Positions 1 to 64,000 of a stretch of 64,000 bases of DNA are shown piece by piece. Each line of letters opens with the position of its first letter. Position 1 is the first letter of the stretch. A model generated the notes under the pieces. It was not told the origin of the DNA and ran no database searches. It was given only the letters and a program-made list of their open reading frames with translations. Made by a program: the position numbers and the translations under genes. Source of the stretch: a virus; IMG/VR virus record IMGVR_UViG_3300034073_004354, positions 83,741 to 147,740 of that record; one strand, written 5' to 3'.

Positions 1-486
1 ATCTGATTCAACCAGCCAATCCAGTACCGTTGTAAAACCACCGCATTGAATACCTGTCATAACCATTGCTTGGCTTAGCTGAGATAAAATATCATGCCAA
101 GAAACTTCTTCTCGTAAATCTCGAACACGATTTAGCAAAACATAAAAAGCACTATTATTTGCCAAATAAATTGTATCTTGATTCTTAAAGTTACCTAGAG
201 TCTTTTGAATATAAGACCACCAAGATTCTTCTGTGACCAAGGTGTTAGGATTCTCTGAAAGAACAGCCTCCACTACGCCAGACTGAATCTCCATAGTGAG
301 AAGATGAAGTCTTGGCAAAACTAATTCTGGATAAGTGTTTAGAATTTGTGCTTTAAGTTGTCGGCTGACTGGATCAATACGAGAAATAATCGTATTAAGC
401 CCCTGAACCAAAACAAATTCCATAGGATTCATTGGCTCTGGCTTTGCAGCTTCTACCATAGTTTGGACACTATTTTCTTCAGACAT
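1..486 (-). CDS. Hypothetical protein, C-terminus cut by window edge
   Basis: An open frame runs on the minus strand from an ATG at 486-484 to the left edge with no stop, so only the first 162 codons are visible. The start (M-S-E-E-N-S-V-Q) lies inside the last codons of the next gene upstream, an 8-base overlap typical of a translationally coupled pair. The visible part is acidic at its N-terminus (residues 1-20) and then mostly helical, without a motif I recognise. It contains no predicted membrane segment. Function unknown; the coding call rests on frame length and coupling. Confidence 0.75.
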   Translation of the reverse strand, partial: MSEENSVQTMVEAAKPEPMNPMEFVLVQGLNTIISRIDPVSRQLKAQILNTYPELVLPRLHLLTMEIQSGVVEAVLSENPNTLVTEESWWSYIQKTLGNFKNQDTIYLANNSAFYVLLNRVRDLREEVSWHDILSQLSQAMVMTGIQCGGFTTVLDWLVESD

Positions 487-757
487 TGCTTGCCTCAATC
501 TTGTTTTTTAGGAAGTTCTCAAAATCTGGCATGTATAACTTAAATACATAAAATTTAATTTTATCATCCAGCATATCCCAACAGGGAAATACCTTGTCAA
601 AGGACTCTGTGATAAACTTATCCAAAAGATCCTTGTCTGGCCCCTTGCTGTAGGTTGCGGTAGAAACCAAGGAATTAAGACCAGCAGCCAAAACCTTATT
701 TAAGACTTTCTGCTTTTCGGTCAATTCATCAACTCTAACAACTGCTTGTGAATCCAT
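479..757 (-). CDS. Small hypothetical protein (92 aa)
   Basis: A Shine-Dalgarno GGAGG lies six bases before the ATG at 757, which is preferred over an in-frame GTG one codon earlier. The protein is helical with a charged N-terminal half (V-D-E-L-T-E-K-Q-K) and an aromatic C-terminal half. It ends overlapping the start of the partial gene at 1-486, so the two are probably one operon downstream of groEL. No family recognised. Confidence 0.7.
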   Translation of the reverse strand: MDSQAVVRVDELTEKQKVLNKVLAAGLNSLVSTATYSKGPDKDLLDKFITESFDKVFPCWDMLDDKIKFYVFKLYMPDFENFLKNKIEASNV

Positions 758-809
758 CACCGTCCTCCTAGACTAGATATAACCCATGCTAACTAAATAT
801 TAAAGCCTT

Positions 810-2408
810 TTATTTTTCTTCTTCATCACAAATTGTAACTTCTGTAGTGAGCAAAGTTCCGCTGGCAGAAGCTGCATGTTCTAAAGAAGATCTAACTACC
901 TTAGTTGGATCTACAATTCCACGTTCCAACATATTAGAAACATATTCTAATCTTAGGGCATCAAATCCTGCAAAAGAACCAGCTTCCAAAACTCTCCTTA
1001 GATAATCAGACCTTTCCTCTTCCAATCCTGCGTTTGATAAGATCTGATTAAAAGGTGCCTTGAGGGCGGCCTTCACCACCTCAATACCTACAACCTCTTC
1101 TGGTAGTAAGGTGTTTTTATCGAGGGTTTCTAATGCTCTTAGACAATGAATCAAAGCACATCCACCGCCAGGAACTACGCCTTCTGATAGGGCTGATTTA
1201 ACAGCATTAATAGCATCTTCTACACGGTCCTTCTTCTCACGCATTTCACTTTCTGATGTGGCACCTACCTTAAAGATAGCAACACCACCACTTAATCTTG
1301 AAATTCTGGAGCGAATTAAATCCCTTTGCTCATCAAAGATGGTGGACTCTGAGGCTCTATTTTTAAGCAACCCAATAGCCTTTTCTAGCACTTCCTTAGA
1401 TTGCTTGCCATTAATAATATTTGTATTGGTGGTACTAACGACTACCTTTCTGGCGGAACCTAAGTCTGTAATTTTTGCGTCCTTTAATTCTCTACCGTCT
1501 GAATTGGTGAATAATTTAGCGCCGGTAATAATTGCCAAATCTTCCATTAAGGCTCTTCTATGATCCCCAAAGCCAGGTGCCCTAACTACACAGCATCTAA
1601 TCACTCCCTTCATCTTGTTTAGAACTAGGTGTGTTAATGGCTCAGGATCAATAGACTTAACGATCATTAAGATCTGGCGACCTTCTTGAATTACTTGATT
1701 CAAGATTTCTACCAACATATGAACATTCTTTACGTCGGCATCATAAATAAGAATATAAGGATCTTCCATTTCGCAAGTATTTCTTGCGGGGTTGGTAATA
1801 AACTCCTCGCTAATCCAGCCTTTCTCCAATTTTAAACCGTCGCTATATTGCACTTCGGTTACATTACCGGCTGCTTCTTCTACTGAAACAATTCCATCAT
1901 TTCCAACAGCGGAAACTGCTTCTGCAATCATTTTGCCCAAAGTAGGGTTATTGTTAGCAGAGATAGTAGCTACGTGCGCTAAGGTTTCTTCATCAGAAAC
2001 CTGAATGCTCATCTCTTTAAGTTTTGCGACCACTTTCTCTACGGCCAGATCAATTCCGCGCTTTACTAAGACAGGATTATTTCCATTGGCTACAAATTTA
2101 AGACCACGTCCATAGATTTCTTGTGCTAGAACTGTAGCCGTAGTAGTTCCGTCACCAGCCTCCATATTAGCGTCTGCTGCGACTGACTTAATTAATTGGG
2201 CACCCATATTTTGGATTGGGTGATCTAGATTAATATATCTTGCTACCGTTACACCGTCTTTAGTGATTAGAGGCGGTCCCATTTTTCTTTCAATAGCTGC
2301 GTGCCTGCCTCTTGGACCCAAAGTAGCCTTAACAGCATTGGCTAAAATATCCACACCTTCTTTCATCTGATCTCTGGCGTCTGAACCAATAACAACCTGT
2401 TTTCCCAC
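810..2408 (-). CDS. groL: Chaperonin GroEL (60 kDa)
   Basis: This is a full-length group I chaperonin subunit that would form a barrel to fold phage or host proteins with ATP. Family signatures are visible: the ATP-binding G-D-G-T-T-T at residues 85-90, L-G-P-R-G-R near residue 30, and V-E-D-A-I-N-A with the catalytic Asp followed by E-G-V-V-P-G-G-G. I place the start at the GTG at 2408-2406, seven codons inside the longest frame. AAGGAG sits six bases before it, and the resulting N-terminus matches the usual GroEL start. The SD overlaps the stop of the upstream methylase. The C-terminus ends in acidic residues without the Gly-Gly-Met tail common in bacteria. No GroES-like gene is visible in the window, so it may use the host GroES or one encoded elsewhere. 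Confidence 0.97.
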
Positions 2409-2418
2409 TTTACACTCC

Positions 2419-3057
2419 TTATGTCTCATAAACGTTTGTATAAACCTCCTTCATTTTGTTCTGTAAGGAGGCGTTATTTAATACAGCAGCCCTCATTGGA
2501 TTGGAACCGGCAAAGGGATCCGCACAAATTTCATTATTTTCCGCACCTAATAGCAATATATCTTCCCAAATTTGGTAAGGCTTTGGTGAAGTACCTGTTG
2601 GGGAATAGTTGATGGATGGAATGGCATCTGAAATAGTAGGTTTTTTATAATTAAAAATATTGCTTCTGGATTTAACATAAACTTTTGGATTACCCTTTGA
2701 AGCATAAACAATATACTCTGCTTGGTTTCTCCAGTGATAACCACCACCAAAATGTTGTTTGTCCCAGATTAGAATATTTAAAAATTTAAAACCGGCACCT
2801 TCGACAGAGGCCAGGGTATTAAATAATCCATCTCGATTACAAAAGATATAAGCTCGACCACCCTCCACCGTCTTATTATACATCTTCTTGATTACATCAT
2901 CAATTTTATTCCAAGTAAATCTTTTGTACATTCCATTATATCTTCCCGTACCATTCTGTGAAGAAAATGGATAAGGTGGATCAGTAATCCAAATATCAAT
3001 ATTTTCTTTTAATTGATTAAACCAATCATCAATATCTAGATTGTCAACATGAATCAT
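2419..3057 (-). CDS. DNA methyltransferase, D-P-P-Y type (N4/N6)
   Basis: S-adenosylmethionine-dependent DNA amino-methyltransferase. The catalytic D-P-P-Y is at residues 26-29 and the SAM-binding A-D-P-F-A-G-S-N-P motif lies near the C-terminus (residues ~180-188). The order catalytic motif, recognition region, SAM motif is that of beta-class enzymes. At 212 residues it is a compact single-domain enzyme with no restriction partner next to it, so it probably protects phage DNA from host restriction or regulates it. It starts one base after the stop of the upstream gene, and its own stop codon overlaps the groEL SD. Confidence 0.88.
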   Translation of the reverse strand: MIHVDNLDIDDWFNQLKENIDIWITDPPYPFSSQNGTGRYNGMYKRFTWNKIDDVIKKMYNKTVEGGRAYIFCNRDGLFNTLASVEGAGFKFLNILIWDKQHFGGGYHWRNQAEYIVYASKGNPKVYVKSRSNIFNYKKPTISDAIPSINYSPTGTSPKPYQIWEDILLLGAENNEICADPFAGSNPMRAAVLNNASLQNKMKEVYTNVYET

Positions 3058-3387
3058 TTAAATCTCCAATGGCTTTTCAATTTTTGCAGGACCATCCATC
3101 TTAGACTCTTTAGTCTTAGCCTTGGCTCGCTCTTGCTGGTCTCGAATTGCCCTACGCTTTCCAATAACTGTATTTGTGGCCAAATCAACTTGCTCTCGGT
3201 CTAAGCCCATTGCAAAAAACCAAAAGGCTGCTCTCTTACCTTCTGATAGACCTTCTTCTAATTTTTCGATTTGTTCCTTCATGTTTTGAATAGCAATCAT
3301 ATCTCGCAGTAAGCCTTCTGCTACTGAAAGCAATTCTTCATCCTTAATATCATTAATTAAATCCTGAAATTCCGTTAGAGAACTCAT
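3058..3387 (-). CDS. Hypothetical coiled-coil protein (109 aa)
   Basis: A strong SD (AAGGAGG) precedes the ATG. Residues ~20-55 are strongly helical and charged (I-E-K-L-E-E-G-L), suggesting a coiled coil, and the C-terminal third is Lys-rich. It is the first gene of the minus-strand operon that continues with the methylase and groEL. It is divergent from the plus-strand gene at 3439, so the 51-base gap probably holds promoters for both. Function unknown. Confidence 0.7.
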   Translation of the reverse strand: MSSLTEFQDLINDIKDEELLSVAEGLLRDMIAIQNMKEQIEKLEEGLSEGKRAAFWFFAMGLDREQVDLATNTVIGKRRAIRDQQERAKAKTKESKMDGPAKIEKPLEI

Positions 3388-3438
3388 CGTGCCTCCTTTT
3401 CGACTAATATTTTGTTTTTCTGTAGTTAGGGGTATTTC

Positions 3439-4608
3439 ATGAAATATTTAAACAACAATTATGAAATTGAAGATTATTTTTATAAAAATTTTTATAAAAA
3501 GGCATCGCAAGATACCGCAGCATGGGAAAACTTACAGGAAAAAATAAGCAACATACCTGTCAATAAAAACGTTTCCGCCCTAGCAAAACAATCCGCGGAA
3601 CAAGCTCAGGTTTTAAAAAGCAGTCTGTCTAAAGCTGATGAGGGCGGGCTTATGGAGTTGGGTAGTGAATTTATATCAGACTCCATTAGCTTTATCATTA
3701 AGTATACCGGTATTGATGTTGGATTACAATCTACTTGGGAATCTATAAAATCTACAGTAATGGGTTTTATTGAATATATAAAAGAAGTTATTGAGAGATA
3801 TACACCCATAAAGATGGGTAATCAATATATTTTTCCAGATGAGGCTTTGATTAAGGAAGCAAGCACCTATAGCTTTTTCTCTGATCTAGGGAAACTTTTT
3901 ACTAAGTACGGTGGGAAAAGATTACTAACTGCAATCCCCTATCTTGGTTATGTTTTCCAAGCTTTTTTTGCCTTCAGAAGCTTGTATGCCATATATGCCG
4001 CTTATAAGGCCGCACTACCTTATATAGAAGAATTAGGAATTCCTTGGATGGATACTTTGCAGCCAACTGCAACCACCTTAAACAATAAATTTGAAGAATA
4101 TAAAGACGATCCGGTTAAGTTAGAAAAACTACTTACAATATGTGAGACTGCCAGAATTTTCATAACAGAAGGATTCTTCTTAGCTGCCGTTACACTAGAT
4201 ACCATAAAGGATTTGGTTTTTGACTTTATTATTCAGCCCGGTTCAGCCTTATCTGGATTCTTCTTAGTTGTTGTACTTGGTGCTGCAATTGCAATTAATA
4301 TGGCAATAGCTTTAGCAATTTATGTTGCACTTGCAGAAGCAGGCGATGCTTATGCAGCAGGTGTTGTTGGAGTTAGAGAAAAAATAATACAACGCACTAA
4401 GGAAATTTTAGAACCTCCTGCACCAGAAGCACCAGAAGCATCGGCTGGAGGTACCGAAACTAGAAATTATGATCCAAGCAACCCTGATGATATTGAAGCT
4501 TATTTTCGTGATAATGCACCTAAGCCACTACCAAGCTCTGATAGTAATGATCTGTTACTTCAGGATATTACAGAAGATTCTATTGCTAATTATTTTGGCG
4601 TAAGATAA
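3439..4608 (+). CDS. Putative virion/membrane-associated protein (389 aa)
   Basis: Isolated plus-strand gene with an amphipathic, Tyr-rich N-terminus ending in K-K-A-S, similar to leaders on other putative virion proteins here. At least three hydrophobic stretches are visible: residues ~155-190 and two in the region ~225-295, the last being an Ala/Val/Ile-rich segment. The tail is Pro/Ala-rich and then carries two similar acidic motifs, D-I-E-A-Y-F and D-S-I-A-N-Y-F, which resemble the N-terminal E-I-E-D-Y-F. It could be an injected internal protein that inserts in the membrane. No family recognised. Confidence 0.7.
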   Translation: MKYLNNNYEIEDYFYKNFYKKASQDTAAWENLQEKISNIPVNKNVSALAKQSAEQAQVLKSSLSKADEGGLMELGSEFISDSISFIIKYTGIDVGLQSTWESIKSTVMGFIEYIKEVIERYTPIKMGNQYIFPDEALIKEASTYSFFSDLGKLFTKYGGKRLLTAIPYLGYVFQAFFAFRSLYAIYAAYKAALPYIEELGIPWMDTLQPTATTLNNKFEEYKDDPVKLEKLLTICETARIFITEGFFLAAVTLDTIKDLVFDFIIQPGSALSGFFLVVVLGAAIAINMAIALAIYVALAEAGDAYAAGVVGVREKIIQRTKEILEPPAPEAPEASAGGTETRNYDPSNPDDIEAYFRDNAPKPLPSSDSNDLLLQDITEDSIANYFGVR

Positions 4609-4617
4609 AGGATTGTT

Positions 4618-4645
4618 ATAGGCCGTATTTTTACACACGGCCTAT
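4618..4645 (+). terminator. Hairpin between convergent genes
   Basis: A perfect 9-bp stem (ATAGGCCGT / ACGGCCTAT) with a 10-base loop starts ten bases after the stop of the plus-strand gene. The U-tract after it is weak on both strands. It lies between convergent genes and probably ends transcription from the plus-strand gene. Confidence 0.55.
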
Positions 4646-4651
4646 ATTAGA

Positions 4652-4777
4652 TTAATTAATTTCCTTAATCTTATTAACTCGATGCCACCAATCTAGCCAT
4701 GATCGCTCCCAATCTTGTTGAGAAACCATGATCTGACGACCATTGTGATACAAAAAATAAAATACTTGATTTTCCAT
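4652..4777 (-). CDS. Very small hypothetical protein (41 aa)
   Basis: A short frame with a perfect SD (AAAGGAG) five bases before ATG 4777. It reads M-E-N-Q-V-F-Y-F-L-Y then a Trp-rich centre (D-W-E-R-S-W-L-D-W-W) and a basic end, closing with TAA just before the terminator hairpin. Position directly after the 120-residue gene, spacing and SD argue that it is translated. Function unknown. Confidence 0.6.
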   Translation of the reverse strand: MENQVFYFLYHNGRQIMVSQQDWERSWLDWWHRVNKIKEIN

Positions 4778-4787
4778 TTTCACTCCT

Positions 4788-5150
4788 TTAAATTAAGGCA
4801 TAACATTTCTTGTTATCCATATAAACTTTCTTAGCATTATAAAATGGCGTTCCTGAATTGTCTACAAAGGTGGAGCTTTTATAAGGATTATAATGTAATT
4901 CCACCCAGGTATTTGGAACTAAAAAGTCTAGCTTATCATGGATGATTAAACTTTTACATCTAACAAAAGCGTGTACATTCTTTCTCTTTGTTTCGAGAAC
5001 CCTCCTTCTTCCGCCTGGTTGAACTACTAACTGACAATCTTCTGCCAGAATCTTTAGAGGATGTAAAATCACCCTGCCTTTGTCTTTAACACTCCAGCAA
5101 CCCAGGTGCAGATTCCAATAAATATCTAATTTTGAACCTTTGGAACCCAA
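4788..5150 (-). CDS. Conserved phage hypothetical protein (120 aa)
   Basis: The N-terminus (S-K-L-D-I-Y-W-N-L-H then C-W-S-V-K-D) recalls a short conserved family seen in many phages and annotated only as hypothetical. It is basic and rich in beta-type sequence. The start overlaps the end of the Fpg gene by 25 bases, so the two are probably co-translated. No catalytic motif is apparent. Confidence 0.7.
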   Translation of the reverse strand: MGSKGSKLDIYWNLHLGCWSVKDKGRVILHPLKILAEDCQLVVQPGGRRRVLETKRKNVHAFVRCKSLIIHDKLDFLVPNTWVELHYNPYKSSTFVDNSGTPFYNAKKVYMDNKKCYALI

Positions 5151-5953
5151 TGTGTTGTCCTCCCATCCTCTGTTTCTTCACGAATTACCTTATTACCTAG
5201 AGGATCTGTTTCTTGACCATAAACCATAAATCGACTCGTAAAATTGCCGACCTCACCATTGAAATCCTGATAGGTTCGGAAGGTGGAGCCACCAGTTCTA
5301 TAACTCTCCCGAATTATACATGAAACTGCTTTATTTAGTGTGTTGATTTCCAAGTCTGATAGACTAGACATTTTTCTATGTGGTGATATCTTGGCTAGAT
5401 ATAATGCCTCTGCTTTAATATAATTGCCTACCCCAGATAAAATAGACTGATCCATTAAAAACTCTGGAAGGGTTTTCTTTCCATGTTTTTTAACCTTGGA
5501 TCTAAAATCCAAATCTGAAACATCTTCTACTAACACATCTGGCCCTAGTGATTTAAGCTTTGCATTTAATTCTTTTTTAGAATTAACAAACTTAATAGTT
5601 CCAAAGTTTCTAATGTCTTTAAAGTGAACTGTATAACCATCATCGAAAGTTAATGAAAGCCTAAGATGTGTAGCATCCGGGTCTGTAACAGCTGATTCTT
5701 TTTTTAGCCAAGAACCCGACATACCTAGCGTATTCCAAATGTTCCATTCGCTATCTGTAAGAAAATAAATAAACTTACCCTTGCATTTAATCTCTTCTAT
5801 CTTTAGGGGTAAGGCTTTTTCAAAGTTAGCTAAGCCTTCTGGCGGTTTTTTAAGATATCGACCGCTCAGAACTTGAATCTGAGTTAAGGTTTTCCCCACC
5901 AGAACCTTCGACATTTGATCCACAATCTTCTTTACTTCCGGTCCCTCTGGCAT
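5126..5953 (-). CDS. mutM: Formamidopyrimidine-DNA glycosylase (Fpg/MutM), zincless
   Basis: Base-excision repair enzyme that removes oxidised purines and cuts the abasic site. The start is the ATG at 5953 (GGAGG five bases before), which gives the required M-P-E-G-P-E; Pro2 is the Schiff-base nucleophile and Glu3 the acid. A K-G-K at residues ~58-60 matches the conserved catalytic lysine. The helix-two-turn-helix (Q-S-I-L-S-G-V-G-N-Y) is intact. The C-terminal zinc finger has lost all four cysteines but keeps the hairpin G-R-T-T-H-W, as in zincless NEIL1-type enzymes. Length (275 aa) is normal for Fpg. Its N-terminus is overlapped by the next gene upstream. Confidence 0.93.
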   Translation of the reverse strand: MPEGPEVKKIVDQMSKVLVGKTLTQIQVLSGRYLKKPPEGLANFEKALPLKIEEIKCKGKFIYFLTDSEWNIWNTLGMSGSWLKKESAVTDPDATHLRLSLTFDDGYTVHFKDIRNFGTIKFVNSKKELNAKLKSLGPDVLVEDVSDLDFRSKVKKHGKKTLPEFLMDQSILSGVGNYIKAEALYLAKISPHRKMSSLSDLEINTLNKAVSCIIRESYRTGGSTFRTYQDFNGEVGNFTSRFMVYGQETDPLGNKVIREETEDGRTTHWVPKVQN

Positions 5954-6299
5954 CTTTACCTCCAACCCAACTCGGCATTTCAAAGTTTTTGAAGATTTTC
6001 CAACTATCTCTTACTTTAACAGCAGTTATTTCCGTACATTCCTGCTTGTCATAAAAAGCATATACAATTTTTGTAAACCCTGCCTCAGAAACCTTTGCTT
6101 CTATAAGATTAATGGTGCCAATACCCCGATAGAAACCAACCGGCAGTTCTTCTAAAGAAATAACATCCCAGCCTTTTTGTGGATGTGGCACCAAAACATT
6201 ATTTTTATCTAAGCATAGAATGTGTTTATGACTCACATAGTTTTGTCCTGGCTTCCAACAGAAAATAGTTTCGCCAGGATTAGGCTTAGAATATTCCAT
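5850..6299 (-). CDS. Hypothetical protein (149 aa) overlapping mutM start
   Basis: The ATG at 6299 shares one base with the stop of the upstream hydrolase gene (TGATG), so it is translationally coupled. The first ~100 residues look globular (W-D-V-I-S-L-E-E-L-P-V-G-F-Y-R-G). The last ~35 residues lie in the region shared with mutM and are Ser/Gly-rich low complexity, which suggests the reading there is constrained by the mutM frame. A 104-base overlap is unusually long. A sequencing or real frameshift near 5950 is possible. Function unknown. Confidence 0.6.
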   Translation of the reverse strand: MEYSKPNPGETIFCWKPGQNYVSHKHILCLDKNNVLVPHPQKGWDVISLEELPVGFYRGIGTINLIEAKVSEAGFTKIVYAFYDKQECTEITAVKVRDSWKIFKNFEMPSWVGGKDARGTGSKEDCGSNVEGSGGENLNSDSSSERSIS

Positions 6300-7003
6300 C
6301 AGGGAATGACAATTCCAAAACGATATGTTAGTGGTGTGTCTAGATTCCAGTTGTCTGCTGCCGCAACCTTAAGGATTGCAGTAACACGCTCTGCGGATCT
6401 TTGAACTAGAGGATTTGGATAAGCTTTTAGCCAAGAATATCTAGCATTCAGAAATGCTTTTGCCCAAGCCTTCTCTTCACCGCCAGTAGCAGGGGGACGC
6501 TCTGGAAATACTTTTCTGAGTGAATCAATACGACCGGGTCCAGAGTGAATAGAAGTATCATACAAAGCCAGATAGGTAAATGGCAAAGTTAACTTCATGG
6601 CAGTCCCTCTCTGAAGAACAGGAACCCAATATAACTCTTCAAAAACCTGGTCTTGTGCTTGTTGCATTAAAGGATCTTTTCCAGCCAAAGATAGAAGCTG
6701 CATTAATTCTTTAACTTCTGCAGGAGGATTTTTCGGGTCCACCTTGGAAGAGAAATTGGCAGTTAACTTTGGCAGAAACTTATCAAACTTATCAGAATGT
6801 GCCCCGCCAAGATCTAAATAGCGCATTACAATAGCATCTAAGGAGCCGCTTCTGTCAGTAGACTGATGTTTGCCATAAGAAATTCCTGCACCATCTGCTA
6901 GAACTGTAACAGTGGAATAAGCAGTAGGCGAAGGAAGCTTGCCAGTCTCGTTAATAGATAAGACGGAATCAATAACCCTTTTTTGTGTGGCACTAAGTTG
7001 CAT
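6299..7003 (-). CDS. GH46 chitosanase-like glycoside hydrolase
   Basis: Matches glycoside hydrolase family 46: E19 in I-N-E-T-G and D37 in A-D-G-A-G-I-S-Y-G are spaced 18 residues apart, as are Glu22 and Asp40 of the Streptomyces N174 enzyme. A further family-like block, A-L-Y-D-T-S-I-H-S-G, follows at ~150. I choose ATG 7003 because TAAGGAG lies just upstream, overlapping the stop of the preceding gene; the longer frame has no SD. Length (234 aa) fits one catalytic domain. In a phage it most likely cuts a cell-wall or capsule glycan during entry or lysis. No signal peptide is visible, so a virion or holin route is likely. Confidence 0.85.
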   Translation of the reverse strand: MQLSATQKRVIDSVLSINETGKLPSPTAYSTVTVLADGAGISYGKHQSTDRSGSLDAIVMRYLDLGGAHSDKFDKFLPKLTANFSSKVDPKNPPAEVKELMQLLSLAGKDPLMQQAQDQVFEELYWVPVLQRGTAMKLTLPFTYLALYDTSIHSGPGRIDSLRKVFPERPPATGGEEKAWAKAFLNARYSWLKAYPNPLVQRSAERVTAILKVAAADNWNLDTPLTYRFGIVIP

Positions 7004-7013
7004 TAAAAACTCC

Positions 7014-7745
7014 TTATTTTCCAGCAGAATTAGATGTATAGGTAATTCTTGCGCCATATAATTTTGTGTTTCCAACCGAGTCATCTGTGATCGATACTTG
7101 GATCACATAACTGTAATCTTCATAGTCTATCGTTACATTTGTTCCCAAGACAATCTCTGCATATTCAACCGTTCCTACTATATTGAAAACACCACCACCA
7201 CCAACGGAAGTAAAGGCACCAGTTGTATTATTAATCTTTCCAATGGCTACGCTAAACACATCGCCGGTATCTGACCTCTCATAAGTAAGTCCTACAGTAG
7301 AAATAACAGAGCCATCTGGAAGATCTGTAATCGGTGCCCAAACCTTTCTAGTTGTAGTGGAACGAATTTGTAAGTAAGGTGGATCTTCGATCCTAAATGA
7401 AGTGGCACCATATTCTGGCACAAAAGCAACAGCAGGATAGCTTTTATATCTAGTAACTGCATCGCCAGGTGAAATAACCGTAGGAATTCTTTCAAAGTTA
7501 AGCGCCTGTCCTCCGATCAAAACACCTTGTGCTTCGATGGTGATTGCACTATAAGCTAGAATATCTATCTCACCACTAGGGTTGACAGCATTAATTTCTA
7601 AAGTAGAATCTGTGCTAATTAACTCAGTCTTAACTTCAGGTGAGGTGACCAAATCAGAAACTGATAAATTATCTTTAATATTTACAGTTTTAGTATCACC
7701 TACCACCTCTAGCGTGTGATCATCTGAATATCTATCCTTTGCCAT
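7014..7745 (-). CDS. Putative virion/tail protein (243 aa)
   Basis: A beta-rich sequence with many Val/Ile/Thr and short turns, e.g. L-E-I-N-A-V-N-P-S-G-E-I and A-I-T-I-E-A-Q-G-V, typical of tail-fibre or baseplate decoration proteins. SD AGGAG precedes ATG 7745. It is directly upstream of the hydrolase at 6299-7003, which supports a tail or adsorption role for both. No specific family recognised. Confidence 0.6.
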   Translation of the reverse strand: MAKDRYSDDHTLEVVGDTKTVNIKDNLSVSDLVTSPEVKTELISTDSTLEINAVNPSGEIDILAYSAITIEAQGVLIGGQALNFERIPTVISPGDAVTRYKSYPAVAFVPEYGATSFRIEDPPYLQIRSTTTRKVWAPITDLPDGSVISTVGLTYERSDTGDVFSVAIGKINNTTGAFTSVGGGGVFNIVGTVEYAEIVLGTNVTIDYEDYSYVIQVSITDDSVGNTKLYGARITYTSNSAGK

Positions 7746-7759
7746 TCATTCTCCTGGGA

Positions 7760-7981
7760 TTAAAAAATCTCTCCTTTATATTTAATATTAGCATTATATC
7801 CCTCAGGAAAGATTTTAACTGACAAGTTGTTTCCCCAACATTGTCTTGCATCAAAGATCACTTGCGCAATCTTTTGATAAGAACCGCCAAGATTCCTAAC
7901 CCACTCTACGCCATTAAAAAGATCTGCTGTCCAAAGACAGCTGTTTTTAGGATCCAAGCTAACACAAATCCAGTTCTTCAT
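7760..7981 (-). CDS. Small hypothetical protein (73 aa)
   Basis: Start set at ATG 7981, where AGGAG lies six bases upstream and M-K-N-W-I-C-V-S-L-D begins; the longer frame runs into the upstream gene without an SD. It contains several Trp and Cys residues and looks like a small globular protein. It lies between the RNA methyltransferase and the virion protein. Function unknown. Confidence 0.6.
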   Translation of the reverse strand: MKNWICVSLDPKNSCLWTADLFNGVEWVRNLGGSYQKIAQVIFDARQCWGNNLSVKIFPEGYNANIKYKGEIF

Positions 7982-7982
7982 T

Positions 7983-8522
7983 TTAACTCCTATTTGCATA
8001 TTGACGGCAATATTCATTAACAAAGGCAGTTCCAGTCTGACTTGTATTTAGACAAAAGCCTAAACCCCACATCGGGATATGAATCTTGTCAGAATTCAAA
8101 AGAATCTCTGTTGGAACACCAGACGTCTCGTTTCCTAATACAATACAATTATGGGTTTGAAAATCAAAACTATAATCGTAAAGACTTACCGAACCTTCTG
8201 TTAGCTCAGCAGAAACCAACTGCCAATTAGATAGTTTAGCTAAAGCTAAAAAATCTGAAGGTTTGTTGTACTGCCTAAGTTCAACAAAGTCAACCAAACT
8301 ACCTGAGGAATTAAACAAGGCTTTTCTAGAAGGAATTGAACCAATAACATGAATTGTACGAATACCATAACATGCTGCAGTTCTAATCAAAAAAGCTAAG
8401 TTTTCATCCAGTTGAAAGTTTACAGTAACTAGTGAGGCTGGTAAAGTTACTGCTTCTTTTTGCTTACCTAAGTATCTCTCAATTCTTGTCTCTGACCGCT
8501 TCAGCCTGCTCGCTTGCAACAT
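7983..8522 (-). CDS. SPOUT-family rRNA/tRNA methyltransferase (TrmH/SpoU-like)
   Basis: Ribose 2'-O-methyltransferase of the knotted SPOUT fold. The three SpoU motifs are present: N-L-A-F-L-I-R-T-A-A-C-Y-G (motif 1, residues ~40), I-V-L-G-N-E-T-S-G-V-P (motif 2, ~130) and I-P-M-W-G-L-G-F-C-L-N-T-S (motif 3, ~150). The usual S-L-N-V-S is changed to C-L-N-T-S. The 179-residue length equals the catalytic domain alone, without a substrate-binding N-terminal domain. It may modify host or phage tRNA or rRNA as part of the translation-related genes here. Its start overlaps the upstream gene by 44 bases. Confidence 0.85.
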   Translation of the reverse strand: MLQASRLKRSETRIERYLGKQKEAVTLPASLVTVNFQLDENLAFLIRTAACYGIRTIHVIGSIPSRKALFNSSGSLVDFVELRQYNKPSDFLALAKLSNWQLVSAELTEGSVSLYDYSFDFQTHNCIVLGNETSGVPTEILLNSDKIHIPMWGLGFCLNTSQTGTAFVNEYCRQYANRS

Positions 8523-8928
8523 TTACAACCTCATAGCTAAACTCACCCTTTTTAAAGTGGTGAGAAAATCCTTTGCCCTCTTGGATTAATGAAGCTAATT
8601 TAATCATAAACTCATGAGTACCCTCTTCCGCCTTAGGTTGGTTAGAATACCAATATAAGCTAAGCTCTCTTGGTGAAGGCAACCATCGCTTTAAAAACTG
8701 CTCTGGTGTCATTGAGGCTAAGCTTGTAAAGTATCTTTTATAATCAGATAATAAAGTAACATTATCAAATTCAGAATTGCCCATCTGCCTAGCAACAACC
8801 AAAGGTTTTGTATAATCAATCAAATCGGAAGGAATCCATCCATATTCAACCACACCCTTTTCTTTGACAACCTGATGATACACATACGATTTACTTACAC
8901 CAAGCTTGCTTTTGTAACCTTCCGACAT
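8479..8928 (-). CDS. Hypothetical protein (149 aa)
   Basis: Begins immediately after the stop of the S49 peptidase, whose last codons (AAGGTGG) supply the SD. The N-terminal part reads like a small DNA-binding region (K-L-G-V-S-K-S-Y-V-Y-H-Q-V-V) and the centre is aromatic and basic. It overlaps the start of the RNA methyltransferase by 44 bases, so the three genes are coupled. No family recognised. Confidence 0.65.
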   Translation of the reverse strand: MSEGYKSKLGVSKSYVYHQVVKEKGVVEYGWIPSDLIDYTKPLVVARQMGNSEFDNVTLLSDYKRYFTSLASMTPEQFLKRWLPSPRELSLYWYSNQPKAEEGTHEFMIKLASLIQEGKGFSHHFKKGEFSYEVVNVASEQAEAVRDKN

Positions 8929-9837
8929 TTACATCCACCTTGCATAAAAGAAATTGCTCCATGCTGTATGAAACTGTTTAACCAAAACCTCGGCTAAGGT
9001 GGTAACAAAATTAGAACTAAGCTTGTCTACAAAGCCCCTCTTTTCGCCCAAGTATTTAATCTTAACAATCTCATATTTACTAATGTTCTCTAAAATATAT
9101 TCATCAGAAGTCTTTAACTCATCCACAAGCTTTAGCCTAAAGGCATCTAATCCATTCCAATGCTCACCAGTAGCAATCTCGCTAATATGCTCTGTTAAAC
9201 AAGGTCGATTATGAATGATATGTTGACAAAAAGCTTGATATACGCCTAACAAATTTTCTTTAAACTTTGCTTCGCCTTCTTGCGTCAAAGGACCAAGTGG
9301 TGAAACAGTTCTTTTAAAGGCACCTGCGGTATATTGCTTATATTCCACACCTAAATTTTGCAATAGCTGAAAAAAGTTAGGAAATTCAGAAACCACACCA
9401 ACCGAACCAATAATGGCCCAAGGTGAAGCTAAAATCTTGTCGGAAACACAAGCCATTAAGTATCCGCCAGATGCAGCGATTTTATCAACAGCGATAACCA
9501 ACGGAATCTTGGCATTTTTAATTCTAGCAAGCTGAGCGGCAGCATAACCATAAGTATGTGCTGCACCACCGGGAGAATTTAATCTAACAAGAACCTGATC
9601 CCCATCTTTAGCATTACAGATTACTGCTGTGATCTCGGAGGCTAGTGCAGAAGCCTGACTAGCTAGTGTATCACCCTCAAAGTCTAATACAAAGATCCTG
9701 TTAGCTTTATATTTACGACGCAAGAACTTAGGTTCTTCCCCAAGAGCTAAGCTTACATCATTAACAGTAGAAGCATAAATATCATTTAGACTAGTTACAG
9801 AGATAAAGTTCTTTTTATATTTTCCCCAATTAAACAT
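8929..9837 (-). CDS. S49-family serine peptidase (SppA/SohB-like)
   Basis: Contains the S49 fold: a beta/alpha start (R-I-F-V-L-D-F-E-G-D), L-N-S-P-G-G, the nucleophile Ser in I-A-A-S-G-G-Y-L-M-A (~residue 127) and the general-base Lys in A-G-A-F-K-R-T (~178) followed by S-P-L-G-P-L-T. Unlike bacterial SohB it has no N-terminal membrane anchor. Two roles are possible: head-maturation protease, as S49 enzymes act in several phages, or a cytoplasmic protease against host proteins. No capsid gene is nearby, so this cannot be settled here. SD AGGAG precedes ATG 9837. A long structured leader lies upstream. Confidence 0.85.
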   Translation of the reverse strand: MFNWGKYKKNFISVTSLNDIYASTVNDVSLALGEEPKFLRRKYKANRIFVLDFEGDTLASQASALASEITAVICNAKDGDQVLVRLNSPGGAAHTYGYAAAQLARIKNAKIPLVIAVDKIAASGGYLMACVSDKILASPWAIIGSVGVVSEFPNFFQLLQNLGVEYKQYTAGAFKRTVSPLGPLTQEGEAKFKENLLGVYQAFCQHIIHNRPCLTEHISEIATGEHWNGLDAFRLKLVDELKTSDEYILENISKYEIVKIKYLGEKRGFVDKLSSNFVTTLAEVLVKQFHTAWSNFFYARWM

Positions 9838-10004
9838 AACCTATCTCCTGTTAGAATTATAGCCGTGCCAAATTTTTTTCTCAAATATTTTTTACATTTT
9901 TTTTCAAAAATAAAATTGTTCAAGAAAAAACTGGAAAATTAAACGGCTAAATTTATTTTAAAAATTTTGCTTGCAAAAATGTTGCGGTGCTAGTACTAAG
10001 CAGA

Positions 10005-10068
10005 CACCAGTAATCCCCGACTGGTGAAAAGGCCAGGGATGATAGTTTTCCCCACCATCCCTGGCCTT
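10005..10068 (-). ncRNA. Tandem hairpins (terminator plus second stem)
   Basis: In the 383-base gene-free stretch 9838-10220 there are two adjacent perfect hairpins. The first has a 13-bp stem (AAGGCCAGGGATG at 10029-10041 with its complement at 10056-10068) and is followed on the minus strand by TTTT, so it can act as a Rho-independent terminator for genes upstream. The second has a 7-bp stem (10005-10011 / 10020-10026) and follows after two bases. A possible -10 (TGATATACT) lies at 10085-10093 on the minus strand, so the hairpins could also be the leader of the S49 peptidase mRNA. The rest of the stretch is AT-rich and shows no frame. Confidence 0.6.
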
Positions 10069-10177
10069 AAAAAGCGAATCACTAAGTATATCAAAGTTGG
10101 ATGGACCTGGCTGAGATTATCCTAGTAGTCGCAGAACTATTTGTTCTATTTTTTTATAGGGTTTTTGTTGTATTGGT

Positions 10178-10211
10178 GCCCGAGTTTAACCACCAAAATC
10201 ACGGGCGGTGG
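10178..10211 (-). ncRNA. Interleaved helices after the 67-aa gene
   Basis: Thirteen bases after the TGA of the upstream gene, the minus strand carries CCACC, GCCCG, GGTGG and CGGGC in that order. The first pairs with the third and the second with the fourth, so the helices are interleaved. They can form either a kissing or pseudoknot arrangement or two exclusive hairpins. Each helix is only 5 bp and the first loop would be zero bases, so this is tentative. A 3' end protector, an attenuator or chance are all possible. Confidence 0.35.
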
Positions 10212-10220
10212 GTTTCAGAA

Positions 10221-10427
10221 TCAGCCTAGATTGTTGTTTAGGAAGTTCTGAAGTGCGCGGGCTTGACGAAGGGTTAGCCGAACCTCTACATCGGAGCGAT
10301 CACCGGGAACGCGGACGACTAGGCAGTTTGATAGCATCTGCTTACGTTTTGACCCTGTGGTTAGCGCAACTTCTAGACCAGAATAATTCTTTGACTTCTC
10401 ACTTGATGTTTTTGATGATGTCATCAT
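10221..10427 (-). CDS. Small conserved phage-type protein (68 aa)
   Basis: Reads on the minus strand with a Ser/Lys-rich disordered N-terminus and a compact C-terminal domain ending V-R-L-T-L-R-Q-A-R-A-L-Q-N-F-L, a pattern seen in short phage proteins. GGAGG lies in the last codons of the upstream gene, three bases before tandem ATG codons. The overlapping plus-strand frame lacks an SD and is rejected. Function unknown. Confidence 0.65.
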   Translation of the reverse strand: MMTSSKTSSEKSKNYSGLEVALTTGSKRKQMLSNCLVVRVPGDRSDVEVRLTLRQARALQNFLNNNLG

Positions 10428-10720
10428 TTACCTCCTAGGTTAAATGGGTTGATTGAATTTGAAAAATTCTTCTTTTTAGTTTGTTTTGGTAGTTCTTTGC
10501 ACAGATCTAATTCTGGCTTTTGCATTACTGGTCGGGGAGGGCTTAAAAAAACGTCAACTGGTGTTCCCTCTGCGATTGCTTTTTCTCTCAGGGTTGGGTG
10601 TAATAAGACTGCTACCGGAAGTCCATCTTGCCCTACCCAGGTTACTATCTCGCCCATCTTTTTATAGTGATAAACCTTTGTGCCATTTTTAACTGATGCT
10701 AAAACTTGCGAAATGCTCAA
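10424..10720 (-). CDS. Hypothetical protein (98 aa), TTG start
   Basis: The frame opens at a TTG (10720-10718) with GGAGGG four bases before it. The protein starts S-I-S-Q-V-L-A-S-V-K-N-G-T-K-V-Y-H-Y, is beta-rich, then has a Pro/Lys-rich C-terminus. The last codons (CTA GGA GGT AAA) supply the SD for the next gene. A phage promoter candidate lies 20 bases upstream, so this is probably the first gene of a two-gene unit. Function unknown. Confidence 0.65.
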   Translation of the reverse strand: MSISQVLASVKNGTKVYHYKKMGEIVTWVGQDGLPVAVLLHPTLREKAIAEGTPVDVFLSPPRPVMQKPELDLCKELPKQTKKKNFSNSINPFNLGGK

Positions 10721-10739
10721 TCCGCCCTCCGATGCTAGT

Positions 10740-10768
10740 AGTATAACACTTGCAATTTTTTTATTAAA
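10740..10768 (-). promoter_or_regulatory. Promoter candidate, TTTAAT-N17-TATACT with extended -10
   Basis: Minus-strand TTTAAT (10768-10763), 17 bases, then TGTTATACT, an extended -10 (TGn). The same arrangement recurs at 12045-12073 and 29672-29700. The SD and TTG start of the 98-residue gene follow directly. Confidence 0.6.
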
Positions 10769-10794
10769 ACAAATTCTGTATATAAGTTGGTAAA

Positions 10795-11136
10795 TTATGT
10801 TTTTGTTTTTTTGAATTTTTTCTCAAGTTCGTTTGCTAAACTTGTGAAGTCCATTTTTAAATTGTCATTATGAACTATCAGAAATGCTGTGATGCTGCTA
10901 CACTCTGAATCGGAAATGCCAGCCCATTCCCTTACCTTTTGGGGTAGGTAGTTCACTTGGTTTAGATAAACCATTTTGTTGGAATAAGGATCTTGTTCCC
11001 AACTTCCCAACTCAGAAATATCGCATAGAACTCCCAAAGCACAGTAGCAATCACCGACCCGTAAAGCACCTCTTACTTTTTTATACTTTTGTGAACGTAA
11101 GGCTTCTAGCCATTTTTCAAGGCAGGATTTTTTCAT
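10795..11136 (-). CDS. Conserved phage hypothetical protein (A-L-G-V-L-C-D family)
   Basis: Carries the hallmark of a short protein family common in phages: W-L-E-A-L-R-S-Q-K-Y near the start, then G-A-L-R-V-G-D-C-Y-C-A-L-G-V-L-C-D and L-P-Q-K-V-R-E-W-A-G. The Cys cluster (usually C-C-L-G-V-L-C-D) is changed to C-Y-C-A-L-G. The molecular function of the family is not known. Its ATG overlaps the divergent ATG of the next gene within a single CATG. Confidence 0.75.
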   Translation of the reverse strand: MKKSCLEKWLEALRSQKYKKVRGALRVGDCYCALGVLCDISELGSWEQDPYSNKMVYLNQVNYLPQKVREWAGISDSECSSITAFLIVHNDNLKMDFTSLANELEKKFKKTKT

Positions 11137-11431
11137 GGATGACTCTAAGAATTATATTTATATCATAACTAATGGTGAAGATTATAAAGTTGGATTTAGC
11201 AAGAATCCTAACAAAAGATTAAAGCAATTACAGACTGGCAATTCTAAAAAACTAAAATTGATAAACGTATATCAAGTGCCAGATCGATTAGTTAGGATTA
11301 TAGAAAAAGAAGCACATCGAGAAATTCGCATCAGATATGAAAAACGTGGCGAATGGTTCAAGGGTGCTTCTGAATTTTATGTTAAGCTTTTGGTAGATAT
11401 GGTCTGTGAAAAATACTATCCACAGACCTAG
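11135..11431 (+). CDS. T5orf172 / GIY-YIG-superfamily protein
   Basis: The pattern Y-I-Y-I-I-T-N then Y-K-V-G-F-S-K-N-P-N-K-R-L-K-Q-L-Q-T-G-N is that of the T5orf172/Mug113 domain, a relative of GIY-YIG nucleases. The domain fills the whole 98-residue protein, with E-K-E-A-H-R and G-E-W-F-K at the expected places. It may be a small nuclease or a DNA-binding derivative. SD AGGA is seven bases upstream of the ATG, inside the divergent neighbour. Confidence 0.8.
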   Translation: MDDSKNYIYIITNGEDYKVGFSKNPNKRLKQLQTGNSKKLKLINVYQVPDRLVRIIEKEAHREIRIRYEKRGEWFKGASEFYVKLLVDMVCEKYYPQT

Positions 11432-11460
11432 TGCATTATCTACAATAAAAACGTTGGGGT

Positions 11461-11772
11461 TTAGGCAGCCGAAATGTTTTCAATTTGCGGAAGTGACTTA
11501 ACCTTTTCAATCGTATCTTTTGGAATCTTAATCTTGATTGTAGGTTGAAACATTCTATATTCAGAGTCTAGGGTGTATTTATCTAAACAAAAACTTCCGC
11601 CTAGATCCACTACCGCATTAAGTACCTTAAAGAAGTCAGTTTCATAAATCTTCTTTAATTCTTCGGTTCTTTTTTGACGAAGCTTGTAGTCTGAGCTGTA
11701 ATTATAGGGGACTTGCTCCTGCTTGATTCTAATGGTGCAGTAGACGTACTTCTGCTCAATTTCTTGTGTCAT
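11461..11772 (-). CDS. Small beta-alpha protein, paralogue of 11769-12026 and 40413-40739
   Basis: A beta strand with C-T-I-R-I-K, a helix, then V-V-D-L-G-G-S-F-C-L-D and a closing K-I-P-K-D-T-I-E-K-V-K-S-L-P-Q-I-E-N-I-S. The closing part resembles the gene at 40413 (K-I-P-I-D-V-V-P-L-L-K-G-L). The order and the 'x-x-L-P-x-I/V-E-x-I' end recall peptidase-inhibitor I9/propeptide domains, but that is only a shape-level guess. It overlaps the gene before it by four bases (ATGA). Confidence 0.6.
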   Translation of the reverse strand: MTQEIEQKYVYCTIRIKQEQVPYNYSSDYKLRQKRTEELKKIYETDFFKVLNAVVDLGGSFCLDKYTLDSEYRMFQPTIKIKIPKDTIEKVKSLPQIENISAA

Positions 11773-12026
11773 TGTTTAATCACTCCTAGTACTAGTGGGT
11801 GTGCCAGAACAACATCAGTTTCTTCGTTAGTTAGCTTGGCGTAAAAAAATGGGGCGATGAAAATATTTAGTTCCCAAGAATCAAGCCAGGCGGTTCCACC
11901 AATTGCTACAATTGAATTTGTAATATTTAAAATTGTATTCAATCTATTATCTAAAAATTCTTCATAGTTTGGGGTTAGCTTTGATTCTTCTAAAATTTGG
12001 ATGATATAGCAATTGCGTTCAACCAT
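11769..12026 (-). CDS. Small protein (85 aa), paralogue of the next gene
   Basis: Start chosen at ATG 12026 (M-V-E-R-N-C), right after a G-rich SD (GGGGGGCGGG). It has the same layout as its downstream neighbour: N-C-Y-I-I-Q-I-L, helix, I-V-A-I-G-G-T-A-W-L-D, then a C-terminal H-P-L-V-L-G-V-I. A phage promoter candidate is just upstream, so this and 11461-11772 form one unit. Function unknown. Confidence 0.6.
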   Translation of the reverse strand: MVERNCYIIQILEESKLTPNYEEFLDNRLNTILNITNSIVAIGGTAWLDSWELNIFIAPFFYAKLTNEETDVVLAHPLVLGVIKQ

Positions 12027-12044
12027 CCCGCCCCCCATGCAATA

Positions 12045-12073
12045 GGTATAGCAACATGGAAATAAAAATTAAA
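12045..12073 (-). promoter_or_regulatory. Promoter candidate, TTTAAT-N17-TATACC with extended -10
   Basis: Minus-strand TTTAAT (12073-12068), 17 bases, TGCTATACC. It matches the arrangement at 10740-10768 and 29672-29700 and lies just before the G-rich SD of the 85-residue gene. Confidence 0.6.
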
Positions 12074-12100
12074 GCATTTTATCACCATGCTTCATTAAGC

Positions 12101-12131
12101 AAGAATGGGCCAGATTTGCTGACCCATTCTT
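12101..12131 (+). terminator. Strong hairpin with U-tract (plus strand)
   Basis: AAGAATGGG pairs with CCCATTCTT, extended to 13 bp with one mismatch or wobble, and TTTTTT follows on the plus strand. It lies just after the stop of hsp20, which is on the minus strand, so its U-tract is oriented to stop plus-strand or antisense readthrough. On the minus strand it would be a 3' stem without a U-tract. Confidence 0.6.
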
Positions 12132-12146
12132 TTTTAGGATTAAAAA

Positions 12147-12650
12147 CTAAGAGATTTTAATCTGTCTTGGTCTTGGCGATTCTTGTGGCTTTAGCTTTGG
12201 GATGGTTAAATACAACATTCCATCCTCAAATTTGGCCGAAATATTGGTAGCGTCTAATGTTTCAGTTAGGGTCCAAGACCTTCTAAAAGAAGACCTCTTT
12301 AATTCCCGATACAAATAGGAAGCACCACCTTTGGCCTGATCACCACCTCGCTTTTCGCCAGAGATAGTAAGTACACCTTCATGCACATCAACCGAAATAT
12401 CTTCTTTCGACATTCCGGGTACTGCTGCTTCAATTACCAAAGATTCTTTGGTTTCTAAAATATCTACCTTGGGGTAGGCACCTTTTTCAAAGAAGTCTGC
12501 TCCAAATTTAGTTTGAAGACCGGGAAACTTTGATCTTACAAACTCATCAAAGATTCTATCAAACGGCATCATAAATTCAACAAACAGATCATCTCTTTTG
12601 GTATTGTTTAGTTTATTTTGACCTCTTTGAATATCATTTCTTACTGACAT
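12147..12650 (-). CDS. Small heat shock protein Hsp20 (alpha-crystallin)
   Basis: ATP-independent holdase that binds unfolding proteins. The alpha-crystallin domain spans residues ~55-150: P-K-V-D-I-L-E-T, V-P-G-M-S-K-E-D-I, G-V-L-T-I-S-G-E-K and F-E-D-G-M-L-Y-L-T-I-P-K. The C-terminal I-K-I matches the I-x-I anchor used for oligomer assembly. Hsp20 genes are common in cyanophages and other large phages. SD AGGAG precedes the ATG. It probably acts with the phage GroEL. Confidence 0.95.
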   Translation of the reverse strand: MSVRNDIQRGQNKLNNTKRDDLFVEFMMPFDRIFDEFVRSKFPGLQTKFGADFFEKGAYPKVDILETKESLVIEAAVPGMSKEDISVDVHEGVLTISGEKRGGDQAKGGASYLYRELKRSSFRRSWTLTETLDATNISAKFEDGMLYLTIPKLKPQESPRPRQIKIS

Positions 12651-12715
12651 TTTTACTCCTAATTACCTCTTTTGAGTGTAATTTAGCTACACCATCACTA
12701 TGATTGGTTCGCTAT

Positions 12716-12739
12716 TTTCGTGCCATAATGGTCACGAAA
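12716..12739 (-). repeat. Hairpin in the methylase-hsp20 gap
   Basis: TTTCGTG and CACGAAA (7 bp) with an inner CCAT/ATGG helix form a near-perfect stem in the 97-base gap between the MT-A70 gene and hsp20. No U-tract follows on the minus strand, so an mRNA-processing or stabilising stem is more likely than a terminator. Confidence 0.4.
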
Positions 12740-12747
12740 GTTTAATG

Positions 12748-13371
12748 CTAGTCTTGGACTTCTACCACCTCAGATTGCTCTAATAGCGGTTCTGGGACGA
12801 CTGGATCATCTGGGGTTCCATCACCCCAAGCATCCCATCCCTCAGCCCTCTGCCTAGCAAATAATTCAATCCTGGGCAGATCCCCAAACAGCTTGGTTAT
12901 CCGCTCCCTTGTAATAGGTGGCTTAACGCTATGTCCACGTCTTGGCTCCATCATAATCTGTGGAATGGTTTTATCCACCGCTTTAATATGCCCCCTCATT
13001 CCAAGCAAACAAATCTCTATATTGGATTTGGTATAGCTGCCCATTCCATTTAAGGGTTGACCATCCTTTTTAACCTTGACCCAAGTAAAGGCACAAGTCT
13101 TATATTTAAAGCCCCAAGACTTCATAACCTCAATAGAATCTGGTAAGGTTGGCATTGTTGCCCATAAAAATAAGGCGCAGTTTTTATCCCTTAAATCTTT
13201 GATGGGTAAATTGCAAATCTGCTGCGTAGTCATGGTATTATAATGTCTTTCTGGTGCAAAGTTTCCACCATCCTTTCCGGTTCCCCATAGGTAAGACCAA
13301 GGTGGATCTGCATAGATAATGCTATATTTGTTAGTTATTTTGCTTAGATCTTTATATCTTTTTCCTGACAT
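12748..13371 (-). CDS. MT-A70-family N6-adenine DNA methyltransferase
   Basis: Catalytic D-P-P-W at residues ~22-25 followed by an aromatic-rich segment, then C-A-L-F-L-W-A-T-M-P and G-F-K-Y-K-T-C-A-F-T-W-V-K, then R-R-G-H-S-V-K-P: the MT-A70 layout. Enzymes of this type in phages methylate adenine in DNA, probably to evade restriction. The C-terminal ~20 residues are acidic. Stop and SD of the upstream gene overlap its start. Confidence 0.92.
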   Translation of the reverse strand: MSGKRYKDLSKITNKYSIIYADPPWSYLWGTGKDGGNFAPERHYNTMTTQQICNLPIKDLRDKNCALFLWATMPTLPDSIEVMKSWGFKYKTCAFTWVKVKKDGQPLNGMGSYTKSNIEICLLGMRGHIKAVDKTIPQIMMEPRRGHSVKPPITRERITKLFGDLPRIELFARQRAEGWDAWGDGTPDDPVVPEPLLEQSEVVEVQD

Positions 13372-13372
13372 T

Positions 13373-13675
13373 TTACACCATCTTTTTTATCTTTATTAAT
13401 AAATTACTATCGCCTGATATGATACGATGCCAAGTTAATTTATTAATAAAGATTTCTTCACCTTGAATAAGTAATCTTGGAACTTGGTTGTCAAACTGAA
13501 TTTTCCATCCACCTGGCTCCACAATAGTAATCAGCCTGTCTTCAAAGTCAACATGCCACTCTAATTCTTGTTCTTGATTACCAGGAAGAAACAACCTAAA
13601 ACTTCCATATTCTATATATGGCTCAGTCTCGCTTGGAGTGACTATCCCTAATTGGTTTTCTTCCCTTTCCTTCAC
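13373..13675 (-). CDS. Hypothetical protein (100 aa), probable GTG start
   Basis: Opens at a GTG (13675) with a purine-rich AAGGAAAAGA stretch upstream. The sequence is beta-rich (Y-G-S-F-R-L-F-L-P, E-W-H-V-D-F-E-D-R-L-I-T-I). It overlaps the end of the intein-containing gene by 53 bases. Function unknown; the start is not certain. Confidence 0.55.
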   Translation of the reverse strand: MKEREENQLGIVTPSETEPYIEYGSFRLFLPGNQEQELEWHVDFEDRLITIVEPGGWKIQFDNQVPRLLIQGEEIFINKLTWHRIISGDSNLLIKIKKMV

Positions 13676-15551
13676 TTTTTCTTTTCCTTTGTTTTCTTCT
13701 TTTTTGTGATATTGCAGACTTCTTCTCTTTGGCCGTCATTTCTTTGGTAGTCTGTGGTGTTTTCTTATTAACTCTTTTAGAGGGCCTACACTTAGGATAC
13801 TTGCCAGGTTTAGCATCAGATCGACCACAGGGAGCATATTTACCAGATTTATCCTTTCTAGAAATATCAACCCACTTTTCTTTAAACCAGCGGCCTAATC
13901 CACTATCCTTATAAACTGCAGTTTTTAAGAAATCATCTGATAGATATTCGCTCCATCTTTCTAAGAAGTAATCTATTGGGTTGTGAATCTTTGATGCTTT
14001 CTTGTGATGGTGACCATGATTCATATAATCTAGAACGTGACCAATATCACTTACCATATCAGATATTAATGATTCTACCCACTCTGGAACTTCTTCTTCT
14101 TTGAGGGCATTCATTATATCTAATAGCATTCCAGAAGATTCTATAAGTTCTGAAAGTTGTGATAGATACATTTCATCGTTAGATTCATTTCTATGCTTCA
14201 TGTAGTCAATCACATGAGACATATCTCTAGCCACTTGTGAAATAAGCGACTCTACCCATTCTGGTATTTCATTTTCGCTAAGTGTTTCTAGGTTATCATA
14301 AAGCTCTTCAGAAGACTGTTGCAAATTAGATAACTGTCCTAAAAACATTCTATCTTCTGCTTTGTTACGCTTCTTTTTAACCTTTGATTTTCGCCATTTA
14401 CCGCCTCTTTCCTTATACCATCGGCTTGCCCACGCATTGCTGTTGCCAGTGATTGTTACAGTATGCCCTTGCTTCATAACCCAAGTACCATATTCAGTCT
14501 CTGGGCACCAAACATCTCTAAGTCCTTCCACCTCACTCTTCTCTAATTTACTACATAAAATAATCCTTCTAGATTTTATGTGGAGAGGCTTACAACTACT
14601 GCCCTTAATAATATCGCCCTCAGAAACCATATGTCCAGTTAAAAATCCAGCAAGCCTAACCGCTTCTAGGTTTGATAAATCTTTTTGACTAAATCCATAA
14701 CTACAAGAATATTCTGAGTCGTTAGTTTGCCAACCATCACACATTATTGCGGAATATAAAAATGATTCAAGCTGGCTGTAAGACATAGATAGGACCATCT
14801 TTACAGGATCTGTTTTGTATTTTATATATCTATCCAAAGATGAATTTTCATATTTTTCATCAAGCTTCGCAGATACAACCAAGAATCCATTTCCGTTTGG
14901 CAAACTTTCAACTTCACGAAGTTTGGGCATGTCAGATTTTATATTTAGCAAAAATTCTTTTAGATTTAAATCACCATATTTTTCAGACCAGTGCTGTATT
15001 GATGGAAATATTTCTCTTGCTTTATTGTATGTTAAAATTCCAGACTTTACATTTGAAATTATTGTATGCTTTTCTTTAGAATCTTTTATAAAAGATTCTC
15101 TTTTTTCAAACCAACTTCTAGAATATCCTAGAACTTTTTTATGATTAGGTGTGCATTCTACAGAATAAAGAAGTCCCGGAGATTCAATTTTTATAACCTT
15201 TTGACTTTTAAATCTATGCAATGATTTTACTGGTGAATATTTTAAAGAATCACTCAAAATATCATAGCATAAAATTTCATCACTAATATTTAATTCACCT
15301 GCCCATTTCCACCCATCCCGAGTTAATGCCTGTGAATTATCTTCAGGAACACAATAAGCGCTGGGATATACGTCAAATTTGGCCTTTGCCGCCGCTTTTG
15401 CCCGACTCCATAAGGCTTTGTTTGTTGGTACGTTTTTAGATTTGGCAATTGTGATTATAGTATCTTCAAATAAGTCTAAGTTATTTGAATCATAATTAAT
15501 ACTGGCTAATTTTAATAATCTTTCTTTTGACATGAAGAACCCGGTATCCAT
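13623..15551 (-). CDS. Basic virion-type protein interrupted by an intein
   Basis: After removal of the 304-residue intein (residues 67-370) the host protein is 338 residues. Its N-terminal domain (N-K-A-L-W-S-R-A-K, K-F-D-V-Y-P-S-A-Y, then S-N-A-W-A-S-R-W-Y-K after the intein) matches a short phage family I recall as DUF5872. Two copies of a ~55-residue repeat follow, each containing P-E-W-V-E-S-L-I-S. The C-terminus holds another recurrent phage motif (G-R-W-F-K-E-K-W-V-D-I-S-R-K-D, C-G-R-S-D, P-K-C-R-P-S) and a Lys/Arg-rich tail. A DNA-binding internal virion role is plausible. The start is uncertain: ATG 15551, or 15533 giving M-S-K-E-R-L-L-K-L-A-S. Confidence 0.8.
   Translation of the reverse strand: MDTGFFMSKERLLKLASINYDSNNLDLFEDTIITIAKSKNVPTNKALWSRAKAAAKAKFDVYPSAYCVPEDNSQALTRDGWKWAGELNISDEILCYDILSDSLKYSPVKSLHRFKSQKVIKIESPGLLYSVECTPNHKKVLGYSRSWFEKRESFIKDSKEKHTIISNVKSGILTYNKAREIFPSIQHWSEKYGDLNLKEFLLNIKSDMPKLREVESLPNGNGFLVVSAKLDEKYENSSLDRYIKYKTDPVKMVLSMSYSQLESFLYSAIMCDGWQTNDSEYSCSYGFSQKDLSNLEAVRLAGFLTGHMVSEGDIIKGSSCKPLHIKSRRIILCSKLEKSEVEGLRDVWCPETEYGTWVMKQGHTVTITGNSNAWASRWYKERGGKWRKSKVKKKRNKAEDRMFLGQLSNLQQSSEELYDNLETLSENEIPEWVESLISQVARDMSHVIDYMKHRNESNDEMYLSQLSELIESSGMLLDIMNALKEEEVPEWVESLISDMVSDIGHVLDYMNHGHHHKKASKIHNPIDYFLERWSEYLSDDFLKTAVYKDSGLGRWFKEKWVDISRKDKSGKYAPCGRSDAKPGKYPKCRPSKRVNKKTPQTTKEMTAKEKKSAISQKRRKQRKRKSEGKGRKPIRDSHSKRD
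14442..15353 (-). other. Intein in the DUF5872-like domain (304 aa)
   Basis: Cys1 is the TGT at 15353-15351, inserted after V-Y-P-S-A-Y. The splicing block with C-T-P-N-H carries the conserved Thr and His. The C-terminal blocks are V-W-C-P-E-T-E-Y-G and T-V-T-I-T-G-N, followed by Ser+1. The penultimate residue is Gly instead of the usual His, as in a known phage intein class ending T-G-N. The centre (~200 residues) holds only a degenerate LAGLIDADG-like motif (S-A-I-M-C-D-G-W), so the homing endonuclease may be inactive. Joining the flanks restores an uninterrupted domain. Confidence 0.88.
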
Positions 15552-15616
15552 AAATTATTTGTTGCATTGCCAAAACAAAACATATCAATTATCAGCCGAT
15601 GCTTTAGCATATAAAA

Positions 15617-16621
15617 TTACACATTAGCAGAATGAACAGTTACATGGTAATGTGGTCCAGAGGTCCATGTTTCATCAATTATACTTATATTAAATCTTCC
15701 ACCATCTCGTATGGCGTGCAAGACTGGCAAAATCTTATCGGTATTCCATCTAATATCTAAAGCTTGTCCTGGCTCTTTGGTATGTGAGCTGCCAACAATC
15801 TCTTTTAGGTAATTAAAAAGTTCTTCGATGCAGCCCTTTCTATCCTCACCTTCTTCACCAATTTTATATTTAGCAATTATAGAGGAATATTTAGCGCCAT
15901 TAGTAGTTCCATATAAACTGATTAAGTACTGGTCACCACCATTTTTACCACCGTTAGACTTCCAATTATCAATGATAACTCTAGCCTGAGAACGCTTGCT
16001 TCTGTATCCGCTAGTTATAACCGGTCTTTCGGCACCCATTACCTGTGCTACACGACCCAACTCATTAATAAACTTTCTTGTATCAGGTGTGATATTTTCA
16101 ATATCAACATTCTGCTTGACCTTTACTAAGTTATTTGCAATAGCATCTATTAATTCAATAGATTCATCGGGTCTGGTGCTAGCTGGTTCCACCATGCTAT
16201 CTGGTGTGGATTCTGGCAAGGGTTGACTGACTGTGCCTTTATCTTTGCCATATTCTTTAACCAAGGTCATTACAGAACCTAGCCCAGTATTCATTAGCTT
16301 TTTATATCCAGAATTATCTGGACCCATCTTAAAACCAACGCGTTGAATATTATCATCTTTTAAGTCGGTAACAACTTCAAAGTAATCACCACCACCATGA
16401 GAGGGATCACCTTTTCCTGGTGGGATATATTTATAAGTATATTTATTATCCCCTGGCAAAGTGATAGGACCAAGTTCTGAAGGTTGCTCCGATTGTCCTT
16501 CAGAATTATCTGTGGGTAAAGATTGATTAGCCAAAGAAATTAGTTTGCTAATTCTAAGGGCTGAATCTTTTTCTGAAAGCCAGGATAAGCTTTTTTGTAA
16601 TCTAACAAGACTTCCTATCAT
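15617..16621 (-). CDS. M15-type peptidase with N-terminal virion-like region
   Basis: The C-terminal ~150 residues fit D,D-carboxypeptidase/VanY-like M15 metallopeptidases: V-I-T-S-G-Y-R-S, the zinc motif S-S-H-T-K-E-P-G-Q-A-L-D-I and a final G-P-H-Y-H-V. The N-terminus (residues 1-35) is an amphipathic helix followed by a Ser/Glu/Gln-rich linker and a beta-rich part. It probably cleaves peptidoglycan cross-links from within the virion. Insertions make the domain longer than usual. It sits between two other putative virion genes. Confidence 0.8.
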   Translation of the reverse strand: MIGSLVRLQKSLSWLSEKDSALRISKLISLANQSLPTDNSEGQSEQPSELGPITLPGDNKYTYKYIPPGKGDPSHGGGDYFEVVTDLKDDNIQRVGFKMGPDNSGYKKLMNTGLGSVMTLVKEYGKDKGTVSQPLPESTPDSMVEPASTRPDESIELIDAIANNLVKVKQNVDIENITPDTRKFINELGRVAQVMGAERPVITSGYRSKRSQARVIIDNWKSNGGKNGGDQYLISLYGTTNGAKYSSIIAKYKIGEEGEDRKGCIEELFNYLKEIVGSSHTKEPGQALDIRWNTDKILPVLHAIRDGGRFNISIIDETWTSGPHYHVTVHSANV

Positions 16622-16624
16622 TTA

Positions 16625-17272
16625 TCACCAATTTGGTGGGTATCTACAAGCCCAATAACCTGCTGTAGTTCTATCTTTTTTAAGGTGGCATTTGTGCCTG
16701 GCTCTAAAAGATTTCCTTGCTTTAGGGCTACTTGGCTTTGCTCTAAGGGTGGCGTCACCAAACGAAATTCTTTTCACCCTATCTCCATCCTTAACAAAGA
16801 CAACATATTGCTTTTTGCCATAGCCCGGCTCGCCCTTTCTTAAGTTTCTAGGTTTGCCTAATTGAACTTTTCGACCTTTATATTCGGCAGCAGATTTGAT
16901 AATCCTTTCTTCTTCTTCCATAGCCATAGGAAAGTCCAAGGGAACTAATTCACCATTCCATTCCGCAAATTCTCCTAAATTTCCTTCTAACATCCATTCT
17001 GAGTCAGAAGATACAACCAATTTTCCAGCGGTATGTAAGCTTCTAGCTTCTTTTAATAGCTCAAAGTAGGCTTCTGAAAACTTTCTATAAACTGGCTGAG
17101 TTAGTGGAATGTTATTTTCAATGTGATATCTTAAGCCATCAGAAATATCTTGATTGCCAACCAAAATTGGACCAAGCAAACCTTCTTCTAGGACATCTTT
17201 GATTTGCGCAATTTTGTCTTGTTGACCAACCTTTTGCAAGGTTTCAATAAGGGCACCTAACTTTTTCTCCAT
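16625..17272 (-). CDS. Virion-type protein with conserved Cys/Trp C-terminus
   Basis: The N-terminal ~120 residues are helical and acidic. The C-terminal ~80 are strongly basic and hold a block that recurs in large phages: G-K-K-Q-Y-V-V-F-V-K-D, K-R-I-S-F-G-D, then R-A-R-H-K-C-H, T-A-G-Y-W-A-C-R-Y and a final P-P-N-W. The two Cys and a His might bind a metal. The stop overlaps the SD of the M15 gene. Probably a structural or internal virion protein; exact function unknown. Confidence 0.7.
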   Translation of the reverse strand: MEKKLGALIETLQKVGQQDKIAQIKDVLEEGLLGPILVGNQDISDGLRYHIENNIPLTQPVYRKFSEAYFELLKEARSLHTAGKLVVSSDSEWMLEGNLGEFAEWNGELVPLDFPMAMEEEERIIKSAAEYKGRKVQLGKPRNLRKGEPGYGKKQYVVFVKDGDRVKRISFGDATLRAKPSSPKARKSFRARHKCHLKKDRTTAGYWACRYPPNW

Positions 17273-17310
17273 AATTAACCTCTCACAGTAAAAGAGATTA
17301 ATTAGTAAAA

Positions 17311-17505
17311 TTATTCATCTTCATGAATTTCTGTCAAAAGATTGACTAATAATTTTAACTCTTTGATTAAAGCTAATATGGCTAATTCTTCTGTCTCACC
17401 TTCCGCAGTCAAAATAGAAGATGTGGCCACCCATTTCTTTTTCTTTTTTTGAATGACTGAAACTTTTACATTAGCCTTCATGTCATCAAAGAAAATCTCT
17501 CTCAT
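17311..17505 (-). CDS. Small hypothetical protein (64 aa) behind a strong hairpin
   Basis: ATG at 17505, with GGGGG five bases upstream as the only SD candidate. The protein reads M-R-E-I-F-F-D-D-M-K-A-N-V-K-V, then a Lys run and a helical C-terminus. The GGGGG is the 3' arm of a perfect 15-bp stem (17511-17555), so translation may be blocked until the stem opens. No family recognised. Confidence 0.6.
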   Translation of the reverse strand: MREIFFDDMKANVKVSVIQKKKKKWVATSSILTAEGETEELAILALIKELKLLVNLLTEIHEDE

Positions 17506-17510
17506 GAGAA

Positions 17511-17555
17511 CCCCCAAATAAAGCTAGGCAGACTATTAGCAGCTTTATTTGGGGG
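17511..17555 (-). promoter_or_regulatory. Perfect 15-bp inverted repeat covering an SD
   Basis: CCCCCAAATAAAGCT (17511-17525) is exactly complementary to 17541-17555, with a 15-base loop. It lies between infC and the 64-residue gene. On the minus-strand mRNA the 3' arm ends in the GGGGG that serves as SD. No U-tract follows, so it is not a standard terminator. Confidence 0.65.
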
Positions 17556-17568
17556 CCTGTTATTTGAA

Positions 17569-18072
17569 TTATTTTCTTGGGCCTAAAATCATAAAGATAT
17601 GATCGCCCATATATTTAGGTGGTGATTCTAACTCAGCCACATCTTGAAGATCATTGAAGATTTTTTCGCAACGTGTGATGATCAAATTAGAATGGCTGGC
17701 TTGCCGACCCAAAAAGCGAATAGAAAATTTAACACGATTTCCATCTGTTAGAAATTCTCTAGCCTGCTTTGTTTTTAACTCTACATAACTATCATCGGTC
17801 TGAAAATTAAATTTAATTTCTTTATTCTTGATAGTAGGTGTAGTGTTATTTTTTGACTTCTTCTTTAAGGCATATAGATACTTTCCATAGTCCATCAACT
17901 TACAGGTGGGCTTCTGTCCCTCGCTTACCATTACTAAATCTAGCCCAATTTCTTCGGCCATCTTTAGAGCATCTGAGCGGTGGAATTCACCGCGAAGATT
18001 TCCATCCTGATCAATTAGGATGAGTCTGTTGGCTCGAATTTCATCATTTACAGGTAAACCTTCTGACTTCAA
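17569..18072 (-). CDS. infC: Translation initiation factor IF-3
   Basis: IF-3 binds the 30S subunit, prevents early subunit joining and checks the start codon and initiator tRNA. Both domains are present: the N-terminal one with V-N-D-E-I-R-A, L-D-L-V-M-V-S, K-P-T-C-K-L-M-D-Y-G-K-Y-L-Y, and the C-terminal one with K-E-I-K-F-N-F, F-L-T-D-G-N-R-V-K-F-S-I-R-F-L-G-R. Length (167 aa) is close to bacterial IF-3. The start is non-canonical: TTG at 18072-18070, or the ATT directly before it (18075-18073), five bases after AGGAG. Its SD overlaps the stop of the UV endonuclease gene. Encoding IF-3 is a known trait of some huge phages. Confidence 0.96.
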   Translation of the reverse strand: MKSEGLPVNDEIRANRLILIDQDGNLRGEFHRSDALKMAEEIGLDLVMVSEGQKPTCKLMDYGKYLYALKKKSKNNTTPTIKNKEIKFNFQTDDSYVELKTKQAREFLTDGNRVKFSIRFLGRQASHSNLIITRCEKIFNDLQDVAELESPPKYMGDHIFMILGPRK

Positions 18073-18083
18073 AATATCTTCTC

Positions 18084-19016
18084 CTATGCTAGTGTTACTT
18101 TGTCTTGGTGTGTTTTGTAATATTTGAAAAGGGCCAATTCCTTTTCTTTTGCTTCAATCATAATATCGACATCAAAACCGTGGGTGTTGATGTATTTGTA
18201 AACATAATCAGAATGTGCTTGCGGTTTAATGGTGGGATCTCCCTGTTCAGCAGACCGGGACTCGGAATAGTGAACTACTGGCTTGATACCATTCCAAGTA
18301 GAATAAGCCAAAGCCAAAGCTTCACTTTCTGTCTGGCCACCATCACAAAAAGTATGATGGTGGTAATCAAAAACAATAGGAATTCCAATTTCTTGATAAA
18401 TATATTTGTACAATTCTTGTGTAGAATAAAGGGATGCTTTATCATCATTTTCTACAGTCAGTCTGCTTCTAACAGAACTTGATAAGTTTTTAAAATTCTT
18501 GATGAAGTTTTTGCAAGCTTTGGGCTTATCATCATATGCTGCACCAACATGAATATTGATTTTGGCATAGGGTGACTGTGGAAGTTGCAAAAGATCAAAA
18601 AACTCACCATGAATTTCCAAATCCCTTGCGGTGTTTTTAATAACCGTAGGATCTTCGGAAGGTAGTTTGTTAAAGGGTCCGGGGTGTGAGGTAAGCCTTT
18701 GGCCGACTTTTTTTGCATAAGCACCAGTTAGTTCAAGCGATTCTCGAATGGCTCGATAATCTGGCAATGATGCGATATCATAATCTGACGCCCAAGGGAA
18801 CAAATCAGAGCTAATTCTAAAGAATTTTATACCTTGTTTTTCATTCCATTGCACAATTTTATTTAAGTCTTTGCAGTTTTCAAGTGCTAATTGTGATGCG
18901 TAAACCTTTCCTTTGCTTGCAAAGGTTTTCTTAATCATAGACCGGTTAGTAGTAATTCTGGAGCTTTTGGGAAGTGAGTCTAGAGTCATATTAATACAAG
19001 CATATCCTAGAGCCAT
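18084..19016 (-). CDS. uvsE: UV damage endonuclease UvsE/UVDE
   Basis: TIM-barrel endonuclease that nicks DNA 5' of UV photoproducts. It begins M-A-L-G-Y-A-C-I-N (start ATG 19016, GGAGG five bases upstream) as in the family. The metal-binding residues lie in N-I-H-V-G, T-V-E-N-D-D, F-D-Y-H-H-H and V-H-Y-S-E-S. F-F-R-I-S-S-D-L-F-P also matches. Length 310 aa is typical. It is cotranscribed with infC. With Fpg and the HhH protein it gives the phage a small repair set. Confidence 0.93.
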   Translation of the reverse strand: MALGYACINMTLDSLPKSSRITTNRSMIKKTFASKGKVYASQLALENCKDLNKIVQWNEKQGIKFFRISSDLFPWASDYDIASLPDYRAIRESLELTGAYAKKVGQRLTSHPGPFNKLPSEDPTVIKNTARDLEIHGEFFDLLQLPQSPYAKINIHVGAAYDDKPKACKNFIKNFKNLSSSVRSRLTVENDDKASLYSTQELYKYIYQEIGIPIVFDYHHHTFCDGGQTESEALALAYSTWNGIKPVVHYSESRSAEQGDPTIKPQAHSDYVYKYINTHGFDVDIMIEAKEKELALFKYYKTHQDKVTLA

Positions 19017-19046
19017 ATATTCCTCCATTCAATTTTGAATAAAATC

Positions 19047-19733
19047 TTACCTGATTGATTGTAGCCACCGATATGTTACACCTAAGTTTACTTGAGTATC
19101 TCCTTCATTTATATATTCTATTTTTAGTGAGAAACCTTCCTCTATAAAGTGTCTATTTATTTCAAAATAGGACTGGCCATAATTAGCTGGCATTACAGGA
19201 ACTTCAGATAAAAACTGATGAATGGTGGCACCAGTTTCCGTATTGATAACAGACAAGCTGATCTTATCACCGACATTAGAATTGCTAGTCCAATAATAAA
19301 TACCCTCAATATAAATTGAAGCATCAAGTACAAGCTCATGCGAAGTTGTGCCACTATTGCAATAATATAAATTGCCAACTAATTTTGACTCAAAAAGTTC
19401 ACCGTTATCAAATTCTTCTCTAACCGGTAATATGTCTGATTTAAAGTTTGTTTCAAAATCTATTTGGTCTTCAGACTTTGGCTTTACCATAGGAACAACT
19501 ACGGTCCTCAATACATTTCCGTCAAGTGCTACTACTTTATAGAAAGACCTCTCATCCTGGTAACTTATAATTCCCGCATCTTCATAGATGGAATCCATAT
19601 AACCGTTACCAAAGTTACCCCAAACATATCTCAGGGTGGCGTATTGACCATTTATCCATTTTTTAAATTCGGACCATCCCTTGTTATGATCTATTATAAC
19701 CGAGCCGTCACGAATCGTAAGTGAATCAATCAT
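19047..19733 (-). CDS. Putative virion/tail protein (228 aa)
   Basis: Start at ATG 19733 after GGAGGGATT; it overlaps the stop of the upstream repeat protein (ATGA). The sequence is beta-rich with an N-terminal I-R-D-G-S-V-I-I-D-H and a C-terminal domain of alternating hydrophobics, as in tail or fibre proteins. No enzyme motif is visible. Coupling to the repeat protein suggests they assemble together. Confidence 0.65.
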   Translation of the reverse strand: MIDSLTIRDGSVIIDHNKGWSEFKKWINGQYATLRYVWGNFGNGYMDSIYEDAGIISYQDERSFYKVVALDGNVLRTVVVPMVKPKSEDQIDFETNFKSDILPVREEFDNGELFESKLVGNLYYCNSGTTSHELVLDASIYIEGIYYWTSNSNVGDKISLSVINTETGATIHQFLSEVPVMPANYGQSYFEINRHFIEEGFSLKIEYINEGDTQVNLGVTYRWLQSIR

Positions 19734-21322
19734 AATCCCTCCGACCAATCAAAATTGCAAGTTGCTACGCTATTGTTATTGGCAGGTGTTACATAAGCAA
19801 CTAATACTAACGGTCCTGTTAAAGTAACTGAAACTTGATAAGTTCTGGTAAGCGAGTTACCTTGCGCAGCATTTAAAAAGTCGCTAACAACTACAAATGG
19901 ACTGTTTGGATCAGTAGGGTTTCTAGACCTAATCACTGTAACACTTGATCCACCACCCGCTGCCGCAATAATACCTGCAACTACTGAATACCCTCTAATT
20001 CCTACGCCAGAAGGAACATAGTGATGACAGTAAAATGTTTGATTATCTCCAATGCCAGTAGCCACAGCACCCGTTCCAATTGCAGCAAATATAACGCCAG
20101 TGGCATTGATTCCTGTATATAAGTTTAAAGTTCCTACATTAGACCCGTTACTACCAACAGATATAACATCCATTCTTTCTATAAAGCAGATATTTGTAGC
20201 TACTGTGTTTACTGCCGTCGTACCGTTTAAAGTTACTGTTTCGTAAAATGGTCCAGCACAGGTTTGGTCATAATAAGTTATTCTTACTGTTCTGGCTCCA
20301 GTTCCAAGCGCCGTATCGGATGCGGAGGTACTAACCAAGCTTCTTTGAGCATTTGTAGTCTGCTCAACATATGTAGTTTGTCTTACCGGAACGAAAACGT
20401 TGGCTGATAAGTTAGATGCTCTTCCGATGGAAGAACCAGCTGTATCTGTAGCTGGAACAACTGTTGTTGGAATAGGAACTTGGTTTGGTGAAATATAAAC
20501 AACCAAAGCTTTGTCTGTAACAGAACCTACAGTAGATGCTGGCAAAACTCTTGCCGGACCATTTGTACCATCAGATATTTGTGTAAAAATAGACCTAGCA
20601 GAAGCATCGCCTGTTGGCAGAAAGTTTGTTCCATCCGTTACTTGTACAGGCCAACGATTTGCTGCTGTGTTTGGAGAGCCCTGTGCAGCAGTAGCATTTA
20701 AATTTGCAGCAGTAGGTTGAACTGCTGTAACTGTACCAATCGAATTGGTTCCGGTTGGCAAGGGCGAATTAGGCGATAAGCCAACGACAATAGACGTATC
20801 TGTTGCTTGTGCGGCGGTAGATGCAGCCTTTATTGTTACATTGTTAGTCCCATCAGTGGGTTTTACAAATATAGCCCTAGTTTTATCATCACCTGTTGGT
20901 AGAGTGTTTGTACCGTCCGTAACCTCCACAGACCAAGCGTTGGCTAAGGCAGCAGGTGTTCCTTGATTTGCTGTAACGGTTCCATCTACAGTTAGGGAAC
21001 TTCCACCATCAGAAACTGGTTGCGCAGTAGTTCCGGTAGGATCTATCCTAATTGGATTAGCTGCATCCCCTAGATCGACTGTATCCCCAGGGTTTCTTAT
21101 TTGAACTTTACCAATAAGATTGGAACCATCTGGTAAAGGCGAGTTTGGTGATAGCCCTACGACCAGCGCACTATCCGTAGCCTGGGCCGCTGTTGAAGGA
21201 CTAGTCACTATCGCAGTATCTACACCATCTGTAACCTTAACAGGCCAAGCATCTGATGATGACGCTGGATTGCCTTGATCTGCAAGGCCAGAGCTTGATT
21301 GTGTTGGAATTATTCTTGACAT
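19730..21322 (-). CDS. Virion protein with three tandem repeats (530 aa)
   Basis: Residues ~15-300 contain three repeats of ~90 residues, each with [A/N]-x-W-[P/S]-V-x-V-T-D-G and then T-D-x-[A/S]-[L/I]-V-V-x-[L/I]-S-P-N. The rest is a beta-rich Thr/Val/Ala region ending in a jelly-roll-like C-terminus. Such D-G-T/L-S-P-N repeats occur in phage tail and surface-decoration proteins. It is cotranscribed with the next gene. Repeats 1 and 2 are the closest to each other. Confidence 0.75.
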   Translation of the reverse strand: MSRIIPTQSSSGLADQGNPASSSDAWPVKVTDGVDTAIVTSPSTAAQATDSALVVGLSPNSPLPDGSNLIGKVQIRNPGDTVDLGDAANPIRIDPTGTTAQPVSDGGSSLTVDGTVTANQGTPAALANAWSVEVTDGTNTLPTGDDKTRAIFVKPTDGTNNVTIKAASTAAQATDTSIVVGLSPNSPLPTGTNSIGTVTAVQPTAANLNATAAQGSPNTAANRWPVQVTDGTNFLPTGDASARSIFTQISDGTNGPARVLPASTVGSVTDKALVVYISPNQVPIPTTVVPATDTAGSSIGRASNLSANVFVPVRQTTYVEQTTNAQRSLVSTSASDTALGTGARTVRITYYDQTCAGPFYETVTLNGTTAVNTVATNICFIERMDVISVGSNGSNVGTLNLYTGINATGVIFAAIGTGAVATGIGDNQTFYCHHYVPSGVGIRGYSVVAGIIAAAGGGSSVTVIRSRNPTDPNSPFVVVSDFLNAAQGNSLTRTYQVSVTLTGPLVLVAYVTPANNNSVATCNFDWSEGL

Positions 21323-21409
21323 TATATATTCTCTCTAGAGATATGTGTCTTATTAGCAGACAAAATAATTTGTTCTATATTTCTTTTGCATAACTTTGTG
21401 GTAATTTTA

Positions 21410-21586
21410 TTATGTAATAACCCAGCACCAATGAATTGCAACAAAATCTTGTACCAATTCATCATTATCCAAATTACAAACATCTTGATATAGATTTTTC
21501 ATATGCTTTATTATCTGTTCCTCTGTAATATCAATCGTACAATGACCACCTGTATAATGTGGCTCTACAAACCTATAAGTTTTCAT
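21410..21586 (-). CDS. Small conserved phage protein (58 aa)
   Basis: ATG 21586 follows GGAAGG by five bases, inside the end of the upstream gene. It reads M-K-T-Y-R-F-V-E-P, then I-T-E-E-Q-I-I-K-H and closes with F-V-A-I-H-W-C-W, an ending I recognise from many short uncharacterised phage proteins. Function unknown. Confidence 0.6.
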   Translation of the reverse strand: MKTYRFVEPHYTGGHCTIDITEEQIIKHMKNLYQDVCNLDNDELVQDFVAIHWCWVIT

Positions 21587-21818
21587 CATCACCTTCCGGT
21601 ATGGGCGTCGTTAGTGTGTTGAGTATCATATCATAGTTACAATTTGCACTCACACAATAAATAGATAAAGAGTCTGGTGGATAATATAAGTCCCTATAAA
21701 ATGGCGAATGATTATTAGTCATTGCACCATTCCTAATGGCTCTAGATGTCATCATTGCTGCAGCTACCCTACCACCACACCAAGGGCAAATAGGATAATC
21801 TCTACGTTTTGTTTTCAT
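21573..21818 (-). CDS. Small zinc-ribbon-like protein (81 aa)
   Basis: C-P-W-C-G-G near the N-terminus and a C-x6-C pair near residues 54-61 suggest one zinc site, although the second half is not a classical knuckle. It is chained to both neighbours by short overlaps (21802 and 21586). Function unknown; possibly nucleic-acid binding. Confidence 0.65.
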   Translation of the reverse strand: MKTKRRDYPICPWCGGRVAAAMMTSRAIRNGAMTNNHSPFYRDLYYPPDSLSIYCVSANCNYDMILNTLTTPIPEGDDENL

Positions 21819-22188
21819 CTTTTACCTTTGAGACTGTAAACCCAGATCTATCACCAAACTCATCCCAGATCTCTGTTTCGTGAAGATAAACTGCATCACC
21901 TTCTTTCAAGGTGAGCCTCCTCACTAATTCATCTGGAATTGGTAAGAAAAACTTACCATCATCTAGTTGAACTATTTTAGTCTGTTTTTCTATTTGTTTT
22001 TTATTTTCATCTTGCAAATCAAAGGCACCACAATTACAAGCGTGCCAGTCCCTATGCCAAGGACAGTTTGGTGGATGTTCTTCATACTTTTTCATTTGGC
22101 ATCCTACAGAACAATACCGCATCCAGGAATCTGTATAGGTCTGAAACTCCCTTCCACATTCTGCACAATTTAGCTTGATTGCTGCCAT
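21802..22188 (-). CDS. Zinc-ribbon plus AbrB/SpoVT-like protein
   Basis: The N-terminal C-A-E-C-G-R-E-F ... Y-C-S-V-G-C is a zinc ribbon, followed by C-P-W-H and C-N-C. The C-terminal half (F-F-L-P-I-P-D-E-L-V-R-R-L-T-L-K-E-G-D-A-V) matches the swapped-hairpin AbrB/MazE DNA-binding fold. A transcription regulator is a reasonable guess. It is the first of three chained small genes. Confidence 0.7.
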   Translation of the reverse strand: MAAIKLNCAECGREFQTYTDSWMRYCSVGCQMKKYEEHPPNCPWHRDWHACNCGAFDLQDENKKQIEKQTKIVQLDDGKFFLPIPDELVRRLTLKEGDAVYLHETEIWDEFGDRSGFTVSKVKDENKT

Positions 22189-22191
22189 TAT

Positions 22192-22599
22192 TTATGCTCC
22201 TATTGGCCTTAAGGTATCTGGACTTAATTCCTTGTCCTCTACATCAACTACGACTAGCGTACCATAAGTATCAGGCTTCATACCAAAGTTATTAAATTTG
22301 GAAATAATATTTTTGGCATAATTACCTTTACCATTTATCAATGGCCACTCAAAAGGAAGCGAAGAATACCTTCTCCAGAAAAAATCTAGACCGGAATACT
22401 CTGGCTTTCCATCCCAGGCGAAAATTAAACCAAAGGTATGAAAATTAGAATCAATCTGGCTATCTGGATAATATCGACACCATTTTGCTGGCAAATCAGA
22501 ATATCTTTTTTCAAAATAAGCCTGTGGTGGTAGAAAACCAGAATTATATGGATCCAAAATAGACTTATCTTTTGGAATCATAATTATTTTACTTATCAT
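22192..22599 (-). CDS. Hypothetical aromatic-rich protein (135 aa)
   Basis: Two starts are possible: ATG 22599, overlapping the stop of the upstream gene, or ATG 22581. Neither has a strong SD. The protein is rich in Trp, Tyr and Phe (A-K-W-C-R-Y-Y-P-D, D-F-F-W-R-R-Y) with a beta C-terminus. No family recognised. Confidence 0.6.
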   Translation of the reverse strand: MISKIIMIPKDKSILDPYNSGFLPPQAYFEKRYSDLPAKWCRYYPDSQIDSNFHTFGLIFAWDGKPEYSGLDFFWRRYSSLPFEWPLINGKGNYAKNIISKFNNFGMKPDTYGTLVVVDVEDKELSPDTLRPIGA

Positions 22600-22876
22600 A
22601 AAAATATAGTCCCTCAAGATATTTGGCAGCATCTTCTAAGTTATCAAATGTTTTAACCTCAGAGTTGTAAGGCGCACTAATCCATAAATTATGAAACCAA
22701 ACCTTACCTAAGTAATAATTTTCTTTTGTTGAATAAAGCTCAAAACCTTTGCCGTGGATAGATTTTCTCCAATTACAAAATCTAGTAAAGAGCCAAAGAA
22801 AAATTCTTTCTCTCAGGATTGCTTCCTCTAATTCCGCTTGCGATAAGTTTGGTAAGTCCTTTGGTAATCCTTCCAT
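22589..22876 (-). CDS. Hypothetical protein (95 aa)
   Basis: Follows the FeoA-like gene by seven bases, with TTAGGTG as SD. The N-terminus is an acidic helix (L-S-Q-A-E-L-E-E-A-I), the rest has Trp/Phe-rich beta elements and ends with a helix (L-E-D-A-A-K-Y-L-E-G). No family recognised. Confidence 0.6.
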   Translation of the reverse strand: MEGLPKDLPNLSQAELEEAILRERIFLWLFTRFCNWRKSIHGKGFELYSTKENYYLGKVWFHNLWISAPYNSEVKTFDNLEDAAKYLEGLYFYDK

Positions 22877-22883
22877 ATAACAC

Positions 22884-23105
22884 CTAAATAACTAAAATTT
22901 TTTCTGCAACACTTAGCTCAATAGCAAATGTTGCATTACGTATCCTTACAATTAGTTGTCCTAATATGGGTTTCTTTTGTATTACCATAACTGGGGTGCC
23001 AGAAACAAAGCCTAATTCCAATAATCTTGTTCTGAAGGAACCAGGCAAATCAACCTTTTGTAGTGTATAACTTTCCAAGATTGGCAGATCAACTAATCTA
23101 TTCAA
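22884..23105 (-). CDS. FeoA-domain protein
   Basis: The whole protein is one FeoA/SH3-like domain: L-P-G-S-F-R-T-R-L-L-E-L-G-F-V-S-G-T-P-V-M-V-I-Q then G-Q-L-I-V-R-I-R-N-A-T-F-A-I. In bacteria FeoA supports the iron transporter FeoB, and the same domain is the C-terminal part of DtxR regulators. No FeoB is nearby. Translation probably starts at TTG 23105, eight bases after GGAG; an earlier TTG at 23111 is too close to it. The start overlaps the stop of the HhH gene. Confidence 0.8.
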   Translation of the reverse strand: MNRLVDLPILESYTLQKVDLPGSFRTRLLELGFVSGTPVMVIQKKPILGQLIVRIRNATFAIELSVAEKILVI

Positions 23106-23754
23106 ACACAAAACTCCAGTAACGAGTATTTTCCTGTTCTTGGATTTGGTCCCAATATATTGATCTTGCGATATAAGAAGGTACTTTATTTCTACTGCAA
23201 TGATAGACCCAATTGCTCTCCATCTTCTTATAGGCTTCTCGACCTTGCTTATTATTATACTTTAGATCTTCTAGGCCATAAAGTCTAAGCTGATGAATAT
23301 CCCCACAAAGAACGCGAGCATCATTGGGATGGATCATCTCTAGGGCAAAGCTAACTTTTGCCATACCCAAACCATTGATTTTATCAACAATCTGGTCACG
23401 CTTTGTAAGGTGACATTTTTTGCTTGTAAAGTAATAGTCTTTGGTCGAATTCCAGAACTGATTCTTAAAGTCCCAAATATAATTTGAACGGTTATTGTAT
23501 AACCCTGAACCGGAATTTTTTAATTTTTCCAAAAGTAGTTCTTTGCTGTGAAACCATTCTTCGAAATTTTGAATGGCTTGGTAGCCTTTAATATTACCTT
23601 GGAAGGTGGTATGCACGGAACAAAAGGCAAAGAGGTATCTTTTAAAGATTTCTTCATGGGTCGTTGGTGTAATAGAATCCCAATACTCACAATACCCATC
23701 TACCTTGTCTTTTGGAAACTTGTTGAAAAAACTTTTTACCGCCTCTACTTTCAT
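23098..23754 (-). CDS. HhH DNA-glycosylase-like protein
   Basis: The central G-L-G-M-A-K-V-S-F-A-L-E-M-I-H-P-N followed by C-G-D-I-H-Q-L-R-L-Y-G resembles the helix-hairpin-helix and catalytic Asp segment of HhH-GPD base-excision enzymes; Asp in the C-x-D-x-H stretch would be catalytic. The rest is helical. It lacks an iron-sulfur cluster motif. The exact base specificity is not predictable. SD GAGG comes from the end of the upstream gene. Confidence 0.55.
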   Translation of the reverse strand: MKVEAVKSFFNKFPKDKVDGYCEYWDSITPTTHEEIFKRYLFAFCSVHTTFQGNIKGYQAIQNFEEWFHSKELLLEKLKNSGSGLYNNRSNYIWDFKNQFWNSTKDYYFTSKKCHLTKRDQIVDKINGLGMAKVSFALEMIHPNDARVLCGDIHQLRLYGLEDLKYNNKQGREAYKKMESNWVYHCSRNKVPSYIARSIYWDQIQEQENTRYWSFVFE

Positions 23755-23757
23755 GTT

Positions 23758-24009
23758 TTAGACCTCTGGATCTAATGGTAAAGCTTCAGATAATCTACGG
23801 GCTTGATTGGCAACGGTTAAATATAACTGGCTAAAATATAAATTATTTTTGGCCAAAGATTCAAATCTAGTTGACGACAAATCATTATCTTCAATCTTTT
23901 TAGAAATCTTTTCATATTCTAATTGATAAATCTTTGCCTGCTCATCAGCCCATTTGGCTAGAGATAATAAACCGTCACGATTCCCGCGTTGATAATCAGT
24001 AAGATTCAT
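23758..24009 (-). CDS. Small helical protein (83 aa)
   Basis: SD GAGG before ATG 24009. Almost entirely helical and charged, with Y-Q-R-G-N-R-D-G at the N-terminus and a coiled-coil-like middle (Y-E-K-I-S-K-K-I-E-D). It ends immediately before the HhH gene, sharing SD sequence. Function unknown. Confidence 0.65.
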   Translation of the reverse strand: MNLTDYQRGNRDGLLSLAKWADEQAKIYQLEYEKISKKIEDNDLSSTRFESLAKNNLYFSQLYLTVANQARRLSEALPLDPEV

Positions 24010-24028
24010 TGTAACCTCATAAAAGCAG

Positions 24029-24058
24029 AAGGTGTAGCAGCCTAAACCACCACACCTT
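24029..24058 (-). terminator. Hairpin, weak terminator
   Basis: AAGGTGT pairs with ACACCTT (7 bp, possibly extended) just after the stop of the 196-residue gene, and CTGCTTTTA follows on the minus strand. It may partly stop transcription before the 83-residue gene. Confidence 0.45.
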
Positions 24059-24076
24059 TAGAATATAATTTTAGAA

Positions 24077-24667
24077 TCAAAATCCGATAATATATCCGCG
24101 TTCTCGAAGTTTGCCCTCAGCAAAAGATTTAACATCACCTTCTGCACGTTGCCCATGATGAACAAAGGGGGTGTCAATTTGGTATTCACCGGCAACAATA
24201 ACCCGCCACTTAGGAGAGCCCTTGATAATCTGGGCTACCTCATCCCCAAAGATAGTGGTAAGTCTAAAGCCACTAATGTGGGTAGTGCTGGTGGCTACTT
24301 TTACAAACTCTTTTGGTGACTGCCCTGGTGGAACGGGAACTTCATTAACTGGATTACCATCAGTTCCAATAGGCTCCCAAGGCTTTGTAATCTTACCCAG
24401 CACTTGGATTAAAGATAGAGCTTGCGAAGGCTGTGTTCTTAGTTCTTCAACAAGTTGAGTGATGATTGATGGTGTTGAACTAGTAACCTCTGGATAATCA
24501 AAAATTTGATGTGTAGGGATTACTGGTTCTACTTCAATAGAAAGGGCACCCATCTCAATAGGTGTTTTTTCAATCTCTTCTGCTGTGCTCATATAAGTCT
24601 CCTGTCTTGATACTTTTTGACCTTTTTGTTTTTTTGAAAATTTAACTTCATCTGTGCTTTCTTCCAT
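24077..24667 (-). CDS. Hypothetical protein, possible structural (196 aa)
   Basis: ATG 24667 has GAGG upstream; the longer frame runs into the previous gene. The first ~45 residues are charged and disordered, then Pro/Glu-rich, then a globular part from ~90 (W-R-V-I-V-A-G-E-Y-Q-I-D) ending in a basic helix. No enzyme motif is visible. Confidence 0.6.
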   Translation of the reverse strand: MEESTDEVKFSKKQKGQKVSRQETYMSTAEEIEKTPIEMGALSIEVEPVIPTHQIFDYPEVTSSTPSIITQLVEELRTQPSQALSLIQVLGKITKPWEPIGTDGNPVNEVPVPPGQSPKEFVKVATSTTHISGFRLTTIFGDEVAQIIKGSPKWRVIVAGEYQIDTPFVHHGQRAEGDVKSFAEGKLRERGYIIGF

Positions 24668-24674
24668 GTTTACC

Positions 24675-25337
24675 TCACTTAATTTTAGTGCTAGCTTTCT
24701 TGATTGTATTCGTGCTGCCGTGAACTTCAAACATTACTGTTTTACTTCGTGTATGATCATTTACCTTGCACAAAGTACAGGTATTGCAAGTTATATCTTG
24801 CTTGCCGGGAACATCATGTCTGGCAGGACAAAGATATGCCATTTCACCATTAGAAAGCTTCTTTGACTTTGGTGAGTTAGGCGGAACAATCAATGTAGTT
24901 GCCCACCCCATACCCCTAGCCTCAGAAACTTCTTCTTCTGTTTGACAAGAAGCACGAAACCATTTCTTTAAAGGCTGCGAAGCTTCTTCCTTCCAAGTGT
25001 GGGTATAGCCAATATTGATTAGGCCAGCTTCCACTACCTCATCACATTCTTTTAGTGTTTGTTCTACATCACCGACGACATCACCAGCAATACGATGCCG
25101 TACAATTCGACAACTATTTAATCTTTCAGAAACTGCTTCCTTAAGTGAGGCATATTTGATTGCACCACGCTCCAACTTGCCACCCAAGATATTAATGTAA
25201 AATAGTCCCCAGGCGTAGCAACCACCTGTCTTTAGGGTGCAACTATCTGGACAAGTACTTTTAGGCGAGTAAGAAGCTACTACCATTCCTGTCTTCTTAT
25301 CTTTTGACCTTGGAACCCAATGCACTTTTCTTGTCAT
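24675..25337 (-). CDS. Cys-rich phage protein (DUF7227-like)
   Basis: Conserved cysteine groups: C-P-D-S-C-T-L-K-T-G-G-C-Y-A near the N-terminus, and C-P-A-R-H ... C-N-T-C-T-L-C at the C-terminus followed by F-E-V-H-G. This arrangement matches a phage family I recall as DUF7227, related to gp88-like proteins. The cysteines may hold iron-sulfur or zinc. ATG 25337 is chosen because GAGGATTAAT precedes it; the longer frame has none. Function unknown. Confidence 0.7.
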   Translation of the reverse strand: MTRKVHWVPRSKDKKTGMVVASYSPKSTCPDSCTLKTGGCYAWGLFYINILGGKLERGAIKYASLKEAVSERLNSCRIVRHRIAGDVVGDVEQTLKECDEVVEAGLINIGYTHTWKEEASQPLKKWFRASCQTEEEVSEARGMGWATTLIVPPNSPKSKKLSNGEMAYLCPARHDVPGKQDITCNTCTLCKVNDHTRSKTVMFEVHGSTNTIKKASTKIK

Positions 25338-25338
25338 A

Positions 25339-25554
25339 TTAATCCTCAACAAATTTATCAATTTCTTCACACCAGACTAAATAAAGTTTGCCTTTATACT
25401 TCAAGTGATATAGGTTTTTGTCTGTAAAGACAACGGATTCAAATCCAACAACCTCCATAGGCTTTGGAACTAAATCCCAAAGCGAGTCTATTAAATCTGG
25501 TTCGTTCTTAAGGAATTCTTTCCAAGAACGATATTTTAAAATTACTTTTGCCAC
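25339..25554 (-). CDS. Small hypothetical protein (71 aa)
   Basis: Starts M-A-K-V-I-L-K-Y-R-S-W-K-E-F-L and is followed by a beta-rich half (L-Y-H-L-K-Y-K-G-K-L-Y-L-V). The stop codon TAA is part of the SD/spacing of the next gene. It is divergent from the PLD gene at 25588. Function unknown. Confidence 0.6.
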   Translation of the reverse strand: MAKVILKYRSWKEFLKNEPDLIDSLWDLVPKPMEVVGFESVVFTDKNLYHLKYKGKLYLVWCEEIDKFVED

Positions 25555-25587
25555 TATTATTATTTAACATAAGGATTGGGGGTAATC

Positions 25588-26052
25588 ATGGGACAATACT
25601 TTGATACATATTTTTCACCAAATGGTGGTGCTGCTGATTATATAGTTAAATTTATAGATAAAACATCAGCGACCTTAGATATCGCAGTTTATAGTCTAAC
25701 CCATGATTTAATTTCAGATGCCATTATTAGAGCGCAAAAACGTGGTGTTAAGATTAGATTTTTAACGGACGATTTGCAATCTAAAGGTGGCGGTTCTGAT
25801 GATGAAAAATTAGAAGCAGCAGGTGTTTTGGTTAGAAGAGATACGCAATCTGGACTTATGCATCATAAGTTTGTGATTAGCGATCAAAATGCTTTAGGTC
25901 TAGGTAGTTTTAATTGGTCTATTAACGCTGACAAACGCAATATGGAAAACTGGAATGTTTGCAGAATTAAGTATGTAATAGAAGACTACCAGAAAGAATT
26001 TGAGAAGATTTGGGACTTAAACAAACCTAAAGCCGCCCCACCAACTATATAG
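25588..26052 (+). CDS. Phospholipase D-superfamily nuclease (single HKD)
   Basis: Residues ~90-115 hold the catalytic motif M-H-H-K-F-V-I-S-D followed by L-G-L-G-S-F-N-W-S and N-M-E-N, as in Nuc-type endonucleases that work as dimers. S-A-T-L-D-I-A-V-Y-S-L-T near the start also matches. ATG 25588 follows GGGGGT by four bases. No signal peptide is visible, so it likely cleaves DNA in the cytoplasm, e.g. host DNA. Isolated plus-strand gene. Confidence 0.9.
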   Translation: MGQYFDTYFSPNGGAADYIVKFIDKTSATLDIAVYSLTHDLISDAIIRAQKRGVKIRFLTDDLQSKGGGSDDEKLEAAGVLVRRDTQSGLMHHKFVISDQNALGLGSFNWSINADKRNMENWNVCRIKYVIEDYQKEFEKIWDLNKPKAAPPTI

Positions 26053-26073
26053 CTGTAGCAATCCAAATATTAA

Positions 26074-26439
26074 TCAGTTTTTCTTGATCTTGTCTGAAAG
26101 AATATCTAGGTGAAAAAGTAAACTTTCTACTTTGGCCGGATCACAAAGATCAAATATTTGGTCTAAATCCCAAGTGGAATTGGGGACAATCTTTCCTTCT
26201 AAATTTTTCTTGGTAGAAAGGTGGTATCCAAACCATTGCGTTTCAAAAGACCCATCATCTAGCTTATTGATAAAGCAACCATAAATGGTTCCATCTAAAA
26301 TATAAGCTTGAATACCAACTTCTTTTAATCTAGATACTAGGTTGTTATTAGGATGCCAAAACAACTCCCAATCCTGCCTAGATAATCCAGAAATACTAAT
26401 ATAATCGTCGTTTACTTTAGAAGTTTGGATTGTATCCAA
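26074..26439 (-). CDS. Small cap-motif family protein (outlying member)
   Basis: The C-terminus W-D-L-D-Q-I-F-D-L-C-D-P-A-K then L-L-F-H-L-D-I-L fits the cap motif of the paralogue array at 56-61.6 kb. The N-terminal half has Trp-rich beta elements (D-W-E-L-F-W-H-P-N-N-N). It is monocistronic with its own promoter candidate. Function unknown. Confidence 0.6.
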   Translation of the reverse strand: MDTIQTSKVNDDYISISGLSRQDWELFWHPNNNLVSRLKEVGIQAYILDGTIYGCFINKLDDGSFETQWFGYHLSTKKNLEGKIVPNSTWDLDQIFDLCDPAKVESLLFHLDILSDKIKKN

Positions 26440-26482
26440 AATCGGACTCCTGATGTTGCAAATAGAAATACTATTTGCTTGT

Positions 26483-26511
26483 AGTATACTCTTTTTGTAT
26501 TTTTACTACAA
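26483..26511 (-). promoter_or_regulatory. Promoter candidate with downstream hairpin
   Basis: Minus strand TTGTAG (26511-26506), 17 bases, TATACT (26488-26483). Downstream an 8-bp hairpin (GCAAATAG / CTATTTGC, 26458-26478) precedes the SD of the gene at 26439. The -35 is weak and there is no TGn. Confidence 0.45.
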
Positions 26512-26563
26512 AACTTTAAGAACCCTATAATAATTCTAAAGTAATTTTCAGATATTATTAGTT

Positions 26564-27847
26564 TTAAAACCCAACAAAGCTCTTTGACTTTTCTTTAATA
26601 TTTTGATTAATCAAAATATCATCGTCTAAGCTCTCTTTTAAAGAATAGATTTCTGCTAATGAGTACTGAGTTTTGTTATCATTAATCTCTACACCAATAT
26701 TTTTGGCAAGCTTTTTAGCATCTTCCCTGTCTAGGGGGCCGAATTCATATTTGGAAATCAGCCTTCCTTTTCTAAGCAGAGCTTCGTCAATACAATTGAT
26801 TTCAGTATTAAAAGTTAAAATAACTTGAATATTAAAAATATCATTTAGAATACCATCTGTAATATTTAGAAGTGTAGAAACAACGGCACTTCTAAATCCG
26901 CCATTGGAATCTCGCTTAGAGATAATAGACTCTGCATCCTCAATAATAAAAACAGATTGTTCGTCGCCAAAAGTTTCAACCATAAAGGAGTTAAAGTCTG
27001 GTGACTCTAGGCTCTCTAAAACATGCTTGGGAATAAGGACTACTCTTTTACCTAGCTCTACCAGCTTAGGAATAATACTTCTAATGTAGTAGGTCTTACC
27101 AGTTCCAGGCAGGCCATGAAACATAACAATGCCCTTGCTTCGACTAGCGATTCTGTTGATTAGTTTGTTGTGATAATTTTCAAACCCTTCGCCATAATGA
27201 AGATCTAAATCGTAAAGCCCTGGATGTTCTAAGTCCACATTTCTTAGAAATAGTCCGGTGGGTGATGTAGCAATCATATCAATATGAGAAGCAGACTTAG
27301 TATGCTTAAGATAAGTGATAGTCTTTAGATTATTAACAAGTTGACTTACAACTGTGTTAGAAGTCTTATAAATTATTGAAACATCAAAGCAAGATAAAAT
27401 AGTTCCCTGAAAAGTTTCATCATCAGAAATATTGGAGTATTCGCTGGCTGGAGCGTATTCAATCTGACCTAGAGAAATAAAGATGGACTCATCACCAATC
27501 TTTAAAAGAAGCACACACCCAATTGGCAAACCACCCATAGTATGGTTTGACATAAGATGATATACAACACCACTTTCTTTTAGGATCTTAATAAATGAAT
27601 TTAGCTTGACAGGCTGAAAGAATAAAACAGATGGTGAAGAACCAAAATATTTTTCAGCACCCAACTTAACCCAATCAGAAAATGAACACTCAACCACACT
27701 ATGGTTAAAATAATCAACATCCAAGTTCTGGATACCATAGTGATTGTCCAAGAATAAGAATGGTGAATTAATCTTATCAAATACACTTACTTCGGCGGCA
27801 TCTCTGTTGCGCTTGGACACCTTCACACCTCGTAATAATCTAGGCAT
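26564..27847 (-). CDS. AAA-family ATPase (427 aa)
   Basis: The C-terminal half is an AAA module: Walker A G-L-P-G-T-G-K-T, Walker B F-I-I-E-D-A-E, sensor-1 L-T-F-N-T-E and an arginine-finger-like L-L-R-K-G-R-L, in the style of BCS1-like ATPases. The N-terminal ~220 residues are unfamiliar and could bind substrate. The protein ends F-V-G-F, similar to G-V-G-F of the intein-bearing ATPase at 40883-44431. It overlaps the end of lysS by eight bases, so the two are coupled. Role unknown. Confidence 0.85.
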   Translation of the reverse strand: MPRLLRGVKVSKRNRDAAEVSVFDKINSPFLFLDNHYGIQNLDVDYFNHSVVECSFSDWVKLGAEKYFGSSPSVLFFQPVKLNSFIKILKESGVVYHLMSNHTMGGLPIGCVLLLKIGDESIFISLGQIEYAPASEYSNISDDETFQGTILSCFDVSIIYKTSNTVVSQLVNNLKTITYLKHTKSASHIDMIATSPTGLFLRNVDLEHPGLYDLDLHYGEGFENYHNKLINRIASRSKGIVMFHGLPGTGKTYYIRSIIPKLVELGKRVVLIPKHVLESLESPDFNSFMVETFGDEQSVFIIEDAESIISKRDSNGGFRSAVVSTLLNITDGILNDIFNIQVILTFNTEINCIDEALLRKGRLISKYEFGPLDREDAKKLAKNIGVEINDNKTQYSLAEIYSLKESLDDDILINQNIKEKSKSFVGF

Positions 27848-29297
27848 CTTTTACCTTCCTTGTTGGAAATAAAATTACATCACGAATACTAGACTTATTT
27901 GTTAATAACATTACTAATCTATCAATTCCAATTCCTTGACCAGCAGTAGGAGGCATACCGTAAGACAAGGCTCTAATGTAGTCTTGATCAAAATACATAG
28001 CCTCATCATCACCATTAGACTTTCTAACAGACTGTAAGTTGAACCTTTCTGCTTGGTCTACTGGATCGTTTAATTCTGAAAAACCATTGGCAATTTCAAA
28101 ACCATTGATAAATAACTCAAAACGATCTGTAAGTCTTGGATCATCATCATTCCTTCTAGCTAAGGGGCTTAGTTCTGCTGGATATAGAGTAATAAAAGTT
28201 GGATTAATTAGATTTGGTTCAACAAAAAGATCAAAGACCTTTTGTTGCAAATCACCCAAACTTCCTTCCAGATTGGCAAAACCTTTTTGATTTAGGAATG
28301 AAATAATCGAATCTTGTGACCAAGGATCTTGAACACCAGCCTCAATTAAGGATTGACAAAATGGCAAAGTGGTCCAGCTAGAAAAATCAATACACCTATC
28401 TTCATAGGTTAGATTTAAGGAGCCATTAATTTCAAGGACCAGATCATTGATAAGTGATGTAGTAAAAGAAATTAAGTCTTGATAAGTAGCGTGGGCTTGA
28501 TAAAACTCCACCATTGTAAATTCTGGATTATGCTTCTGTGAGATTCCTTCGTTTCTAAAATTCTTTCCAATCTCAAAGACTCTCTCGAATCCGCCTACGA
28601 TTAACCTTTTTAGATAAAGCTCTGGAGCAATACGCATATAAAGCTCTGTATCAAGAGCATTATGGTGCGTTTGAAATGGTTTTGCAGTTGCCCCGCCCGG
28701 AATTGTTTGAAGAATTGGTGTTTCTACTTCAACAAAACTATGATCTTCTAGGTAGTGACGGATAAACTTGATAATTTTAAAACGTAGCTCAAATGTCTTT
28801 CGTGAGTCTTGATTTACAATTAGATCAAGATATCGCATTCTATGTCTTGTTTCGATATCTGTTAGGCCAGCAACCTTATCCGGCATACCTTGCATACACT
28901 TTGAATAAAGAGAAAGCTCCTTACATTCAAAGGTTAATTCTCCGGTTCTGGTTCGCGTAAAAAAACCTGTTACAAAAATCCAATCGCCCACATCAACCTT
29001 CTTCCAGGCATGAAAAGATTCAGCAGTTACCAGATTCTTTTTTACAGATAGCTGGATTGACTCACCAGAAACATCTGCTCGGGCAAAGCCAAGATTTCCC
29101 ATTTCATTTTTAAATCTAACTCTTGCAGCAAAAGTAAAAATACCATCTGCCTCCAAGGTTAGAATAGACTCTTCACGAATTGATCTAATCTGTTCTGCAA
29201 TATCTTCACAGACCTTCTTTCCAGATGGATATGGATTAATTCCCGATGCTCTTAACTCTTGGAGCTTCTTTAATTGAGCAGAATCAAATTCAAACAT
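27840..29297 (-). CDS. lysS: Lysyl-tRNA synthetase, class II
   Basis: Charges tRNA-Lys. The N-terminal OB-fold anticodon-binding domain (to ~145) is followed by the class II catalytic domain with motif 1 (V-E-V-E-T-P-I-L-Q), motif 2 (F-R-N-E-G-I then P-E-F-T-M-V-E-F-Y) and motif 3 (G-I-G-I-D-R-L-V-M-L-L). G-G-A-T-A-K-P-F is typical of LysRS. Length 485 aa is full. No tRNA-Lys gene is seen here, so it probably acts on host tRNA. It heads the pair with the AAA ATPase. Confidence 0.97.
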   Translation of the reverse strand: MFEFDSAQLKKLQELRASGINPYPSGKKVCEDIAEQIRSIREESILTLEADGIFTFAARVRFKNEMGNLGFARADVSGESIQLSVKKNLVTAESFHAWKKVDVGDWIFVTGFFTRTRTGELTFECKELSLYSKCMQGMPDKVAGLTDIETRHRMRYLDLIVNQDSRKTFELRFKIIKFIRHYLEDHSFVEVETPILQTIPGGATAKPFQTHHNALDTELYMRIAPELYLKRLIVGGFERVFEIGKNFRNEGISQKHNPEFTMVEFYQAHATYQDLISFTTSLINDLVLEINGSLNLTYEDRCIDFSSWTTLPFCQSLIEAGVQDPWSQDSIISFLNQKGFANLEGSLGDLQQKVFDLFVEPNLINPTFITLYPAELSPLARRNDDDPRLTDRFELFINGFEIANGFSELNDPVDQAERFNLQSVRKSNGDDEAMYFDQDYIRALSYGMPPTAGQGIGIDRLVMLLTNKSSIRDVILFPTRKVKDA

Positions 29298-29299
29298 CT

Positions 29300-29656
29300 T
29301 TACCCCAATACAAGTTCAAGTTCGACAATAATAAAACAGATGGCATCTTTATCCATAAGAGTTCGACCATCTAAGATTTCTTGAATTGCTGTTTCCCTAA
29401 TATTTTTGATTGTGGAAACAATCTCCAAAACCTCAGTTTTATTGCAAAGGTTGTTGTTTAAAAGATTATAGTATTCTTTGTGTTTTTTGAGGAATTGGCT
29501 TCTGTAGGCGGAAGTATCTGAAGATTTCTCGCAATCTTCAATTACCTTTTTCCACCTATCATATAAAGATTGAAGGCGACTCAAAACTGAATCGCCTTTT
29601 AATTTTGTTTTAGATCTAAAATTATCAAGGTAACTATCAATTTCAACGAAGTGCAT
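29300..29656 (-). CDS. Hypothetical helical protein (118 aa)
   Basis: Helical throughout, with Lys/Glu-rich stretches (Y-D-R-W-K-K-V-I-E-D). Its stop is two bases from the lysS start. A TTTAAT-N17-TGCTATACT promoter candidate lies right before its SD (GAGGGG), so it is likely the first gene of the unit with lysS and the AAA ATPase. Function unknown. Confidence 0.65.
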   Translation of the reverse strand: MHFVEIDSYLDNFRSKTKLKGDSVLSRLQSLYDRWKKVIEDCEKSSDTSAYRSQFLKKHKEYYNLLNNNLCNKTEVLEIVSTIKNIRETAIQEILDGRTLMDKDAICFIIVELELVLG

Positions 29657-29671
29657 TTACCCCTCTGCTTT

Positions 29672-29700
29672 AGTATAGCAGATACTATTTTAAAATTAAA
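29672..29700 (-). promoter_or_regulatory. Promoter candidate, TTTAAT-N17-TATACT with extended -10
   Basis: Minus strand TTTAAT (29700-29695), 17 bases, TGCTATACT (-10 at 29677-29672). Third instance of this arrangement in the window. It precedes the unit 118-aa gene - lysS - AAA ATPase. Confidence 0.65.
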
Positions 29701-29718
29701 CTATTTTTAGAGCTACCC

Positions 29719-30240
29719 TTATTTTAGTAATCCTGGGTTTTCTTTAACCAGCAGCTTATATTTATTTTTGGTTAGCTTGCCAGCTTTGGAATAAAGAGTT
29801 ACACCGTCTAGATGCTCCATTTCGTGCAAAATAATTCTGGCTTGCCAATCTTCAAATTCCTGCTCAGTGACTTCTCCAGACAAAGTTTGGTAAGAAACCT
29901 TGATGCTAAGGGGTCTTTCTACCTGAACCTTTAGGCTTGGAAAAGAAAGACATTGTTCTTCGGCCTTTACAGTTTCTTCAGATGTGCTAAGCAATCTTGG
30001 ATTAATCATTTTAAGCAATTCATTACCATATTGTTTATTGACGCAGTAACCAATATCAGCTACCAAAACCCGAATAGATAATCCGACTTGTGGTGCCGCC
30101 AAGCCTACGCCACGGGAAGCATACATTGTTACGGCCATATCTGATAAGGTTTTATCTAGTTCTGGACCAAACTCTTCTGGTGTAACTTCACGGCACAAGG
30201 TGGATAGTGATTTGTCTTTATATTTTTTAATTTGAAACAT
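29719..30240 (-). CDS. def: Peptide deformylase
   Basis: Metalloenzyme that removes the N-formyl group from new proteins. Motif I G-V-G-L-A-A-P-Q-V-G is exact. Motif II is E-Q-C-L-S (usual E-G-C-L-S) and motif III is H-E-M-E-H-L-D-G (usual H-E-x-D-H). The metal ligands Cys, His and His and the catalytic Glu are kept, so it should be active. Length 173 aa includes a short C-terminal helix. PDF genes occur in cyanophages and huge phages. Confidence 0.95.
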   Translation of the reverse strand: MFQIKKYKDKSLSTLCREVTPEEFGPELDKTLSDMAVTMYASRGVGLAAPQVGLSIRVLVADIGYCVNKQYGNELLKMINPRLLSTSEETVKAEEQCLSFPSLKVQVERPLSIKVSYQTLSGEVTEQEFEDWQARIILHEMEHLDGVTLYSKAGKLTKNKYKLLVKENPGLLK

Positions 30241-30253
30241 TTAAAATCCTATT

Positions 30254-30592
30254 TTATGATTCTTTCTTCTTTGACTTCTTGGTTTCAACCACTTCGGGAG
30301 GTAATGGCTCTGGCTTGGGGGCAGGAGGTGACATAACTTGCTGTAAAGCTTGTGCTTGTTGGGCGGTCTGCTGAACAGTTTGCTGTACAGACTGTTGAGC
30401 GGCCTGTTGTAGTTTTAAAACCTCCGCCTCATATTTTCTTAGGTCAACAACACTGTCTGCCAAATGCTTTAGCCAACCGATTCTAGTCATGTGAGTTTCG
30501 TAATTAGTTTCTTGCTGCTTAATTAGCTGCTCCAAAGATTTTAGCATAGTAATACTTTTATTGTACCTTTCTTCAATTTCTTGTGGACTCAT
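30254..30592 (-). CDS. Coiled-coil protein with Gln/Ala-rich repeat
   Basis: Helical throughout. Residues ~65-90 are a Gln/Thr/Val/Ala repeat, followed by a Pro-rich and then Lys-rich tail. It looks like a small rod or scaffold protein. SD AGGAG before ATG; 13 bases upstream of def. Function unknown. Confidence 0.65.
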   Translation of the reverse strand: MSPQEIEERYNKSITMLKSLEQLIKQQETNYETHMTRIGWLKHLADSVVDLRKYEAEVLKLQQAAQQSVQQTVQQTAQQAQALQQVMSPPAPKPEPLPPEVVETKKSKKKES

Positions 30593-30655
30593 TTTTTCTC
30601 CTTTTGTTAAGATAACATACTAATTTATATTAGTAAAGTCAAGGGGTGTTCTTCG

Positions 30656-31033
30656 ATGCCAAAAATAACGAGATTTTTTAATGATATAAGTATTACCACA
30701 TCTGGAATTGAAATATTAGATATTTTAAGTGGTATTAAAAATATACACAATGGAATAATAGAACAAATTATTATACAAAGAAAATCTGGTTCCGCAACAT
30801 TAATGAATGTAGAAATTAGATATGAAGCTGGGTACTCAGGTCGTGAAAAATTAATTTACTTATTTGAGGATGCAGAACTCCCAACATTCGTAGATAGTGA
30901 TATCCATGCGCCATTCAGCTTATCTAGCAGAAAAGAAAACGACGGTGATATTCATCTTTATATTTTACCAGATGCTAATTGTACCGTCAGTATCAGGCTG
31001 GATATAAATCTAGAAGATAAGCTGGGAATTTAG
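30656..31033 (+). CDS. Putative virion protein (125 aa)
   Basis: Beta-rich with I-I-I-Q-R-K-S-G-S-A and a C-terminal V-S-I-R-L-D-I-N-L, of the type seen in tail or head decoration proteins. AAGGGG lies upstream of the ATG, and an inverted repeat (TACTAAT / ATTAGTA) lies in the gap before it. It overlaps the convergent gene by four bases. No family recognised. Confidence 0.55.
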   Translation: MPKITRFFNDISITTSGIEILDILSGIKNIHNGIIEQIIIQRKSGSATLMNVEIRYEAGYSGREKLIYLFEDAELPTFVDSDIHAPFSLSSRKENDGDIHLYILPDANCTVSIRLDINLEDKLGI

Positions 31034-31302
31034 TACAGTTCTTCAAAGCGTAAGGCTAGGGCTTTAGCTTCGTAATAGTAATAAACTGCAGACTTACCGT
31101 TTTCCAGCTTACATTCTACCAGGGTGGGTTGTGTAGTTCTGTTATTGCAGGGAGATATTATTTTGGTCACAATACCTAGTGATTCTGATACCCTATTTTT
31201 TACTAAGTCATAATCTATATCATAACTGGCAAAATCTATAGAATACTTGGATGCTTTCAAAATAACAGCCACGCCAATCTCAAAAGGCTCTATGGAATGC
31301 AT
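31030..31302 (-). CDS. Small hypothetical protein (90 aa)
   Basis: SD GGAGG before ATG 31302. A single beta-barrel-like small domain with L-V-E-C-K-L-E-N-G-K-S-A-V-Y-Y-Y-Y, ending in a short helix. No family recognised. Confidence 0.6.
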   Translation of the reverse strand: MHSIEPFEIGVAVILKASKYSIDFASYDIDYDLVKNRVSESLGIVTKIISPCNNRTTQPTLVECKLENGKSAVYYYYEAKALALRFEELY

Positions 31303-31318
31303 AATACCTCCGAAACTA

Positions 31319-31627
31319 TTATTCTGGTTCTAGATCAATGTTTTTAAATACAGGTTCTTTTATTTCATCTTTATAGTAGCAGTTTTTACATGAATATCCT
31401 GCATAATGCACGGGCCACTCATTAGGGCTAATTCCTTCAGAGACTTTTAAGGCAGAAAAATGAAAGTCTTTTTTGCAATCGGGGCATTTACCAAAAGAAT
31501 TAAATGGAAAAATAGAATCTTTTATTTTAAAGTATAATTCTTTTTTGGTTTCTGAGCATTTATATATCTTAGGATTTTCACCTACTTTCTTTGCTCTTTT
31601 CATGGCCATATCTTTCCAATCAATCAT
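31319..31627 (-). CDS. Zinc-ribbon protein (102 aa)
   Basis: C-P-D-C-K-K near residue 48 and C-K-N-C-Y near residue 80 form a four-cysteine zinc ribbon. The N-terminus is basic and helical. It overlaps the stop of the membrane protein gene by eight bases. Function unknown. Confidence 0.65.
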   Translation of the reverse strand: MIDWKDMAMKRAKKVGENPKIYKCSETKKELYFKIKDSIFPFNSFGKCPDCKKDFHFSALKVSEGISPNEWPVHYAGYSCKNCYYKDEIKEPVFKNIDLEPE

Positions 31628-31826
31628 GACTGCCCCCTCCTCTTATTTTATTTATAACAACAAAAGCAATTAGCGAAGTTAAACTAGCTGACATTATAGT
31701 AAAAAAAGCACTTTGATCAAAGGTAAATCCAATAATAAATGTTAGCCCCCAAACAAACTTCCAGTCCGATAAAAGATTGTAAACCAAAAGTTTAAAATCA
31801 ACTTTGTCATCTATAAACTTTTTCAT
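31620..31826 (-). CDS. Small membrane protein, holin-like (68 aa)
   Basis: ATG 31826 is preceded by AGGAGG at good spacing. Two hydrophobic helices (residues ~22-40 and ~42-60) are joined by a short turn, and charged ends flank them, with R-G-G-G-S-H-D at the C-terminus. Size and topology fit a holin, but any small membrane protein would look the same. Neighbouring genes do not decide it. Confidence 0.55.
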   Translation of the reverse strand: MKKFIDDKVDFKLLVYNLLSDWKFVWGLTFIIGFTFDQSAFFTIMSASLTSLIAFVVINKIRGGGSHD

Positions 31827-31834
31827 ACTACCTC

Positions 31835-32506
31835 CTAAGGTAACTGTTCTATAATACTCCAAGGTTCTGTAATACAAATATCAATAATGATTTGACTTAC
31901 TAAGTGATAAGATTCAGCAGCATCCGCACAAGAAGTAACTTGTGGTGATAACTCCCTTGGACCTACTATACTGGCAGCAATAAAAGTACTGCCCCATAAA
32001 TTTTGAAAATCTTGTGCAGATATATTAGACTGTTCGCTTTCATCAGAAACAAAAATAATTAAAGTTTGTGCTTCCGTTCTGAACCAATCACCATGAATTG
32101 TCTTGGCAGTAAGTGCTGATGAAAATCCTTCTTCTAAGCCACCAGCATTAGTTCTTAAAAGATCAATCAAGGATATAATCTCCCAACCCAAATCTGGCAA
32201 GCTAGAATCTAATTCTAAGAATAAACCATCAGTAGGATCCATGCTGATTAAAGATAATTTCCAATCAATACTTTTGTCGTCTAACTCTTGCGGAACTTTG
32301 GTTAGACCATAAGAAATAAAGCTCCAATCTTCCAACATAGAACAGCTATTATCTAACACCAACAATACATCAAGCTTCGATGATTCTTGCAAAACATCAG
32401 TATCATGCTTTATATTTGGAATTTCGCGTAATTCATTCTCAGAATTACATGACGCAACAATAACAAATAGTGTCAGCATAAATATATACTTAATATATTT
32501 TAGCAT
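31835..32506 (-). CDS. Lipoprotein with von Willebrand A domain
   Basis: A signal sequence with the lipobox V-A-S-C (Cys20) marks it as a lipoprotein. The next segment, L-D-V-L-L-V-L-D-N-S-C-S-M, holds the MIDAS metal site D-x-S-x-S of vWA domains, and a later D-E-S-E may be part of it. Similar 'D-N-S-C-S-M' lipoproteins are common in Myxococcota and relatives. It may be shown on the host surface, possibly altering adsorption or blocking other phages. Confidence 0.8.
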   Translation of the reverse strand: MLKYIKYIFMLTLFVIVASCNSENELREIPNIKHDTDVLQESSKLDVLLVLDNSCSMLEDWSFISYGLTKVPQELDDKSIDWKLSLISMDPTDGLFLELDSSLPDLGWEIISLIDLLRTNAGGLEEGFSSALTAKTIHGDWFRTEAQTLIIFVSDESEQSNISAQDFQNLWGSTFIAASIVGPRELSPQVTSCADAAESYHLVSQIIIDICITEPWSIIEQLP

Positions 32507-32547
32507 TTTCCCTCTCTATGTTTTAGATGTTACCTCGCTTTAAATTA

Positions 32548-32650
32548 ACTATTTTAGAATGGGGTGTTGAATTTAGAGACTAAAGCTATTATTTAAAATA
32601 GTAGATTATTATATCATAAAGTATTATACAATTAATTTTAATAAAATAGT
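32548..32650. repeat. Repeated TAAAATAGT motifs in divergent gap
   Basis: The 182-base gap 32507-32688 between the divergent lipoprotein and giant-protein genes is very AT-rich and has no frame. It contains TAAAATAGT at 32594 and 32642 and its inverse at 32548, spaced about 46-48 bases. This could be an operator array or chance in AT-rich DNA. Confidence 0.35.
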
Positions 32651-32688
32651 TGCTAATTTTAGATAGTAAATTGTCATTGGAGATTATT

Positions 32689-35600
32689 ATGGAAGACAAG
32701 TTAGTAAAGCTTTATAATACAATCAAAAAATCATCGGGCAATCAAAAGGTTTTAAATAATTTATCCGATTTAATATCGGAATTCTCTGATGGAAGCATTA
32801 TTAAAAATGCTTCTGATACAAAAGAAGCTCTTCGTGATAAGCTTAGGCGTCGGAACGAAGCACCTGCTAAGGTAGAAGAAGCAGGAAGAGAAAAAGAACT
32901 TATTGGTGGAGGCGAAAGTAGCCCACTACCAGACAGTAATGAAGATAAGCCTGAAGCTATACCTGCACCTAAAGATGAGCCTAAGAACCAAACTGATAGC
33001 ACCAAATCAAATGTGAATACTAGTGATGTAAAAAAACCAGAAGGCAAAGGTAAAGGTGGGGATACATCTTTTAATCCATTTTCAAAAGGCTCTAAAGCTA
33101 AGGGTCTATTTCCCAAATCAGACGTACCAAAGGCGAGTGTAGGTTCTGAAGGTAAAACCCCAACCCCAAAAATGGAAATACCAAAAGGTAAAGAAAAGAC
33201 GCAGATAGAAATGGAGTTTGAAGAATTTCTAAAAGACAGACTTAATGATCCTATGCTTAAAATCTATGAAGATGTTATAAGAAGGGACCGCCAGTTTTAT
33301 CCTTATGGCAAGACTCTAGAAGAAATATTTCCTGAACATTATAAAGAAGTATCAGTAGGCAAAGGAGCAACCGGCAAACAAGTGCCTTCAACAAAAGATG
33401 CGCCAAAAGATGCACCAAAAGATGATGAAAAGAAAGTTGTACCTGCGGCACCTAAGGTTGAAGAAGTTGTTACAGAATACATTGAAGCAAAGGGCCCAAA
33501 GCCCATAACTATTGATAATGATGAACGATTATATAAACTCGACAGTGGTATTTTAAGTATATATACTGTTGGTGGTAAATTTCTCTATAATCTAGATATA
33601 AAAACTATTGTACATTTAGAAGAGCCTCGTATTTTATACGAAAAAAATGTATTTACATTGGTTAACGAAAATAATGAGCCGTATAATATTGTGCTTGATG
33701 AAAATACACAACAAATTTATAATGAAGCACAAGAAAATATAACTCAACCTGAATACATTAAAGAGGATGATGAGGGCCAGTTTAATGATGTAAGATTACC
33801 GCCAGCCCCTGCAGAAGGTGTTCAAGAAGCCGGCATTGCACCACCACAAGATGAAAAGAACAAAGAAGTGGATGATAAAATAAGTGAGCTAAGAAATCAC
33901 ATCAAAGATACAATAGGCCCAAATACAGCGCTATTCAATGTGGCAACAGAAATAGTTAATAACTACGAAGAACAGATGAGAATAAATCCAAAATCTAAAA
34001 AACTAAAAATAGAAGATATTAATAATATAATAAATTTGAAAAACTATGATGAAGGCCGAGGTGGTCGTCTTATCCCAAGTATTAAGAACATGAATATTGC
34101 AGGAAAAATAAAAGCGGCAATACCGGCAATTAATGATATGAAAATCAATGAATTCAGGCAGTCGCTACTTTCTGAAAAGCCTACAGAAACAGCCGAAGTA
34201 AATGAATCACCACCAGCCGAAGATGTGGCTGTCGCAGAAAAGCCTAGTGGAGCAGCACAGCCTAATAAGGAAGTAACCTTTGCTGAAGGTGAATCCCCTG
34301 TTGAAGAAATACTGGGCCATAGATTATACATGGACTTTCAAATTGTGAACGCCGGTGTTCCGCCAACTGAACCCGCGGTAAAAGAAAAATATGATAAAAT
34401 ATATGAATTAGAAGGATTTGATACTTCTTATCATACTAAATATAAAGAAAATAAAGAACTTATAGATAGTATTTACCATTTAAATATGGACAATGACGCG
34501 TACGCTTCAAGTGTTAATTTTTCTGTAGAAAGTGCATTTAATCGTGCATATACAGTCTTTGTCTTGCTGGGTATCATAAAGGATGATTCAGATTTAAATG
34601 AGATGATTAGAGGAATTAATAAAGTTAGTATTAAAAATAATAATGAAGATTCAAAAATATATACGACCTATTTGAATATGACAAAAGATATACAACTTTT
34701 AAAAGATTTTAATGTAGATGACCTAAGTGAACAAGACAAACGAGCACAAAATAAGTTGGACTTTTGTAGGCTTTATCTATCAGAGAGTGATAGCCTAGAG
34801 GATATATTACCTTTCAATATAGATGACGCTGTTATTAATATCTACCAACCAGTTGGAGAAGGTCGTCTTTCATTTGCTATTAAAGACGTTATTGATCGCG
34901 TTTTTAATATAGCAAAAATATACGAATTTTATAACAACCATAATAGTGAGAGAGGTTATGCTTCTAATGTTTCTGCCGAACTTTTTATATCTAGATTTAA
35001 TCTAGATTTAATTAGATTTAATTATATCAACCATATTAAACTTAGTAATCACTGGCGCTCTAAGTATGATAAAATAAAAAAAATCAAAGACGCAGAAGGT
35101 TTTGATAATGCTATTATTCAAGAAGCATATAAAAATAATAAAACAAAAGCTGATAAAATATACTCAACAGAATTGGAAGATAGTTCAAGTATCCTAATGC
35201 GAAGAAGTAATCAAGACGTTATTAACCGCCTATTTGAAGTATTTAAATTTTCAAATTTGGTTGATGAGTCCGATATTCCTGCCGAAGAAAATGTGGGGGC
35301 TTATGAACAAACTTTTGATGAAGATATTATATCGTCAGAATTTGAGTCAGTATTATTGCGCATAAATAAAGACGTAACTACATTGGGCAAGATAAATGCC
35401 GATACTCTTTCGCCCGAATTGAAAGTTAATTATGAAGATATTATTAAATCTCGTAACTTGCTTGATTCAAAAAATATTATAGCAACATTTATGAACCATA
35501 AAGATAAGAAAATTATTATAAGTGATCTACTAAAGATAGTTAGTGACACCAAAGAATATTATACTGGAGAAGAAACAGACAAACAGCTTATTGAACGTAT

Positions 35601-37695
35601 GTCCAAATACCTTAATTTTATTAAGAATAAAATTTCAAATACTCCCCCAACAGAGAAAGAACTTACCGAAGTTAAAACTCCAGCTGATATAAACCCTGAA
35701 TTGGTGACTGAATTTTCAGAACAAGAACAAACAGCAGAACCTGCTCAAAGTACAACAGAAACTGTATACAATGAAAATGATGAAGTAAAAGAAAAACTCT
35801 CGAAAAGAATAAACGATGACTTCGATAAATTAAAGAAAATTAATACAGATGAACTTAACCAAGATAAACTAAAAAAATATAATGATGTTGAAAAACTTAA
35901 TATAAGTAAGGCTTTAGCAGCAGTTAGTAATATATTCGAAGAAAAAAAGTATGAACTTTCAAGTCTGTATCTTTTAGAAGAAAAAAATATCCAACAACAC
36001 ATGACAGATACTGACGTTATTGACCGACTATTTAAATTGTCTAACCTAATCCAAACAGAACCTACTTCTGAACCTGCAGCTGAAGCTGCAACTACTGTTA
36101 GGATTCCAGCGCAGTCGAATGACCTAGGGCTATCTGGTGATATCAGTCAGGCCACTATGCTAGGTTTGGTTGGCTATATAAATAGGCTTAATGGCTTAGG
36201 CGGCAGTAGGGATACAGACGTTATAAATTATCATAATAGTACAAAAGAAAAAATCATTCCAATAATAAATGAAATATTTAGACTAGCCAAGAAACGTGGT
36301 GATTATTACTCAACATTTAAGACCCTTAAAAAAGAGATTGATGAATTAGCTGAAAAACCAAATGCCAGTAAGACAGTACAAGTTGCTAAATATTTAAATG
36401 ATTTAATCTCACAATTTGAAACTGCAAAAAATGATTTAGAAGCAAAAATCAAAGAAAAGGAAGAACAAGACTCAAAAGCTAAGCAAGAAGCTGAGTCCAC
36501 CAAGACTTCAGAGTTACAAAATAAGATTCAACAACTACCAGAATATTTTTCCAATGCTTTTAATACTTTAATTAGTATGTCTGATGATCAAAAAATAATA
36601 CAATTAAAAAGCGGCAAGGATGTAAACGTTGAAGATTATTTTAAGAATACAATCTTCGTCATTCCAAGTATCCCTAATATAGATGATTTTGTTGAAAAAA
36701 TGAGTCATGAAATTTCCAATAGTACAAAACTTGGAGATAAACTTGTAGAAATCTGGATCGACAAAAGAAGTAATGAATTTTATAATAGAAAAATTAATGA
36801 AAAAATTTATAATACCGGATTCTTGGTCCAAAAGTACATGCGGCCTAGACCTACTAAAAAACAAGAGGATACAACCGATCCATCTGGTACAAAACAAGAA
36901 ACGCATCCTGCACCTAGTGAAAAAGCTGAAAAAGCTGAAGAAGCTACAAGAACTAGCATGGATGATTTACTTAATATGATTGGTCAAACACCGGAGAAAA
37001 GTGTAGCAGAACCAACTGCATCTGAAACTGCAACTGAAGATAGGCCACCTGCAACCAAAGAAGTCAATCAACCAGAGAAAGAAGGTAGAACAAGACAAAA
37101 TCAAAATCAAAATCAAAACCAAAGAGCACTTGGTAGATTGCTTAGTACTAGAACAGAAGGAGCACCTGGGGGCCTTGCTGAAAAGATTGTGACGCCAGTA
37201 GTCGAACCAGAAGTAACAGCACCGCCAGCAGAACCTTCCGAACCACCATCAAAACCAGCAGAGTTACCACCAACACCACAACCACCACCCGAAATTCAAG
37301 AGCCCAAGGTGGTTAAGAAAGCTGATAAACTATTAAAATTTATAAAAGATACCAATCAAAATCGTGACATTGTTATTGTAGGAAATGATAAAGGTAATAA
37401 AAAATATTCACTTTATAGGGGTGAAGACACTAATAATGAATGGGTGTATTTTGAGGGTGTTATTATCGAAAATAAGAAAGCAAAATACAACAACATAAGC
37501 CAACCAGAAGGTGTAAATACAGCTTTAGAACAGCTTCGTGAGATAGCAGATCTTGATAAATATATAAAAGATAGCAATGTCGAAGTAAATGAAGTTAATA
37601 CGGCAAAAAAACAAGGGCTTATAGACTTAAACAGTATCTTAATTAGTGAGAGAACAATTAACAATACAAATACATTTAACAAGCTATTAGTTTAA
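32689..37695 (+). CDS. Giant repetitive protein (1668 aa), probable internal virion protein
   Basis: Start ATG 32689 with GGAG upstream. It begins with an amphipathic leader (M-E-D-K-L-V-K-L-Y) and a Lys/Glu/Pro-rich ~200-residue region. Between bases ~34680 and ~36050 there are three degenerate repeats containing [K/D]-D-[I/V/F]-x-x-L-x-x-[I/F]-N-x-D-x-L and a partner D-V-I-[D/N]-R-[L/V]-F. Pro/Thr/Glu-rich linkers follow, with N-Q repeats near 37100, and a small globular C-terminus. No enzyme motif is visible. Size and leader suggest an injected internal protein, a scaffold or a tail component; none is proved. Confidence 0.7.
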   Translation: MEDKLVKLYNTIKKSSGNQKVLNNLSDLISEFSDGSIIKNASDTKEALRDKLRRRNEAPAKVEEAGREKELIGGGESSPLPDSNEDKPEAIPAPKDEPKNQTDSTKSNVNTSDVKKPEGKGKGGDTSFNPFSKGSKAKGLFPKSDVPKASVGSEGKTPTPKMEIPKGKEKTQIEMEFEEFLKDRLNDPMLKIYEDVIRRDRQFYPYGKTLEEIFPEHYKEVSVGKGATGKQVPSTKDAPKDAPKDDEKKVVPAAPKVEEVVTEYIEAKGPKPITIDNDERLYKLDSGILSIYTVGGKFLYNLDIKTIVHLEEPRILYEKNVFTLVNENNEPYNIVLDENTQQIYNEAQENITQPEYIKEDDEGQFNDVRLPPAPAEGVQEAGIAPPQDEKNKEVDDKISELRNHIKDTIGPNTALFNVATEIVNNYEEQMRINPKSKKLKIEDINNIINLKNYDEGRGGRLIPSIKNMNIAGKIKAAIPAINDMKINEFRQSLLSEKPTETAEVNESPPAEDVAVAEKPSGAAQPNKEVTFAEGESPVEEILGHRLYMDFQIVNAGVPPTEPAVKEKYDKIYELEGFDTSYHTKYKENKELIDSIYHLNMDNDAYASSVNFSVESAFNRAYTVFVLLGIIKDDSDLNEMIRGINKVSIKNNNEDSKIYTTYLNMTKDIQLLKDFNVDDLSEQDKRAQNKLDFCRLYLSESDSLEDILPFNIDDAVINIYQPVGEGRLSFAIKDVIDRVFNIAKIYEFYNNHNSERGYASNVSAELFISRFNLDLIRFNYINHIKLSNHWRSKYDKIKKIKDAEGFDNAIIQEAYKNNKTKADKIYSTELEDSSSILMRRSNQDVINRLFEVFKFSNLVDESDIPAEENVGAYEQTFDEDIISSEFESVLLRINKDVTTLGKINADTLSPELKVNYEDIIKSRNLLDSKNIIATFMNHKDKKIIISDLLKIVSDTKEYYTGEETDKQLIERMSKYLNFIKNKISNTPPTEKELTEVKTPADINPELVTEFSEQEQTAEPAQSTTETVYNENDEVKEKLSKRINDDFDKLKKINTDELNQDKLKKYNDVEKLNISKALAAVSNIFEEKKYELSSLYLLEEKNIQQHMTDTDVIDRLFKLSNLIQTEPTSEPAAEAATTVRIPAQSNDLGLSGDISQATMLGLVGYINRLNGLGGSRDTDVINYHNSTKEKIIPIINEIFRLAKKRGDYYSTFKTLKKEIDELAEKPNASKTVQVAKYLNDLISQFETAKNDLEAKIKEKEEQDSKAKQEAESTKTSELQNKIQQLPEYFSNAFNTLISMSDDQKIIQLKSGKDVNVEDYFKNTIFVIPSIPNIDDFVEKMSHEISNSTKLGDKLVEIWIDKRSNEFYNRKINEKIYNTGFLVQKYMRPRPTKKQEDTTDPSGTKQETHPAPSEKAEKAEEATRTSMDDLLNMIGQTPEKSVAEPTASETATEDRPPATKEVNQPEKEGRTRQNQNQNQNQRALGRLLSTRTEGAPGGLAEKIVTPVVEPEVTAPPAEPSEPPSKPAELPPTPQPPPEIQEPKVVKKADKLLKFIKDTNQNRDIVIVGNDKGNKKYSLYRGEDTNNEWVYFEGVIIENKKAKYNNISQPEGVNTALEQLREIADLDKYIKDSNVEVNEVNTAKKQGLIDLNSILISERTINNTNTFNKLLV

Positions 37696-38123
37696 TAATC
37701 TCTAAAACTTTTAGAGAGTAAATAACCAATAGAGTCGCCAGCATTTTCTTCGTTCAAATGCCGCCCTTCTAAAATTAGATTTGATGGACCCAAAAAGTAA
37801 TAACATGCTTGGTTGGGTCCATTATTTGTTTTGCCACCCTTTGTTAGACGATACCATTCTCGATAAGCATCTTGTTGATACAAATCCTTAGTTACCTTAG
37901 ACCAAGAATCACCATTAAAATACCAAACCACATAAGGGTCTTTGATTTTTGAACTCCGACTCCTCCAATTTCCAAAAGCTTTTGCAATATCTAAGACCAA
38001 CTCTTCATCGAAACCTAACTCTGAATTGGAACCATTTTCCAATCCAGAAGACAAGCTGTTATAAATATCCATAGAATATAAAGAAATTAATTCCATCGCC
38101 TCTTTGATTGACTTATTAGACAT
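37692..38123 (-). CDS. Hypothetical protein (143 aa)
   Basis: ATG 38123 follows GGAGAAAACA. The N-terminal ~45 residues are helical, then a compact domain with V-V-W-Y-F-N-G-D-S-W and C-Y-Y-F-L-G-P. Its stop overlaps the stop of the giant protein on the other strand. No family recognised. Confidence 0.6.
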   Translation of the reverse strand: MSNKSIKEAMELISLYSMDIYNSLSSGLENGSNSELGFDEELVLDIAKAFGNWRSRSSKIKDPYVVWYFNGDSWSKVTKDLYQQDAYREWYRLTKGGKTNNGPNQACYYFLGPSNLILEGRHLNEENAGDSIGYLLSKSFRDY

Positions 38124-38162
38124 TGTTTTCTCCAAAAACTATTTATATTTTTCTATAAAATC

Positions 38163-38531
38163 ATGAAAGATAAACTAAAAAAACTAGCTCAAGAAATTAA
38201 ACAATGGGATTTGGAAAGATGCTATCAAATTGAAAAATTAGCTGGCAGATATGACAAAGCAATTTCACCACCTCCTGAAGGTTTACAGCATTGTATTAAA
38301 TATATAATCTATCTAAAACTAATGAGAAATTTAGATGATGCTTCATTCCACGCCTTAAAAAGAAAGTATCGAGATACCAAAACCGAAATACAGCTAGAAT
38401 GTCAAAAAGAATTAGATAAATTAATTTTAGAAGATGCTATTAAACAGAAAATCCCTTCTTCGACCATAAGAAGGGAGTTTCAAGATAGATTTGAAAAGTA
38501 TTTTCCAACATATATAAAAGAAGATTCTTAA
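38163..38531 (+). CDS. Hypothetical helical basic protein (122 aa)
   Basis: Entirely helical and Lys-rich (M-K-D-K-L-K-K-L-A-Q-E-I-K). No good SD precedes the ATG; the short AT-rich gap to the divergent gene is only 39 bases. Its stop is nine bases from the structured RNA on the other strand. Function unknown. Confidence 0.55.
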   Translation: MKDKLKKLAQEIKQWDLERCYQIEKLAGRYDKAISPPPEGLQHCIKYIIYLKLMRNLDDASFHALKRKYRDTKTEIQLECQKELDKLILEDAIKQKIPSSTIRREFQDRFEKYFPTYIKEDS

Positions 38532-38540
38532 AAATAAGAT

Positions 38541-38696
38541 AAAGTCAGGATGGGATTTTAACCCACCTCCTCTCCTAAAAGAACGTTAGTATTGCAAATT
38601 GAAAGAAAATCAAATAAAGATTAATTTGCAATTAATTTTATATTTTGCGAGCGCTCTGTAGTTCTTTCTACTAGGTATCATTGAGCTACTGACTTT
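38541..38696 (-). ncRNA. tRNA-like structured RNA, copy 1
   Basis: On the minus strand the ends pair as an 8-bp acceptor-like stem (AAAGTCAG / CTGACTTT). Next comes TAGCTCA ... GAGC as in a D-arm, but the loop carries a 24-base insert with its own GTAG/CTAC hairpin. The 3' half has a T-arm-like stem GTGGG-TTAAAAT-CCCAT. Instead of an anticodon arm there is a ~75-base AT-rich section closed by CTC/GAG. No CCA is encoded. Copy 2 at 39067-39232 keeps the helices with compensatory changes, which supports a real RNA. Confidence 0.6.
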
Positions 38697-39057
38697 ACTT
38701 ATTGTTTAAGAATGTTCTCAAATTAAACACAATTTCTTCTTTAGCTTTATTAGAAATAAGATTACTGTCCAAAACTTCTTCCAGCGAAGTGTCTAAAAAC
38801 TTTTTCTTATTTTTCTGTTTTAACTTCCAAATAAGTTTAATATCAACAAACTCACCAATCCCACTTGGCCAAAAAACTTTTTTAACTATCAGAAAGAATC
38901 TACTTCCACGGATGTTAAATATTTCTGCATCTGGTGAATAGGCTGGACCTATTTTTGTTAGTACAAAAGTATTCAAACTATTTAATTCATTTATTTTCTT
39001 CTGAAATCTGTCTTGGGCATCTTCATAGCTCTCAAATAAATTGTCTAATGAAATCAT
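38695..39057 (-). CDS. Small cap-motif family protein between the two structured RNAs
   Basis: Start at M-I-S-L-D-N-L-F (39057); the longer frame would translate part of structured RNA copy 2. The end, S-L-E-E-V-L-D then E-E-I-V-F-N-L-R-T-F-L, matches the cap of the 56-61.6 kb array. Middle part is beta-rich. The stop codon overlaps the 5' end of structured RNA copy 1 by two bases, so RNA, gene and RNA are probably on one transcript. Confidence 0.6.
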   Translation of the reverse strand: MISLDNLFESYEDAQDRFQKKINELNSLNTFVLTKIGPAYSPDAEIFNIRGSRFFLIVKKVFWPSGIGEFVDIKLIWKLKQKNKKKFLDTSLEEVLDSNLISNKAKEEIVFNLRTFLNNK

Positions 39058-39066
39058 GTTGCACCA

Positions 39067-39232
39067 AAAGCCGGGGCGGGATTTTAACCCGCCTCCTCTC
39101 CTAACTATTAGGTATATAATACAAACTGGAAGAAGCCTATCGGCTAATCTGTATCTCAAATGCTTAAAAACATAGAATCTTATGGAGCGCTCTGTAGTTC
39201 CTCCTACTAAGTATCATTGAGCTACCGGCTTT
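39067..39232 (-). ncRNA. tRNA-like structured RNA, copy 2
   Basis: Minus-strand acceptor-like stem AAAGCCGG / CCGGCTTT, D-arm-like TAGCTCA ... GAGC with the same insert as copy 1 (one or two transitions), T-arm-like GCGGG-TTAAAAT-CCCGC. Compared with copy 1, both strands of the acceptor and T stems change together. The section replacing the anticodon arm differs in sequence but is again closed by CTCC/GGAG. No CCA. Not a normal tRNA and not a recognisable tmRNA. Confidence 0.6.
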
Positions 39233-39269
39233 TTAAATGGTACCAATTTTGCTTTGGGCTTTCAAAAAA

Positions 39270-39656
39270 TTATATTTCTACCAGATTATATAAAATAGTG
39301 ACTAAGGTAATTCTGTATTGCAATTCTATTTTAAGAGGCCCAGAAACATACGCAATCTTCTCACCTAATGTTATTTCTGAAATATAAGTAGTAAACCATA
39401 CTTCTATCTTATGGCAGACCAATTCTATATATTTTTCCATTTCACCATCATCGTAGTCGAAGACTTCATATGAATGAACTGGAACTATTACCTTAGCCTC
39501 TCTAATTGGCTCTAGCGGAAGGCTAGTATCAAATGTAATATGACGATCATAAATGGCTGGATTAAGCCAAGCCATTTTATGATCGCCACCTCTTTGCTCT
39601 AATTTTAGGATTACTTTACCTCTTATTTCTTGCTCTACTTGCTCTCTGTATGACAT
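39270..39656 (-). CDS. Hypothetical protein (128 aa)
   Basis: Starts inside the end of the DUF1289 gene. Mixed alpha/beta sequence with E-K-Y-I-E-L-V-C-H-K-I-E-V-W-F and a beta-rich C-terminus. No family recognised. Confidence 0.6.
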   Translation of the reverse strand: MSYREQVEQEIRGKVILKLEQRGGDHKMAWLNPAIYDRHITFDTSLPLEPIREAKVIVPVHSYEVFDYDDGEMEKYIELVCHKIEVWFTTYISEITLGEKIAYVSGPLKIELQYRITLVTILYNLVEI

Positions 39657-39811
39657 TGATTTTCTCGCTCAATACGAAGCAAAACATCTTTTTTTTCTTC
39701 ATCTGTCATACCTCGCCATGTGCGAAATTCATCAACGGTTCTTTTGCAGCCAAGACAGGTGTTTGTTACTTCGTCAAAGTTACAATTTTTAATGCAGGGT
39801 GATTTTACCAT
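39635..39811 (-). CDS. DUF1289-type Cys protein (58 aa)
   Basis: S-P-C-I-K-N-C ... C-L-G-C-K-R-T-V-D-E-F-R-T-W followed by M-T-D-E-E-K matches DUF1289 over nearly its full length. Four cysteines probably bind zinc or an iron-sulfur cluster. The function of the family is unknown. ATG 39811 follows AGGA by seven bases. Confidence 0.85.
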   Translation of the reverse strand: MVKSPCIKNCNFDEVTNTCLGCKRTVDEFRTWRGMTDEEKKDVLLRIERENQCHTESK

Positions 39812-39870
39812 TTCCACATCCTTATTTGGTTTGGGAAGTAATAAAACAACAGATGCACAACACCTTTATT

Positions 39871-39901
39871 ATAAAAATTCCCAGATATTTTAGTCTGGGA
39901 A
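39871..39901 (-). terminator. Rho-independent terminator
   Basis: Minus strand TTCCCAGA / TCTGGGAA (8 bp, 8-base loop) followed by TTTTTATAA. It sits six bases after the lipoprotein stop and ends that gene's transcript. Confidence 0.85.
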
Positions 39902-39907
39902 TAATTA

Positions 39908-40189
39908 TCAATGGGCTGGAGTGGTTGGTACGGCAGTAGTAGTTGGTGTAACTGTGGTTGTAGTTGGGGTAACAGTTGTAACACCATCTACAACTACTGG
40001 AGTAACTTCAGTAGTGGTAACTGCTTCTGATACACCGGTGGTTACATCAGTAGATGAAACTGGGGTTACAACAGGTGCAGGGGTAACTACTGCTGCGGCA
40101 TCGGTATCTTGCACACTTGGGGTCTGCTCACTTACCTCAACGCCACCACAAGCAGTTAAAAATAGTGTCATCCATACTAACTTAGTCAT
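39908..40189 (-). CDS. Thr/Val/Pro-rich lipoprotein (93 aa)
   Basis: Signal peptide with lipobox L-T-A-C (Cys14), then a Thr/Val/Pro-rich low-complexity tail with repeats such as V-T-P-T-T-T. No globular domain. SD AAGGAG and a clear terminator make it an independent unit. Likely a surface-exposed phage lipoprotein, perhaps for superinfection exclusion, but only the lipobox is evidence. Confidence 0.75.
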   Translation of the reverse strand: MTKLVWMTLFLTACGGVEVSEQTPSVQDTDAAAVVTPAPVVTPVSSTDVTTGVSEAVTTTEVTPVVVDGVTTVTPTTTTVTPTTTAVPTTPAH

Positions 40190-40312
40190 CTTGTCTCCTT
40201 TTATTTATTAACTTATTTTTGCAAGTTAATAATCTATTGTTAAAACTTGAACAGACTTTAAAGTCCGAACAAGACCATCATACCAACTTTAAAAATATTT
40301 TTTAAAGTATTT

Positions 40313-40403
40313 TGGCGGGGCCAGAAAGATTTGAACTTTCGCCACCCTTACGGATGCTAAGTGCTTAGCAAGCACTCCTCTTAGACCACTTGAGTATGAC
40401 CCC
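40313..40403 (-). tRNA. tRNA-Ser (anticodon GCT)
   Basis: Seven-bp acceptor (GGGGTCA / TGGCCCC with one G-U), anticodon stem AGTGC/GCACT with loop TTGCTAA, a long variable arm (about 19 bases) as in class II tRNAs, T-arm GAAAG-TTCAAAT-CTTTC, encoded CCA. Reads AGC/AGT. Confidence 0.93.
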
Positions 40404-40412
40404 TTAAAATTA

Positions 40413-40739
40413 TCATTCCTTATATGATATCAATTCTACCTGCGCTAGTCCTTTTAATAGTGGCACAACATCTATTGGAATTTTAGCCATAATAATAGAT
40501 GTTGTACCTATACCATCGTTATTGCAATATTCATAGATAGTATCTTCTGATATTATTCCGCCATGCTTAGTAATAAAATTACAAACAATAAAAAAATTTG
40601 TAGTGGTGTCAAATCTAGATTTTCTTATTTGTTCTGCAAATTCCGAAGCCTGCTTGTTTAGATCTGAAGTTTTCTTTATTTTTTTTAGGTCTATAGAAAC
40701 TTTTAAGATCTGAATTTTACAATTTAAAAAGTTATTCAT
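40413..40739 (-). CDS. Small beta-alpha protein, third paralogue of 11461-11772
   Basis: Layout as at 11461-12026: N-C-K-I-Q-I-L, helix, F-I-T-K-H-G-G-I, then K-I-P-I-D-V-V-P-L-L-K-G-L and V-E-L-I-S. The ATG is only ten bases from the 3' end of the tRNA-Thr-like gene and has no SD, so it may be translated from a processed, nearly leaderless RNA. Function unknown. Confidence 0.55.
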   Translation of the reverse strand: MNNFLNCKIQILKVSIDLKKIKKTSDLNKQASEFAEQIRKSRFDTTTNFFIVCNFITKHGGIISEDTIYEYCNNDGIGTTSIIMAKIPIDVVPLLKGLAQVELISYKE

Positions 40740-40748
40740 AATAAATAA

Positions 40749-40820
40749 AAAGAGGGTCTGGATTTCGAGCCAGAATCTCCTAGATACAACCTAGGGCTTT
40801 GAAGATTAAGCTACCCTCTA
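40749..40820 (-). tRNA. tRNA-Thr-like gene (anticodon TGT), degenerate
   Basis: Acceptor with a mismatched first pair, D-arm GCTT/AAGC lacking the usual GG, a perfect anticodon stem CCTAG/CTAGG with loop GTTGTAT (anticodon TGT), and T-arm TCTGG/CCAGA whose loop has eight bases (CTCGAAAT). No CCA is encoded. Reads ACA if functional. Confidence 0.65.
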
Positions 40821-40882
40821 TGATATTTATACGATAAGGTCTATACCCTTTCAATAAAAGATTAAACTTTAAAATTATATTT

Positions 40883-43800
40883 TTAAAATCCAACTCCGAA
40901 CTCACCAGACTTCTGCCTGGCAAGAAGCAGTTTTGCATTTTTATAAGTTTCTTTTGCCACCTTGATTTGTTGTTGTATAGAGAAATTATCTAAAATCTTA
41001 TCAATGTATTTTGATACCATATCAGGTGTAACTACGGTTCCAGTCTCAGAGATCATTCCCTTGATGGTTTCTCGGTCTTCATTTGTTAGATCAGAAATCT
41101 CAAAGGCTGCACCATATTTTCCATGAATAAAGCCAAGGATTGTTTCTGCATGTTCTTTGTAGTTTACAACGAAACCCCTAATTAAATCTAACCACAGTTC
41201 ATCAATTCCTTTTCTAATAACGTCACCAGTAGCACCTTCAAGTTTACTTACCCACAAATCATAGTCTGATTCTTTTAGGTCTTTAACTGGCAAGAATGTC
41301 TCCAAGTAATACTTTAAGATAGACTTAGCATCTTCCTTGGACAATTCACCGACCACCATAACCTTAGCGAAGCGTCTAAGCATGGGGGTTGGAATTCTTT
41401 TTGGATGGTTTGTAGCACCCCAAATTGAAATGCCTGGATAGGCAACAACACCATCCATTAGATTCTGGAATTCTAAGGAAAGGTTAATCTTGGATGTTGA
41501 TTGGTCATCATTTAAGATCATATCAATTTCATCAATTAAAATATATACTGGACGACCAGAAGACTTATGAAGTTTAATTGCTTCATCAAACAACCTCTTT
41601 GGATTCTTTTGTGCTTCACCTAGCCAGCAGGTTAAAAAATCGGATCCTACAGCAAAGATTGCAATGCTATCTGGATCTGAAGAAAGTGACCTCAGAACCT
41701 CGGTATTATGATTCATCATTCCGTTTGCAGCAAAGCTTTCTGCACCTGGGACAACAAGATCATACACTGGATGCTCACCAGTGTTTTCTACTGATACGAT
41801 CTTTGACCAACGATACTGTGTTGAGCCTAAAGAATCTGTGATCTCCTTTGACTTTTGGGATGGATTTAATAAAGAGAGTAGTTGAGCAAGAGTTTCTCGA
41901 CTCGGCAGAGCCTTACCAGAAGAATAATTCCAAAGCTTCTTGTGAGTAGATCTAGGAAGCTCTCCAGATTCTGACTTTAGAATCTTCCATAGATCTTTCG
42001 AAATGGGTACTTGATCATAGTTATGGTTAGCCTTGACTTCTAATTCACTAACTTTTGCTTGTTTTCTTGGAAGTCTAAATCCAATCTTTTGATAGAAGGA
42101 CCGTGCATCATCACCATAAATATTAAGTCTCCATGCTTTTTCGGTGTGTCTAGATACTCTAGAAATAATCCCAAATGAAGTAAGCATTAGTTGAACCTGT
42201 CTAATAAGTTTTTCACTATTAGTTCCAAACTCAATTCTTTGACCATAGCTAGAGCCATCAGAGTCAAACAATCCTGACAAGTATGCTCTCCACGATTCTT
42301 TATTTCCCTCCAAAATATACTTTGGAGTTACTTTATTTGCTGCAAGTCTGCCGCAATCTGCTAGTAATTCTTTGTTTTCTGATGAAAGCTTCATAGCCCT
42401 TACAGAATATGCCTGTCCATCATACTTATATACCTTTGGTTCACAAAAGTGCTTTGAGATTAGTCCAACAACTTTTTCATTAAAGTAATCCCAATCTTGA
42501 TCTCCAACGGTAATATTCATACTCTTATAAAGACCTTCTTTATTATACTCTCCATTTCCATCTCCCACGTAATAACCCAAAACATAAGCTTTGTCTGGAT
42601 CAACTAGGTTTGGTCCGGCTGGAAGTTCTTCTCTTACAATTGCAACGTAATCACCTTCTTTAATTTGATCTAATCTCTTCCAGTCTGGACCGGAATCGGT
42701 TGCTACAATTACACGGTGCTTTGCAGTTCCTTCTATTTTGAATCCAAAACGATCTTCAATCTTAATACAAGGCTGAATACCGGAATCATAAAAGTGGCTT
42801 GATTGAGTCATTCCAATAGTAGATCTTACCCCGACCTTTATAGGATGGTAGCCATCTGAGTCAACTGGTCCTGGCTGTAGTTCTAAAATTGTTTTTAGAC
42901 CACGATCAGTAAAGATCATAGTATCTCCACGAACGCACTTTCCGCATCCCTGAGGCCCTACTAACAGGACGTTTGCTTTATCTGTAGACTTAGATGGTGA
43001 GGTTGCTAAGAATAGTGGGCTCCATTTCTTTGCCTCATCCATTCCTGAAATAAAAGTACGAACTTCATCAAAGCCACTACCCCAAATATTGTTTAAATTT
43101 ACATGAGGCTTTTCACCGGGAATAATCTCAATAGCACCTGGGGACTCACCAGTAAACATATTTCCGGTTCCAATTCTACAAACATAGAATGAGTTTTCAA
43201 GAACGAAGAAGTTTCTTTCAATTACTTTTAGTTTAAGTACCTCACTTACAATGTCCTGCACACTTTCGCCTTCTGCCATTAGGTCAGCAACCTTTTGGAT
43301 GGACTTGTTTTGATGTTCTAAAGCAAACTTTTCGGTCTTAGAGAAAGCACGCTCTGGTGGCCTTTGTGTAATCTGTGATAGATCTAGGCTTTCCACAACG
43401 TCAATAAAATCACGATGTACCTTTTTTAGGTCAACAGATAGCAATTTCCAGACAGGCTCGCCTATAATTTGCTTTAATTTAATAACTAGTCTTAGAACTG
43501 AGTCAACAGTCGGCATAGAAATTTCCGACCATCTGATTAGTTGACTTCCTGGAACTGTAATCCACTTCCAAATTTCATCATTTTTGGCGGCCTCAATCAT
43601 GGCATTTGCACGATGAATTGTATAAGCGCTCAACTCATCTTTAGAATGACCTGATTCAATTTCACCAACCTTATCTAGGTTTTCCCAAATTAAAATAGAA
43701 ACGTCGGTAAGTGTAGCGGAATTCTGACCCTCATACTTACATAGTACCATTCCATTAGAATGGCGGTGTCTTAGACGTTCATAATAATGTTCAAAATTCC

Positions 43801-44431
43801 TACTCTGGGCTTGAAGATATTGCTCGTATAACCTAGGAATCTTTTCTAAGATTGCCAAGCCCTGCATAAAAGTTGCGCTGGCACCACGATTAATTTGCTG
43901 CTCTAAGGCAAGCCCTTTGATGGTATCCTCAGAGCCTTGCTGTAAAGAGTTAAATAGTGCCTTTACTCTTTCTTCACCCAGCTCTAGCGAAGCACCATTT
44001 AGTTGTGTAGACCATTTATTTAATGTTTCATCCAAAGAAACCATTTTAGAACTACAAAGCAGTTCAGAGCCTTGAACCAAGGCTGAATAAATATTTACAA
44101 TGTGTTCATAATGTGAAGAGATGATAACAGAAATATCAATAGGACTAGAGTTATTGGATACTACATCTTGCTGCTTATCTAAGCCGTCAAAAATCTTCTT
44201 TGCTTCCTTGCGTCTTTTGGCATACCCTTCGCCACTTACTTGCTTCCTAAACTCCTTAGCTTGCTTAGCGATCTTTTCATATCTATCAAGATTTTCCTTC
44301 ATCATAGGAAGTAGTTCGCGGATCTGACCAATCTCATCAGCTTTTGTGGCTCTAATAATATTAGCGTATTTAATTGGGTTGTCTGATGCTGTTTGACTTA
44401 GGATAACTGCCGCAAGCTCTTGAGTATCCAT
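40883..44431 (-). CDS. AAA ATPase split by a LAGLIDADG intein
   Basis: After removal of the 411-residue intein the ATPase has 771 residues. The intein interrupts Walker A between G-P-Q-G-C-G-K and T. Downstream are Walker B V-Y-I-L-I-D-E-I-D, sensor-1 W-G-A-T-N-H-P and the arginine finger L-R-R-F-A-K. The N-terminal ~490 residues are helical and unfamiliar; they may bind substrates. It ends F-G-V-G-F, like the ATPase at 26564. Without splicing the enzyme cannot bind ATP. SD and a consensus promoter lie upstream. Role unknown; remodelling or DNA-associated motor are options. Confidence 0.88.
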   Translation of the reverse strand: MDTQELAAVILSQTASDNPIKYANIIRATKADEIGQIRELLPMMKENLDRYEKIAKQAKEFRKQVSGEGYAKRRKEAKKIFDGLDKQQDVVSNNSSPIDISVIISSHYEHIVNIYSALVQGSELLCSSKMVSLDETLNKWSTQLNGASLELGEERVKALFNSLQQGSEDTIKGLALEQQINRGASATFMQGLAILEKIPRLYEQYLQAQSRNFEHYYERLRHRHSNGMVLCKYEGQNSATLTDVSILIWENLDKVGEIESGHSKDELSAYTIHRANAMIEAAKNDEIWKWITVPGSQLIRWSEISMPTVDSVLRLVIKLKQIIGEPVWKLLSVDLKKVHRDFIDVVESLDLSQITQRPPERAFSKTEKFALEHQNKSIQKVADLMAEGESVQDIVSEVLKLKVIERNFFVLENSFYVCRIGTGNMFTGESPGAIEIIPGEKPHVNLNNIWGSGFDEVRTFISGMDEAKKWSPLFLATSPSKSTDKANVLLVGPQGCGKCVRGDTMIFTDRGLKTILELQPGPVDSDGYHPIKVGVRSTIGMTQSSHFYDSGIQPCIKIEDRFGFKIEGTAKHRVIVATDSGPDWKRLDQIKEGDYVAIVREELPAGPNLVDPDKAYVLGYYVGDGNGEYNKEGLYKSMNITVGDQDWDYFNEKVVGLISKHFCEPKVYKYDGQAYSVRAMKLSSENKELLADCGRLAANKVTPKYILEGNKESWRAYLSGLFDSDGSSYGQRIEFGTNSEKLIRQVQLMLTSFGIISRVSRHTEKAWRLNIYGDDARSFYQKIGFRLPRKQAKVSELEVKANHNYDQVPISKDLWKILKSESGELPRSTHKKLWNYSSGKALPSRETLAQLLSLLNPSQKSKEITDSLGSTQYRWSKIVSVENTGEHPVYDLVVPGAESFAANGMMNHNTEVLRSLSSDPDSIAIFAVGSDFLTCWLGEAQKNPKRLFDEAIKLHKSSGRPVYILIDEIDMILNDDQSTSKINLSLEFQNLMDGVVAYPGISIWGATNHPKRIPTPMLRRFAKVMVVGELSKEDAKSILKYYLETFLPVKDLKESDYDLWVSKLEGATGDVIRKGIDELWLDLIRGFVVNYKEHAETILGFIHGKYGAAFEISDLTNEDRETIKGMISETGTVVTPDMVSKYIDKILDNFSIQQQIKVAKETYKNAKLLLARQKSGEFGVGF
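41705..42937 (-). other. Intein with LAGLIDADG homing endonuclease (411 aa)
   Basis: Cys1 is at 42937-42935 in C-V-R-G-D-T-M-I, and the C-terminus is M-M-N-H-N at 41705 followed by Thr+1. The splicing Thr and His lie in G-T-A-K-H-R-V. The homing endonuclease is intact by eye: both motifs are present (V-L-G-Y-Y-V-G-D-G and L-S-G-L-F-D-S-D-G), followed by a helix-turn-helix-like insert. Insertion at Walker A is a favoured intein site in ATPases. Confidence 0.93.
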
Positions 44432-44466
44432 ATATTCTCCTTATATCTTCTTTGTTTGTTTCACTT

Positions 44467-44494
44467 ATTTTAATCAGTTTAATTATTTTGTCAA
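44467..44494 (-). promoter_or_regulatory. Sigma70-type promoter for the AAA ATPase
   Basis: Minus strand TTGACA (44494-44489), 16 bases, TAAAAT (44472-44467), 36 bases before the ATG at 44431. The -35 is a perfect consensus, which differs from the TTTAAT class. Confidence 0.7.
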
Positions 44495-44565
44495 GTGCCT
44501 TTAATATTAAATTAACTTACAGAGAATCTTTCAGCACTATAAAGAAACTATAAAAATGATAGAAT

Positions 44566-44955
44566 CTACTTCTTGGCTAGACTAGGTGGTGGCCCTAGAA
44601 TGTTAAGAAACTGTGGTTCTACAAACACTACTGGCATTTCAGACTGCAGACTTTCTTTGTTAGAGACTTCTTGTGTAGGATCTATAATTAAGGTTAGCTG
44701 ATCCCACTTCTTATTGTCATCATCTTTAAACTTTTTAATATCTTCAAGGGTTACTTTTTGACACCAATTTTGGTAGGCATTAAAAACTCTTCTTGATTTT
44801 GTGATTACCCTTCCGGTTTTATCCATAACCAACTGAAGCTTTAACAAAGGACCATAGGTATTCTTCTTTTGGTCATTTACCTCTAGAACACGCCACCATC
44901 CAGAACGACCAGAAGTTACAATATCATCTACCTTAATTACTTTAGGATTTGACAT
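44566..44955 (-). CDS. Hypothetical protein (129 aa), SH3/KOW-like start
   Basis: The first ~70 residues (V-D-D-I-V-T-S-G, G-W-W-R-V-L-E-V) look like a small SH3 or KOW barrel, followed by a Lys/Asp-rich part and Pro-rich end. SD GGAG before ATG. It follows a terminator and a tRNA. Function unknown. Confidence 0.6.
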   Translation of the reverse strand: MSNPKVIKVDDIVTSGRSGWWRVLEVNDQKKNTYGPLLKLQLVMDKTGRVITKSRRVFNAYQNWCQKVTLEDIKKFKDDDNKKWDQLTLIIDPTQEVSNKESLQSEMPVVFVEPQFLNILGPPPSLAKK

Positions 44956-44972
44956 GTTTGCTCCAAAATGAT

Positions 44973-44994
44973 AAACCCAGGAATACCTGGGTTT
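44973..44994 (-). terminator. Hairpin after tRNA-Arg
   Basis: AAACCCAGG / CCTGGGTTT (9 bp, 4-base loop) lies between tRNA-Arg and the 129-residue gene. The U-tract is weak. It probably trims or ends the tRNA transcript. Confidence 0.6.
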
Positions 44995-45018
44995 AGTTTA
45001 ATACAACTACTGTTTAAA

Positions 45019-45093
45019 TGGTGAGCCTGTCAGGAATCGAACCTGAAACGAGAGCTTAGAAGGCTCTAGTGATATCCTTTTCACCACAAGCTC
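45019..45093 (-). tRNA. tRNA-Arg (anticodon TCT)
   Basis: Acceptor GAGCTTG pairs with CAGGCTC (one G-U), D-arm GTGA/TCAC, anticodon stem AGAGC/GCTCT with loop CTTCTAA, T-arm TCAGG-TTCGATT-CCTGA, encoded CCA. Reads AGA, a codon favoured in AT-rich genes. A TATACT -10 box lies at 45108-45113 on the minus strand. Confidence 0.93.
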
Positions 45094-45163
45094 CAATCAT
45101 GTGTCATAGTATACCGTATGATGTATATCACGTACAATCTAAATATTAAACATTTTTATGTAC

Positions 45164-45679
45164 CTAAATAATACTCGATTCTTTTACATTAGGTGTTATT
45201 ATATTGTTGAGCTGTTTGTAAAATTTATCAGCTTCTTCTAATGCTATAATTAAGGCAACACCTTCTATTCTAGAGTCACCTAGCAAGCAAGACATCCATC
45301 CTAGTGGTTTTAAACTATTTTCTTCTCGAATCTTTTCAATCACATGAGATACCACGCCCCACTCTACAGAGTCATAGCCATCAAAATGACAGATGTAAGC
45401 ATAATCATCTCTTGAGATCATTCTCACTAATTCTAATATAGCACCCCTCGTGGCTGAATCAGACAAGTCAGGTATGCTATCAAATATAGAAGCAGTCTCG
45501 GTATCCCTCAAGGAGAGAATTCTAATCTCTGGTTTTAGATAGTCTTTTTTATCTGAGGATGTGTTTCTTACACCTAGCATCCCAGGCATCCACTTCCAGC
45601 ACTTAAGCTTAACTGCCTTCTTAGCATAAGAAACCATAAAATCATCCATCTTCTCATTGTATTTTAACCAGCTATTCAT
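45164..45679 (-). CDS. Conserved phage hypothetical protein (171 aa)
   Basis: Contains K-C-W-K-W-M-P-G-M near the N-terminus, then a region I-P-D-L-S-D-S-A-T-R-G and L-E-L-V-R. These motifs recur in uncharacterised phage and prophage proteins. SD GGAGG before ATG 45679. It overlaps the upstream lipoprotein by four bases. Function unknown. Confidence 0.65.
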   Translation of the reverse strand: MNSWLKYNEKMDDFMVSYAKKAVKLKCWKWMPGMLGVRNTSSDKKDYLKPEIRILSLRDTETASIFDSIPDLSDSATRGAILELVRMISRDDYAYICHFDGYDSVEWGVVSHVIEKIREENSLKPLGWMSCLLGDSRIEGVALIIALEEADKFYKQLNNIITPNVKESSII

Positions 45680-46329
45680 TCTTCCTCCGCCCTGTAATCA
45701 TTGGTATTACCCTGCACCCAAATATCAGTAGGTATAAAATTATAATTTTCGAATTCAATATACTCTTTTTCTTTTGTTTCGTCATCTTTATCTAATTCAT
45801 GATTTGAATCATTAGGTACTTGATAGGGATTATTTGGTTCATAAACTTGAGAGTCATCATATCTATAAGGATTTCTTTCACCATAATAGTCTGGTTTTGG
45901 CAATCTGTAACCTAAGGGGTCTCTTTTTACCTTGGTTGTTGGTGCCGGCACAAATCTTTTATAAATCCAACCATCTTTTTCTATTGTATCATCTTTTGAG
46001 GATTCTTCTACTTTTAAATTATTTAAATCGGAATTAAAGTTATCTTCGCTATTCTCGCCTAAATCTACAGCCTCAAGTATCGCAGTATCTAAAGGCTCCA
46101 CTTCCTCAAAAGCATCGCTTGGCAATGGTGCCAAGCCTTGAGGAATATTAGGCATTTGTATTGAATTATTTAAATCCAAGTTGTCTGGAACTTCTAAGCT
46201 AGGAGGTTTTGTCAATAATGAAGGAATTTCACCAACCATTTCAGGTGTGCATCTTGAAAAGTAAAAATATATAATTAAAGATATGGACAAGTATAAAGTT
46301 ATCTTTAGGTTTCGATAATTGATTATCAT
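45676..46329 (-). CDS. Candidate lipoprotein, acidic (217 aa)
   Basis: An N-terminal hydrophobic helix (residues ~9-26) ends with F-S-R-C, a possible lipobox, although Arg at -1 is unusual. The rest is Pro/Asp/Glu/Asn-rich, poorly structured, with repeated P-x-x-Y. SD GAGG. It may be a membrane-anchored extended protein. Coupled to the 171-residue gene. A TATACT box at 46342-46347 (minus) may be its promoter. Confidence 0.6.
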   Translation of the reverse strand: MIINYRNLKITLYLSISLIIYFYFSRCTPEMVGEIPSLLTKPPSLEVPDNLDLNNSIQMPNIPQGLAPLPSDAFEEVEPLDTAILEAVDLGENSEDNFNSDLNNLKVEESSKDDTIEKDGWIYKRFVPAPTTKVKRDPLGYRLPKPDYYGERNPYRYDDSQVYEPNNPYQVPNDSNHELDKDDETKEKEYIEFENYNFIPTDIWVQGNTNDYRAEEE

Positions 46330-46410
46330 AGCTCACCTCACAGTATAGCCTGTACTATTAGGTTATATTAGCCTTCTATTATTTTTATTTTTATTTAGAA
46401 AGGGGAAATA

Positions 46411-47184
46411 ATGATACCTGTAAGAACTAGCTTAGTTAATGTAGATTCAACTATCCCATCAATCTATAAAGATAAAGCTGGAAAATATATTCCACTTATT
46501 AAGGCTGGCGGAAAAATGACCCCTGAGGCAGCAGAGGCTCTTTTAAAACTTCATCAAGCTGTACTAGCAGAAGGTTCACCACATCGAATTACAGATTGTT
46601 TTAGATCTTATGATCAGCAAAAAGCTGCACGAGAAAAATATGATAGATGGAAAGCAGCAGGATCACCATCCTCACCTCCCTCCTTTAATTCTACCACAAT
46701 GAAAAAAGATTTCGTGGCTCCACCTGGCTTTTCAAATCACGAAGCTGGTATCGCAATTGATGCCGCAGTTTCTCAGTTAGCATTTCCAAACCTACCCGCC
46801 AATAAACAGCTAGATAGATATTGGGAGTTAGCCATTCCTCTTGGATGGACTCCAATAATTAAAGAAGCTACAGAAGGTGCATCAGAGAGCTGGCACTTTG
46901 ATTATTGGGGTGAGTGGAGGAGAGTAAAAAATGTCTTTGGATATTCTATTGCTTCAATGTGCGCCCATCTAGATATCGGGATTGCCTGCTATGGTGATGA
47001 TCAAGATAAACTTCTACAATCTCAACTACATAGAGTTGGTGTAGATATTGGTCCTATTGATGGAATGGTCGGAGCCAAAACAAAAGCTGGAGCCACTTAT
47101 GTTGGGATTAATTCAACTAATCCTGATTGGGATAAGTTATTTAAAATGGAATCTGCTCCAGAAGTTATTTGGAAACCTAGCTAA
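46411..47184 (+). CDS. M15 peptidase with peptidoglycan-binding domain (endolysin)
   Basis: D-Ala-D-Ala carboxypeptidase fold: H-R-I-T-D-C-F-R-S, the zinc motif S-N-H-E-A-G-I-A-I-D and E-S-W-H-F-D-Y. The C-terminal ~70 residues (L-H-R-V-G-V-D-I-G-P-I-D-G-M-V-G) match a peptidoglycan-binding domain. This is the usual build of a phage endolysin. It has its own SD (AAAGGGG) and is isolated on the plus strand. No signal peptide, so a holin is needed. Confidence 0.88.
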   Translation: MIPVRTSLVNVDSTIPSIYKDKAGKYIPLIKAGGKMTPEAAEALLKLHQAVLAEGSPHRITDCFRSYDQQKAAREKYDRWKAAGSPSSPPSFNSTTMKKDFVAPPGFSNHEAGIAIDAAVSQLAFPNLPANKQLDRYWELAIPLGWTPIIKEATEGASESWHFDYWGEWRRVKNVFGYSIASMCAHLDIGIACYGDDQDKLLQSQLHRVGVDIGPIDGMVGAKTKAGATYVGINSTNPDWDKLFKMESAPEVIWKPS

Positions 47185-47207
47185 ATTTAGCATTGTTGAT
47201 ATTTCAT

Positions 47208-47495
47208 TCATCTTGTTACCTTGAAATAGTTAATATTAAACAGGATATCATCTTGAGCTTCTTTTGGAATGTTATCTAGAAACTCTTCTATCTCTACCTT
47301 TCGCCACATCGTTATTGAATCTTGTAAACTTAACCTTTGTGTCATCAACTTATAATCATCAAACCCCCAAGAATACAAGATTATCCTATAATTATCATTT
47401 GCCATAAAAGCATAGTCATTTAATCTCGAGACTTTCAATGACTTCATATTCATAAGTATCTTCCGCATATCTTGTAAGCTAGGTTTTTGATTCAT
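47208..47495 (-). CDS. Small cap-motif family protein
   Basis: Ends E-E-F-L-D-N-I-P-K-E-A then D-I-L-F-N-I-N-Y-F, the family cap. The N-terminal half holds M-K-S-L-K-V-S-R-L-N-D-Y-A-F and beta elements. Separate from the main array. No good SD. Function unknown. Confidence 0.6.
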   Translation of the reverse strand: MNQKPSLQDMRKILMNMKSLKVSRLNDYAFMANDNYRIILYSWGFDDYKLMTQRLSLQDSITMWRKVEIEEFLDNIPKEAQDDILFNINYFKVTR

Positions 47496-47519
47496 TGTAA
47501 TCTGATGCCACTTAATATT

Positions 47520-47738
47520 TTATTCCAGCTCAATTTTTGTAGTAATTACAACTTTTCTTATCCTGCATGGATTATGTTCATTTTCTACAAAATCACACCA
47601 TTCTTGAGCTTCTTTTTCTGACATATATTTCCGCGCAGACATTATATCTTCTGTAAGGCCTGTAGAATAAGTAACAAACTGAATTGGTGTTCCAATTTTT
47701 TGGACTACCCAAAAGGCTGAATAGGTTTCTTTAATCAT
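47520..47738 (-). CDS. Small hypothetical protein (72 aa)
   Basis: SD GAGG. A short beta-alpha-beta protein with A-F-W-V-V-Q-K-I-G and K-E-A-Q-E-W-C-D-F. The start overlaps the end of the upstream gene. No family recognised. Confidence 0.6.
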   Translation of the reverse strand: MIKETYSAFWVVQKIGTPIQFVTYSTGLTEDIMSARKYMSEKEAQEWCDFVENEHNPCRIRKVVITTKIELE

Positions 47739-48049
47739 GTATGTCCTCTCTCCGTCTTTCTTGCAGCCCTTTTTTCCTGACGTTCCTTTTTTCGCTCCTC
47801 TCGCCTAGCCTTTCTGACCTCTCTTTCTTCTGGTGTCCCTCTAGCTTTCTGAATAGCTTTTACAATCAAAAGAATTGTTGGACCATCAATTAATTCTAAA
47901 ATCTGACCAATAGGACCAAAATCACCTAATGGAATCAGGGCATCTAAAATATCTGCAACTTCTTTTGCTGCATCTTCTTCCGACAATCCCTTGTCTAGTA
48001 AATGCTCAATCAAATCTTCCAAACCATATGTGTTAATACCGTGTTCCAT
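47735..48049 (-). CDS. Small basic-tailed protein (104 aa)
   Basis: The N-terminal part has L-I-E-H-L-L-D-K-G-L-S-E-E-D-A-A, a short helical motif, then a hydrophobic helix (T-I-L-L-I-V) and an Arg/Lys/Glu-rich tail. Its ATG overlaps the stop of the upstream gene. Function unknown. Confidence 0.6.
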   Translation of the reverse strand: MEHGINTYGLEDLIEHLLDKGLSEEDAAKEVADILDALIPLGDFGPIGQILELIDGPTILLIVKAIQKARGTPEEREVRKARREERKKERQEKRAARKTERGHT

Positions 48050-48456
48050 TAGGCCCCCTCTTTTGCATATTTTTCCTGAAGTTCTTTAAGCTTCTTTAGT
48101 TCTTTATCTTTCTTTTTCTTCTCGGCAGCTTCTTCTCTTTTCTTCTGATCTGCTTTACTCTTTTCTTCTGCCTCTTTTCGTTTCTTTATTGATTCGTTTA
48201 AAAGCTCTTTGATTGAAACTAAAGCTTCAGGCACCTTAACAACATCTTGGGCGACAATAGAAATGCGCTGATTCCAATTTATAATTTTTTTATCTTTTAA
48301 GTGTCGCTCAAATATATCCAACCAAGAAATTAACAGGTTATAATCTTCCATAGAAAGATCTTCCCATTCCGTAAGATCGCGTCTAAGAATATTTTCATAT
48401 TCATCTCTGCTAGCTTCATATAAATCATCAACAACAAAAAGTTTTACCTTAGGCAT
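48049..48456 (-). CDS. Coiled-coil protein (135 aa)
   Basis: The N-terminal half is acidic and helical (L-Y-E-A-S-R-D-E-Y-E). The C-terminal ~50 residues are a Lys/Glu-rich long helix. SD GGAG. Part of a chain of three coupled genes. Function unknown. Confidence 0.6.
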   Translation of the reverse strand: MPKVKLFVVDDLYEASRDEYENILRRDLTEWEDLSMEDYNLLISWLDIFERHLKDKKIINWNQRISIVAQDVVKVPEALVSIKELLNESIKKRKEAEEKSKADQKKREEAAEKKKKDKELKKLKELQEKYAKEGA

Positions 48457-48458
48457 AG

Positions 48459-48782
48459 TTACTCCAAACTTAAATCTTCAATATAGTAATCTTTAATATA
48501 ATATAGCTTTACTTCAGGGAGAGGCTCTACAGAAAACATCTTTCTAGCAATTTCATCATAACCAACACGCTTTGAGATTGGCTTTGCAATCTGTAGCAAT
48601 CGCCATTTTAGTTCTAGATATTTTACTGCCTTCTTCTTTCTTAATCTTTTGCGACCACGAAACTTTCTAATCGCTTCTGAAAGATATGTTTTTATATATT
48701 CTTCTTTGGAGAGTGAGATAGAATTCTGAGACTTAATTACATTAGCAATAATATAAGGATTGTTAAAACCACCTGATAGCAT
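48459..48782 (-). CDS. Small basic protein (107 aa)
   Basis: SD GGAGG before ATG 48782. Central basic helix (R-K-F-R-G-R-K-R-L-R-K-K-K) and a C-terminal part with K-L-Y-Y-I-K-D-Y-Y. First gene of the chain to 47520; it may bind nucleic acid. The 127-base gap upstream is AT-rich and shows no feature beyond a short inverted repeat. Confidence 0.6.
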   Translation of the reverse strand: MLSGGFNNPYIIANVIKSQNSISLSKEEYIKTYLSEAIRKFRGRKRLRKKKAVKYLELKWRLLQIAKPISKRVGYDEIARKMFSVEPLPEVKLYYIKDYYIEDLSLE

Positions 48783-48909
48783 GGTAAACCTCCAAAGTTT
48801 TCCTACTCATCATTCTACTTAGAGGCAATTAACTGTTCTGTAAACTTTGCTTTTATTTTTTAATTTACTTCATTAAGTAATTAAATATCAGCAATAATTT
48901 TCCTTAAAA

Positions 48910-49839
48910 TCACAGAAAAGATTTATCAAACGATGGATTTAAAATTAAATTTTTCATAATTAGTTTTATTTCAAATGCGTTTTCATTATACATTTTGCAT
49001 TTTTGACATATCAATATCTGGCTTTCTTTATTTAGCGATTCATTTTTGGCAAGTATTGCTAAAACTTTAAAATCTTTCTTTTTAAAGCACTCTTCTATAA
49101 AGAGAGATTGCACCTTTGGTTTTAACATTTTATTTTTAGCCATTTCTGAACGAACGAGAATATCTTGATCTTTAATGATCATCTCTTGAATTTCTTCTAC
49201 ATTTCCTTTAAAAGAGATTATATTCTGATGTGATATAGACTCACCAATATGTATTGCTAAAATTTTTCTAACCTCTACATCTGGATCATCTAATAAAATC
49301 TTAGCGATTGTTGGGTTGATTGGCCTCTGCCAAGATACCATAGCGATTCTTACGCTAACATCTTCTGACCTTGCTAAAACCTTCAATACATTTAAAGATG
49401 TACCTATTTTGGCAGCCAGAACAACCCTTAAGTTTAAGATGTTATATTCTTCTTCTGTCGCTATTATGTATTGAATGGTTTCATCTAAAAATTTATTACT
49501 TGCAAGTCTATACAATATTTCAGGTTCTTTTAATTTAAAAAGTGTATTTTGCAACAAAGGATCTCTTGTGGTGGCAGCAATCTTTCTTTTTAAGTCATCG
49601 TCAGATTTTAATAATGTATCACGTAACCTTAGTGAATCTTCTAACGTTCTTTCTTCTTCTATATCTTGAAGAGAATTTAAATTTATAATCGCAGAAGCAT
49701 TATTATTTTTATCAACCACGAAAGGCTTGCTAAAGGCAAGTATCTCTTTATTATCTTTAATGATAATAGCCTTAGGCTTGTCTTTTTTAATAAACAAACT
49801 TAAGGCCATTAAGTATATTTTTCTGAGATAATTTATCAT
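48910..49839 (-). CDS. HEAT/LRV-like repeat protein (309 aa)
   Basis: The centre has units such as L-N-V-L-K-V-L-A-R-S-E-D-V-S-V-R and I-L-L-D-D-P-D-V-E-V-R-K, the pattern of leucine-rich-variant/HEAT-like helical repeats that bind proteins. An N-terminal hydrophobic segment (I-Y-L-M-A-L-S-L-F-I) may be a membrane anchor. SD AGGGA. Partner unknown. Confidence 0.65.
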   Translation of the reverse strand: MINYLRKIYLMALSLFIKKDKPKAIIIKDNKEILAFSKPFVVDKNNNASAIINLNSLQDIEEERTLEDSLRLRDTLLKSDDDLKRKIAATTRDPLLQNTLFKLKEPEILYRLASNKFLDETIQYIIATEEEYNILNLRVVLAAKIGTSLNVLKVLARSEDVSVRIAMVSWQRPINPTIAKILLDDPDVEVRKILAIHIGESISHQNIISFKGNVEEIQEMIIKDQDILVRSEMAKNKMLKPKVQSLFIEECFKKKDFKVLAILAKNESLNKESQILICQKCKMYNENAFEIKLIMKNLILNPSFDKSFL

Positions 49840-49875
49840 AATTATCCCTGACCGCTATTCATTGCGATCATTTAT

Positions 49876-50037
49876 TTAAGAATTTTGTTTTAAAACTTCA
49901 GCCAAAAGCTCAACTAATTCTGCTAAAATTTCTTCACCCTCTTCCTTGGTAAAGCCGCTTTTAGACTTGATTATTAATTTGGATGCAAAAGAAGCAACTT
50001 TTCCAAAGGGAATTTTTATTTTTAATTGTTCGCCCAT
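49876..50037 (-). CDS. Very small hypothetical protein (53 aa)
   Basis: A frame with AAGGAG six bases before ATG 50037. It reads M-G-E-Q-L-K-I-K-I-P-F-G-K-V-A and then an acidic helix (E-E-G-E-E-I-L-A-E-L). An 8-bp hairpin (TTGAGAAT / ATTCTCAA) lies just upstream of the SD. Spacing and codon use argue it is real. Function unknown. Confidence 0.6.
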   Translation of the reverse strand: MGEQLKIKIPFGKVASFASKLIIKSKSGFTKEEGEEILAELVELLAEVLKQNS

Positions 50038-50061
50038 AGATTCTCCTTGAGAATTAAATTC

Positions 50062-50370
50062 TCAAAATAAATTATTTTTATTAGCAGAATCATTTTTAAG
50101 GTGGTTTATGTTAAATATTAAAAACACCTTTAAATCGTCATTGATATTTTCAAATAATTCTTCTAGAGAAGACTCAAACCAAGTATCCATACCATAGCTA
50201 TTTTTAAGTATTTTTCCATAAGAAATATTATACTTATCATCATCTATTTGATGCAATATAATTCTAAAGTTTGACCCCTTAATTGTGCAGTAAGAACCAA
50301 AACCTTTGATGCTTTCATAGGTAAAGAATTCATTATTATTAAAAAACTCTTCCATAGAATAGTAATTCAT
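50062..50370 (-). CDS. Small cap-motif family protein with long tail
   Basis: N-terminal Y-Y-S-M-E-E-F-F-N-N-N-E-F-F, beta middle with Y-C-T-I-K-G-S-N-F-R-I-I, cap S-S-L-E-E-L-F-E then F-L-I-F-N-I-N-H-L, followed by ~11 extra residues. Function unknown. Confidence 0.6.
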   Translation of the reverse strand: MNYYSMEEFFNNNEFFTYESIKGFGSYCTIKGSNFRIILHQIDDDKYNISYGKILKNSYGMDTWFESSLEELFENINDDLKVFLIFNINHLKNDSANKNNLF

Positions 50371-50415
50371 CTAATGAGCACCTCAATAAGTTTAATCTTT
50401 GCTATAATTATTCTT

Positions 50416-50895
50416 TTAAAACTTAGCTGCTTCGCCAATGGGAATGGTTTGTATGCCGGGCGATTCATTTATTTTATCAATTTCTTCTAAATCATTTTCA
50501 TAATGGATAGTACTACCCAGCTTTCTTAGGGTGGTGTCTTTGAGCTGTCCGTTAGTAAACGTAATCTTAGGTATATCTCTATCTTTAGAGCCAAGTAAAT
50601 TATATATACCCCATTCTATTGCGCAAGACTTTACATCTTGTGGTACACCATATATTTGTTTTTTAGCTGACTCTGCATTCTCAATTCTGCTGGTAACTAT
50701 GCAGACTATATCACCAGAATTATAATGCCCTTGAAGTTTTTGGATTACTGTTGAATTAGGTCCGCTTGTAAACATTCCGTAATCATCATCAGATTCGATC
50801 TCAGCTAAGGTACCATCAAAATCAAAGGTTACAATTTTTGGATCTGACTCCATTGCTATCTTGAGTAATCTTATTATTTTATCTTTTCTTTTCAT
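50416..50895 (-). CDS. HAD-superfamily phosphatase
   Basis: Motif I T-F-D-F-D-G-T-L-A with the nucleophilic Asp, motif II C-I-V-T-S-R and a C-terminal H-Y-E-N-D-L-E-E as acidic motif. Length 159 aa fits a cap-less HAD, such as a phosphatase acting on nucleotides or polynucleotide ends. SD GAGGG. A role with the RNA ligase (54988) is possible but unproved. Confidence 0.82.
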   Translation of the reverse strand: MKRKDKIIRLLKIAMESDPKIVTFDFDGTLAEIESDDDYGMFTSGPNSTVIQKLQGHYNSGDIVCIVTSRIENAESAKKQIYGVPQDVKSCAIEWGIYNLLGSKDRDIPKITFTNGQLKDTTLRKLGSTIHYENDLEEIDKINESPGIQTIPIGEAAKF

Positions 50896-50931
50896 AATGC
50901 CCTCTGCAAAATATTTTTAAATGATAGATTA

Positions 50932-51216
50932 TTACCTAAAGGCATTTAGGTTGAATATTACTTTTTCTTTTGTTTCTTCATTTAAAGAATCGAAAACTTC
51001 TTCAAACGAAACAAACCCTGAGTGAGTAAATCTATTTGGCATATCATATATCGTTTTTTTTGAAAAAAGCAAACGACCAAAAGATGTTACGCTATAATCT
51101 GTTCCGACAATATTCCACCATGTAATTAAGGTGTAGTTGCAGCTCTCACACCCGCAAGGTTCGTTTGGTAAAACTTTTAATACAGCATTTAGTCGTTCCA
51201 TATCTTGAGGATCCAT
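50932..51216 (-). CDS. Small cap-motif family protein, C-x-C-x2-C type
   Basis: N-terminal C-G-C-E-S-C-N-Y-T-L-I-T-W-W-N-I-V-G-T-D-Y resembles the member at 57277; cap F-E-E-V-F-D then K-V-I-F-N-L-N-A-F-R. The Cys cluster may bind zinc. It starts one base after the stop of the upstream gene. Function unknown. Confidence 0.65.
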   Translation of the reverse strand: MDPQDMERLNAVLKVLPNEPCGCESCNYTLITWWNIVGTDYSVTSFGRLLFSKKTIYDMPNRFTHSGFVSFEEVFDSLNEETKEKVIFNLNAFR

Positions 51217-51663
51217 CTATTCCTCTGTAATTGCTGCAAGATCTAAATCTGGATATTTTTTCTTAGCAACCTTGATGACATCTTTCTTCATTACATTATC
51301 GCCACGATGATAAAGATGCTTCCAATGCTCAATCCATCGAGCCTTTTCTCTCTCCCAGGTCTTGATGGGAATCTCACCAGATAATTCTTTGAGAATTTCT
51401 CTCAGTTCACTCCATGCTTGCTCCTTAGATTTTGCGGAAAAATCTTTAGGATGCTCATATGCCAGCATTAATCTGATCCCTAGTAAGTTTTTGACATTTA
51501 GAATTCCAGCAGCCCATTCGCAAGATTTAAAATCTTTATCTTTCATTTTTAAAGTAACCTCAGAAACCTTGGGGTAAAGCCACTCTACAAACTTCTGGCT
51601 CTCTCCCTCAAATTCTAGGGTTTGAATAGCTGTAGCTGCCAAGTCAATAATTTTCTTCTTCAT
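51217..51663 (-). CDS. Hypothetical helical protein (148 aa)
   Basis: ATG 51663 with GGAATATTT upstream. N-terminal M-K-K-K-I-I-D-L-A-A-T-A-I; the centre and C-terminus contain Trp-rich helices (W-E-R-E-K-A-R-W-I-E-H-W). The stop is one base from the next gene. No family recognised. Confidence 0.6.
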   Translation of the reverse strand: MKKKIIDLAATAIQTLEFEGESQKFVEWLYPKVSEVTLKMKDKDFKSCEWAAGILNVKNLLGIRLMLAYEHPKDFSAKSKEQAWSELREILKELSGEIPIKTWEREKARWIEHWKHLYHRGDNVMKKDVIKVAKKKYPDLDLAAITEE

Positions 51664-51706
51664 AAATATTCCAATAGTTTTACCCACCATGCAGAGCAGG
51701 GCGGGT

Positions 51707-52306
51707 TCAGTGTTTAATATTTTTGAGAGTTTGAATTGTGTTCTCTAGTGTGTTTTGTCTCTCAAGAAGTGCAAAGAAAAACCTGAGTGTATTATAGGCA
51801 TCAATATCTGCCCTGTGAGCCTTGCCCTCAAACTTTACTTTATATCGACCCATAGAGGATGATAGACCTCCTGCGGGCGATCTTCCGTTAGCCATTTCTA
51901 GAAATACAAAAAGAGTCTTTACATCCACCACCCTTCGACCAAAATGTGGAAAAGGAATATCTGCATCACGAAATTCTTTTAGAAGTTGGTCTGCATCACC
52001 CACACCCCATTGTAGGGGGTTAACAAAAACATTATTATCATTAATTACTTTAGATAGCTCCTCTGCCACTTGAGATAGAGGAACAGATTGTTCTTTAATA
52101 ATTTTATCGTCAATTCCAGTTAGTCCAACGATAAATGGATGAATAGCCTCACCCGGATCTAGATACCAACTCCAAGTCTGAATGTTCATTGGAGAATTTG
52201 GGTTGCCTACAGCTATGCCCACCTGAATAATCTTGGTAAGCTGATCGTTATCATCTTTGTTTAGTTCTAGATCTAGTGCTAGATAATTTTGACTTCTAAC
52301 AAACAT
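51707..52306 (-). CDS. DnaQ-like (DEDDh) 3'-5' exonuclease
   Basis: Exonuclease motif I L-A-L-D-L-E-L-N (D-x-E), motif II with W-G-V-G-D-A-D-Q-L and motif III H-R-A-D-I-D-A-Y-N-T (H-x-A-x-x-D-A). These fit the epsilon/RNase T superfamily. Length 199 aa has no extra domain. It could proofread or trim DNA or RNA. Confidence 0.87.
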   Translation of the reverse strand: MFVRSQNYLALDLELNKDDNDQLTKIIQVGIAVGNPNSPMNIQTWSWYLDPGEAIHPFIVGLTGIDDKIIKEQSVPLSQVAEELSKVINDNNVFVNPLQWGVGDADQLLKEFRDADIPFPHFGRRVVDVKTLFVFLEMANGRSPAGGLSSSMGRYKVKFEGKAHRADIDAYNTLRFFFALLERQNTLENTIQTLKNIKH

Positions 52307-52412
52307 GTGCCGCCTTTATATTGAGCATTACTATAAAGTTTAAGCTTGCAAAATTTAGTTATGGCTCCGCCCATTATAGTTATAGCAAGTTTAACTTTGA
52401 TATTATTTTGGT

Positions 52413-52592
52413 TTAAAATCGTTCTTGATTTTCTTCTTTTACTTCAAGCAAATTTGTTTTTTTAATCTGAGCACGTAAAAAATCTATTTCTTCCAATAGA
52501 TGAATTATATCATCCTTACTAAAAGCAACATCTTTTTCACCCGATGCTTCTACAATATTACGAATTCTTTTTTCCAATTTAGAAATTTTCAT
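52413..52592 (-). CDS. Very small helical protein (59 aa)
   Basis: GGAG lies seven bases before ATG 52592. It reads M-K-I-S-K-L-E-K-R-I-R-N-I, is all helix and charged, and ends with TAA at 52413. It lies in the 338-base gap between the exonuclease and the plus-strand lysozyme, the rest of which is AT-rich. Function unknown. Confidence 0.65.
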   Translation of the reverse strand: MKISKLEKRIRNIVEASGEKDVAFSKDDIIHLLEEIDFLRAQIKKTNLLEVKEENQERF

Positions 52593-52644
52593 TTAATGGC
52601 TCCGGTTTCTTTTACTAATAAGATTATTTAAAATAGAGGCAGAT

Positions 52645-53535
52645 ATGAATAAAAGCATTGAACTACTAGAAAGATATTTAGTTACCAATAATAAAATTAA
52701 AAAAATAAATGATCTTAAAACCATCCAAAAGAAAAGTCTTGAATATCTACAGCTTTTAAAGAAGGCTTATTCTTACGGAGAACTTGAAAAATTATTTGAG
52801 GAAGCATCGAGAGAAATGGGTGGAGCAAGTAACACGCCCACCAATACATCTGAAAGTTCAGAATTTGAAACATTAAATCAATTATTTGCAGATGCAGAAA
52901 AAGAAATTGGAGCAACAAACCCTAACGCCAATGTTAATCCAGAGCCTACAGCAAATACTGCACCTTCACAGCCTGCTAGTGGTGCACCAACACCTCCGGT
53001 ACCAACAAATACTTCGTCTGGAAATTCTGGAAAAATTAGTCCAGGTGGAACAGAAAAACTTAAAAGTGCAGAGGCATATCGTGGTATCCCTGATTTAGTC
53101 GCTTATTCAGACCCGCCAAGATATAGCATAGCATATGGAAATACTTATTATCCAAAGGGATGGAAAGGTTGGCCCGTAGATAAAGATTGTGGAAATAATA
53201 ATCGGTGCGTCAAAAAGGGTGATACCCTGCGTGATAAACAAGAAGCCGATGCCTTATTTGATGGTGTTGTGGATGATTTTAATGATGTAGTACGTAATTC
53301 TGTTACCTCATCAATAAATCAAAATCAATTTGATGCACTAGTTATTTTCGCCTATAACATGGGGCCTGGTGCTTTTAAGAGAAGCAATCTACTTAAACTA
53401 ATAAATGAAAATCCTAATGATCGTGAAAGAATAAGCGCAGATTGGCCTACCTATACCAAAAATCTATTTTTTAGAAATGGTGTACCACAGCTAGCCTCAA
53501 GAAGACAAATGGAACTAGATCTTTATTTTAAATGA
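52645..53535 (+). CDS. GH24 lysozyme with N-terminal virion-like region
   Basis: The C-terminal ~150 residues match T4-type (GH24) lysozymes: the Glu of S-A-E-A-Y, Asp in Y-S-D-P-P, then I-A-Y-G-N-T and N-Q-F-D-A-L-V-I-F-A-Y-N-M-G. The catalytic triad Thr is Ser here (Y-S-I-A-Y-G). The N-terminal 60 residues are a helical leader and are followed by a Pro/Thr/Ala linker. It is likely a virion-bound enzyme. A Cys-rich insert (C-G-N-N-N-R-C) is present. Confidence 0.85.
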   Translation: MNKSIELLERYLVTNNKIKKINDLKTIQKKSLEYLQLLKKAYSYGELEKLFEEASREMGGASNTPTNTSESSEFETLNQLFADAEKEIGATNPNANVNPEPTANTAPSQPASGAPTPPVPTNTSSGNSGKISPGGTEKLKSAEAYRGIPDLVAYSDPPRYSIAYGNTYYPKGWKGWPVDKDCGNNNRCVKKGDTLRDKQEADALFDGVVDDFNDVVRNSVTSSINQNQFDALVIFAYNMGPGAFKRSNLLKLINENPNDRERISADWPTYTKNLFFRNGVPQLASRRQMELDLYFK

Positions 53536-53562
53536 TAAAACATTATATTGTTTAATTAAAAA

Positions 53563-53820
53563 CTAAAATAATTTCATAATTATAGAATCAACTAAGTCTG
53601 CCACCTCATTTAGTCGAATGGAATCTAGATGATTAGCCAACTTAATTAGTTCTTTAATGTCCTCTAGCGAAGACTTATATCCTCCGCCTCTAGCTTTCCT
53701 TTTGCAATATTGCTTCTGTGAAAAACCTTTTGGATTGGAACAATTAATATTTTTCTTATATTTTGTTGACCAACGTTTTTTGCCAACCCTAGGTGAATTA
53801 TATTTAGAAATCTTTTCCAT
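53563..53820 (-). CDS. Small basic phage protein (85 aa)
   Basis: I-N-C-S-N-P-K-G-F-S-Q-K-Q-Y-C-K-R-K matches a block often found in large phages as a C-terminal or stand-alone domain. ATG 53820 has GAGG upstream. The C-terminal helix (L-A-N-H-L-D-S-I-R) recalls the leaders of virion proteins. Convergent with the lysozyme gene. Confidence 0.65.
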   Translation of the reverse strand: MEKISKYNSPRVGKKRWSTKYKKNINCSNPKGFSQKQYCKRKARGGGYKSSLEDIKELIKLANHLDSIRLNEVADLVDSIIMKLF

Positions 53821-53948
53821 AGCCACCTCAACTCATGGGTAGATATTAATAGCGCGTATCTTACAAAGATATTTTATAATCCTCTGTTGCTAGGAAAGAT
53901 TACTATTTAATTCAGGTGTTGCGTCAAAGTTTAATTGTTTCGAAAAAT

Positions 53949-54890
53949 TTAATTAGCTAAAGTTGCAGTACCTACAATACCTACTTGACCCACTCCTTCT
54001 AAGGTAGAACCATTTGCAGGAATCATAGTTTCTGTAATTTCGTAACGATACATATAAATAGCTAATAAAGACCCAACGGGGAATTGTGATAATCCGGTAA
54101 CGAACATAGAACCGTTATCATCACCCACACAAAGCGAGCCGCCTAAATAATAGTACCCATATTCATCATATACATCAACTATGACAAAAAACAATCCACT
54201 ACCTGTTGGCTCCCATGCAAAGCTAGTCCCACTTCTATAAACCACAGGTGGAAATGCAGTATTCACAGTACTTAAAATTTCTACAGGTGTTAGTAGGAAT
54301 AGTTGTTCAGGTGTATGCAAGGCATTTTCAATAAAGAATTCGCCTAATGAATTGTTAGGATAAGTCTCCAATCCATAAAAACTATAATATGAAAAATCAT
54401 TTGGATACTGACTTTCCATCCTATATTCTGGCTGCCCTTGATTATAAACTCTGGATAAGGTTAGTGTGTTGACCTGGTCAGATATCTGCGCAGATGCACC
54501 TATGTTATAAAATTGTGTTGAAGGATCAGTCTGTGAAACAAACCCGGTACAAGTTCCTGCTGGTGGAATCCATTCGTTCCAAGACCTATTTACAGGTGGG
54601 TGTAAGGCTAAAACAGAAGATACTCTTGTTGTTGTAGTATATTCATAAAAGCATTCTGGACATGGCACATCTAATCTTGTAAACCTTAATACACCACCAT
54701 ATAATCCGGTTGGGGTAATAACAGTAGTATCCGTATCAGAAAAAGAAGTATCGCTAACAACATCTGTTTCAAAAACATAGTCTGTTTCTACCACTTCTGT
54801 ATCCAAGGATATGCCCGTCTCAACCTCATCAATCATATAGTCTACAGATAAACCACCACAAGAAAGTAATAATAAGAGAAAGCTATTCAT
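53949..54890 (-). CDS. Lipoprotein with Asp/Thr-rich spacer (313 aa)
   Basis: A short signal with lipobox L-L-S-C is followed by a Asp/Thr/Glu-rich spacer to ~60 (D-T-S-F-S-D-T-D-T-T) and then a beta-rich ectodomain with many Tyr/Phe and several Cys. This build is typical of Myxococcota-type surface lipoproteins. SD GGAG. Likely displayed on the host outer membrane. Confidence 0.7.
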   Translation of the reverse strand: MNSFLLLLLSCGGLSVDYMIDEVETGISLDTEVVETDYVFETDVVSDTSFSDTDTTVITPTGLYGGVLRFTRLDVPCPECFYEYTTTTRVSSVLALHPPVNRSWNEWIPPAGTCTGFVSQTDPSTQFYNIGASAQISDQVNTLTLSRVYNQGQPEYRMESQYPNDFSYYSFYGLETYPNNSLGEFFIENALHTPEQLFLLTPVEILSTVNTAFPPVVYRSGTSFAWEPTGSGLFFVIVDVYDEYGYYYLGGSLCVGDDNGSMFVTGLSQFPVGSLLAIYMYRYEITETMIPANGSTLEGVGQVGIVGTATLAN

Positions 54891-54987
54891 AAAATCTCCA
54901 TAATTAAAGAAAATAACTAAGTTAGCTTGTAGAATTAATAGTTCTTCATCTGGGTAGAAAAGAACTGGGGCTATTATTTTTGCAACT

Positions 54988-56088
54988 TTATTTTCTGGTT
55001 AGGTAATCATTGCCGACCAATTTATAAGCAATTCGATTTGGAATTGTGATTGCATCTCTTCCTGCATAAAAAACTTGTTCACCATCCCAACGTAAAACAA
55101 TACCTTCTCGGATGTTATCTCCGCTTAGTAAAGTTTTACCTTCTGCCATACTGACAATAGCAGATGGAATTCCTTCACCGGCTTGCCAAATGACCCTATC
55201 TACAACAGGAACAGTTGGAATAGAAATATTCTGGCAGAAAGCTAATAACTCCTCCCAAGTCAAATATCTATTCTTATTTGAATCCCAGCAATCAAATGCT
55301 ACAAATCTCGCCGTATCTTGTCCGTACTTTAAGTCTTGGACTGGACCATAGACTTCGCCATATAAAGCATACCCAGGATAATCTTTTAATTTATCTGCTA
55401 GTCCTTCCCTTTGAGCCACTTCCCACCACAGACCTCCAGTATCTTCACCTTCCGGTTCCTTCTTGAATAGGGTTCTGGATCTGGCCCAGAATTTTAATTC
55501 TCCCTGGTATGGAAGCCAACCATAACAAGCATTTGTACCATGGATCTTTTCTGTAATCCAGACCTGAGAACCATCAGGGATATACTTCCAGCCTTTACTG
55601 AGCGATTCTACATCGTACTTTGCCGTACCCAAAAGGCCATGTGGTCCGCTGGTTGGACGACCAGATTGAAAACCAAAGCGTCCCCCACTTTGAATCGGAG
55701 CAATATATTTTTTTAATTCCAAAAGTGCAGTAACTTCTCGGTTAGTTTTAAACTTCCATTCATCAGGCAATGGCACCATCAAACCACGACTGATAATGCC
55801 GCGAAGCTTTACAGTTTTAATTCTGGCATATCCATCGCTCTTTGCCATCTTCTGCATGTGGGCAAAGTAAGGATGGGACACTGGCACCATAGGGTCATTA
55901 ACAGAGTCAATCCAGATACCTTGATCACCCTCTGAGAATTGACCTTTCTTTACTACGGCAAAGTTTACACCAGACCCATCGGGTGAAACTAGATCTAGTA
56001 AATCAGCATTGGGATGCTTAATTACCTTTTGAATAGTAACCACCTCTGCTAGAGGATTTGCATCGGAATATTCTTCAACAGTAAACAT
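54988..56088 (-). CDS. RNA ligase, Rnl5/DRB0094-type
   Basis: The N-terminal ~150 residues are an OB-like domain (K-H-P-N-A-D-L-L-D-L) as in the DRB0094 family. The nucleotidyltransferase motifs follow: I, T-E-K-I-H-G-T-N with the AMP-accepting Lys; IIIa-like Y-G-E-V-Y-G-P; IV, R-E-G-I-V-L-R; and V, Y-K-L-V-G. ATG 56088 follows GGAGTATAAA. It probably repairs tRNAs or other RNA nicked by host defence. The stop of the neighbouring paralogue supplies the SD. Confidence 0.9.
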   Translation of the reverse strand: MFTVEEYSDANPLAEVVTIQKVIKHPNADLLDLVSPDGSGVNFAVVKKGQFSEGDQGIWIDSVNDPMVPVSHPYFAHMQKMAKSDGYARIKTVKLRGIISRGLMVPLPDEWKFKTNREVTALLELKKYIAPIQSGGRFGFQSGRPTSGPHGLLGTAKYDVESLSKGWKYIPDGSQVWITEKIHGTNACYGWLPYQGELKFWARSRTLFKKEPEGEDTGGLWWEVAQREGLADKLKDYPGYALYGEVYGPVQDLKYGQDTARFVAFDCWDSNKNRYLTWEELLAFCQNISIPTVPVVDRVIWQAGEGIPSAIVSMAEGKTLLSGDNIREGIVLRWDGEQVFYAGRDAITIPNRIAYKLVGNDYLTRK

Positions 56089-56089
56089 T

Positions 56090-56392
56090 TTATACTCCAA
56101 ATATATCTAGGTTCCAGATTATTTTTTCCTTGATATCTTCTGGGCAAAGATCAAAGAATTCTTCAAAAGTTACTGGCTTATATAGAAATTCAATATCTAG
56201 CTCGTTAATATGCCTTAGGTATTTTATTTTAATCCCTCCTTCTATTAGGAGGTAGACTTGAAACTTTAATTTTTGATCTTTAATATAGAAGTGATTGTAG
56301 AATTCACCAGGAGTGATAAAGTCTAAATCTGCTATTTTATCTAGGGCTTCGTAATATTTCTTGGTGTAGTCATCAGAACTATCATGACTCAT
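56090..56392 (-). CDS. Small cap-motif family protein (array end)
   Basis: N-terminal D-L-D-F-I-T-P-G-E-F-Y-N-H-F matches the 'D-F-L-x-x-G-E-F' subgroup (57879, 60059); cap F-E-E-F-F-D-L-C-P then K-I-I-W-N-L-D-I-F. The last codons (GGA GTA TAA) form the SD of the RNA ligase. Function unknown. Confidence 0.65.
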   Translation of the reverse strand: MSHDSSDDYTKKYYEALDKIADLDFITPGEFYNHFYIKDQKLKFQVYLLIEGGIKIKYLRHINELDIEFLYKPVTFEEFFDLCPEDIKEKIIWNLDIFGV

Positions 56393-56576
56393 TGGAAATA
56401 TCTAGATTTAGAAGCGTTTGAATTAGCTCATATTTTTTGATCGGAGGTAAAGATCTATAGTAGGAATTAATTTCTGCCGGGATTACCTTAACAGAATCAT
56501 TATGATTTAGGCATGATATTGAATCATCACCCTTACAATTGGGGCAAGGTTCAAAAACATAAATATCGTAATTCAT
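56382..56576 (-). CDS. Small Cys protein (64 aa)
   Basis: C-P-N-C-K-G and a later C-L-N-H form a possible zinc site. The C-terminal helix L-P-P-I-K-K-Y-E-L-I-Q resembles the cap of the surrounding family but lacks the final motif. It is chained to both neighbours by overlaps. Confidence 0.55.
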   Translation of the reverse strand: MNYDIYVFEPCPNCKGDDSISCLNHNDSVKVIPAEINSYYRSLPPIKKYELIQTLLNLDISNES

Positions 56577-56903
56577 TTACCACAAATCCACGTATGGATT
56601 GCTTGGCCTTGTATAACCACAAATTTTATAAACCTGGCCCTTTAAGAATCCATATTGGCGATTCCATTCTGGCATAATTTTACCCTTATCTAGATTGTAG
56701 TTTTTACGCAATTTATCTAAGGTAGCCTCGCAGAACTGAGACTCCAGATCTGAAATCTTATTCATTAGAGATTCTCTTTGCTCTGGAGTGCCTGAAAAAG
56801 AACTACTCATAAGCATCTGCCTTAGGTGCCTTGAATCAGAATGAAATGACTGCTCTAAGGTCATAGAAACTAGTTCTAGCTCCGTTTGATTATCTTGTTC
56901 CAT
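56577..56903 (-). CDS. Hypothetical protein (108 aa) inside the array
   Basis: SD GGAGG. Mainly helical with a Met/Ser-rich middle and W-N-R-Q-Y-G-F-L-K-G-Q near the end. Unlike its neighbours it lacks the cap motif. Function unknown. Confidence 0.6.
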   Translation of the reverse strand: MEQDNQTELELVSMTLEQSFHSDSRHLRQMLMSSSFSGTPEQRESLMNKISDLESQFCEATLDKLRKNYNLDKGKIMPEWNRQYGFLKGQVYKICGYTRPSNPYVDLW

Positions 56904-56911
56904 AATTCCTC

Positions 56912-57271
56912 CTATTTAAATAACTCGAGATTAAAAACAATCTTTTCCCTTAGATGGTCTGGAAGGAAATCGAATACTTCTTCCAGGCTATATTCGACCA
57001 CCATAGTTTTTGGCATCATCGGGCATATATTGGTGAGTCGGATCTTTTGATAGACATAAGAAGCGTAAATTACTTTTTGTGTAAGCCCTGAGATATTAGT
57101 CTTATAAGATGTTTGCTTAAACTTAACTACATCCACTGGGAGTGTAAAGCTACAAATATCACACTTACATTCAACAAATGAATCGCTTAGTAATAAAGCC
57201 TTTGCATCTTCATCTCTTTGAATTAGGTCACTTATATAGCTAACTTGTAGCTTGTTATTTATAGTTGGCAT
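56912..57271 (-). CDS. Small cap-motif family protein, C-x-C-x2-C type
   Basis: C-K-C-D-I-C-S-F-T-L in the centre and the cap S-L-E-E-V-F-D-F-L-P then K-I-V-F-N-L-E-L-F-K. It resembles 50932 and 57277. A possible SD is far from the ATG. Function unknown. Confidence 0.65.
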   Translation of the reverse strand: MPTINNKLQVSYISDLIQRDEDAKALLLSDSFVECKCDICSFTLPVDVVKFKQTSYKTNISGLTQKVIYASYVYQKIRLTNICPMMPKTMVVEYSLEEVFDFLPDHLREKIVFNLELFK

Positions 57272-57276
57272 TTGAT

Positions 57277-57558
57277 CTACAATTCCTCTCTAGGAAGAAA
57301 TTCATTCAGGTTAAAAATCAAAATATCTTTAAACTCTCCATCGACACCATCAAAAAATTCTTCAAAGCAAATATATTGACAGTGCCTTGCAGGACTTGAC
57401 CATCCACCTACTGGATAACTTACCGCATATGAAAATCCTCCATCATCTTTGGTAATCCAATATTTGGTTCCGATTATATTAAACCAAATAATATCTGATG
57501 GCTCTTCGCAACCTCCGCAATAACACTGTGCCAGTAATTCTTTTGGAAAGATTTCCAT
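57277..57558 (-). CDS. Small cap-motif family protein, Cys type
   Basis: ATG 57558 (M-E-I-F-P-K-E-L-L) with AGGA overlapping the upstream stop; the longer frame is rejected. It has C-Y-C-G-G-C-E-E and I-I-W-F-N-I-I-G-T-K-Y as at 50932. Cap F-E-E-F-F-D then L-I-F-N-L-N-E-F plus a short tail. Function unknown. Confidence 0.65.
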   Translation of the reverse strand: MEIFPKELLAQCYCGGCEEPSDIIWFNIIGTKYWITKDDGGFSYAVSYPVGGWSSPARHCQYICFEEFFDGVDGEFKDILIFNLNEFLPREEL

Positions 57559-57563
57559 TATTC

Positions 57564-57875
57564 CTACTTGAAGATATCTAAGTTGAATATAATCTTGTCC
57601 TGCCACTCTTGAGGTAGTATTTCAAACCATTCATTCATATCAATTGATTCCTGCATGATATTGCCACGATTAATGATAATAAAATATCTTTCACTTATAA
57701 AGTATCTCATACCATCATACGTAGAATCTAAACAATTTTTTCCATAAATAACTATTCCAAAATCTGTCTTTGGAATACATAAATGGTCATATGTTACTCC
57801 GCTTTTATAAATAACAAAGCCCATATCTAGAAGTATAGCTTTGTACTCATCGTATGTGAACTTTGTAAAATTCAT
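57564..57875 (-). CDS. Small cap-motif family protein
   Basis: Begins M-N-F-T-K-F-T-Y-D-E-Y; beta-rich middle; cap M-N-E-W-F-E-I-L-P then K-I-I-F-N-L-D-I-F-K. Its stop TAG is part of the SD (TAGGAA) of the next gene. Function unknown. Confidence 0.65.
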   Translation of the reverse strand: MNFTKFTYDEYKAILLDMGFVIYKSGVTYDHLCIPKTDFGIVIYGKNCLDSTYDGMRYFISERYFIIINRGNIMQESIDMNEWFEILPQEWQDKIIFNLDIFK

Positions 57876-57878
57876 GCC

Positions 57879-58193
57879 TCACCGAAATAAATCTAAGTTA
57901 AATAAAATCTTTTCTTTAATATCATCAGGACACATATCAAAAAATTCTTCAAAAGGTGTGACGATATAATAGTTTGAAGAATGGTTGGATGGAATAAGAT
58001 ATTGAATCATTGGCCTGTTTACATCAACCTCAATAATTCTCATCCTTAGATTCGACCCAATAAAAGAATATTGATTAGAAAACTCTCCCCTCTCAAGGAA
58101 ATCTAAATTATCTAGCCGCCGATATAGTTTTGATAGAATATTTTTAGTTTTTTTCACAAGAGAATTTATATCATCAAATTCATCATCTATCAT
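57879..58193 (-). CDS. Small cap-motif family protein, D-F-L type
   Basis: L-D-N-L-D-F-L-E-R-G-E-F-S-N matches 60059 and 56090. Cap F-E-E-F-F-D-M-C-P then K-I-L-F-N-L-D-L-F-R. The SD is AGGTGA, formed by the final Arg and stop codons of the upstream gene. Function unknown. Confidence 0.68.
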   Translation of the reverse strand: MIDDEFDDINSLVKKTKNILSKLYRRLDNLDFLERGEFSNQYSFIGSNLRMRIIEVDVNRPMIQYLIPSNHSSNYYIVTPFEEFFDMCPDDIKEKILFNLDLFR

Positions 58194-58196
58194 TTT

Positions 58197-58484
58197 TCAC
58201 CTAAACATATCTAAATGAAAAGCAAAACAAGCTTGTGTTTCTGGCTTTGCAGATTCAAAAAATTCTTGGAATGTTTTGTGAGGTCGGCTTGGCAAATCCC
58301 ATTGCATTATTGTAATCTTGCAACGTCGGTCTAGCGGATCTAGAGAGTTTCTCCTATCAACATAGAACATCCAATCATCACCCGCAACCTTAAAATGATT
58401 GGGCGATTCCACCAAACTCTTAAGGCAACTAATTGATTCTAAATATTCTCTAGCCTTAGAATATTCTAAGCTTTCAATCTTCAT
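58197..58484 (-). CDS. Small cap-motif family protein, M-K-I-E type
   Basis: M-K-I-E-S-L-E-Y-S-K-A and L-E-S-I-S-C-L open the protein; a Trp/basic beta middle follows; cap F-Q-E-F-F-E then F-H-L-D-M-F-R. TTT AGG TGA ends the gene and serves as SD for the next. Function unknown. Confidence 0.68.
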   Translation of the reverse strand: MKIESLEYSKAREYLESISCLKSLVESPNHFKVAGDDWMFYVDRRNSLDPLDRRCKITIMQWDLPSRPHKTFQEFFESAKPETQACFAFHLDMFR

Positions 58485-58494
58485 AATTTATTTC

Positions 58495-58848
58495 TCACCT
58501 AAACATATCAATGTGAAAAATTAAATCAGCCTTGACTTCATCCGGTGCCACTTCCCAAAATTCTTCAAAAGTATACATATAGCGATGCTTGGCGAAAAGC
58601 TTAGGATTCCAAAGCTTCTCTGTCAAAGATTCTTTGTAGCTTGGTGCCGGATGTAATCCCATTATATATAGCCTATGTTTATCCTCTTGATTGTACAACT
58701 TTTGTAAACATAGTGACCAAGGATATCTACCAATGTCAATCCAGCACTCTCTTATGGTAAAATAATCATCACCAGATCCCTTAGATAAGCATGGAATCTT
58801 CAGTAAATAATCTACAGCATCTTCTAATGATAGTTTTTCAATCTTCAT
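58495..58848 (-). CDS. Small cap-motif family protein, M-K-I-E type
   Basis: M-K-I-E-K-L-S-L-E-D-A and a long middle (~60 residues) with C-W-I-D-I-G-R-Y; cap F-E-E-F-W-E-V-A-P then L-I-F-H-I-D-M-F-R. It overlaps the stop of the lipoprotein by four bases. It resembles 61250. Function unknown. Confidence 0.68.
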   Translation of the reverse strand: MKIEKLSLEDAVDYLLKIPCLSKGSGDDYFTIRECWIDIGRYPWSLCLQKLYNQEDKHRLYIMGLHPAPSYKESLTEKLWNPKLFAKHRYMYTFEEFWEVAPDEVKADLIFHIDMFR

Positions 58849-59732
58849 AGAGAAGTCACCGTGCGTTGCGGCCAGTTAACACCAGCATAATCATTATCTG
58901 AATCCTCTCCAGAAATAGTACGAGTATCATTCCACATCAACACTCCACCAATATAAATATTTACAGTTACATCATTAGCTGGCTGATAAACAGACCCAGG
59001 ATAATCGTGAACCATTACTCTATACATTCCAGATAATGATGGCTCGGCAATATTAATATTCTCTGGGCCTGTGCCTGGAATATCATCTATATCTAAAGCA
59101 GGATTGTCTGCACTACCAGCATTACCCCACTCCAATCCAGAACCGCCAAATGCTGTGGTGCAGTTAGCATAATAACAATCTCCATTTGTCCTCTCGTTAC
59201 CATTGGGACGAATTAAATGCAAATCCATATCATCACCGTTATGAACCCAATACATTTCGATCCAAAGATTATCCCCAGGAACAGCATCCACAGAACAATC
59301 TACAGGATCAGAACGACGACCATCAGAGGTTTCTACAACCAATCTTGCAATATACTGACCGGCAAGATCAGGTGTTACTTCCCGCTCCCAAGGTGATGTT
59401 GCCGCAAGAAAAGATGCCGAACCATTAGGCTGCGTTACTAATGACCAATCCCAAGTAACAATATTCATTCCTGCTGGATCATATGAATCACGACCGTAAA
59501 AGGTTGCTGTCTCAAATGGTGGTGTAACTTCAACTGGATCCACAGAGCAAACAGCTACAGGAGAATCTCCAATAGTTTCTTCATCGGTATCTGGAATGTC
59601 TGTATCCTCGGGAATATCTATTGTAAATGCTGTATCAGAATCCTGTGTGTCCTCAGGTGGTAAGTCCTTTCCAAGATCGTAATCTGATATACAAGCTGAT
59701 AATAATCCAAAAATAAAAAGTAGGTGTCGCAT
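58845..59732 (-). CDS. Lipoprotein with PKD-like and D-x-D-L-H-L domain
   Basis: Lipobox L-S-A-C (Cys14), an Asp/Thr/Glu spacer (residues ~15-58), then a PKD-like beta domain (Y-D-P-A-G-M-N-I-V-T-W-D-W) and a domain with D-D-M-D-L-H-L-I-R-P-N-G, N-G-D-C-Y-Y-A-N-C and Y-R-V-M-V-H-D-Y. This pair is characteristic of Myxococcota-type secreted proteins. It was probably captured from such a host. It interrupts the paralogue array and is coupled to 58495. Confidence 0.82.
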   Translation of the reverse strand: MRHLLFIFGLLSACISDYDLGKDLPPEDTQDSDTAFTIDIPEDTDIPDTDEETIGDSPVAVCSVDPVEVTPPFETATFYGRDSYDPAGMNIVTWDWSLVTQPNGSASFLAATSPWEREVTPDLAGQYIARLVVETSDGRRSDPVDCSVDAVPGDNLWIEMYWVHNGDDMDLHLIRPNGNERTNGDCYYANCTTAFGGSGLEWGNAGSADNPALDIDDIPGTGPENINIAEPSLSGMYRVMVHDYPGSVYQPANDVTVNIYIGGVLMWNDTRTISGEDSDNDYAGVNWPQRTVTSL

Positions 59733-59742
59733 TAATTTCTCC

Positions 59743-59760
59743 TATGATATATATATCATA
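59743..59760. repeat. 18-bp perfect palindrome upstream of lipoprotein
   Basis: TATGATATATATATCATA is self-complementary and lies in the 47-base gap between array genes, next to the lipoprotein SD. It could be an operator or a weak hairpin; AT-richness makes chance possible. Confidence 0.4.
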
Positions 59761-59779
59761 ATTAGCAGCCTGCATCATG

Positions 59780-60055
59780 TTAACGAAACATATCAAGGTG
59801 AAAAAGCATCTCCTGCTGAACCTCTAATGGGGCTATATCAATAAATTCTGCAAAAGATACTCTACGCCCATTAGTGTTTAAAATCTTAAGCTGACACTTA
59901 TAAATATAATTATTATAAACAATTGGCACCAAAATGAACCACCAATCTGTTCCCCTAATCCTAAATGTATTCGAGTTTTGTTTCATATTTTCAAAAATTG
60001 AAATGCTTCTCAAAAACTGATTTGCAACATCAATATACAACTTTTCAATTTTCAT
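59780..60055 (-). CDS. Small cap-motif family protein, M-K-I-E type
   Basis: M-K-I-E-K-L-Y-I-D-V-A, L-R-S-I-S-I-F, middle with D-W-W-F-I-L-V; cap F-A-E-F-I-D-I-A-P then L-F-H-L-D-M-F-R. SD AGGTGA comes from the upstream end. Its own end uses CGT TAA instead of AGG TGA; the lipoprotein that follows has its own SD. Function unknown. Confidence 0.68.
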   Translation of the reverse strand: MKIEKLYIDVANQFLRSISIFENMKQNSNTFRIRGTDWWFILVPIVYNNYIYKCQLKILNTNGRRVSFAEFIDIAPLEVQQEMLFHLDMFR

Positions 60056-60058
60056 AAG

Positions 60059-60322
60059 TCACCTAAATAGATCTAAATGATAAACTATTTTATCCTTGAT
60101 GGTTTCCGGCAATTCATCAAAAACTTTTTCGAATGTAAAATTATCGTTAAAATTAACCGTAGAGATAAATTCTCCTTGCCCCATACCAGAATCATTTTTG
60201 AAAACATAAAATACATAATAAGTGCCGGTAACATAATATGAGATGTAATTTTTATTACGCAATCCTCTTGGTGTTAGAAAGTCTAATTCATCAAGATTTC
60301 TAACAAGATCTTCGTAGCTCAT
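60059..60322 (-). CDS. Small cap-motif family protein, D-F-L type
   Basis: L-D-E-L-D-F-L-T-P-R-G-L then Y-Y-V-T-G-T-Y-Y-V-F-Y; cap F-E-K-V-F-D-E-L-P then K-I-V-Y-H-L-D-L-F-R. Shortest member (87 aa). Ends TTT AGG TGA. SD GAGGTGA upstream. Function unknown. Confidence 0.68.
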   Translation of the reverse strand: MSYEDLVRNLDELDFLTPRGLRNKNYISYYVTGTYYVFYVFKNDSGMGQGEFISTVNFNDNFTFEKVFDELPETIKDKIVYHLDLFR

Positions 60323-60330
60323 AATTCACC

Positions 60331-60621
60331 TCACCGAAATAAATCAAAATTGAAAAGAAGATCTTCCCTAGATCCTTCATCACAACTATTAAAAACTTCC
60401 TCAAAGGTTACAATGCTTCTATGCTGAGTTTTCCAATCCATAAATAAAACCATACATTTACTTCCTTTAGGCGTCCAATATTTGTTTTCAGGCCCTACCC
60501 AAATAACATATTTGGTTTCCCCAACTCTAAAGTGCTGATCCGATGTTGGAGTTTCTTTAAAGCAGGAAATTGATTTCACAGCAGCCAAAGCTTCTTCGTA
60601 GGATAACTTATCAATCTTCAT
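60331..60621 (-). CDS. Small cap-motif family protein, M-K-I-E/D type
   Basis: M-K-I-D-K-L-S-Y-E-E-A, V-K-S-I-S-C-F, F-R-V-G-E-T-K-Y; cap F-E-E-V-F-N then L-L-F-N-F-D-L-F-R. Ends CGG TGA followed by GGTGA, so the next SD is again at the end. Function unknown. Confidence 0.68.
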   Translation of the reverse strand: MKIDKLSYEEALAAVKSISCFKETPTSDQHFRVGETKYVIWVGPENKYWTPKGSKCMVLFMDWKTQHRSIVTFEEVFNSCDEGSREDLLFNFDLFR

Positions 60622-60624
60622 CCA

Positions 60625-60921
60625 TCACCTAAACATATCAATGTGAAAAAGAAATTCTTCTTGAATATGCTCGGGAACAGACTCTAAAAAATCTTCAAAA
60701 TCTATACCGTATGCTACTCCACCGTCGTCATACGTTAGATTAATTATAAACTTACAGCAAAACAATCCATTCATCGACGGAATCCTTACAACAATATTAT
60801 AATTTTCCGCGCCAACTACTATAAACTGTTTCTCCAGAAGGTAAGAACCAACTGGCTTTAAGCAGGATAGCTGAGAAAGAAAACTCTCTGCTTCGTTAAT
60901 ACTCATATCTTCAATCTTCAT
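60625..60921 (-). CDS. Small cap-motif family protein, M-K-I-E type
   Basis: M-K-I-E-D-M-S-I-N-E-A, L-S-Q-L-S-C-L, F-I-V-V-G-A-E-N-Y; cap F-E-D-F-L-E-S-V-P then F-L-F-H-I-D-M-F-R. Ends TTT AGG TGA. It has an independent SD (AGGAGG) after a 32-base gap. Function unknown. Confidence 0.68.
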   Translation of the reverse strand: MKIEDMSINEAESFLSQLSCLKPVGSYLLEKQFIVVGAENYNIVVRIPSMNGLFCCKFIINLTYDDGGVAYGIDFEDFLESVPEHIQEEFLFHIDMFR

Positions 60922-60953
60922 TTAGCCTCCTGTAAAATATCTTCTCACAAGAT

Positions 60954-61238
60954 CTATCCTAGCAAATCCATATGCCACAAAAATTCTTCCCTTGCTTCCT
61001 CAGGCAGTTCCTCAAAAAATTGTTCGCGGCTAAGATGCCCGCCGCTGATAAGATGCTCCTCCGCATTAAGCTTTCTCATAAAATTAAGCTTCGAGGTTTT
61101 GTTGTTAAAATTTAATCCAATAGAAATATATAGATCAGAATTTTTCACCCGCCAATCTGCAAATCCAACCGCAGGCTCCAAACATCTAATCTTGGCAAGC
61201 TCTTTGTTGTATGCGCTATATTCTCTAGATGTTTTCAT
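60954..61238 (-). CDS. Small cap-motif family protein, diverged
   Basis: Start ATG 61238 aligns with other members (M-K-T-S-R-E-Y ... I-R-C-L); a GTG at 61253 is an alternative. Cap E-Q-F-F-E-E-L-P then F-L-W-H-M-D-L-L-G: Phe-Arg is replaced by Leu-Gly, and the gene after it has its own SD. Function unknown. Confidence 0.65.
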   Translation of the reverse strand: MKTSREYSAYNKELAKIRCLEPAVGFADWRVKNSDLYISIGLNFNNKTSKLNFMRKLNAEEHLISGGHLSREQFFEELPEEAREEFLWHMDLLG

Positions 61239-61249
61239 AACTCCCTTCT

Positions 61250-61594
61250 TCACCTAAACATATCTAAATGGAAAACTAAATCATTCTGAATATGAGATGG
61301 TGCCGCCTCAAAAAATTCATCAAACAAATAAATAAATTTATTGTTAATATATGGTTGAGGGTGGAAAGCAGCAGCATTTTTTTTAAAATTATTGGTTGGC
61401 GAAGGAGCCGTCCCAAGAAAAAGCAATCTACACTTTTCTTTCTGATGATATAATCTATATAGCTGAAGCTGCCATTGTGTACCAGAAACTTCAAGCCAAC
61501 GTTCATCGACTGTAGAAAGTCTTACGCAAAATATAGAAGGAATTCCTACAAGATAATCGGACGCTTCTTCTAATGTCATGTATTCAATCTTCAT
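61250..61594 (-). CDS. Small cap-motif family protein, first of the array
   Basis: M-K-I-E-Y-M-T-L-E-E-A, V-G-I-P-S-I, then a long middle (Y-R-L-Y-H-Q-K-E-K-C-R) like 58495; cap F-D-E-F-F-E-A-A-P then L-V-F-H-L-D-M-F-R, ending TTT AGG TGA. SD GAGG before ATG. Promoter should lie in the 92-base divergent gap. Function unknown. Confidence 0.68.
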   Translation of the reverse strand: MKIEYMTLEEASDYLVGIPSIFCVRLSTVDERWLEVSGTQWQLQLYRLYHQKEKCRLLFLGTAPSPTNNFKKNAAAFHPQPYINNKFIYLFDEFFEAAPSHIQNDLVFHLDMFR

Positions 61595-61686
61595 TTTAAC
61601 CTCAGCAAATATTTTTAATCCTATTAATAAAATTAATTTTTACTGATATATCTTATGAGATTATGATATTTGGTAGGAGTGGAATT

Positions 61687-62214
61687 ATGAATGTTAAATA
61701 TAGATTGTTAAGATTATCCAAATTTCTTGGGGAAAATGGATTATACAAAGAGGCTTCCGCATTGAAATCTTTGGCAAGCTCCGTATACAGCGAGCCATCA
61801 AAAGATTTAATTGAATCCGCAAGAAATGTAAAAAATATAAAATGGAAAGAACCAGATATCGAAGAAGAAATAGGAGAGATCGTTAGGACCGCCAAAGAAT
61901 TTGACGTACCACTAGATGATATTATAGGTGCAGTAAAAGAGGCTAAATTAGAAGAGATTACTGATGATGTCTGGAGCCAGTTACAGAATACAGATTCTTA
62001 TAATATATCAGTCGAACAAGCCCTTGAATTATCTAAAGAATACAATAGAAATATATCCCGTATATATAAAGGCATTAAAAACGGAAAAACTCTACCTGCT
62101 CCAATAGTTCTCTCTATTAACGATGAAGAGTTCTATTTAATAGGTGGAAACACTAGACTTATGGCTTGTGCTAGTTTGAATAAAGTTCCCAAGGTATTGA
62201 TGATTAAAATATAA
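61687..62214 (+). CDS. ParB-like nuclease-fold protein with N-terminal leader
   Basis: The C-terminal ~45 residues (L-P-A-P-I-V-L-S-I-N-D-E-E-F-Y-L-I-G-G-N-T-R) resemble the ParB/sulfiredoxin fold with its G-x-x-R core. The N-terminus is a leader of the type R-L-L-R-L-S-K-F-L then Y-K-E-A-S-A-L, as in putative virion proteins. ATG 61687 has GGAG upstream. A packaged DNA-binding or nuclease protein is possible. Confidence 0.7.
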   Translation: MNVKYRLLRLSKFLGENGLYKEASALKSLASSVYSEPSKDLIESARNVKNIKWKEPDIEEEIGEIVRTAKEFDVPLDDIIGAVKEAKLEEITDDVWSQLQNTDSYNISVEQALELSKEYNRNISRIYKGIKNGKTLPAPIVLSINDEEFYLIGGNTRLMACASLNKVPKVLMIKI

Positions 62215-62320
62215 GACCTAGAATTTTTGCCTCTATAAGTAGCTGAGTCTTTAGAGGTAATCAAACAGTATTTTTTGATGACTAAATTCTCAGCAAATTA
62301 CGACCCTAAGAAACAAATGA

Positions 62321-62381
62321 TGGGGCGTAATTGCATCTGGTTTTTAATCCAAACGAACTACGCCCCAATCTTTGGGTTTTT
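62321..62381 (+). terminator. Overlapping hairpins with U-tract
   Basis: A 9-bp stem (TGGGGCGTA 62321-62329 / TACGCCCCA 62359-62367) overlaps a short stem (CCCAA 62364-62368 / TTGGG 62372-62376) followed by TTTTT. They cannot coexist fully. The gene-free stretch 62215-62403 also holds a CCTCTA/TAGAGG hairpin near 62236-62260. Probably the terminator of the ParB-like gene. Confidence 0.45.
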
Positions 62382-62403
62382 ATGCAGGATTTACCTTGGT
62401 AAT

Positions 62404-62487
62404 TGGTAGGGCGTGTAAGAATCGAACTTACCTATTTGTGATCCGAGGATATAAGCCCCGCGCTTTACACCAGTCAGCCAACGCCCC
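62404..62487 (-). tRNA. tRNA with anticodon TAT (Ile, class II-like)
   Basis: Acceptor GGGGCGT / ACGCCCT (one G-U), three-pair D-stem, anticodon stem CGGGG/CCTCG with loop CTTATAT (anticodon TAT, codon ATA), T-arm GTAAG-TTCGATT-CTTAC, encoded CCA. The variable region is about 12 bases, longer than in normal tRNA-Ile, so its amino-acid identity is uncertain. Confidence 0.85.
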
Positions 62488-62587
62488 ATTATAAGATTCT
62501 TTGATTACCGGCATTGATTGCCGCGATCCTTGTATGCTATTATATTACTGCGGGATCGTATTGGAGTCAAACGAAGTTTTAAAAAAT

Positions 62588-62830
62588 TTAATTATTGATG
62601 GGCCATTTTTGATCAATATAATTTTCGACATCAATAGGGGTTTGGAGGTTTCTTTTTACCGGATCAAGCCAGGTAGAAGGCTGAGCTGGATTGGGCCAAT
62701 AAATAAGCCAGACCCAATCTAGCATTGAATCATTCCAAACTTGATGAGAATAGTTTGATGATACTCTGAAGTAAACGCCATCGGATCTTCGACTACCACC
62801 AAGATTGATATCAAAATTCCAGTGATCCAT
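62588..62830 (-). CDS. Hypothetical protein (80 aa)
   Basis: Reads M-D-H-W-N-F-D-I-N-L-G-G from ATG 62830, Trp-rich, ending K-W-P-I-N-N. The frame is open upstream to a TTG at 62983, but that part is basic low-complexity and includes I-K-N-L-K-S-K-G, similar to the end of the 98-residue gene at 63234, so it may be a gene remnant. SD weak; start uncertain. Confidence 0.5.
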   Translation of the reverse strand: MDHWNFDINLGGSRRSDGVYFRVSSNYSHQVWNDSMLDWVWLIYWPNPAQPSTWLDPVKRNLQTPIDVENYIDQKWPINN

Positions 62831-62958
62831 TTTCTTTTGACGGCCTTTTGATTTGAGGTTTTTTATTTTTTTAGCGGGGGTTGTTGTCTCTGCCCTTGCC
62901 GCCCATGCTCTATATATAGTGTGGCCAGTTTTTATATTAAATAATTTTTGGTGTCTTT

Positions 62959-63231
62959 TTATCCTGCATTGAATGAAGCGCAAATTACTTTTTGCGTAAC
63001 TCCTGGTAGAGCTGTTCCAATTTCTTCTACGGTTACATTCTGAGGATCAGTCCAATAACGATCATTGAACCACTTATCATCAGGTCCAAACCTCCAAACA
63101 TATCCATTCCAAAAGAAGTCTGGATTAGGGTGAATAAGTCGAGCTTCCTCAGCAGAAGAAGCTATAACCACACAGGAATCGAAGGTGTCATAGCCTCGAT
63201 TATGATTCTGCTTAAGGAGATAGATATTCAT
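62959..63231 (-). CDS. Conserved phage protein (C-V-V ... A-S-F-N-A-G family)
   Basis: Starts M-N-I-Y-L-L-K-Q-N, then G-Y-D-T-F-D-S-C-V-V-I-A and E-A-R-L-I-H-P, ending V-I-C-A-S-F-N-A-G. This is a widespread short phage family with no known function. GAGG precedes ATG 63231, inside the end of the upstream gene. Confidence 0.85.
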   Translation of the reverse strand: MNIYLLKQNHNRGYDTFDSCVVIASSAEEARLIHPNPDFFWNGYVWRFGPDDKWFNDRYWTDPQNVTVEEIGTALPGVTQKVICASFNAG

Positions 63232-63233
63232 CG

Positions 63234-63530
63234 TTAGCCTCTTGATTTTAGGTTTTTGATTTCCAGTCGAAGGAAAGGCACGCAGGAGCAATGTTTTTCA
63301 TCTGGAGCGCAGGAGTTGCTTACAGTTTTTCTATAATCATCTTCCCAATCTTCTTTGAATTCTTTCAGGGAGATATTTTCTTGTTGTAGCCGGGTTAATT
63401 CTTCTTGTGAGATAAGAACGCAATTGGATTTATTGGAAATGAATTCATGGAGCTGATTAATCCAATCCGAATTTTTGGATAGATTATTGTCCAGAATATC
63501 TTTAAGTTGTTCTGCGGATAGGATAATCAT
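63234..63530 (-). CDS. Coiled-coil protein (98 aa)
   Basis: Helical, charged (L-T-R-L-Q-Q-E-N-I-S-L-K-E-F), with C-S-C near the C-terminus and the end L-E-I-K-N-L-K-S-R-G. SD weak. Chained to the conserved gene that follows. Function unknown. Confidence 0.6.
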   Translation of the reverse strand: MIILSAEQLKDILDNNLSKNSDWINQLHEFISNKSNCVLISQEELTRLQQENISLKEFKEDWEDDYRKTVSNSCAPDEKHCSCVPFLRLEIKNLKSRG

Positions 63531-63548
63531 TGGTGTAACCTTTAAAAC

Positions 63549-63902
63549 TTAGTAGATATATCCTGACCACTCATCTACAATTTCTACTTCTGGATTTTGC
63601 CTACACCATTCGACAAAATTTCTAATGGAATAGAAGCTATTCTGAGCCAAGAATTGTAGATGAAGAACCCTATCATTATCAATTGAATCAGGGTTTGAAT
63701 CTAGGTGATCAATGAAAAAATCAGACCAATCAGATTCTGTTGGATGAAATCCATCGCTATAAGCTAAATATTTAGCCTTAACACTATCAATATCGGAGGA
63801 AGATGCAGTTGAACCATTCATCATAACATTCCAAATATCTTCAGTTACAAGGCTGATATTAACATCGCCTTGACCGGATGTTTCAATTAGAAATAGTTTC
63901 AT
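63549..63902 (-). CDS. Conserved phage-type hypothetical protein (117 aa)
   Basis: M-K-L-F-L-I-E-T-S-G-Q-G-D, then A-Y-S-D-G-F-H-P-T-E-S-D-W and a closing W-C-R-Q-N-P. Acidic, mixed alpha/beta. SD GGAG. Function unknown. Confidence 0.65.
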   Translation of the reverse strand: MKLFLIETSGQGDVNISLVTEDIWNVMMNGSTASSSDIDSVKAKYLAYSDGFHPTESDWSDFFIDHLDSNPDSIDNDRVLHLQFLAQNSFYSIRNFVEWCRQNPEVEIVDEWSGYIY

Positions 63903-63919
63903 TGGATTTTCTCCTTTTA

Positions 63920-64000
63920 TTATTTTACAATCTGAATATCTGTAATTTCGTGGTCTACAAATTCAAGGTTTGGGTGAAGTTCTTTTGATTTTTCATAGGC
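63920..64000 (-). CDS. C-terminal end of a gene continuing past the window
   Basis: The last 26 codons, ending TAA at 63920, are visible: A-Y-E-K-S-K-E-L-H-P-N-L-E-F-V-D and on to I-Q-I-V-K. The open frame reaches the edge and an SD for the next gene follows the stop. Product unknown. Confidence 0.6.
   Translation of the reverse strand, partial: AYEKSKELHPNLEFVDHEITDIQIVK

Follow-up and report, generated by a model that had tools for sequence, protein, structure and literature searches.

The locus examined here raises the question of whether two minus-strand segments that resemble tRNAs at their ends encode an RNA of their own and, if so, what kind of RNA it is and what it might do. The segments were analysed within a window of 64,000 nucleotides, by which we mean the whole stretch of DNA under study; it corresponds to bases 83,741-147,740 of an IMG/VR virus record of 147,740 bases. 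The virus, a large tailed phage, encodes a portal and an intein-split terminase. A sequence-only reading had located two tRNA-like copies on the minus strand, and its coordinates and strand proved exact: copy 1 (166 nt) occupies 39067-39232 and copy 2 (156 nt) occupies 38541-38696. In an alignment of the two, the ends are nearly identical and the middle has diverged, identity reaching 90% over the 48 nt of the D side and 87% over the 38 nt of the T side. Very probably the copies are two paralogous versions of a single small, structured non-coding RNA, a judgement based on two sequences from one uncultivated phage genome. That the minus strand is the RNA strand is shown by the covariation and by G-U pairs in several helices, which would turn into A-C mismatches if the opposite strand were read. 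Unless otherwise indicated, the features described below are on this strand.

Fold and covariation of the two copies

Each copy has the skeleton of a tRNA, in which an acceptor helix, U8, a D stem and a T stem follow one another in tRNA order and with tRNA spacing. The acceptor helix, of 8 bp, is paired in both copies and is followed by U8 and A9 and then by a D stem, GCUC/GAGC, which likewise pairs in both. Adjoining the acceptor is a T-arm-like helix, also formed in both copies, whose 6-bp stem carries the loop UUAAAAU (GGCGGG-UUAAAAU-CCCGCC at 39075-39093 in copy 1; GGUGGG-UUAAAAU-CCCAUC at 38549-38567 in copy 2). The acceptor-like, D-arm-like and T-arm-like parts that had been ascribed to the two copies are therefore all capable of pairing in both. 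The sequence changes quoted earlier were exact and the compensations real, two of them falling in the acceptor helix and one in the T helix. Besides these three pairs changed on both sides, the two helices show a single G-C/G-U exchange and keep all their pairs intact, an outcome produced by random placement of the substitutions in about 2 of 100,000 trials (p ~2e-5) and, with transitions only, in 8 of 10,000 (p ~8e-4).

The middle of the RNA had been described as an AT-rich section that replaces the anticodon arm. The replacement stands; the notion of mere AT-rich filler does not, as in both copies the section contains a covarying arm of 10 outer and 4 inner pairs, with a pyrimidine bulge of 6-7 nt on the 3' side. 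In copy 1 this central arm spans 39118-39155, with the bulge UCUUCC at 39128-39133, and in copy 2 it spans 38591-38632, with the bulge UCUUUC at 38601-38606. When the copies are aligned by the copy 1 model, the inner and outer parts of the arm together show four double and three single compensations.

As the sequence-only reading had noticed, the D loop carries an insert with its own hairpin, and it is present in both copies (UAGU-AGGAGGA-ACUA at 39195-39209 in copy 1; UAGU-AGAAAGA-ACUA at 38659-38673 in copy 2). Loop bases of this hairpin (GGAGGA at 39199-39204 and GAAAGA at 38663-38668, respectively) are complementary over 6 bp to the bulge of the central arm, as UCUUCC/GGAGGA in copy 1 and UCUUUC/GAAAGA in copy 2. 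The only two substitutions in the insert loop are both matched in the bulge, by one double and one single compensatory change; all six pairs form within each copy, and cross-pairing of loop 2 with bulge 1 breaks one. The null for this pairing was 0.005 and 0.016 for the individual copies, and base composition would in part account for a purine loop pairing with a pyrimidine bulge. These observations suggest that the insert loop at 39199-39204 probably docks on the bulge at 39128-39133 (copy 1 positions) as a kissing interaction. In its predicted fold, the D-insert strand of copy 2 is able to pair with GUUCUUUU instead.

A further element common to the copies is a single-stranded purine strand, UUAGGAGAGGAGG, which contains AGGAGG and is identical in both (39092-39104 in copy 1; 38566-38578 in copy 2). 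Pairing of this strand with the pyrimidine bulge is also possible and is retained as an alternative. The purine strand and the strands of the D arm and its insert are the features kept almost unchanged, and either could be a contact surface.

Taken as a whole, the model comprises 45 pairs in eight helices, every one of which is formed in each copy, with eight pairs altered on both sides, five on one side and none broken. When the partners were slid by one to three columns, 37-52% of the cells were paired and 0-1 doubles were seen, and just one of 500 column shuffles matched the full model. A covariance model built from copy 1 alone, central arm included (R1), recovered copy 2 with a score of 108 bits (E = 1e-22). 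Against 200 shuffles each, copy 1 folded better than all (z -3.4) and copy 2 better than 190 (z -1.8). The unknotted target fold lies 13 kcal/mol above the predicted minimum in copy 1 and 3.4 kcal/mol above it in copy 2, partly because it includes an unsupported helix, CUC/GAG, closing the middle section; this helix is the same in both copies and carries an energy cost in copy 1, and is therefore not claimed here. The predicted fold of copy 1 also contains two additional private hairpins. The case for the structure rests on covariation, because in copy 1 the full model is not favoured by secondary-structure energies taken by themselves. Neither the D stem nor the stem of the D insert varies between the copies, so that they have no covariation of their own; of the D-arm-like pairing proposed earlier, the pairing itself holds in both copies and the covariation does not extend to it.

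Relation to tRNAs, tmRNA and other phage RNAs

The copies had been characterized as neither a normal tRNA nor a tmRNA, and the gene finders agree: ARAGORN and cmscan detect the other tRNAs of the window and miss the copies. Those detected by ARAGORN and Rfam are three ordinary tRNAs (Ser, Arg and Ile) located elsewhere in the window. CCA is encoded in all three of these normal phage tRNAs, whereas neither copy encodes it, as had been stated. With an ordinary phage tRNA (RF00005) the copies share the order and spacing of acceptor helix, U8, D stem and T stem; they differ in having no anticodon arm, no G18G19 and no CCA, an A56 without a matching base 19, a T stem of 6 bp and a hairpin inserted in the D loop. 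Neither copy contains a 5-bp anticodon stem with a 7-nt loop and U33, and exhaustive splicing of the middle section gave at most four of the five pairs. The D loop, in which G18G19 is absent, consists of AAUGAUAC plus the insert, and the T loop has UUAAAAU, a sequence shared with other viral tRNAs, in place of UUCRANY. Position 56, which is C in nearly all tRNAs, is A in the copies, so that a 19-56 pair would be A-A; the usual elbow contact would then be missing, unless something else, conceivably the kissing pair, takes its place.

In a sample of viral tRNAs (L198-L338 and other loci), the two positions of the 19-56 elbow pair appear to be exchanged together: C56 occurs with G19 in 162 of 164 cases, U56 with A19 in 5 of 5, G56 with C19 in the single case and A56 with U19 in about 13 of 19, the A56 group being biased by the search pattern and the U56 and G56 groups not.

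Like tmRNA (RF00023), the copies combine a tRNA-like half with a replaced anticodon arm. In contrast to tmRNA, they are only 156-166 nt long, show no tag ORF, possess a D stem and have G-C, not G-U, at 3:70 in both copies. This assignment was rejected; ARAGORN reported no tmRNA, and the best tmRNA score in a low-threshold cmscan was 7.1 bits, for a T-arm fragment only. No Rfam 15 family matched either copy at gathering score, and the PyrR, RefA9 and thermometer matches in the low-threshold scan were discarded as far under the cut-off and off-register.

Among known RNAs, the species 1 RNA of phage T4 comes nearest in kind, by analogy and with no sequence relation. T4 species 1 RNA (rnaC) and species 2 RNA (rnaD), annotated as misc_RNA of 139 and 119 nt, are, like the copies, small phage RNAs situated by tRNA genes, and neither matches an Rfam family at the gathering cut-off. 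We know of no function for either. Resembling the copies, rnaC has a T arm (canonical in its case) at its end and a long non-tRNA centre; it differs in its standard UUCGAAU T loop and in its predicted fold, in which no kissing pair between a D insert and a central arm was seen. A search of the T4 stretch (L322) with R1 gave no match, and no sequence relation to rnaC was detected.

Long D-loop hairpins like those of the copies occur in two tRNA-like elements of a large tRNA-rich virus (IMGVR_UViG_3300044606_000144; L115), at 666-763 and 776-876 on its minus strand, the first of which has no CCA and a T loop UUAAAGU. These elements differ in having short or ordinary anticodon arms and no central bulged arm, and R1 reached only 26.5 bits on this locus (E 0.02). 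The same record carries a 113-nt tRNA-like element with a long hairpin as its anticodon arm (L451:1501-1613, minus strand). The elements of this virus appear to share a style with the copies, common descent being undemonstrated. A further viral tRNA (L235:9438-9563, minus strand) has CUCAUAA as its anticodon loop and, between positions 38 and 39, an insertion of ~54 nt that forms its own hairpin.

Searches for relatives in other genomes

No orthologue was found by exact-pattern scans of IMG/VR or of the 84,980 prokaryote genomes of GTDB. The IMG/VR patterns were ACTACAGAGCGCTC and GCTCAATGN{103,133}GGTTAAAATCC, together with TAGCTCAATGN{12,40}AGAGC and GNGGGTTAAAATCCCNC, for which the statement applies among the matches listed; as such scans need exact short words, absence of orthologues is unproven. 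Pattern matches that were fetched and tested for acceptor and T pairing included no homologue, several being two adjacent normal tRNAs. The element gave short chance matches only in a blastn search of phage records, and R1 returned tRNAs and weak matches only over 1.4 Mb of other viral loci. Phage relatives identified through TerL (L323-L334, 69-100% identity) contained no element in the fragments compared, nor did the relative identified through the AAA gene (L335) in its fragment; the near-identical record G001 ends before the element region and is uninformative on presence. At the corresponding position behind its AAA gene, L335 may carry a degenerate tRNA-like hairpin, though this folds no better than many of its shuffles. 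Also in L335, directly downstream of the AAA gene (10999-11620), lies a gene for a protein with an SGGPDS motif, recognised by eye, that is TilS-like (tRNA-Ile-lysidine synthetase). Among open-licence literature we found no published description of an element like the copies. The sequence-only reading had named a lack of further homologues with compensatory changes as counting against it, and on this point the outcome is divided: no orthologue was found, yet the paralogues carry eight compensatory pairs.

Genomic surroundings and possible roles

Between the copies lies a 120-aa ORF (38695-39057), with an ATG that follows copy 1 by 9 nt and a stop codon that shares 2 nt with the start of copy 2. 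The earlier label of a cap-family gene finds no support, as no relatives of the ORF were detected in Pfam, PHROGs, PADLOC or PDB or by tblastn, and its AlphaFold model is of low confidence (pLDDT 58) and has no fold match. A terminator-like hairpin with a U-run is located at 38452-38476, 65 nt downstream of copy 2; the window holds five terminator-like sites against 1.6 expected, and promoter-like sites are no commoner in it than chance. The R1 model also revealed a third atypical tRNA-like element, of 73 nt, at 40749-40821, which was missed by ARAGORN and the fast Rfam scan and scored 35.1 bits as an Rfam tRNA in a focused scan. This element has a D loop without GG, a T loop of 8 nt, no CCA and a UGU-like anticodon loop, and lies 10 nt upstream of another small ORF (40413-40739), which extends to tRNA-Ser.

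On balance, we favour the interpretation that the copies are stable tRNA-derived phage RNAs with a binding role. The RNA would descend from a tRNA in which the acceptor and T-arm half was retained and the decoding half became a long bulged arm, the bulge docking over ~6 bp on the loop of the D-loop insert hairpin. Its transcription would either be shared with the 120-aa ORF or start at a promoter immediately before copy 1, and the RNA would probably be excised by enzymes recognising the top half of a tRNA, RNase P at the 5' end and RNase Z or exonucleases at the 3' end. The product would be a discrete, stable RNA of roughly 155-165 nt, unable to decode. It is regarded as non-decoding because no anticodon arm can be rebuilt and no CCA is encoded; tRNA-style processing is put forward because the ORF is packed tightly against both copies, the terminator-like site after copy 2 being counted as support. 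As for the binding role, a factor of the host or the phage that holds on to the acceptor/T-arm half could be baited or regulated by the RNA, or binding could alternatively go through the invariant single-stranded AGGAGAGGAGG strand. Candidate functions would be those of a decoy, a scaffold or processing punctuation. A bolder and rather unlikely version of this proposal would make the copies a new class of phage RNA, in which a kissing hairpin in the D loop fastens the top half of a tRNA to an arm that does not decode, and whose purpose during infection would be to occupy the ribosome, via AGGAGAGGAGG, a defence nuclease that cuts tRNAs or an enzyme that acts on them.

Phages are known to carry tRNAs. 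The copies discard decoding and retain precisely that half of a tRNA which enzymes of processing, modification and delivery recognise. Beside the two stable RNAs that neighbour the T4 tRNAs, whose job has, to our knowledge, been open for decades, they would place another, independent phage RNA whose fold is well supported and open to test; if expressed, they would supply concrete material for finding out what RNAs of this kind bind. The case also shows that tRNA finders overlook atypical tRNA-derived phage genes.

The tight fit of the ORF between the copies also admits a reading in which the copies mark the ends of its message, as tRNAs serve as processing punctuation in mitochondrial transcripts. 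RNase P and RNase Z cuts would then release a short mRNA with a 9-nt leader, and the RNAs themselves would be by-products; the small ORF at 40413-40739 is likewise bracketed, by the third tRNA-like element and tRNA-Ser. We consider this unlikely, however, as an ordinary tRNA would suffice, the central arm, kissing loop and invariant purine strand would go unexplained, and small phage genes are packed tightly anyway.

Equally unlikely, in our estimate, is a cis-regulatory function in which translation of the 120-aa ORF is controlled by copy 1 as a structured 5' leader, either by its AGGAGG or by a factor bound to it, copy 2 being a duplicate or a 3' element. Copy 1 does lie directly upstream of an ATG that has little Shine-Dalgarno sequence of its own, with the invariant AGGAGAGGAGG 34-36 nt before it. 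Yet copy 2 retains the purine strand with only the terminator-like site, and no gene, downstream on the same strand, and the two ends of the RNA are joined by the acceptor helix, the arrangement of a free-standing molecule.

The copies could also be tRNA pseudogenes in decay that were duplicated together with flanking DNA and merely inherited their fold. This would suit a region that holds another odd tRNA lacking the D-loop GG and CCA (40749-40821), and a degenerate tRNA may likewise occupy the corresponding position in a related phage, L335; with eight double compensations among 45 pairs and none broken, however, the pattern is not that of decay, and we judge this reading very unlikely. Hardly credible is an intron-containing or disrupted tRNA gene, from which insertions in the D loop and anticodon arm would be spliced out to leave a normal tRNA: both insertions do lie within a clear tRNA skeleton and other viral tRNAs (L115, L235) carry insertions at the same places, but the splicing reconstruction, aimed at an alternative that the sequence-only reading had itself raised against its view, yielded no 5-bp anticodon stem by any excision, its best solutions had different and unsupported anticodons in copies 1 and 2, the central section has a conserved and compensated structure of its own, and there is neither a CCA nor an Rfam intron match.

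Several other genes were noted in the course of the analysis. A 1681-aa low-complexity ORF, rich in proline and glutamate (32650-37695), is on the plus strand, opposite to its neighbours, and has no Pfam or PHROG match. The AAA ATPase gene of the window (40883-44431) contains an intein with a LAGLIDADG-type domain, as does the terminase large subunit gene at L190:15094-17949 (minus strand). GroEL is encoded at 810-2429, and a second GroEL-like ORF, starting MAKLLEYGNDARQKV..., was recognised by eye in another part of the phage genome, at L191:8965-10620 (minus strand). An ORF at 29719-30240 with the motif HEMEHLDGV, also identified by eye, is probably a peptide deformylase. Finally, an RNA ligase with a PHA02142-type OB fold is encoded at 54988-56100; it shares ~27-31% identity with RNA ligases from Pseudomonas and other phages and is a possible tRNA-repair enzyme.

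What the first reader, a model, noticed from the sequence alone, without database searches (positions are those of the whole stretch)
56090..61594. Expanded family of small proteins sharing a C-terminal cap (13 in one array, at least 18 in the window)
Seen: genes at 26074, 38695, 47208, 50062, 50932, 56090, 56912, 57277, 57564, 57879, 58197, 58495, 59780, 60059, 60331, 60625, 60954 and 61250 encode ~85-120-residue proteins whose last ~28 residues follow one pattern: an acidic-aromatic helix (F-E-E-F-F-[D/E]), a P-x-x-[I/V]-[K/Q] turn, then [I/L]-[F/W/Y]-[N/H]-[L/I/F]-[D/N]-x-[F/L]. The first ~60 residues are very different and beta-rich. Inference: the cap could dock to a common partner while the variable part meets changing targets, as expected for inhibitors of host defences or host-range adaptors. 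I know no described family with this cap.
Basis: partly seen in the sequence, partly recalled or inferred. Interest (0 to 1): 0.92.

Follow-up and report, generated by a model that had tools for sequence, protein, structure and literature searches.

The report
Huge-phage small proteins sharing one tail
A group of giant bacterial viruses carries dozens of small, fast-changing proteins that all end in the same 25-residue tail, resembling nothing in the databases searched; the tail probably plugs into one shared partner while the rest varies, but nobody has tested what they do.

Summary
All 18 genes exist on the minus strand, 13 of them in one operon-like array, and a 19th weak member lies elsewhere in the same 147.7-kb huge-phage record. 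The shared C-terminal motif occurs near stop codons about 70 times more often than its internal rate predicts. Two related huge phages (335 and 332 kb) show the same enrichment. There it also sits on other N-terminal parts, including Imm5-like repeat proteins. No Pfam, PHROG, NCBIfam, PADLOC, PDB, viral-fold, cultivated-phage or cellular-genome relative was found. About half are detectably homologous, and two partly independent AlphaFold runs give the same order (helix, four strands, two or three helices), so the "cap" is the last layer of one small domain. Cap identity is 34% against 15% for the rest, with synonymous codons randomised in both. This points to old duplications with selection on the cap protein and no recent gene conversion. 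My best reading is an accessory host-interaction family whose cap binds one invariant partner (confidence 0.4). Conservation for folding or oligomerisation alone is a close rival. Bacillus phage G has an unrelated but architecturally similar 36-copy family.

The parts
61250..61594 (-). member (114 aa), first gene of the array; cap 61253-61330
60954..61253 (-). member (99 aa), GTG start, cap 60960-61037
60625..60921 (-). member (98 aa), cap 60628-60705
60331..60621 (-). member (96 aa), cap 60334-60411; AlphaFold pLDDT 93, pTM 0.81
60059..60322 (-). member (87 aa), cap 60062-60139
59780..60055 (-). member (91 aa), cap 59783-59860
58845..59732 (-). not a member: lipoprotein-like gene inside the array (295 aa)
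58495..58848 (-). member (117 aa), cap 58498-58575; closest to 61250 (37% over 120 aligned columns)
58197..58484 (-). member (95 aa), cap 58200-58277
57879..58193 (-). member (104 aa), cap 57882-57959
57564..57875 (-). member (103 aa), cap 57567-57644
57277..57606 (-). member (109 aa; start codon uncertain), cap 57298-57375; C-x-C-x2-C subgroup
56912..57271 (-). member (119 aa), cap 56915-56992; C-x-C-x2-C subgroup
56382..56903 (-). not members: two small ORFs without cap (56382-56576, 56577-56903)
56090..56392 (-). member (100 aa), last gene of the array, cap 56099-56176
50932..51216 (-). member (94 aa), cap 50935-51012; second AlphaFold model pLDDT 74, pTM 0.60, same order of elements
50062..50370 (-). 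member (102 aa), cap 50095-50172
47208..47495 (-). member (95 aa), cap 47220-47297
38695..39159 (-). divergent member (true start probably an internal ATG), cap 38710-38787
26074..26439 (-). divergent member (121 aa, TTG start), cap 26098-26175

Best explanation
This is a lineage-specific family of small phage proteins (about 70-215 aa; in the window mostly 87-121 aa), expanded by old duplications in a clade of huge phages distantly related to Bacillus phage G. Most members are one small domain: a helix, a four-stranded sheet, then a helical hairpin ending at the C-terminus (predicted). Shown: the hairpin (the cap) is far more conserved than the rest, is kept by selection on the protein sequence, lies at the C-terminus in nearly all members, and also occurs on differently built N-parts. 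Inferred: the cap binds one invariant partner, phage or host, and the diverging part meets changing host molecules, so the family acts as accessory host-takeover or counter-defence adaptors co-expressed from an operon. Which partner and which targets is unknown.
For: C-terminal enrichment of the motif: 18 vs 0.26, 14 vs 0.17 and 17 vs 0.27 expected in three phages. Most non-redundant caps end within 7 residues of the stop. Cap identity 34% vs 15% for the N-part, while synonymous codon agreement equals the codon-usage expectation in both (0.588 vs 0.555; 0.460 vs 0.444): old paralogues, no recent gene conversion, selection on the cap. The cap sits on AYA-repeat proteins with an Imm5_like match in G001. 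Copy number is patchy in the clade: 19, about 15 and about 16 against at most one weak match in the fragment G006, whose head protein is 81% identical, as expected of accessory genes. Array genes are close together or overlapping with no terminator-like site inside. One member has a syntenic counterpart in G001 and G002, next to the same SpoVR-like gene (SpoVR by eye); the rest are lineage-specific.
Against: No partner or target identified. The model places the cap as part of the domain (pLDDT 93), and its conserved positions are mostly hydrophobic, so folding alone could explain much of the conservation. No member resembles a known anti-defence or takeover protein. The Imm5_like match is below Pfam's cut-off (21 vs 25 bits) and lies in biased sequence. 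G006 is a fragment, so its lack of copies is not proof of absence.
Confidence: 0.4

Rival explanations
1. The cap is conserved only because it is the folding core or the homo-oligomer interface of one small domain; there is no common partner, and the sheet varies because it is the working surface.
For: Two models built from overlapping but different alignments give the same order of elements with the cap helices in place. Conserved cap positions are mainly hydrophobic. N-parts of half the members are homologous.
Against: The same C-terminal motif ends Imm5-like proteins with a helical-repeat N-part. Conserved polar positions (E-20, D/E-17, K/Q-10, N/H-4, D-2) are kept too, though some may be helix caps.
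Confidence: 0.33
2. The cap is a C-terminal sorting signal that loads these proteins into the virion, so that they are injected with the DNA, in the manner of the phage T4 internal proteins.
For: Strictly C-terminal and shared by otherwise divergent small proteins. In G002 an array of about ten lies just downstream of the major head protein gene, and G001 has one member there. Phage G has its own small-protein array at that place.
Against: Most copies in G000 and G001 are far from head genes. The known T4 signal is a short N-terminal peptide, not a C-terminal hairpin that is part of a folded domain. No virion data exist.
Confidence: 0.14
3. The last residues ([NH]-[LMI]-[DNE]-[LIM]-[FL]) are a sliding-clamp binding peptide like QL[SD]LF, so the family docks on the replication clamp.
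For: Positions 2-5 of the pentapeptide fit the published consensus as I remember it, and it lies at the C-terminus.
Against: Position 1, Q in the consensus, is N or H in 37 of 43 non-redundant caps and never Q. The model puts the segment in a short helix, not an extended tail.
Confidence: 0.04
4. Neutral or selfish gene amplification without a conserved function.
For: Copy number and N-part sequence vary greatly between related phages.
Against: Cap protein sequence is conserved while synonymous codons are randomised, which needs purifying selection.
Confidence: 0.03

Closest known systems
Zinc-ribbon protein expansion of Bacillus phage G (about 35 copies reported in PMC7824862; e.g. YP_009015343.1)
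   Same: Lineage-specific expansion of small proteins in arrays, one downstream of the major head gene; 36 copies found here, most aligning to the profile's C-terminal end, which carries a conserved helix (KENDRYL-like in the five inspected). The phage is the nearest cultivated relative (major head protein 51% identical).
   Different: No sequence relation: profile comparison probability 0.2%, no cross-hits; invariant CPIC...C..C zinc-ribbon cysteines are absent here.
Imm5 / Imm5_like immunity proteins (PF14423, PF21805)
   Same: In G001 the same C-terminal cap ends about 11 AYA-repeat proteins; the one scanned matches these models weakly.
   Different: The window's proteins do not match them and are predicted alpha-beta4-alpha-alpha, not helical repeats.
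SPO1 host-takeover module and its ClpC adaptor-like Gp53 (PMC6873191)
   Same: Cluster of phage proteins acting on host machinery; Gp53 is an adaptor that docks on a host AAA+ chaperone.
   Different: The abstract describes 26 genes with varied targets; a shared terminal cap among them is not mentioned in what I read (abstract only). A resemblance of working mode only; no homology tested.
T4 internal proteins with capsid-targeting sequence
   Same: Small variable proteins sharing one terminal element (from general knowledge; papers found were not read).
   Different: There the shared element is a short N-terminal signal; here it is a C-terminal helical hairpin inside a folded domain.

Membership tests
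Any Pfam / PHROG / NCBIfam / PADLOC family | match above curated or convincing threshold | tested here: not met
   (ten members for Pfam, NCBIfam and PADLOC, all 18 for PHROGs); the weak phrog_3474 match (9.5e-5, one member) is unspecific since that model rings in 7 of 14 control genomes
Known solved or predicted viral fold | Foldseek or sequence match to PDB; Foldseek match to BFVD | tested here: not met
   no hit with E<=0.001, best E 0.13, TM about 0.4; second model likewise against PDB; PDB sequence profile search E 0.59
Phage G zinc-ribbon family | CPIC...C..C cysteines and KENDRYL-like C-terminal helix | tested here: not met
Imm5_like (window proteins) | match to PF21805/PF14423 | tested here: not met
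   ten members scanned
Imm5_like (G001 cap proteins) | match to PF21805 above cut-off | tested here: inconclusive
   21 bits, E 3.3e-4, cut-off 25 bits
T4-type internal proteins | shared targeting signal at the N-terminus | tested here: not met
   shared element is C-terminal
T4-type internal proteins | present in the virion and injected | not testable with these tools
   needs virion proteomics of an isolate
Sliding-clamp binding peptide QL[SD]LF | Q at position 1 | tested here: not met
   0 of 43 non-redundant caps
Anti-defence protein | blocks a named bacterial defence system | not testable with these tools
   experiment needed

The most novel reading that the evidence does not exclude
The cap is a portable docking module of a phage adaptor system: one invariant phage or host machine (for example an AAA+ unfoldase-protease) is recruited through the same C-terminal hairpin by dozens of variable recognition domains, including Imm5-like ones, so that a huge phage carries its own repertoire of exchangeable substrate or target adaptors, working like F-box or Clp adaptors.
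Probability: 0.15. Interest if true: 0.88.

Novelty: new variant of a known kind. Interest (0 to 1): 0.6.

Why it matters
Most huge-phage genes have no known function. This gives a sequence handle (one C-terminal motif) that unites about 50 otherwise unannotatable proteins in three phages into one testable class, with a predicted fold lacking a convincing known match. If the cap binds one partner, a single pull-down would explain all of them at once, and the variable domains would be a ready list of candidate host-takeover or counter-defence proteins. Phage G's unrelated expansion with its own conserved C-terminus suggests this may be a recurrent strategy of huge phages.

Tried and rejected
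Pattern scan of 84,980 cellular genomes: 63 stretches, none encoding a relative by HMM; the pattern itself catches only 6 of 18 window members, so this limits rather than excludes cellular relatives. tblastn against cultivated phages with two members, an E<=10 search with one of them giving only chance-level hits; distant blastn against plasmids. Protein-guided scans of viral contigs with two window members: no further relatives. Cap search in phage G, LR745208, Tunturi_5, Rctr197k and in clade fragments G004, G006, G010, G011: none at E<=0.05; a whole-family HMM gave one weak match in G006 (E 0.0035). phrog_3474 rejected as unspecific. Gene conversion as the cause of cap similarity rejected. 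Promoter-like sites in the array are no more frequent than in shuffles. Two alignments were too divergent for the search for related loci. The clamp-peptide idea is kept only as a weak rival. G004 is the same phage as G000 (essentially identical over the 98-kb overlap), so it is not independent evidence.

Full report
What was checked. The window is the last 64 kb of a 147,740-base virus record (G000). Thirteen form a tight array at 56090-61594, with gaps of a few bases or short overlaps, interrupted by a lipoprotein-like gene and two capless ORFs. A family HMM finds one more weak member in the rest of the record at about 30.6 kb.

More than chance. Leave-one-out HMMs rank 15 of 18 caps first among 1,318 decoys. 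Three rank second, with the weak 19th member left in the decoy set and probably taking first place. A short regular expression for the last eight residues occurs within ten residues of a stop 18 times in this record against 0.26 expected from its own internal rate. Position was not part of the expression, so this is largely separate support, although the expression was written from these caps.

With the cap removed, 9 of 18 N-parts still rank first by an HMM of the others, and pairs such as 58495/61250, 50932/57277 and 56090/57879 align over nearly their full length. AlphaFold on 60331 with all 18 sequences gives pLDDT 93 and pTM 0.81: a helix, four strands, then two or three helices. A second run on 50932, with an alignment that excluded the main subgroup around 60331, gives the same order with lower confidence (pLDDT 74, pTM 0.60). 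So the family is mainly one small domain with a hypervariable body and a conserved last layer, not a cap on unrelated folds.

Beyond the window. A degenerate DNA pattern found relatives in two further huge-phage records: G001 (335 kb) and G002 (332 kb), which share some 80 genes with G000, including terminase, portal, major head protein and GroEL. G000, G001 and G002 have 19, 15 and 16 matches at a permissive threshold, and the terminal motif is enriched in G001 and G002 too (14 vs 0.17, 17 vs 0.27). In G001 about eleven of the capped proteins are AYA-repeat proteins; the one scanned weakly matches Imm5_like. In G002 about ten small ORFs with related ends lie downstream of the major head gene. 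One member has a syntenic counterpart in G001 and G002, upstream of a SpoVR-like gene identified by eye. The nearest cultivated relative, Bacillus phage G (head protein 51% identical), lacks the family.

Evolution. Cap residues are 34% identical between paralogues and N-part residues 15%, yet where residues agree, codons agree no more than codon usage predicts. The duplications are therefore old, recent gene conversion is not the cause, and the cap is held by selection on the protein.

No known family. Pfam, PHROGs, NCBIfam, PADLOC, PDB sequences, PDB and viral folds, cultivated phages, plasmids and a pattern scan of 84,980 cellular genomes give nothing convincing. The cellular scan used a pattern matching only a third of the window members.

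How it may work. Shown: a C-terminal, selected, highly conserved hairpin on fast-diverging small proteins, partly portable between N-parts, encoded in arrays of varying size within one phage clade. Inferred: a common partner for the cap and changing partners for the body. The main rival is that the cap is simply the folding core. Its conserved positions are mostly hydrophobic, which fits that; its presence on Imm5-like proteins and its conserved polar positions speak against it being the whole story. A virion-sorting role is possible, given the place of the G002 array, but untested.

Precedent. A survey of jumbo phages reports about 35 copies of a zinc-ribbon protein in phage G (PMC7824862). 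I found 36; the profile reaches its C-terminal end in most copies, and the five inspected share a KENDRYL-like C-terminal helix. They are unrelated in sequence to this family. The kind of thing, an expanded array of small proteins with a conserved end, thus has a precedent; the family and probably the fold are new. SPO1's Gp53 (PMC6873191) shows that a phage adaptor docking on a host AAA+ chaperone exists, which makes the adaptor reading plausible but does not test it.

Noticed in passing
window 61663-62214 (+) and 53563-53826 (-); also G001 and G002: A short helical tag, roughly L-x-K-L-A-x-x-L-D-x-x-G-x-x-x-E-A-D-x-x-D-x-L, occurs in at least six otherwise different proteins of the clade, mostly near one end; possibly a sorting or assembly signal.
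   Followed up: partly
window 13623-15551 (-) and 40883-44431 (-): Intein-like insertions, one in an AAA+ ATPase gene; the terminase gene of the same record also carries a LAGLIDADG endonuclease match.
   Followed up: no
window 810-2429 (-) and record G000 28968-30629 (-): Two GroEL genes in one phage (the first by eye, the second by PHROG match).
   Followed up: no
window 17569-18072, 27840-29297, 29719-30240 (all -): By eye: translation initiation factor IF-3, lysyl-tRNA synthetase and peptide deformylase homologues, plus three tRNA genes.
   Followed up: no
window 31835-32506, 39908-40189, 45676-46329, 53949-54890, 58845-59732 (all -): Several proteins with lipoprotein-like N-termini, some with Asp/Thr-rich stretches; one sits inside the array.
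   Followed up: no
L097 (IMGVR_UViG_3300035670_011573, 177,932 bases): Same phage as the window's record: essentially identical over about 98 kb and extending about 79 kb beyond its start.
   Followed up: yes
L231 (Bacillus phage G 23000-36000) and 352-371 kb of that genome: Phage G's 36-copy zinc-ribbon family shares a conserved C-terminal helix; most of the copies at 352-371 kb lie in open frames of about 200 codons with room for an N-terminal extension.
   Followed up: partly
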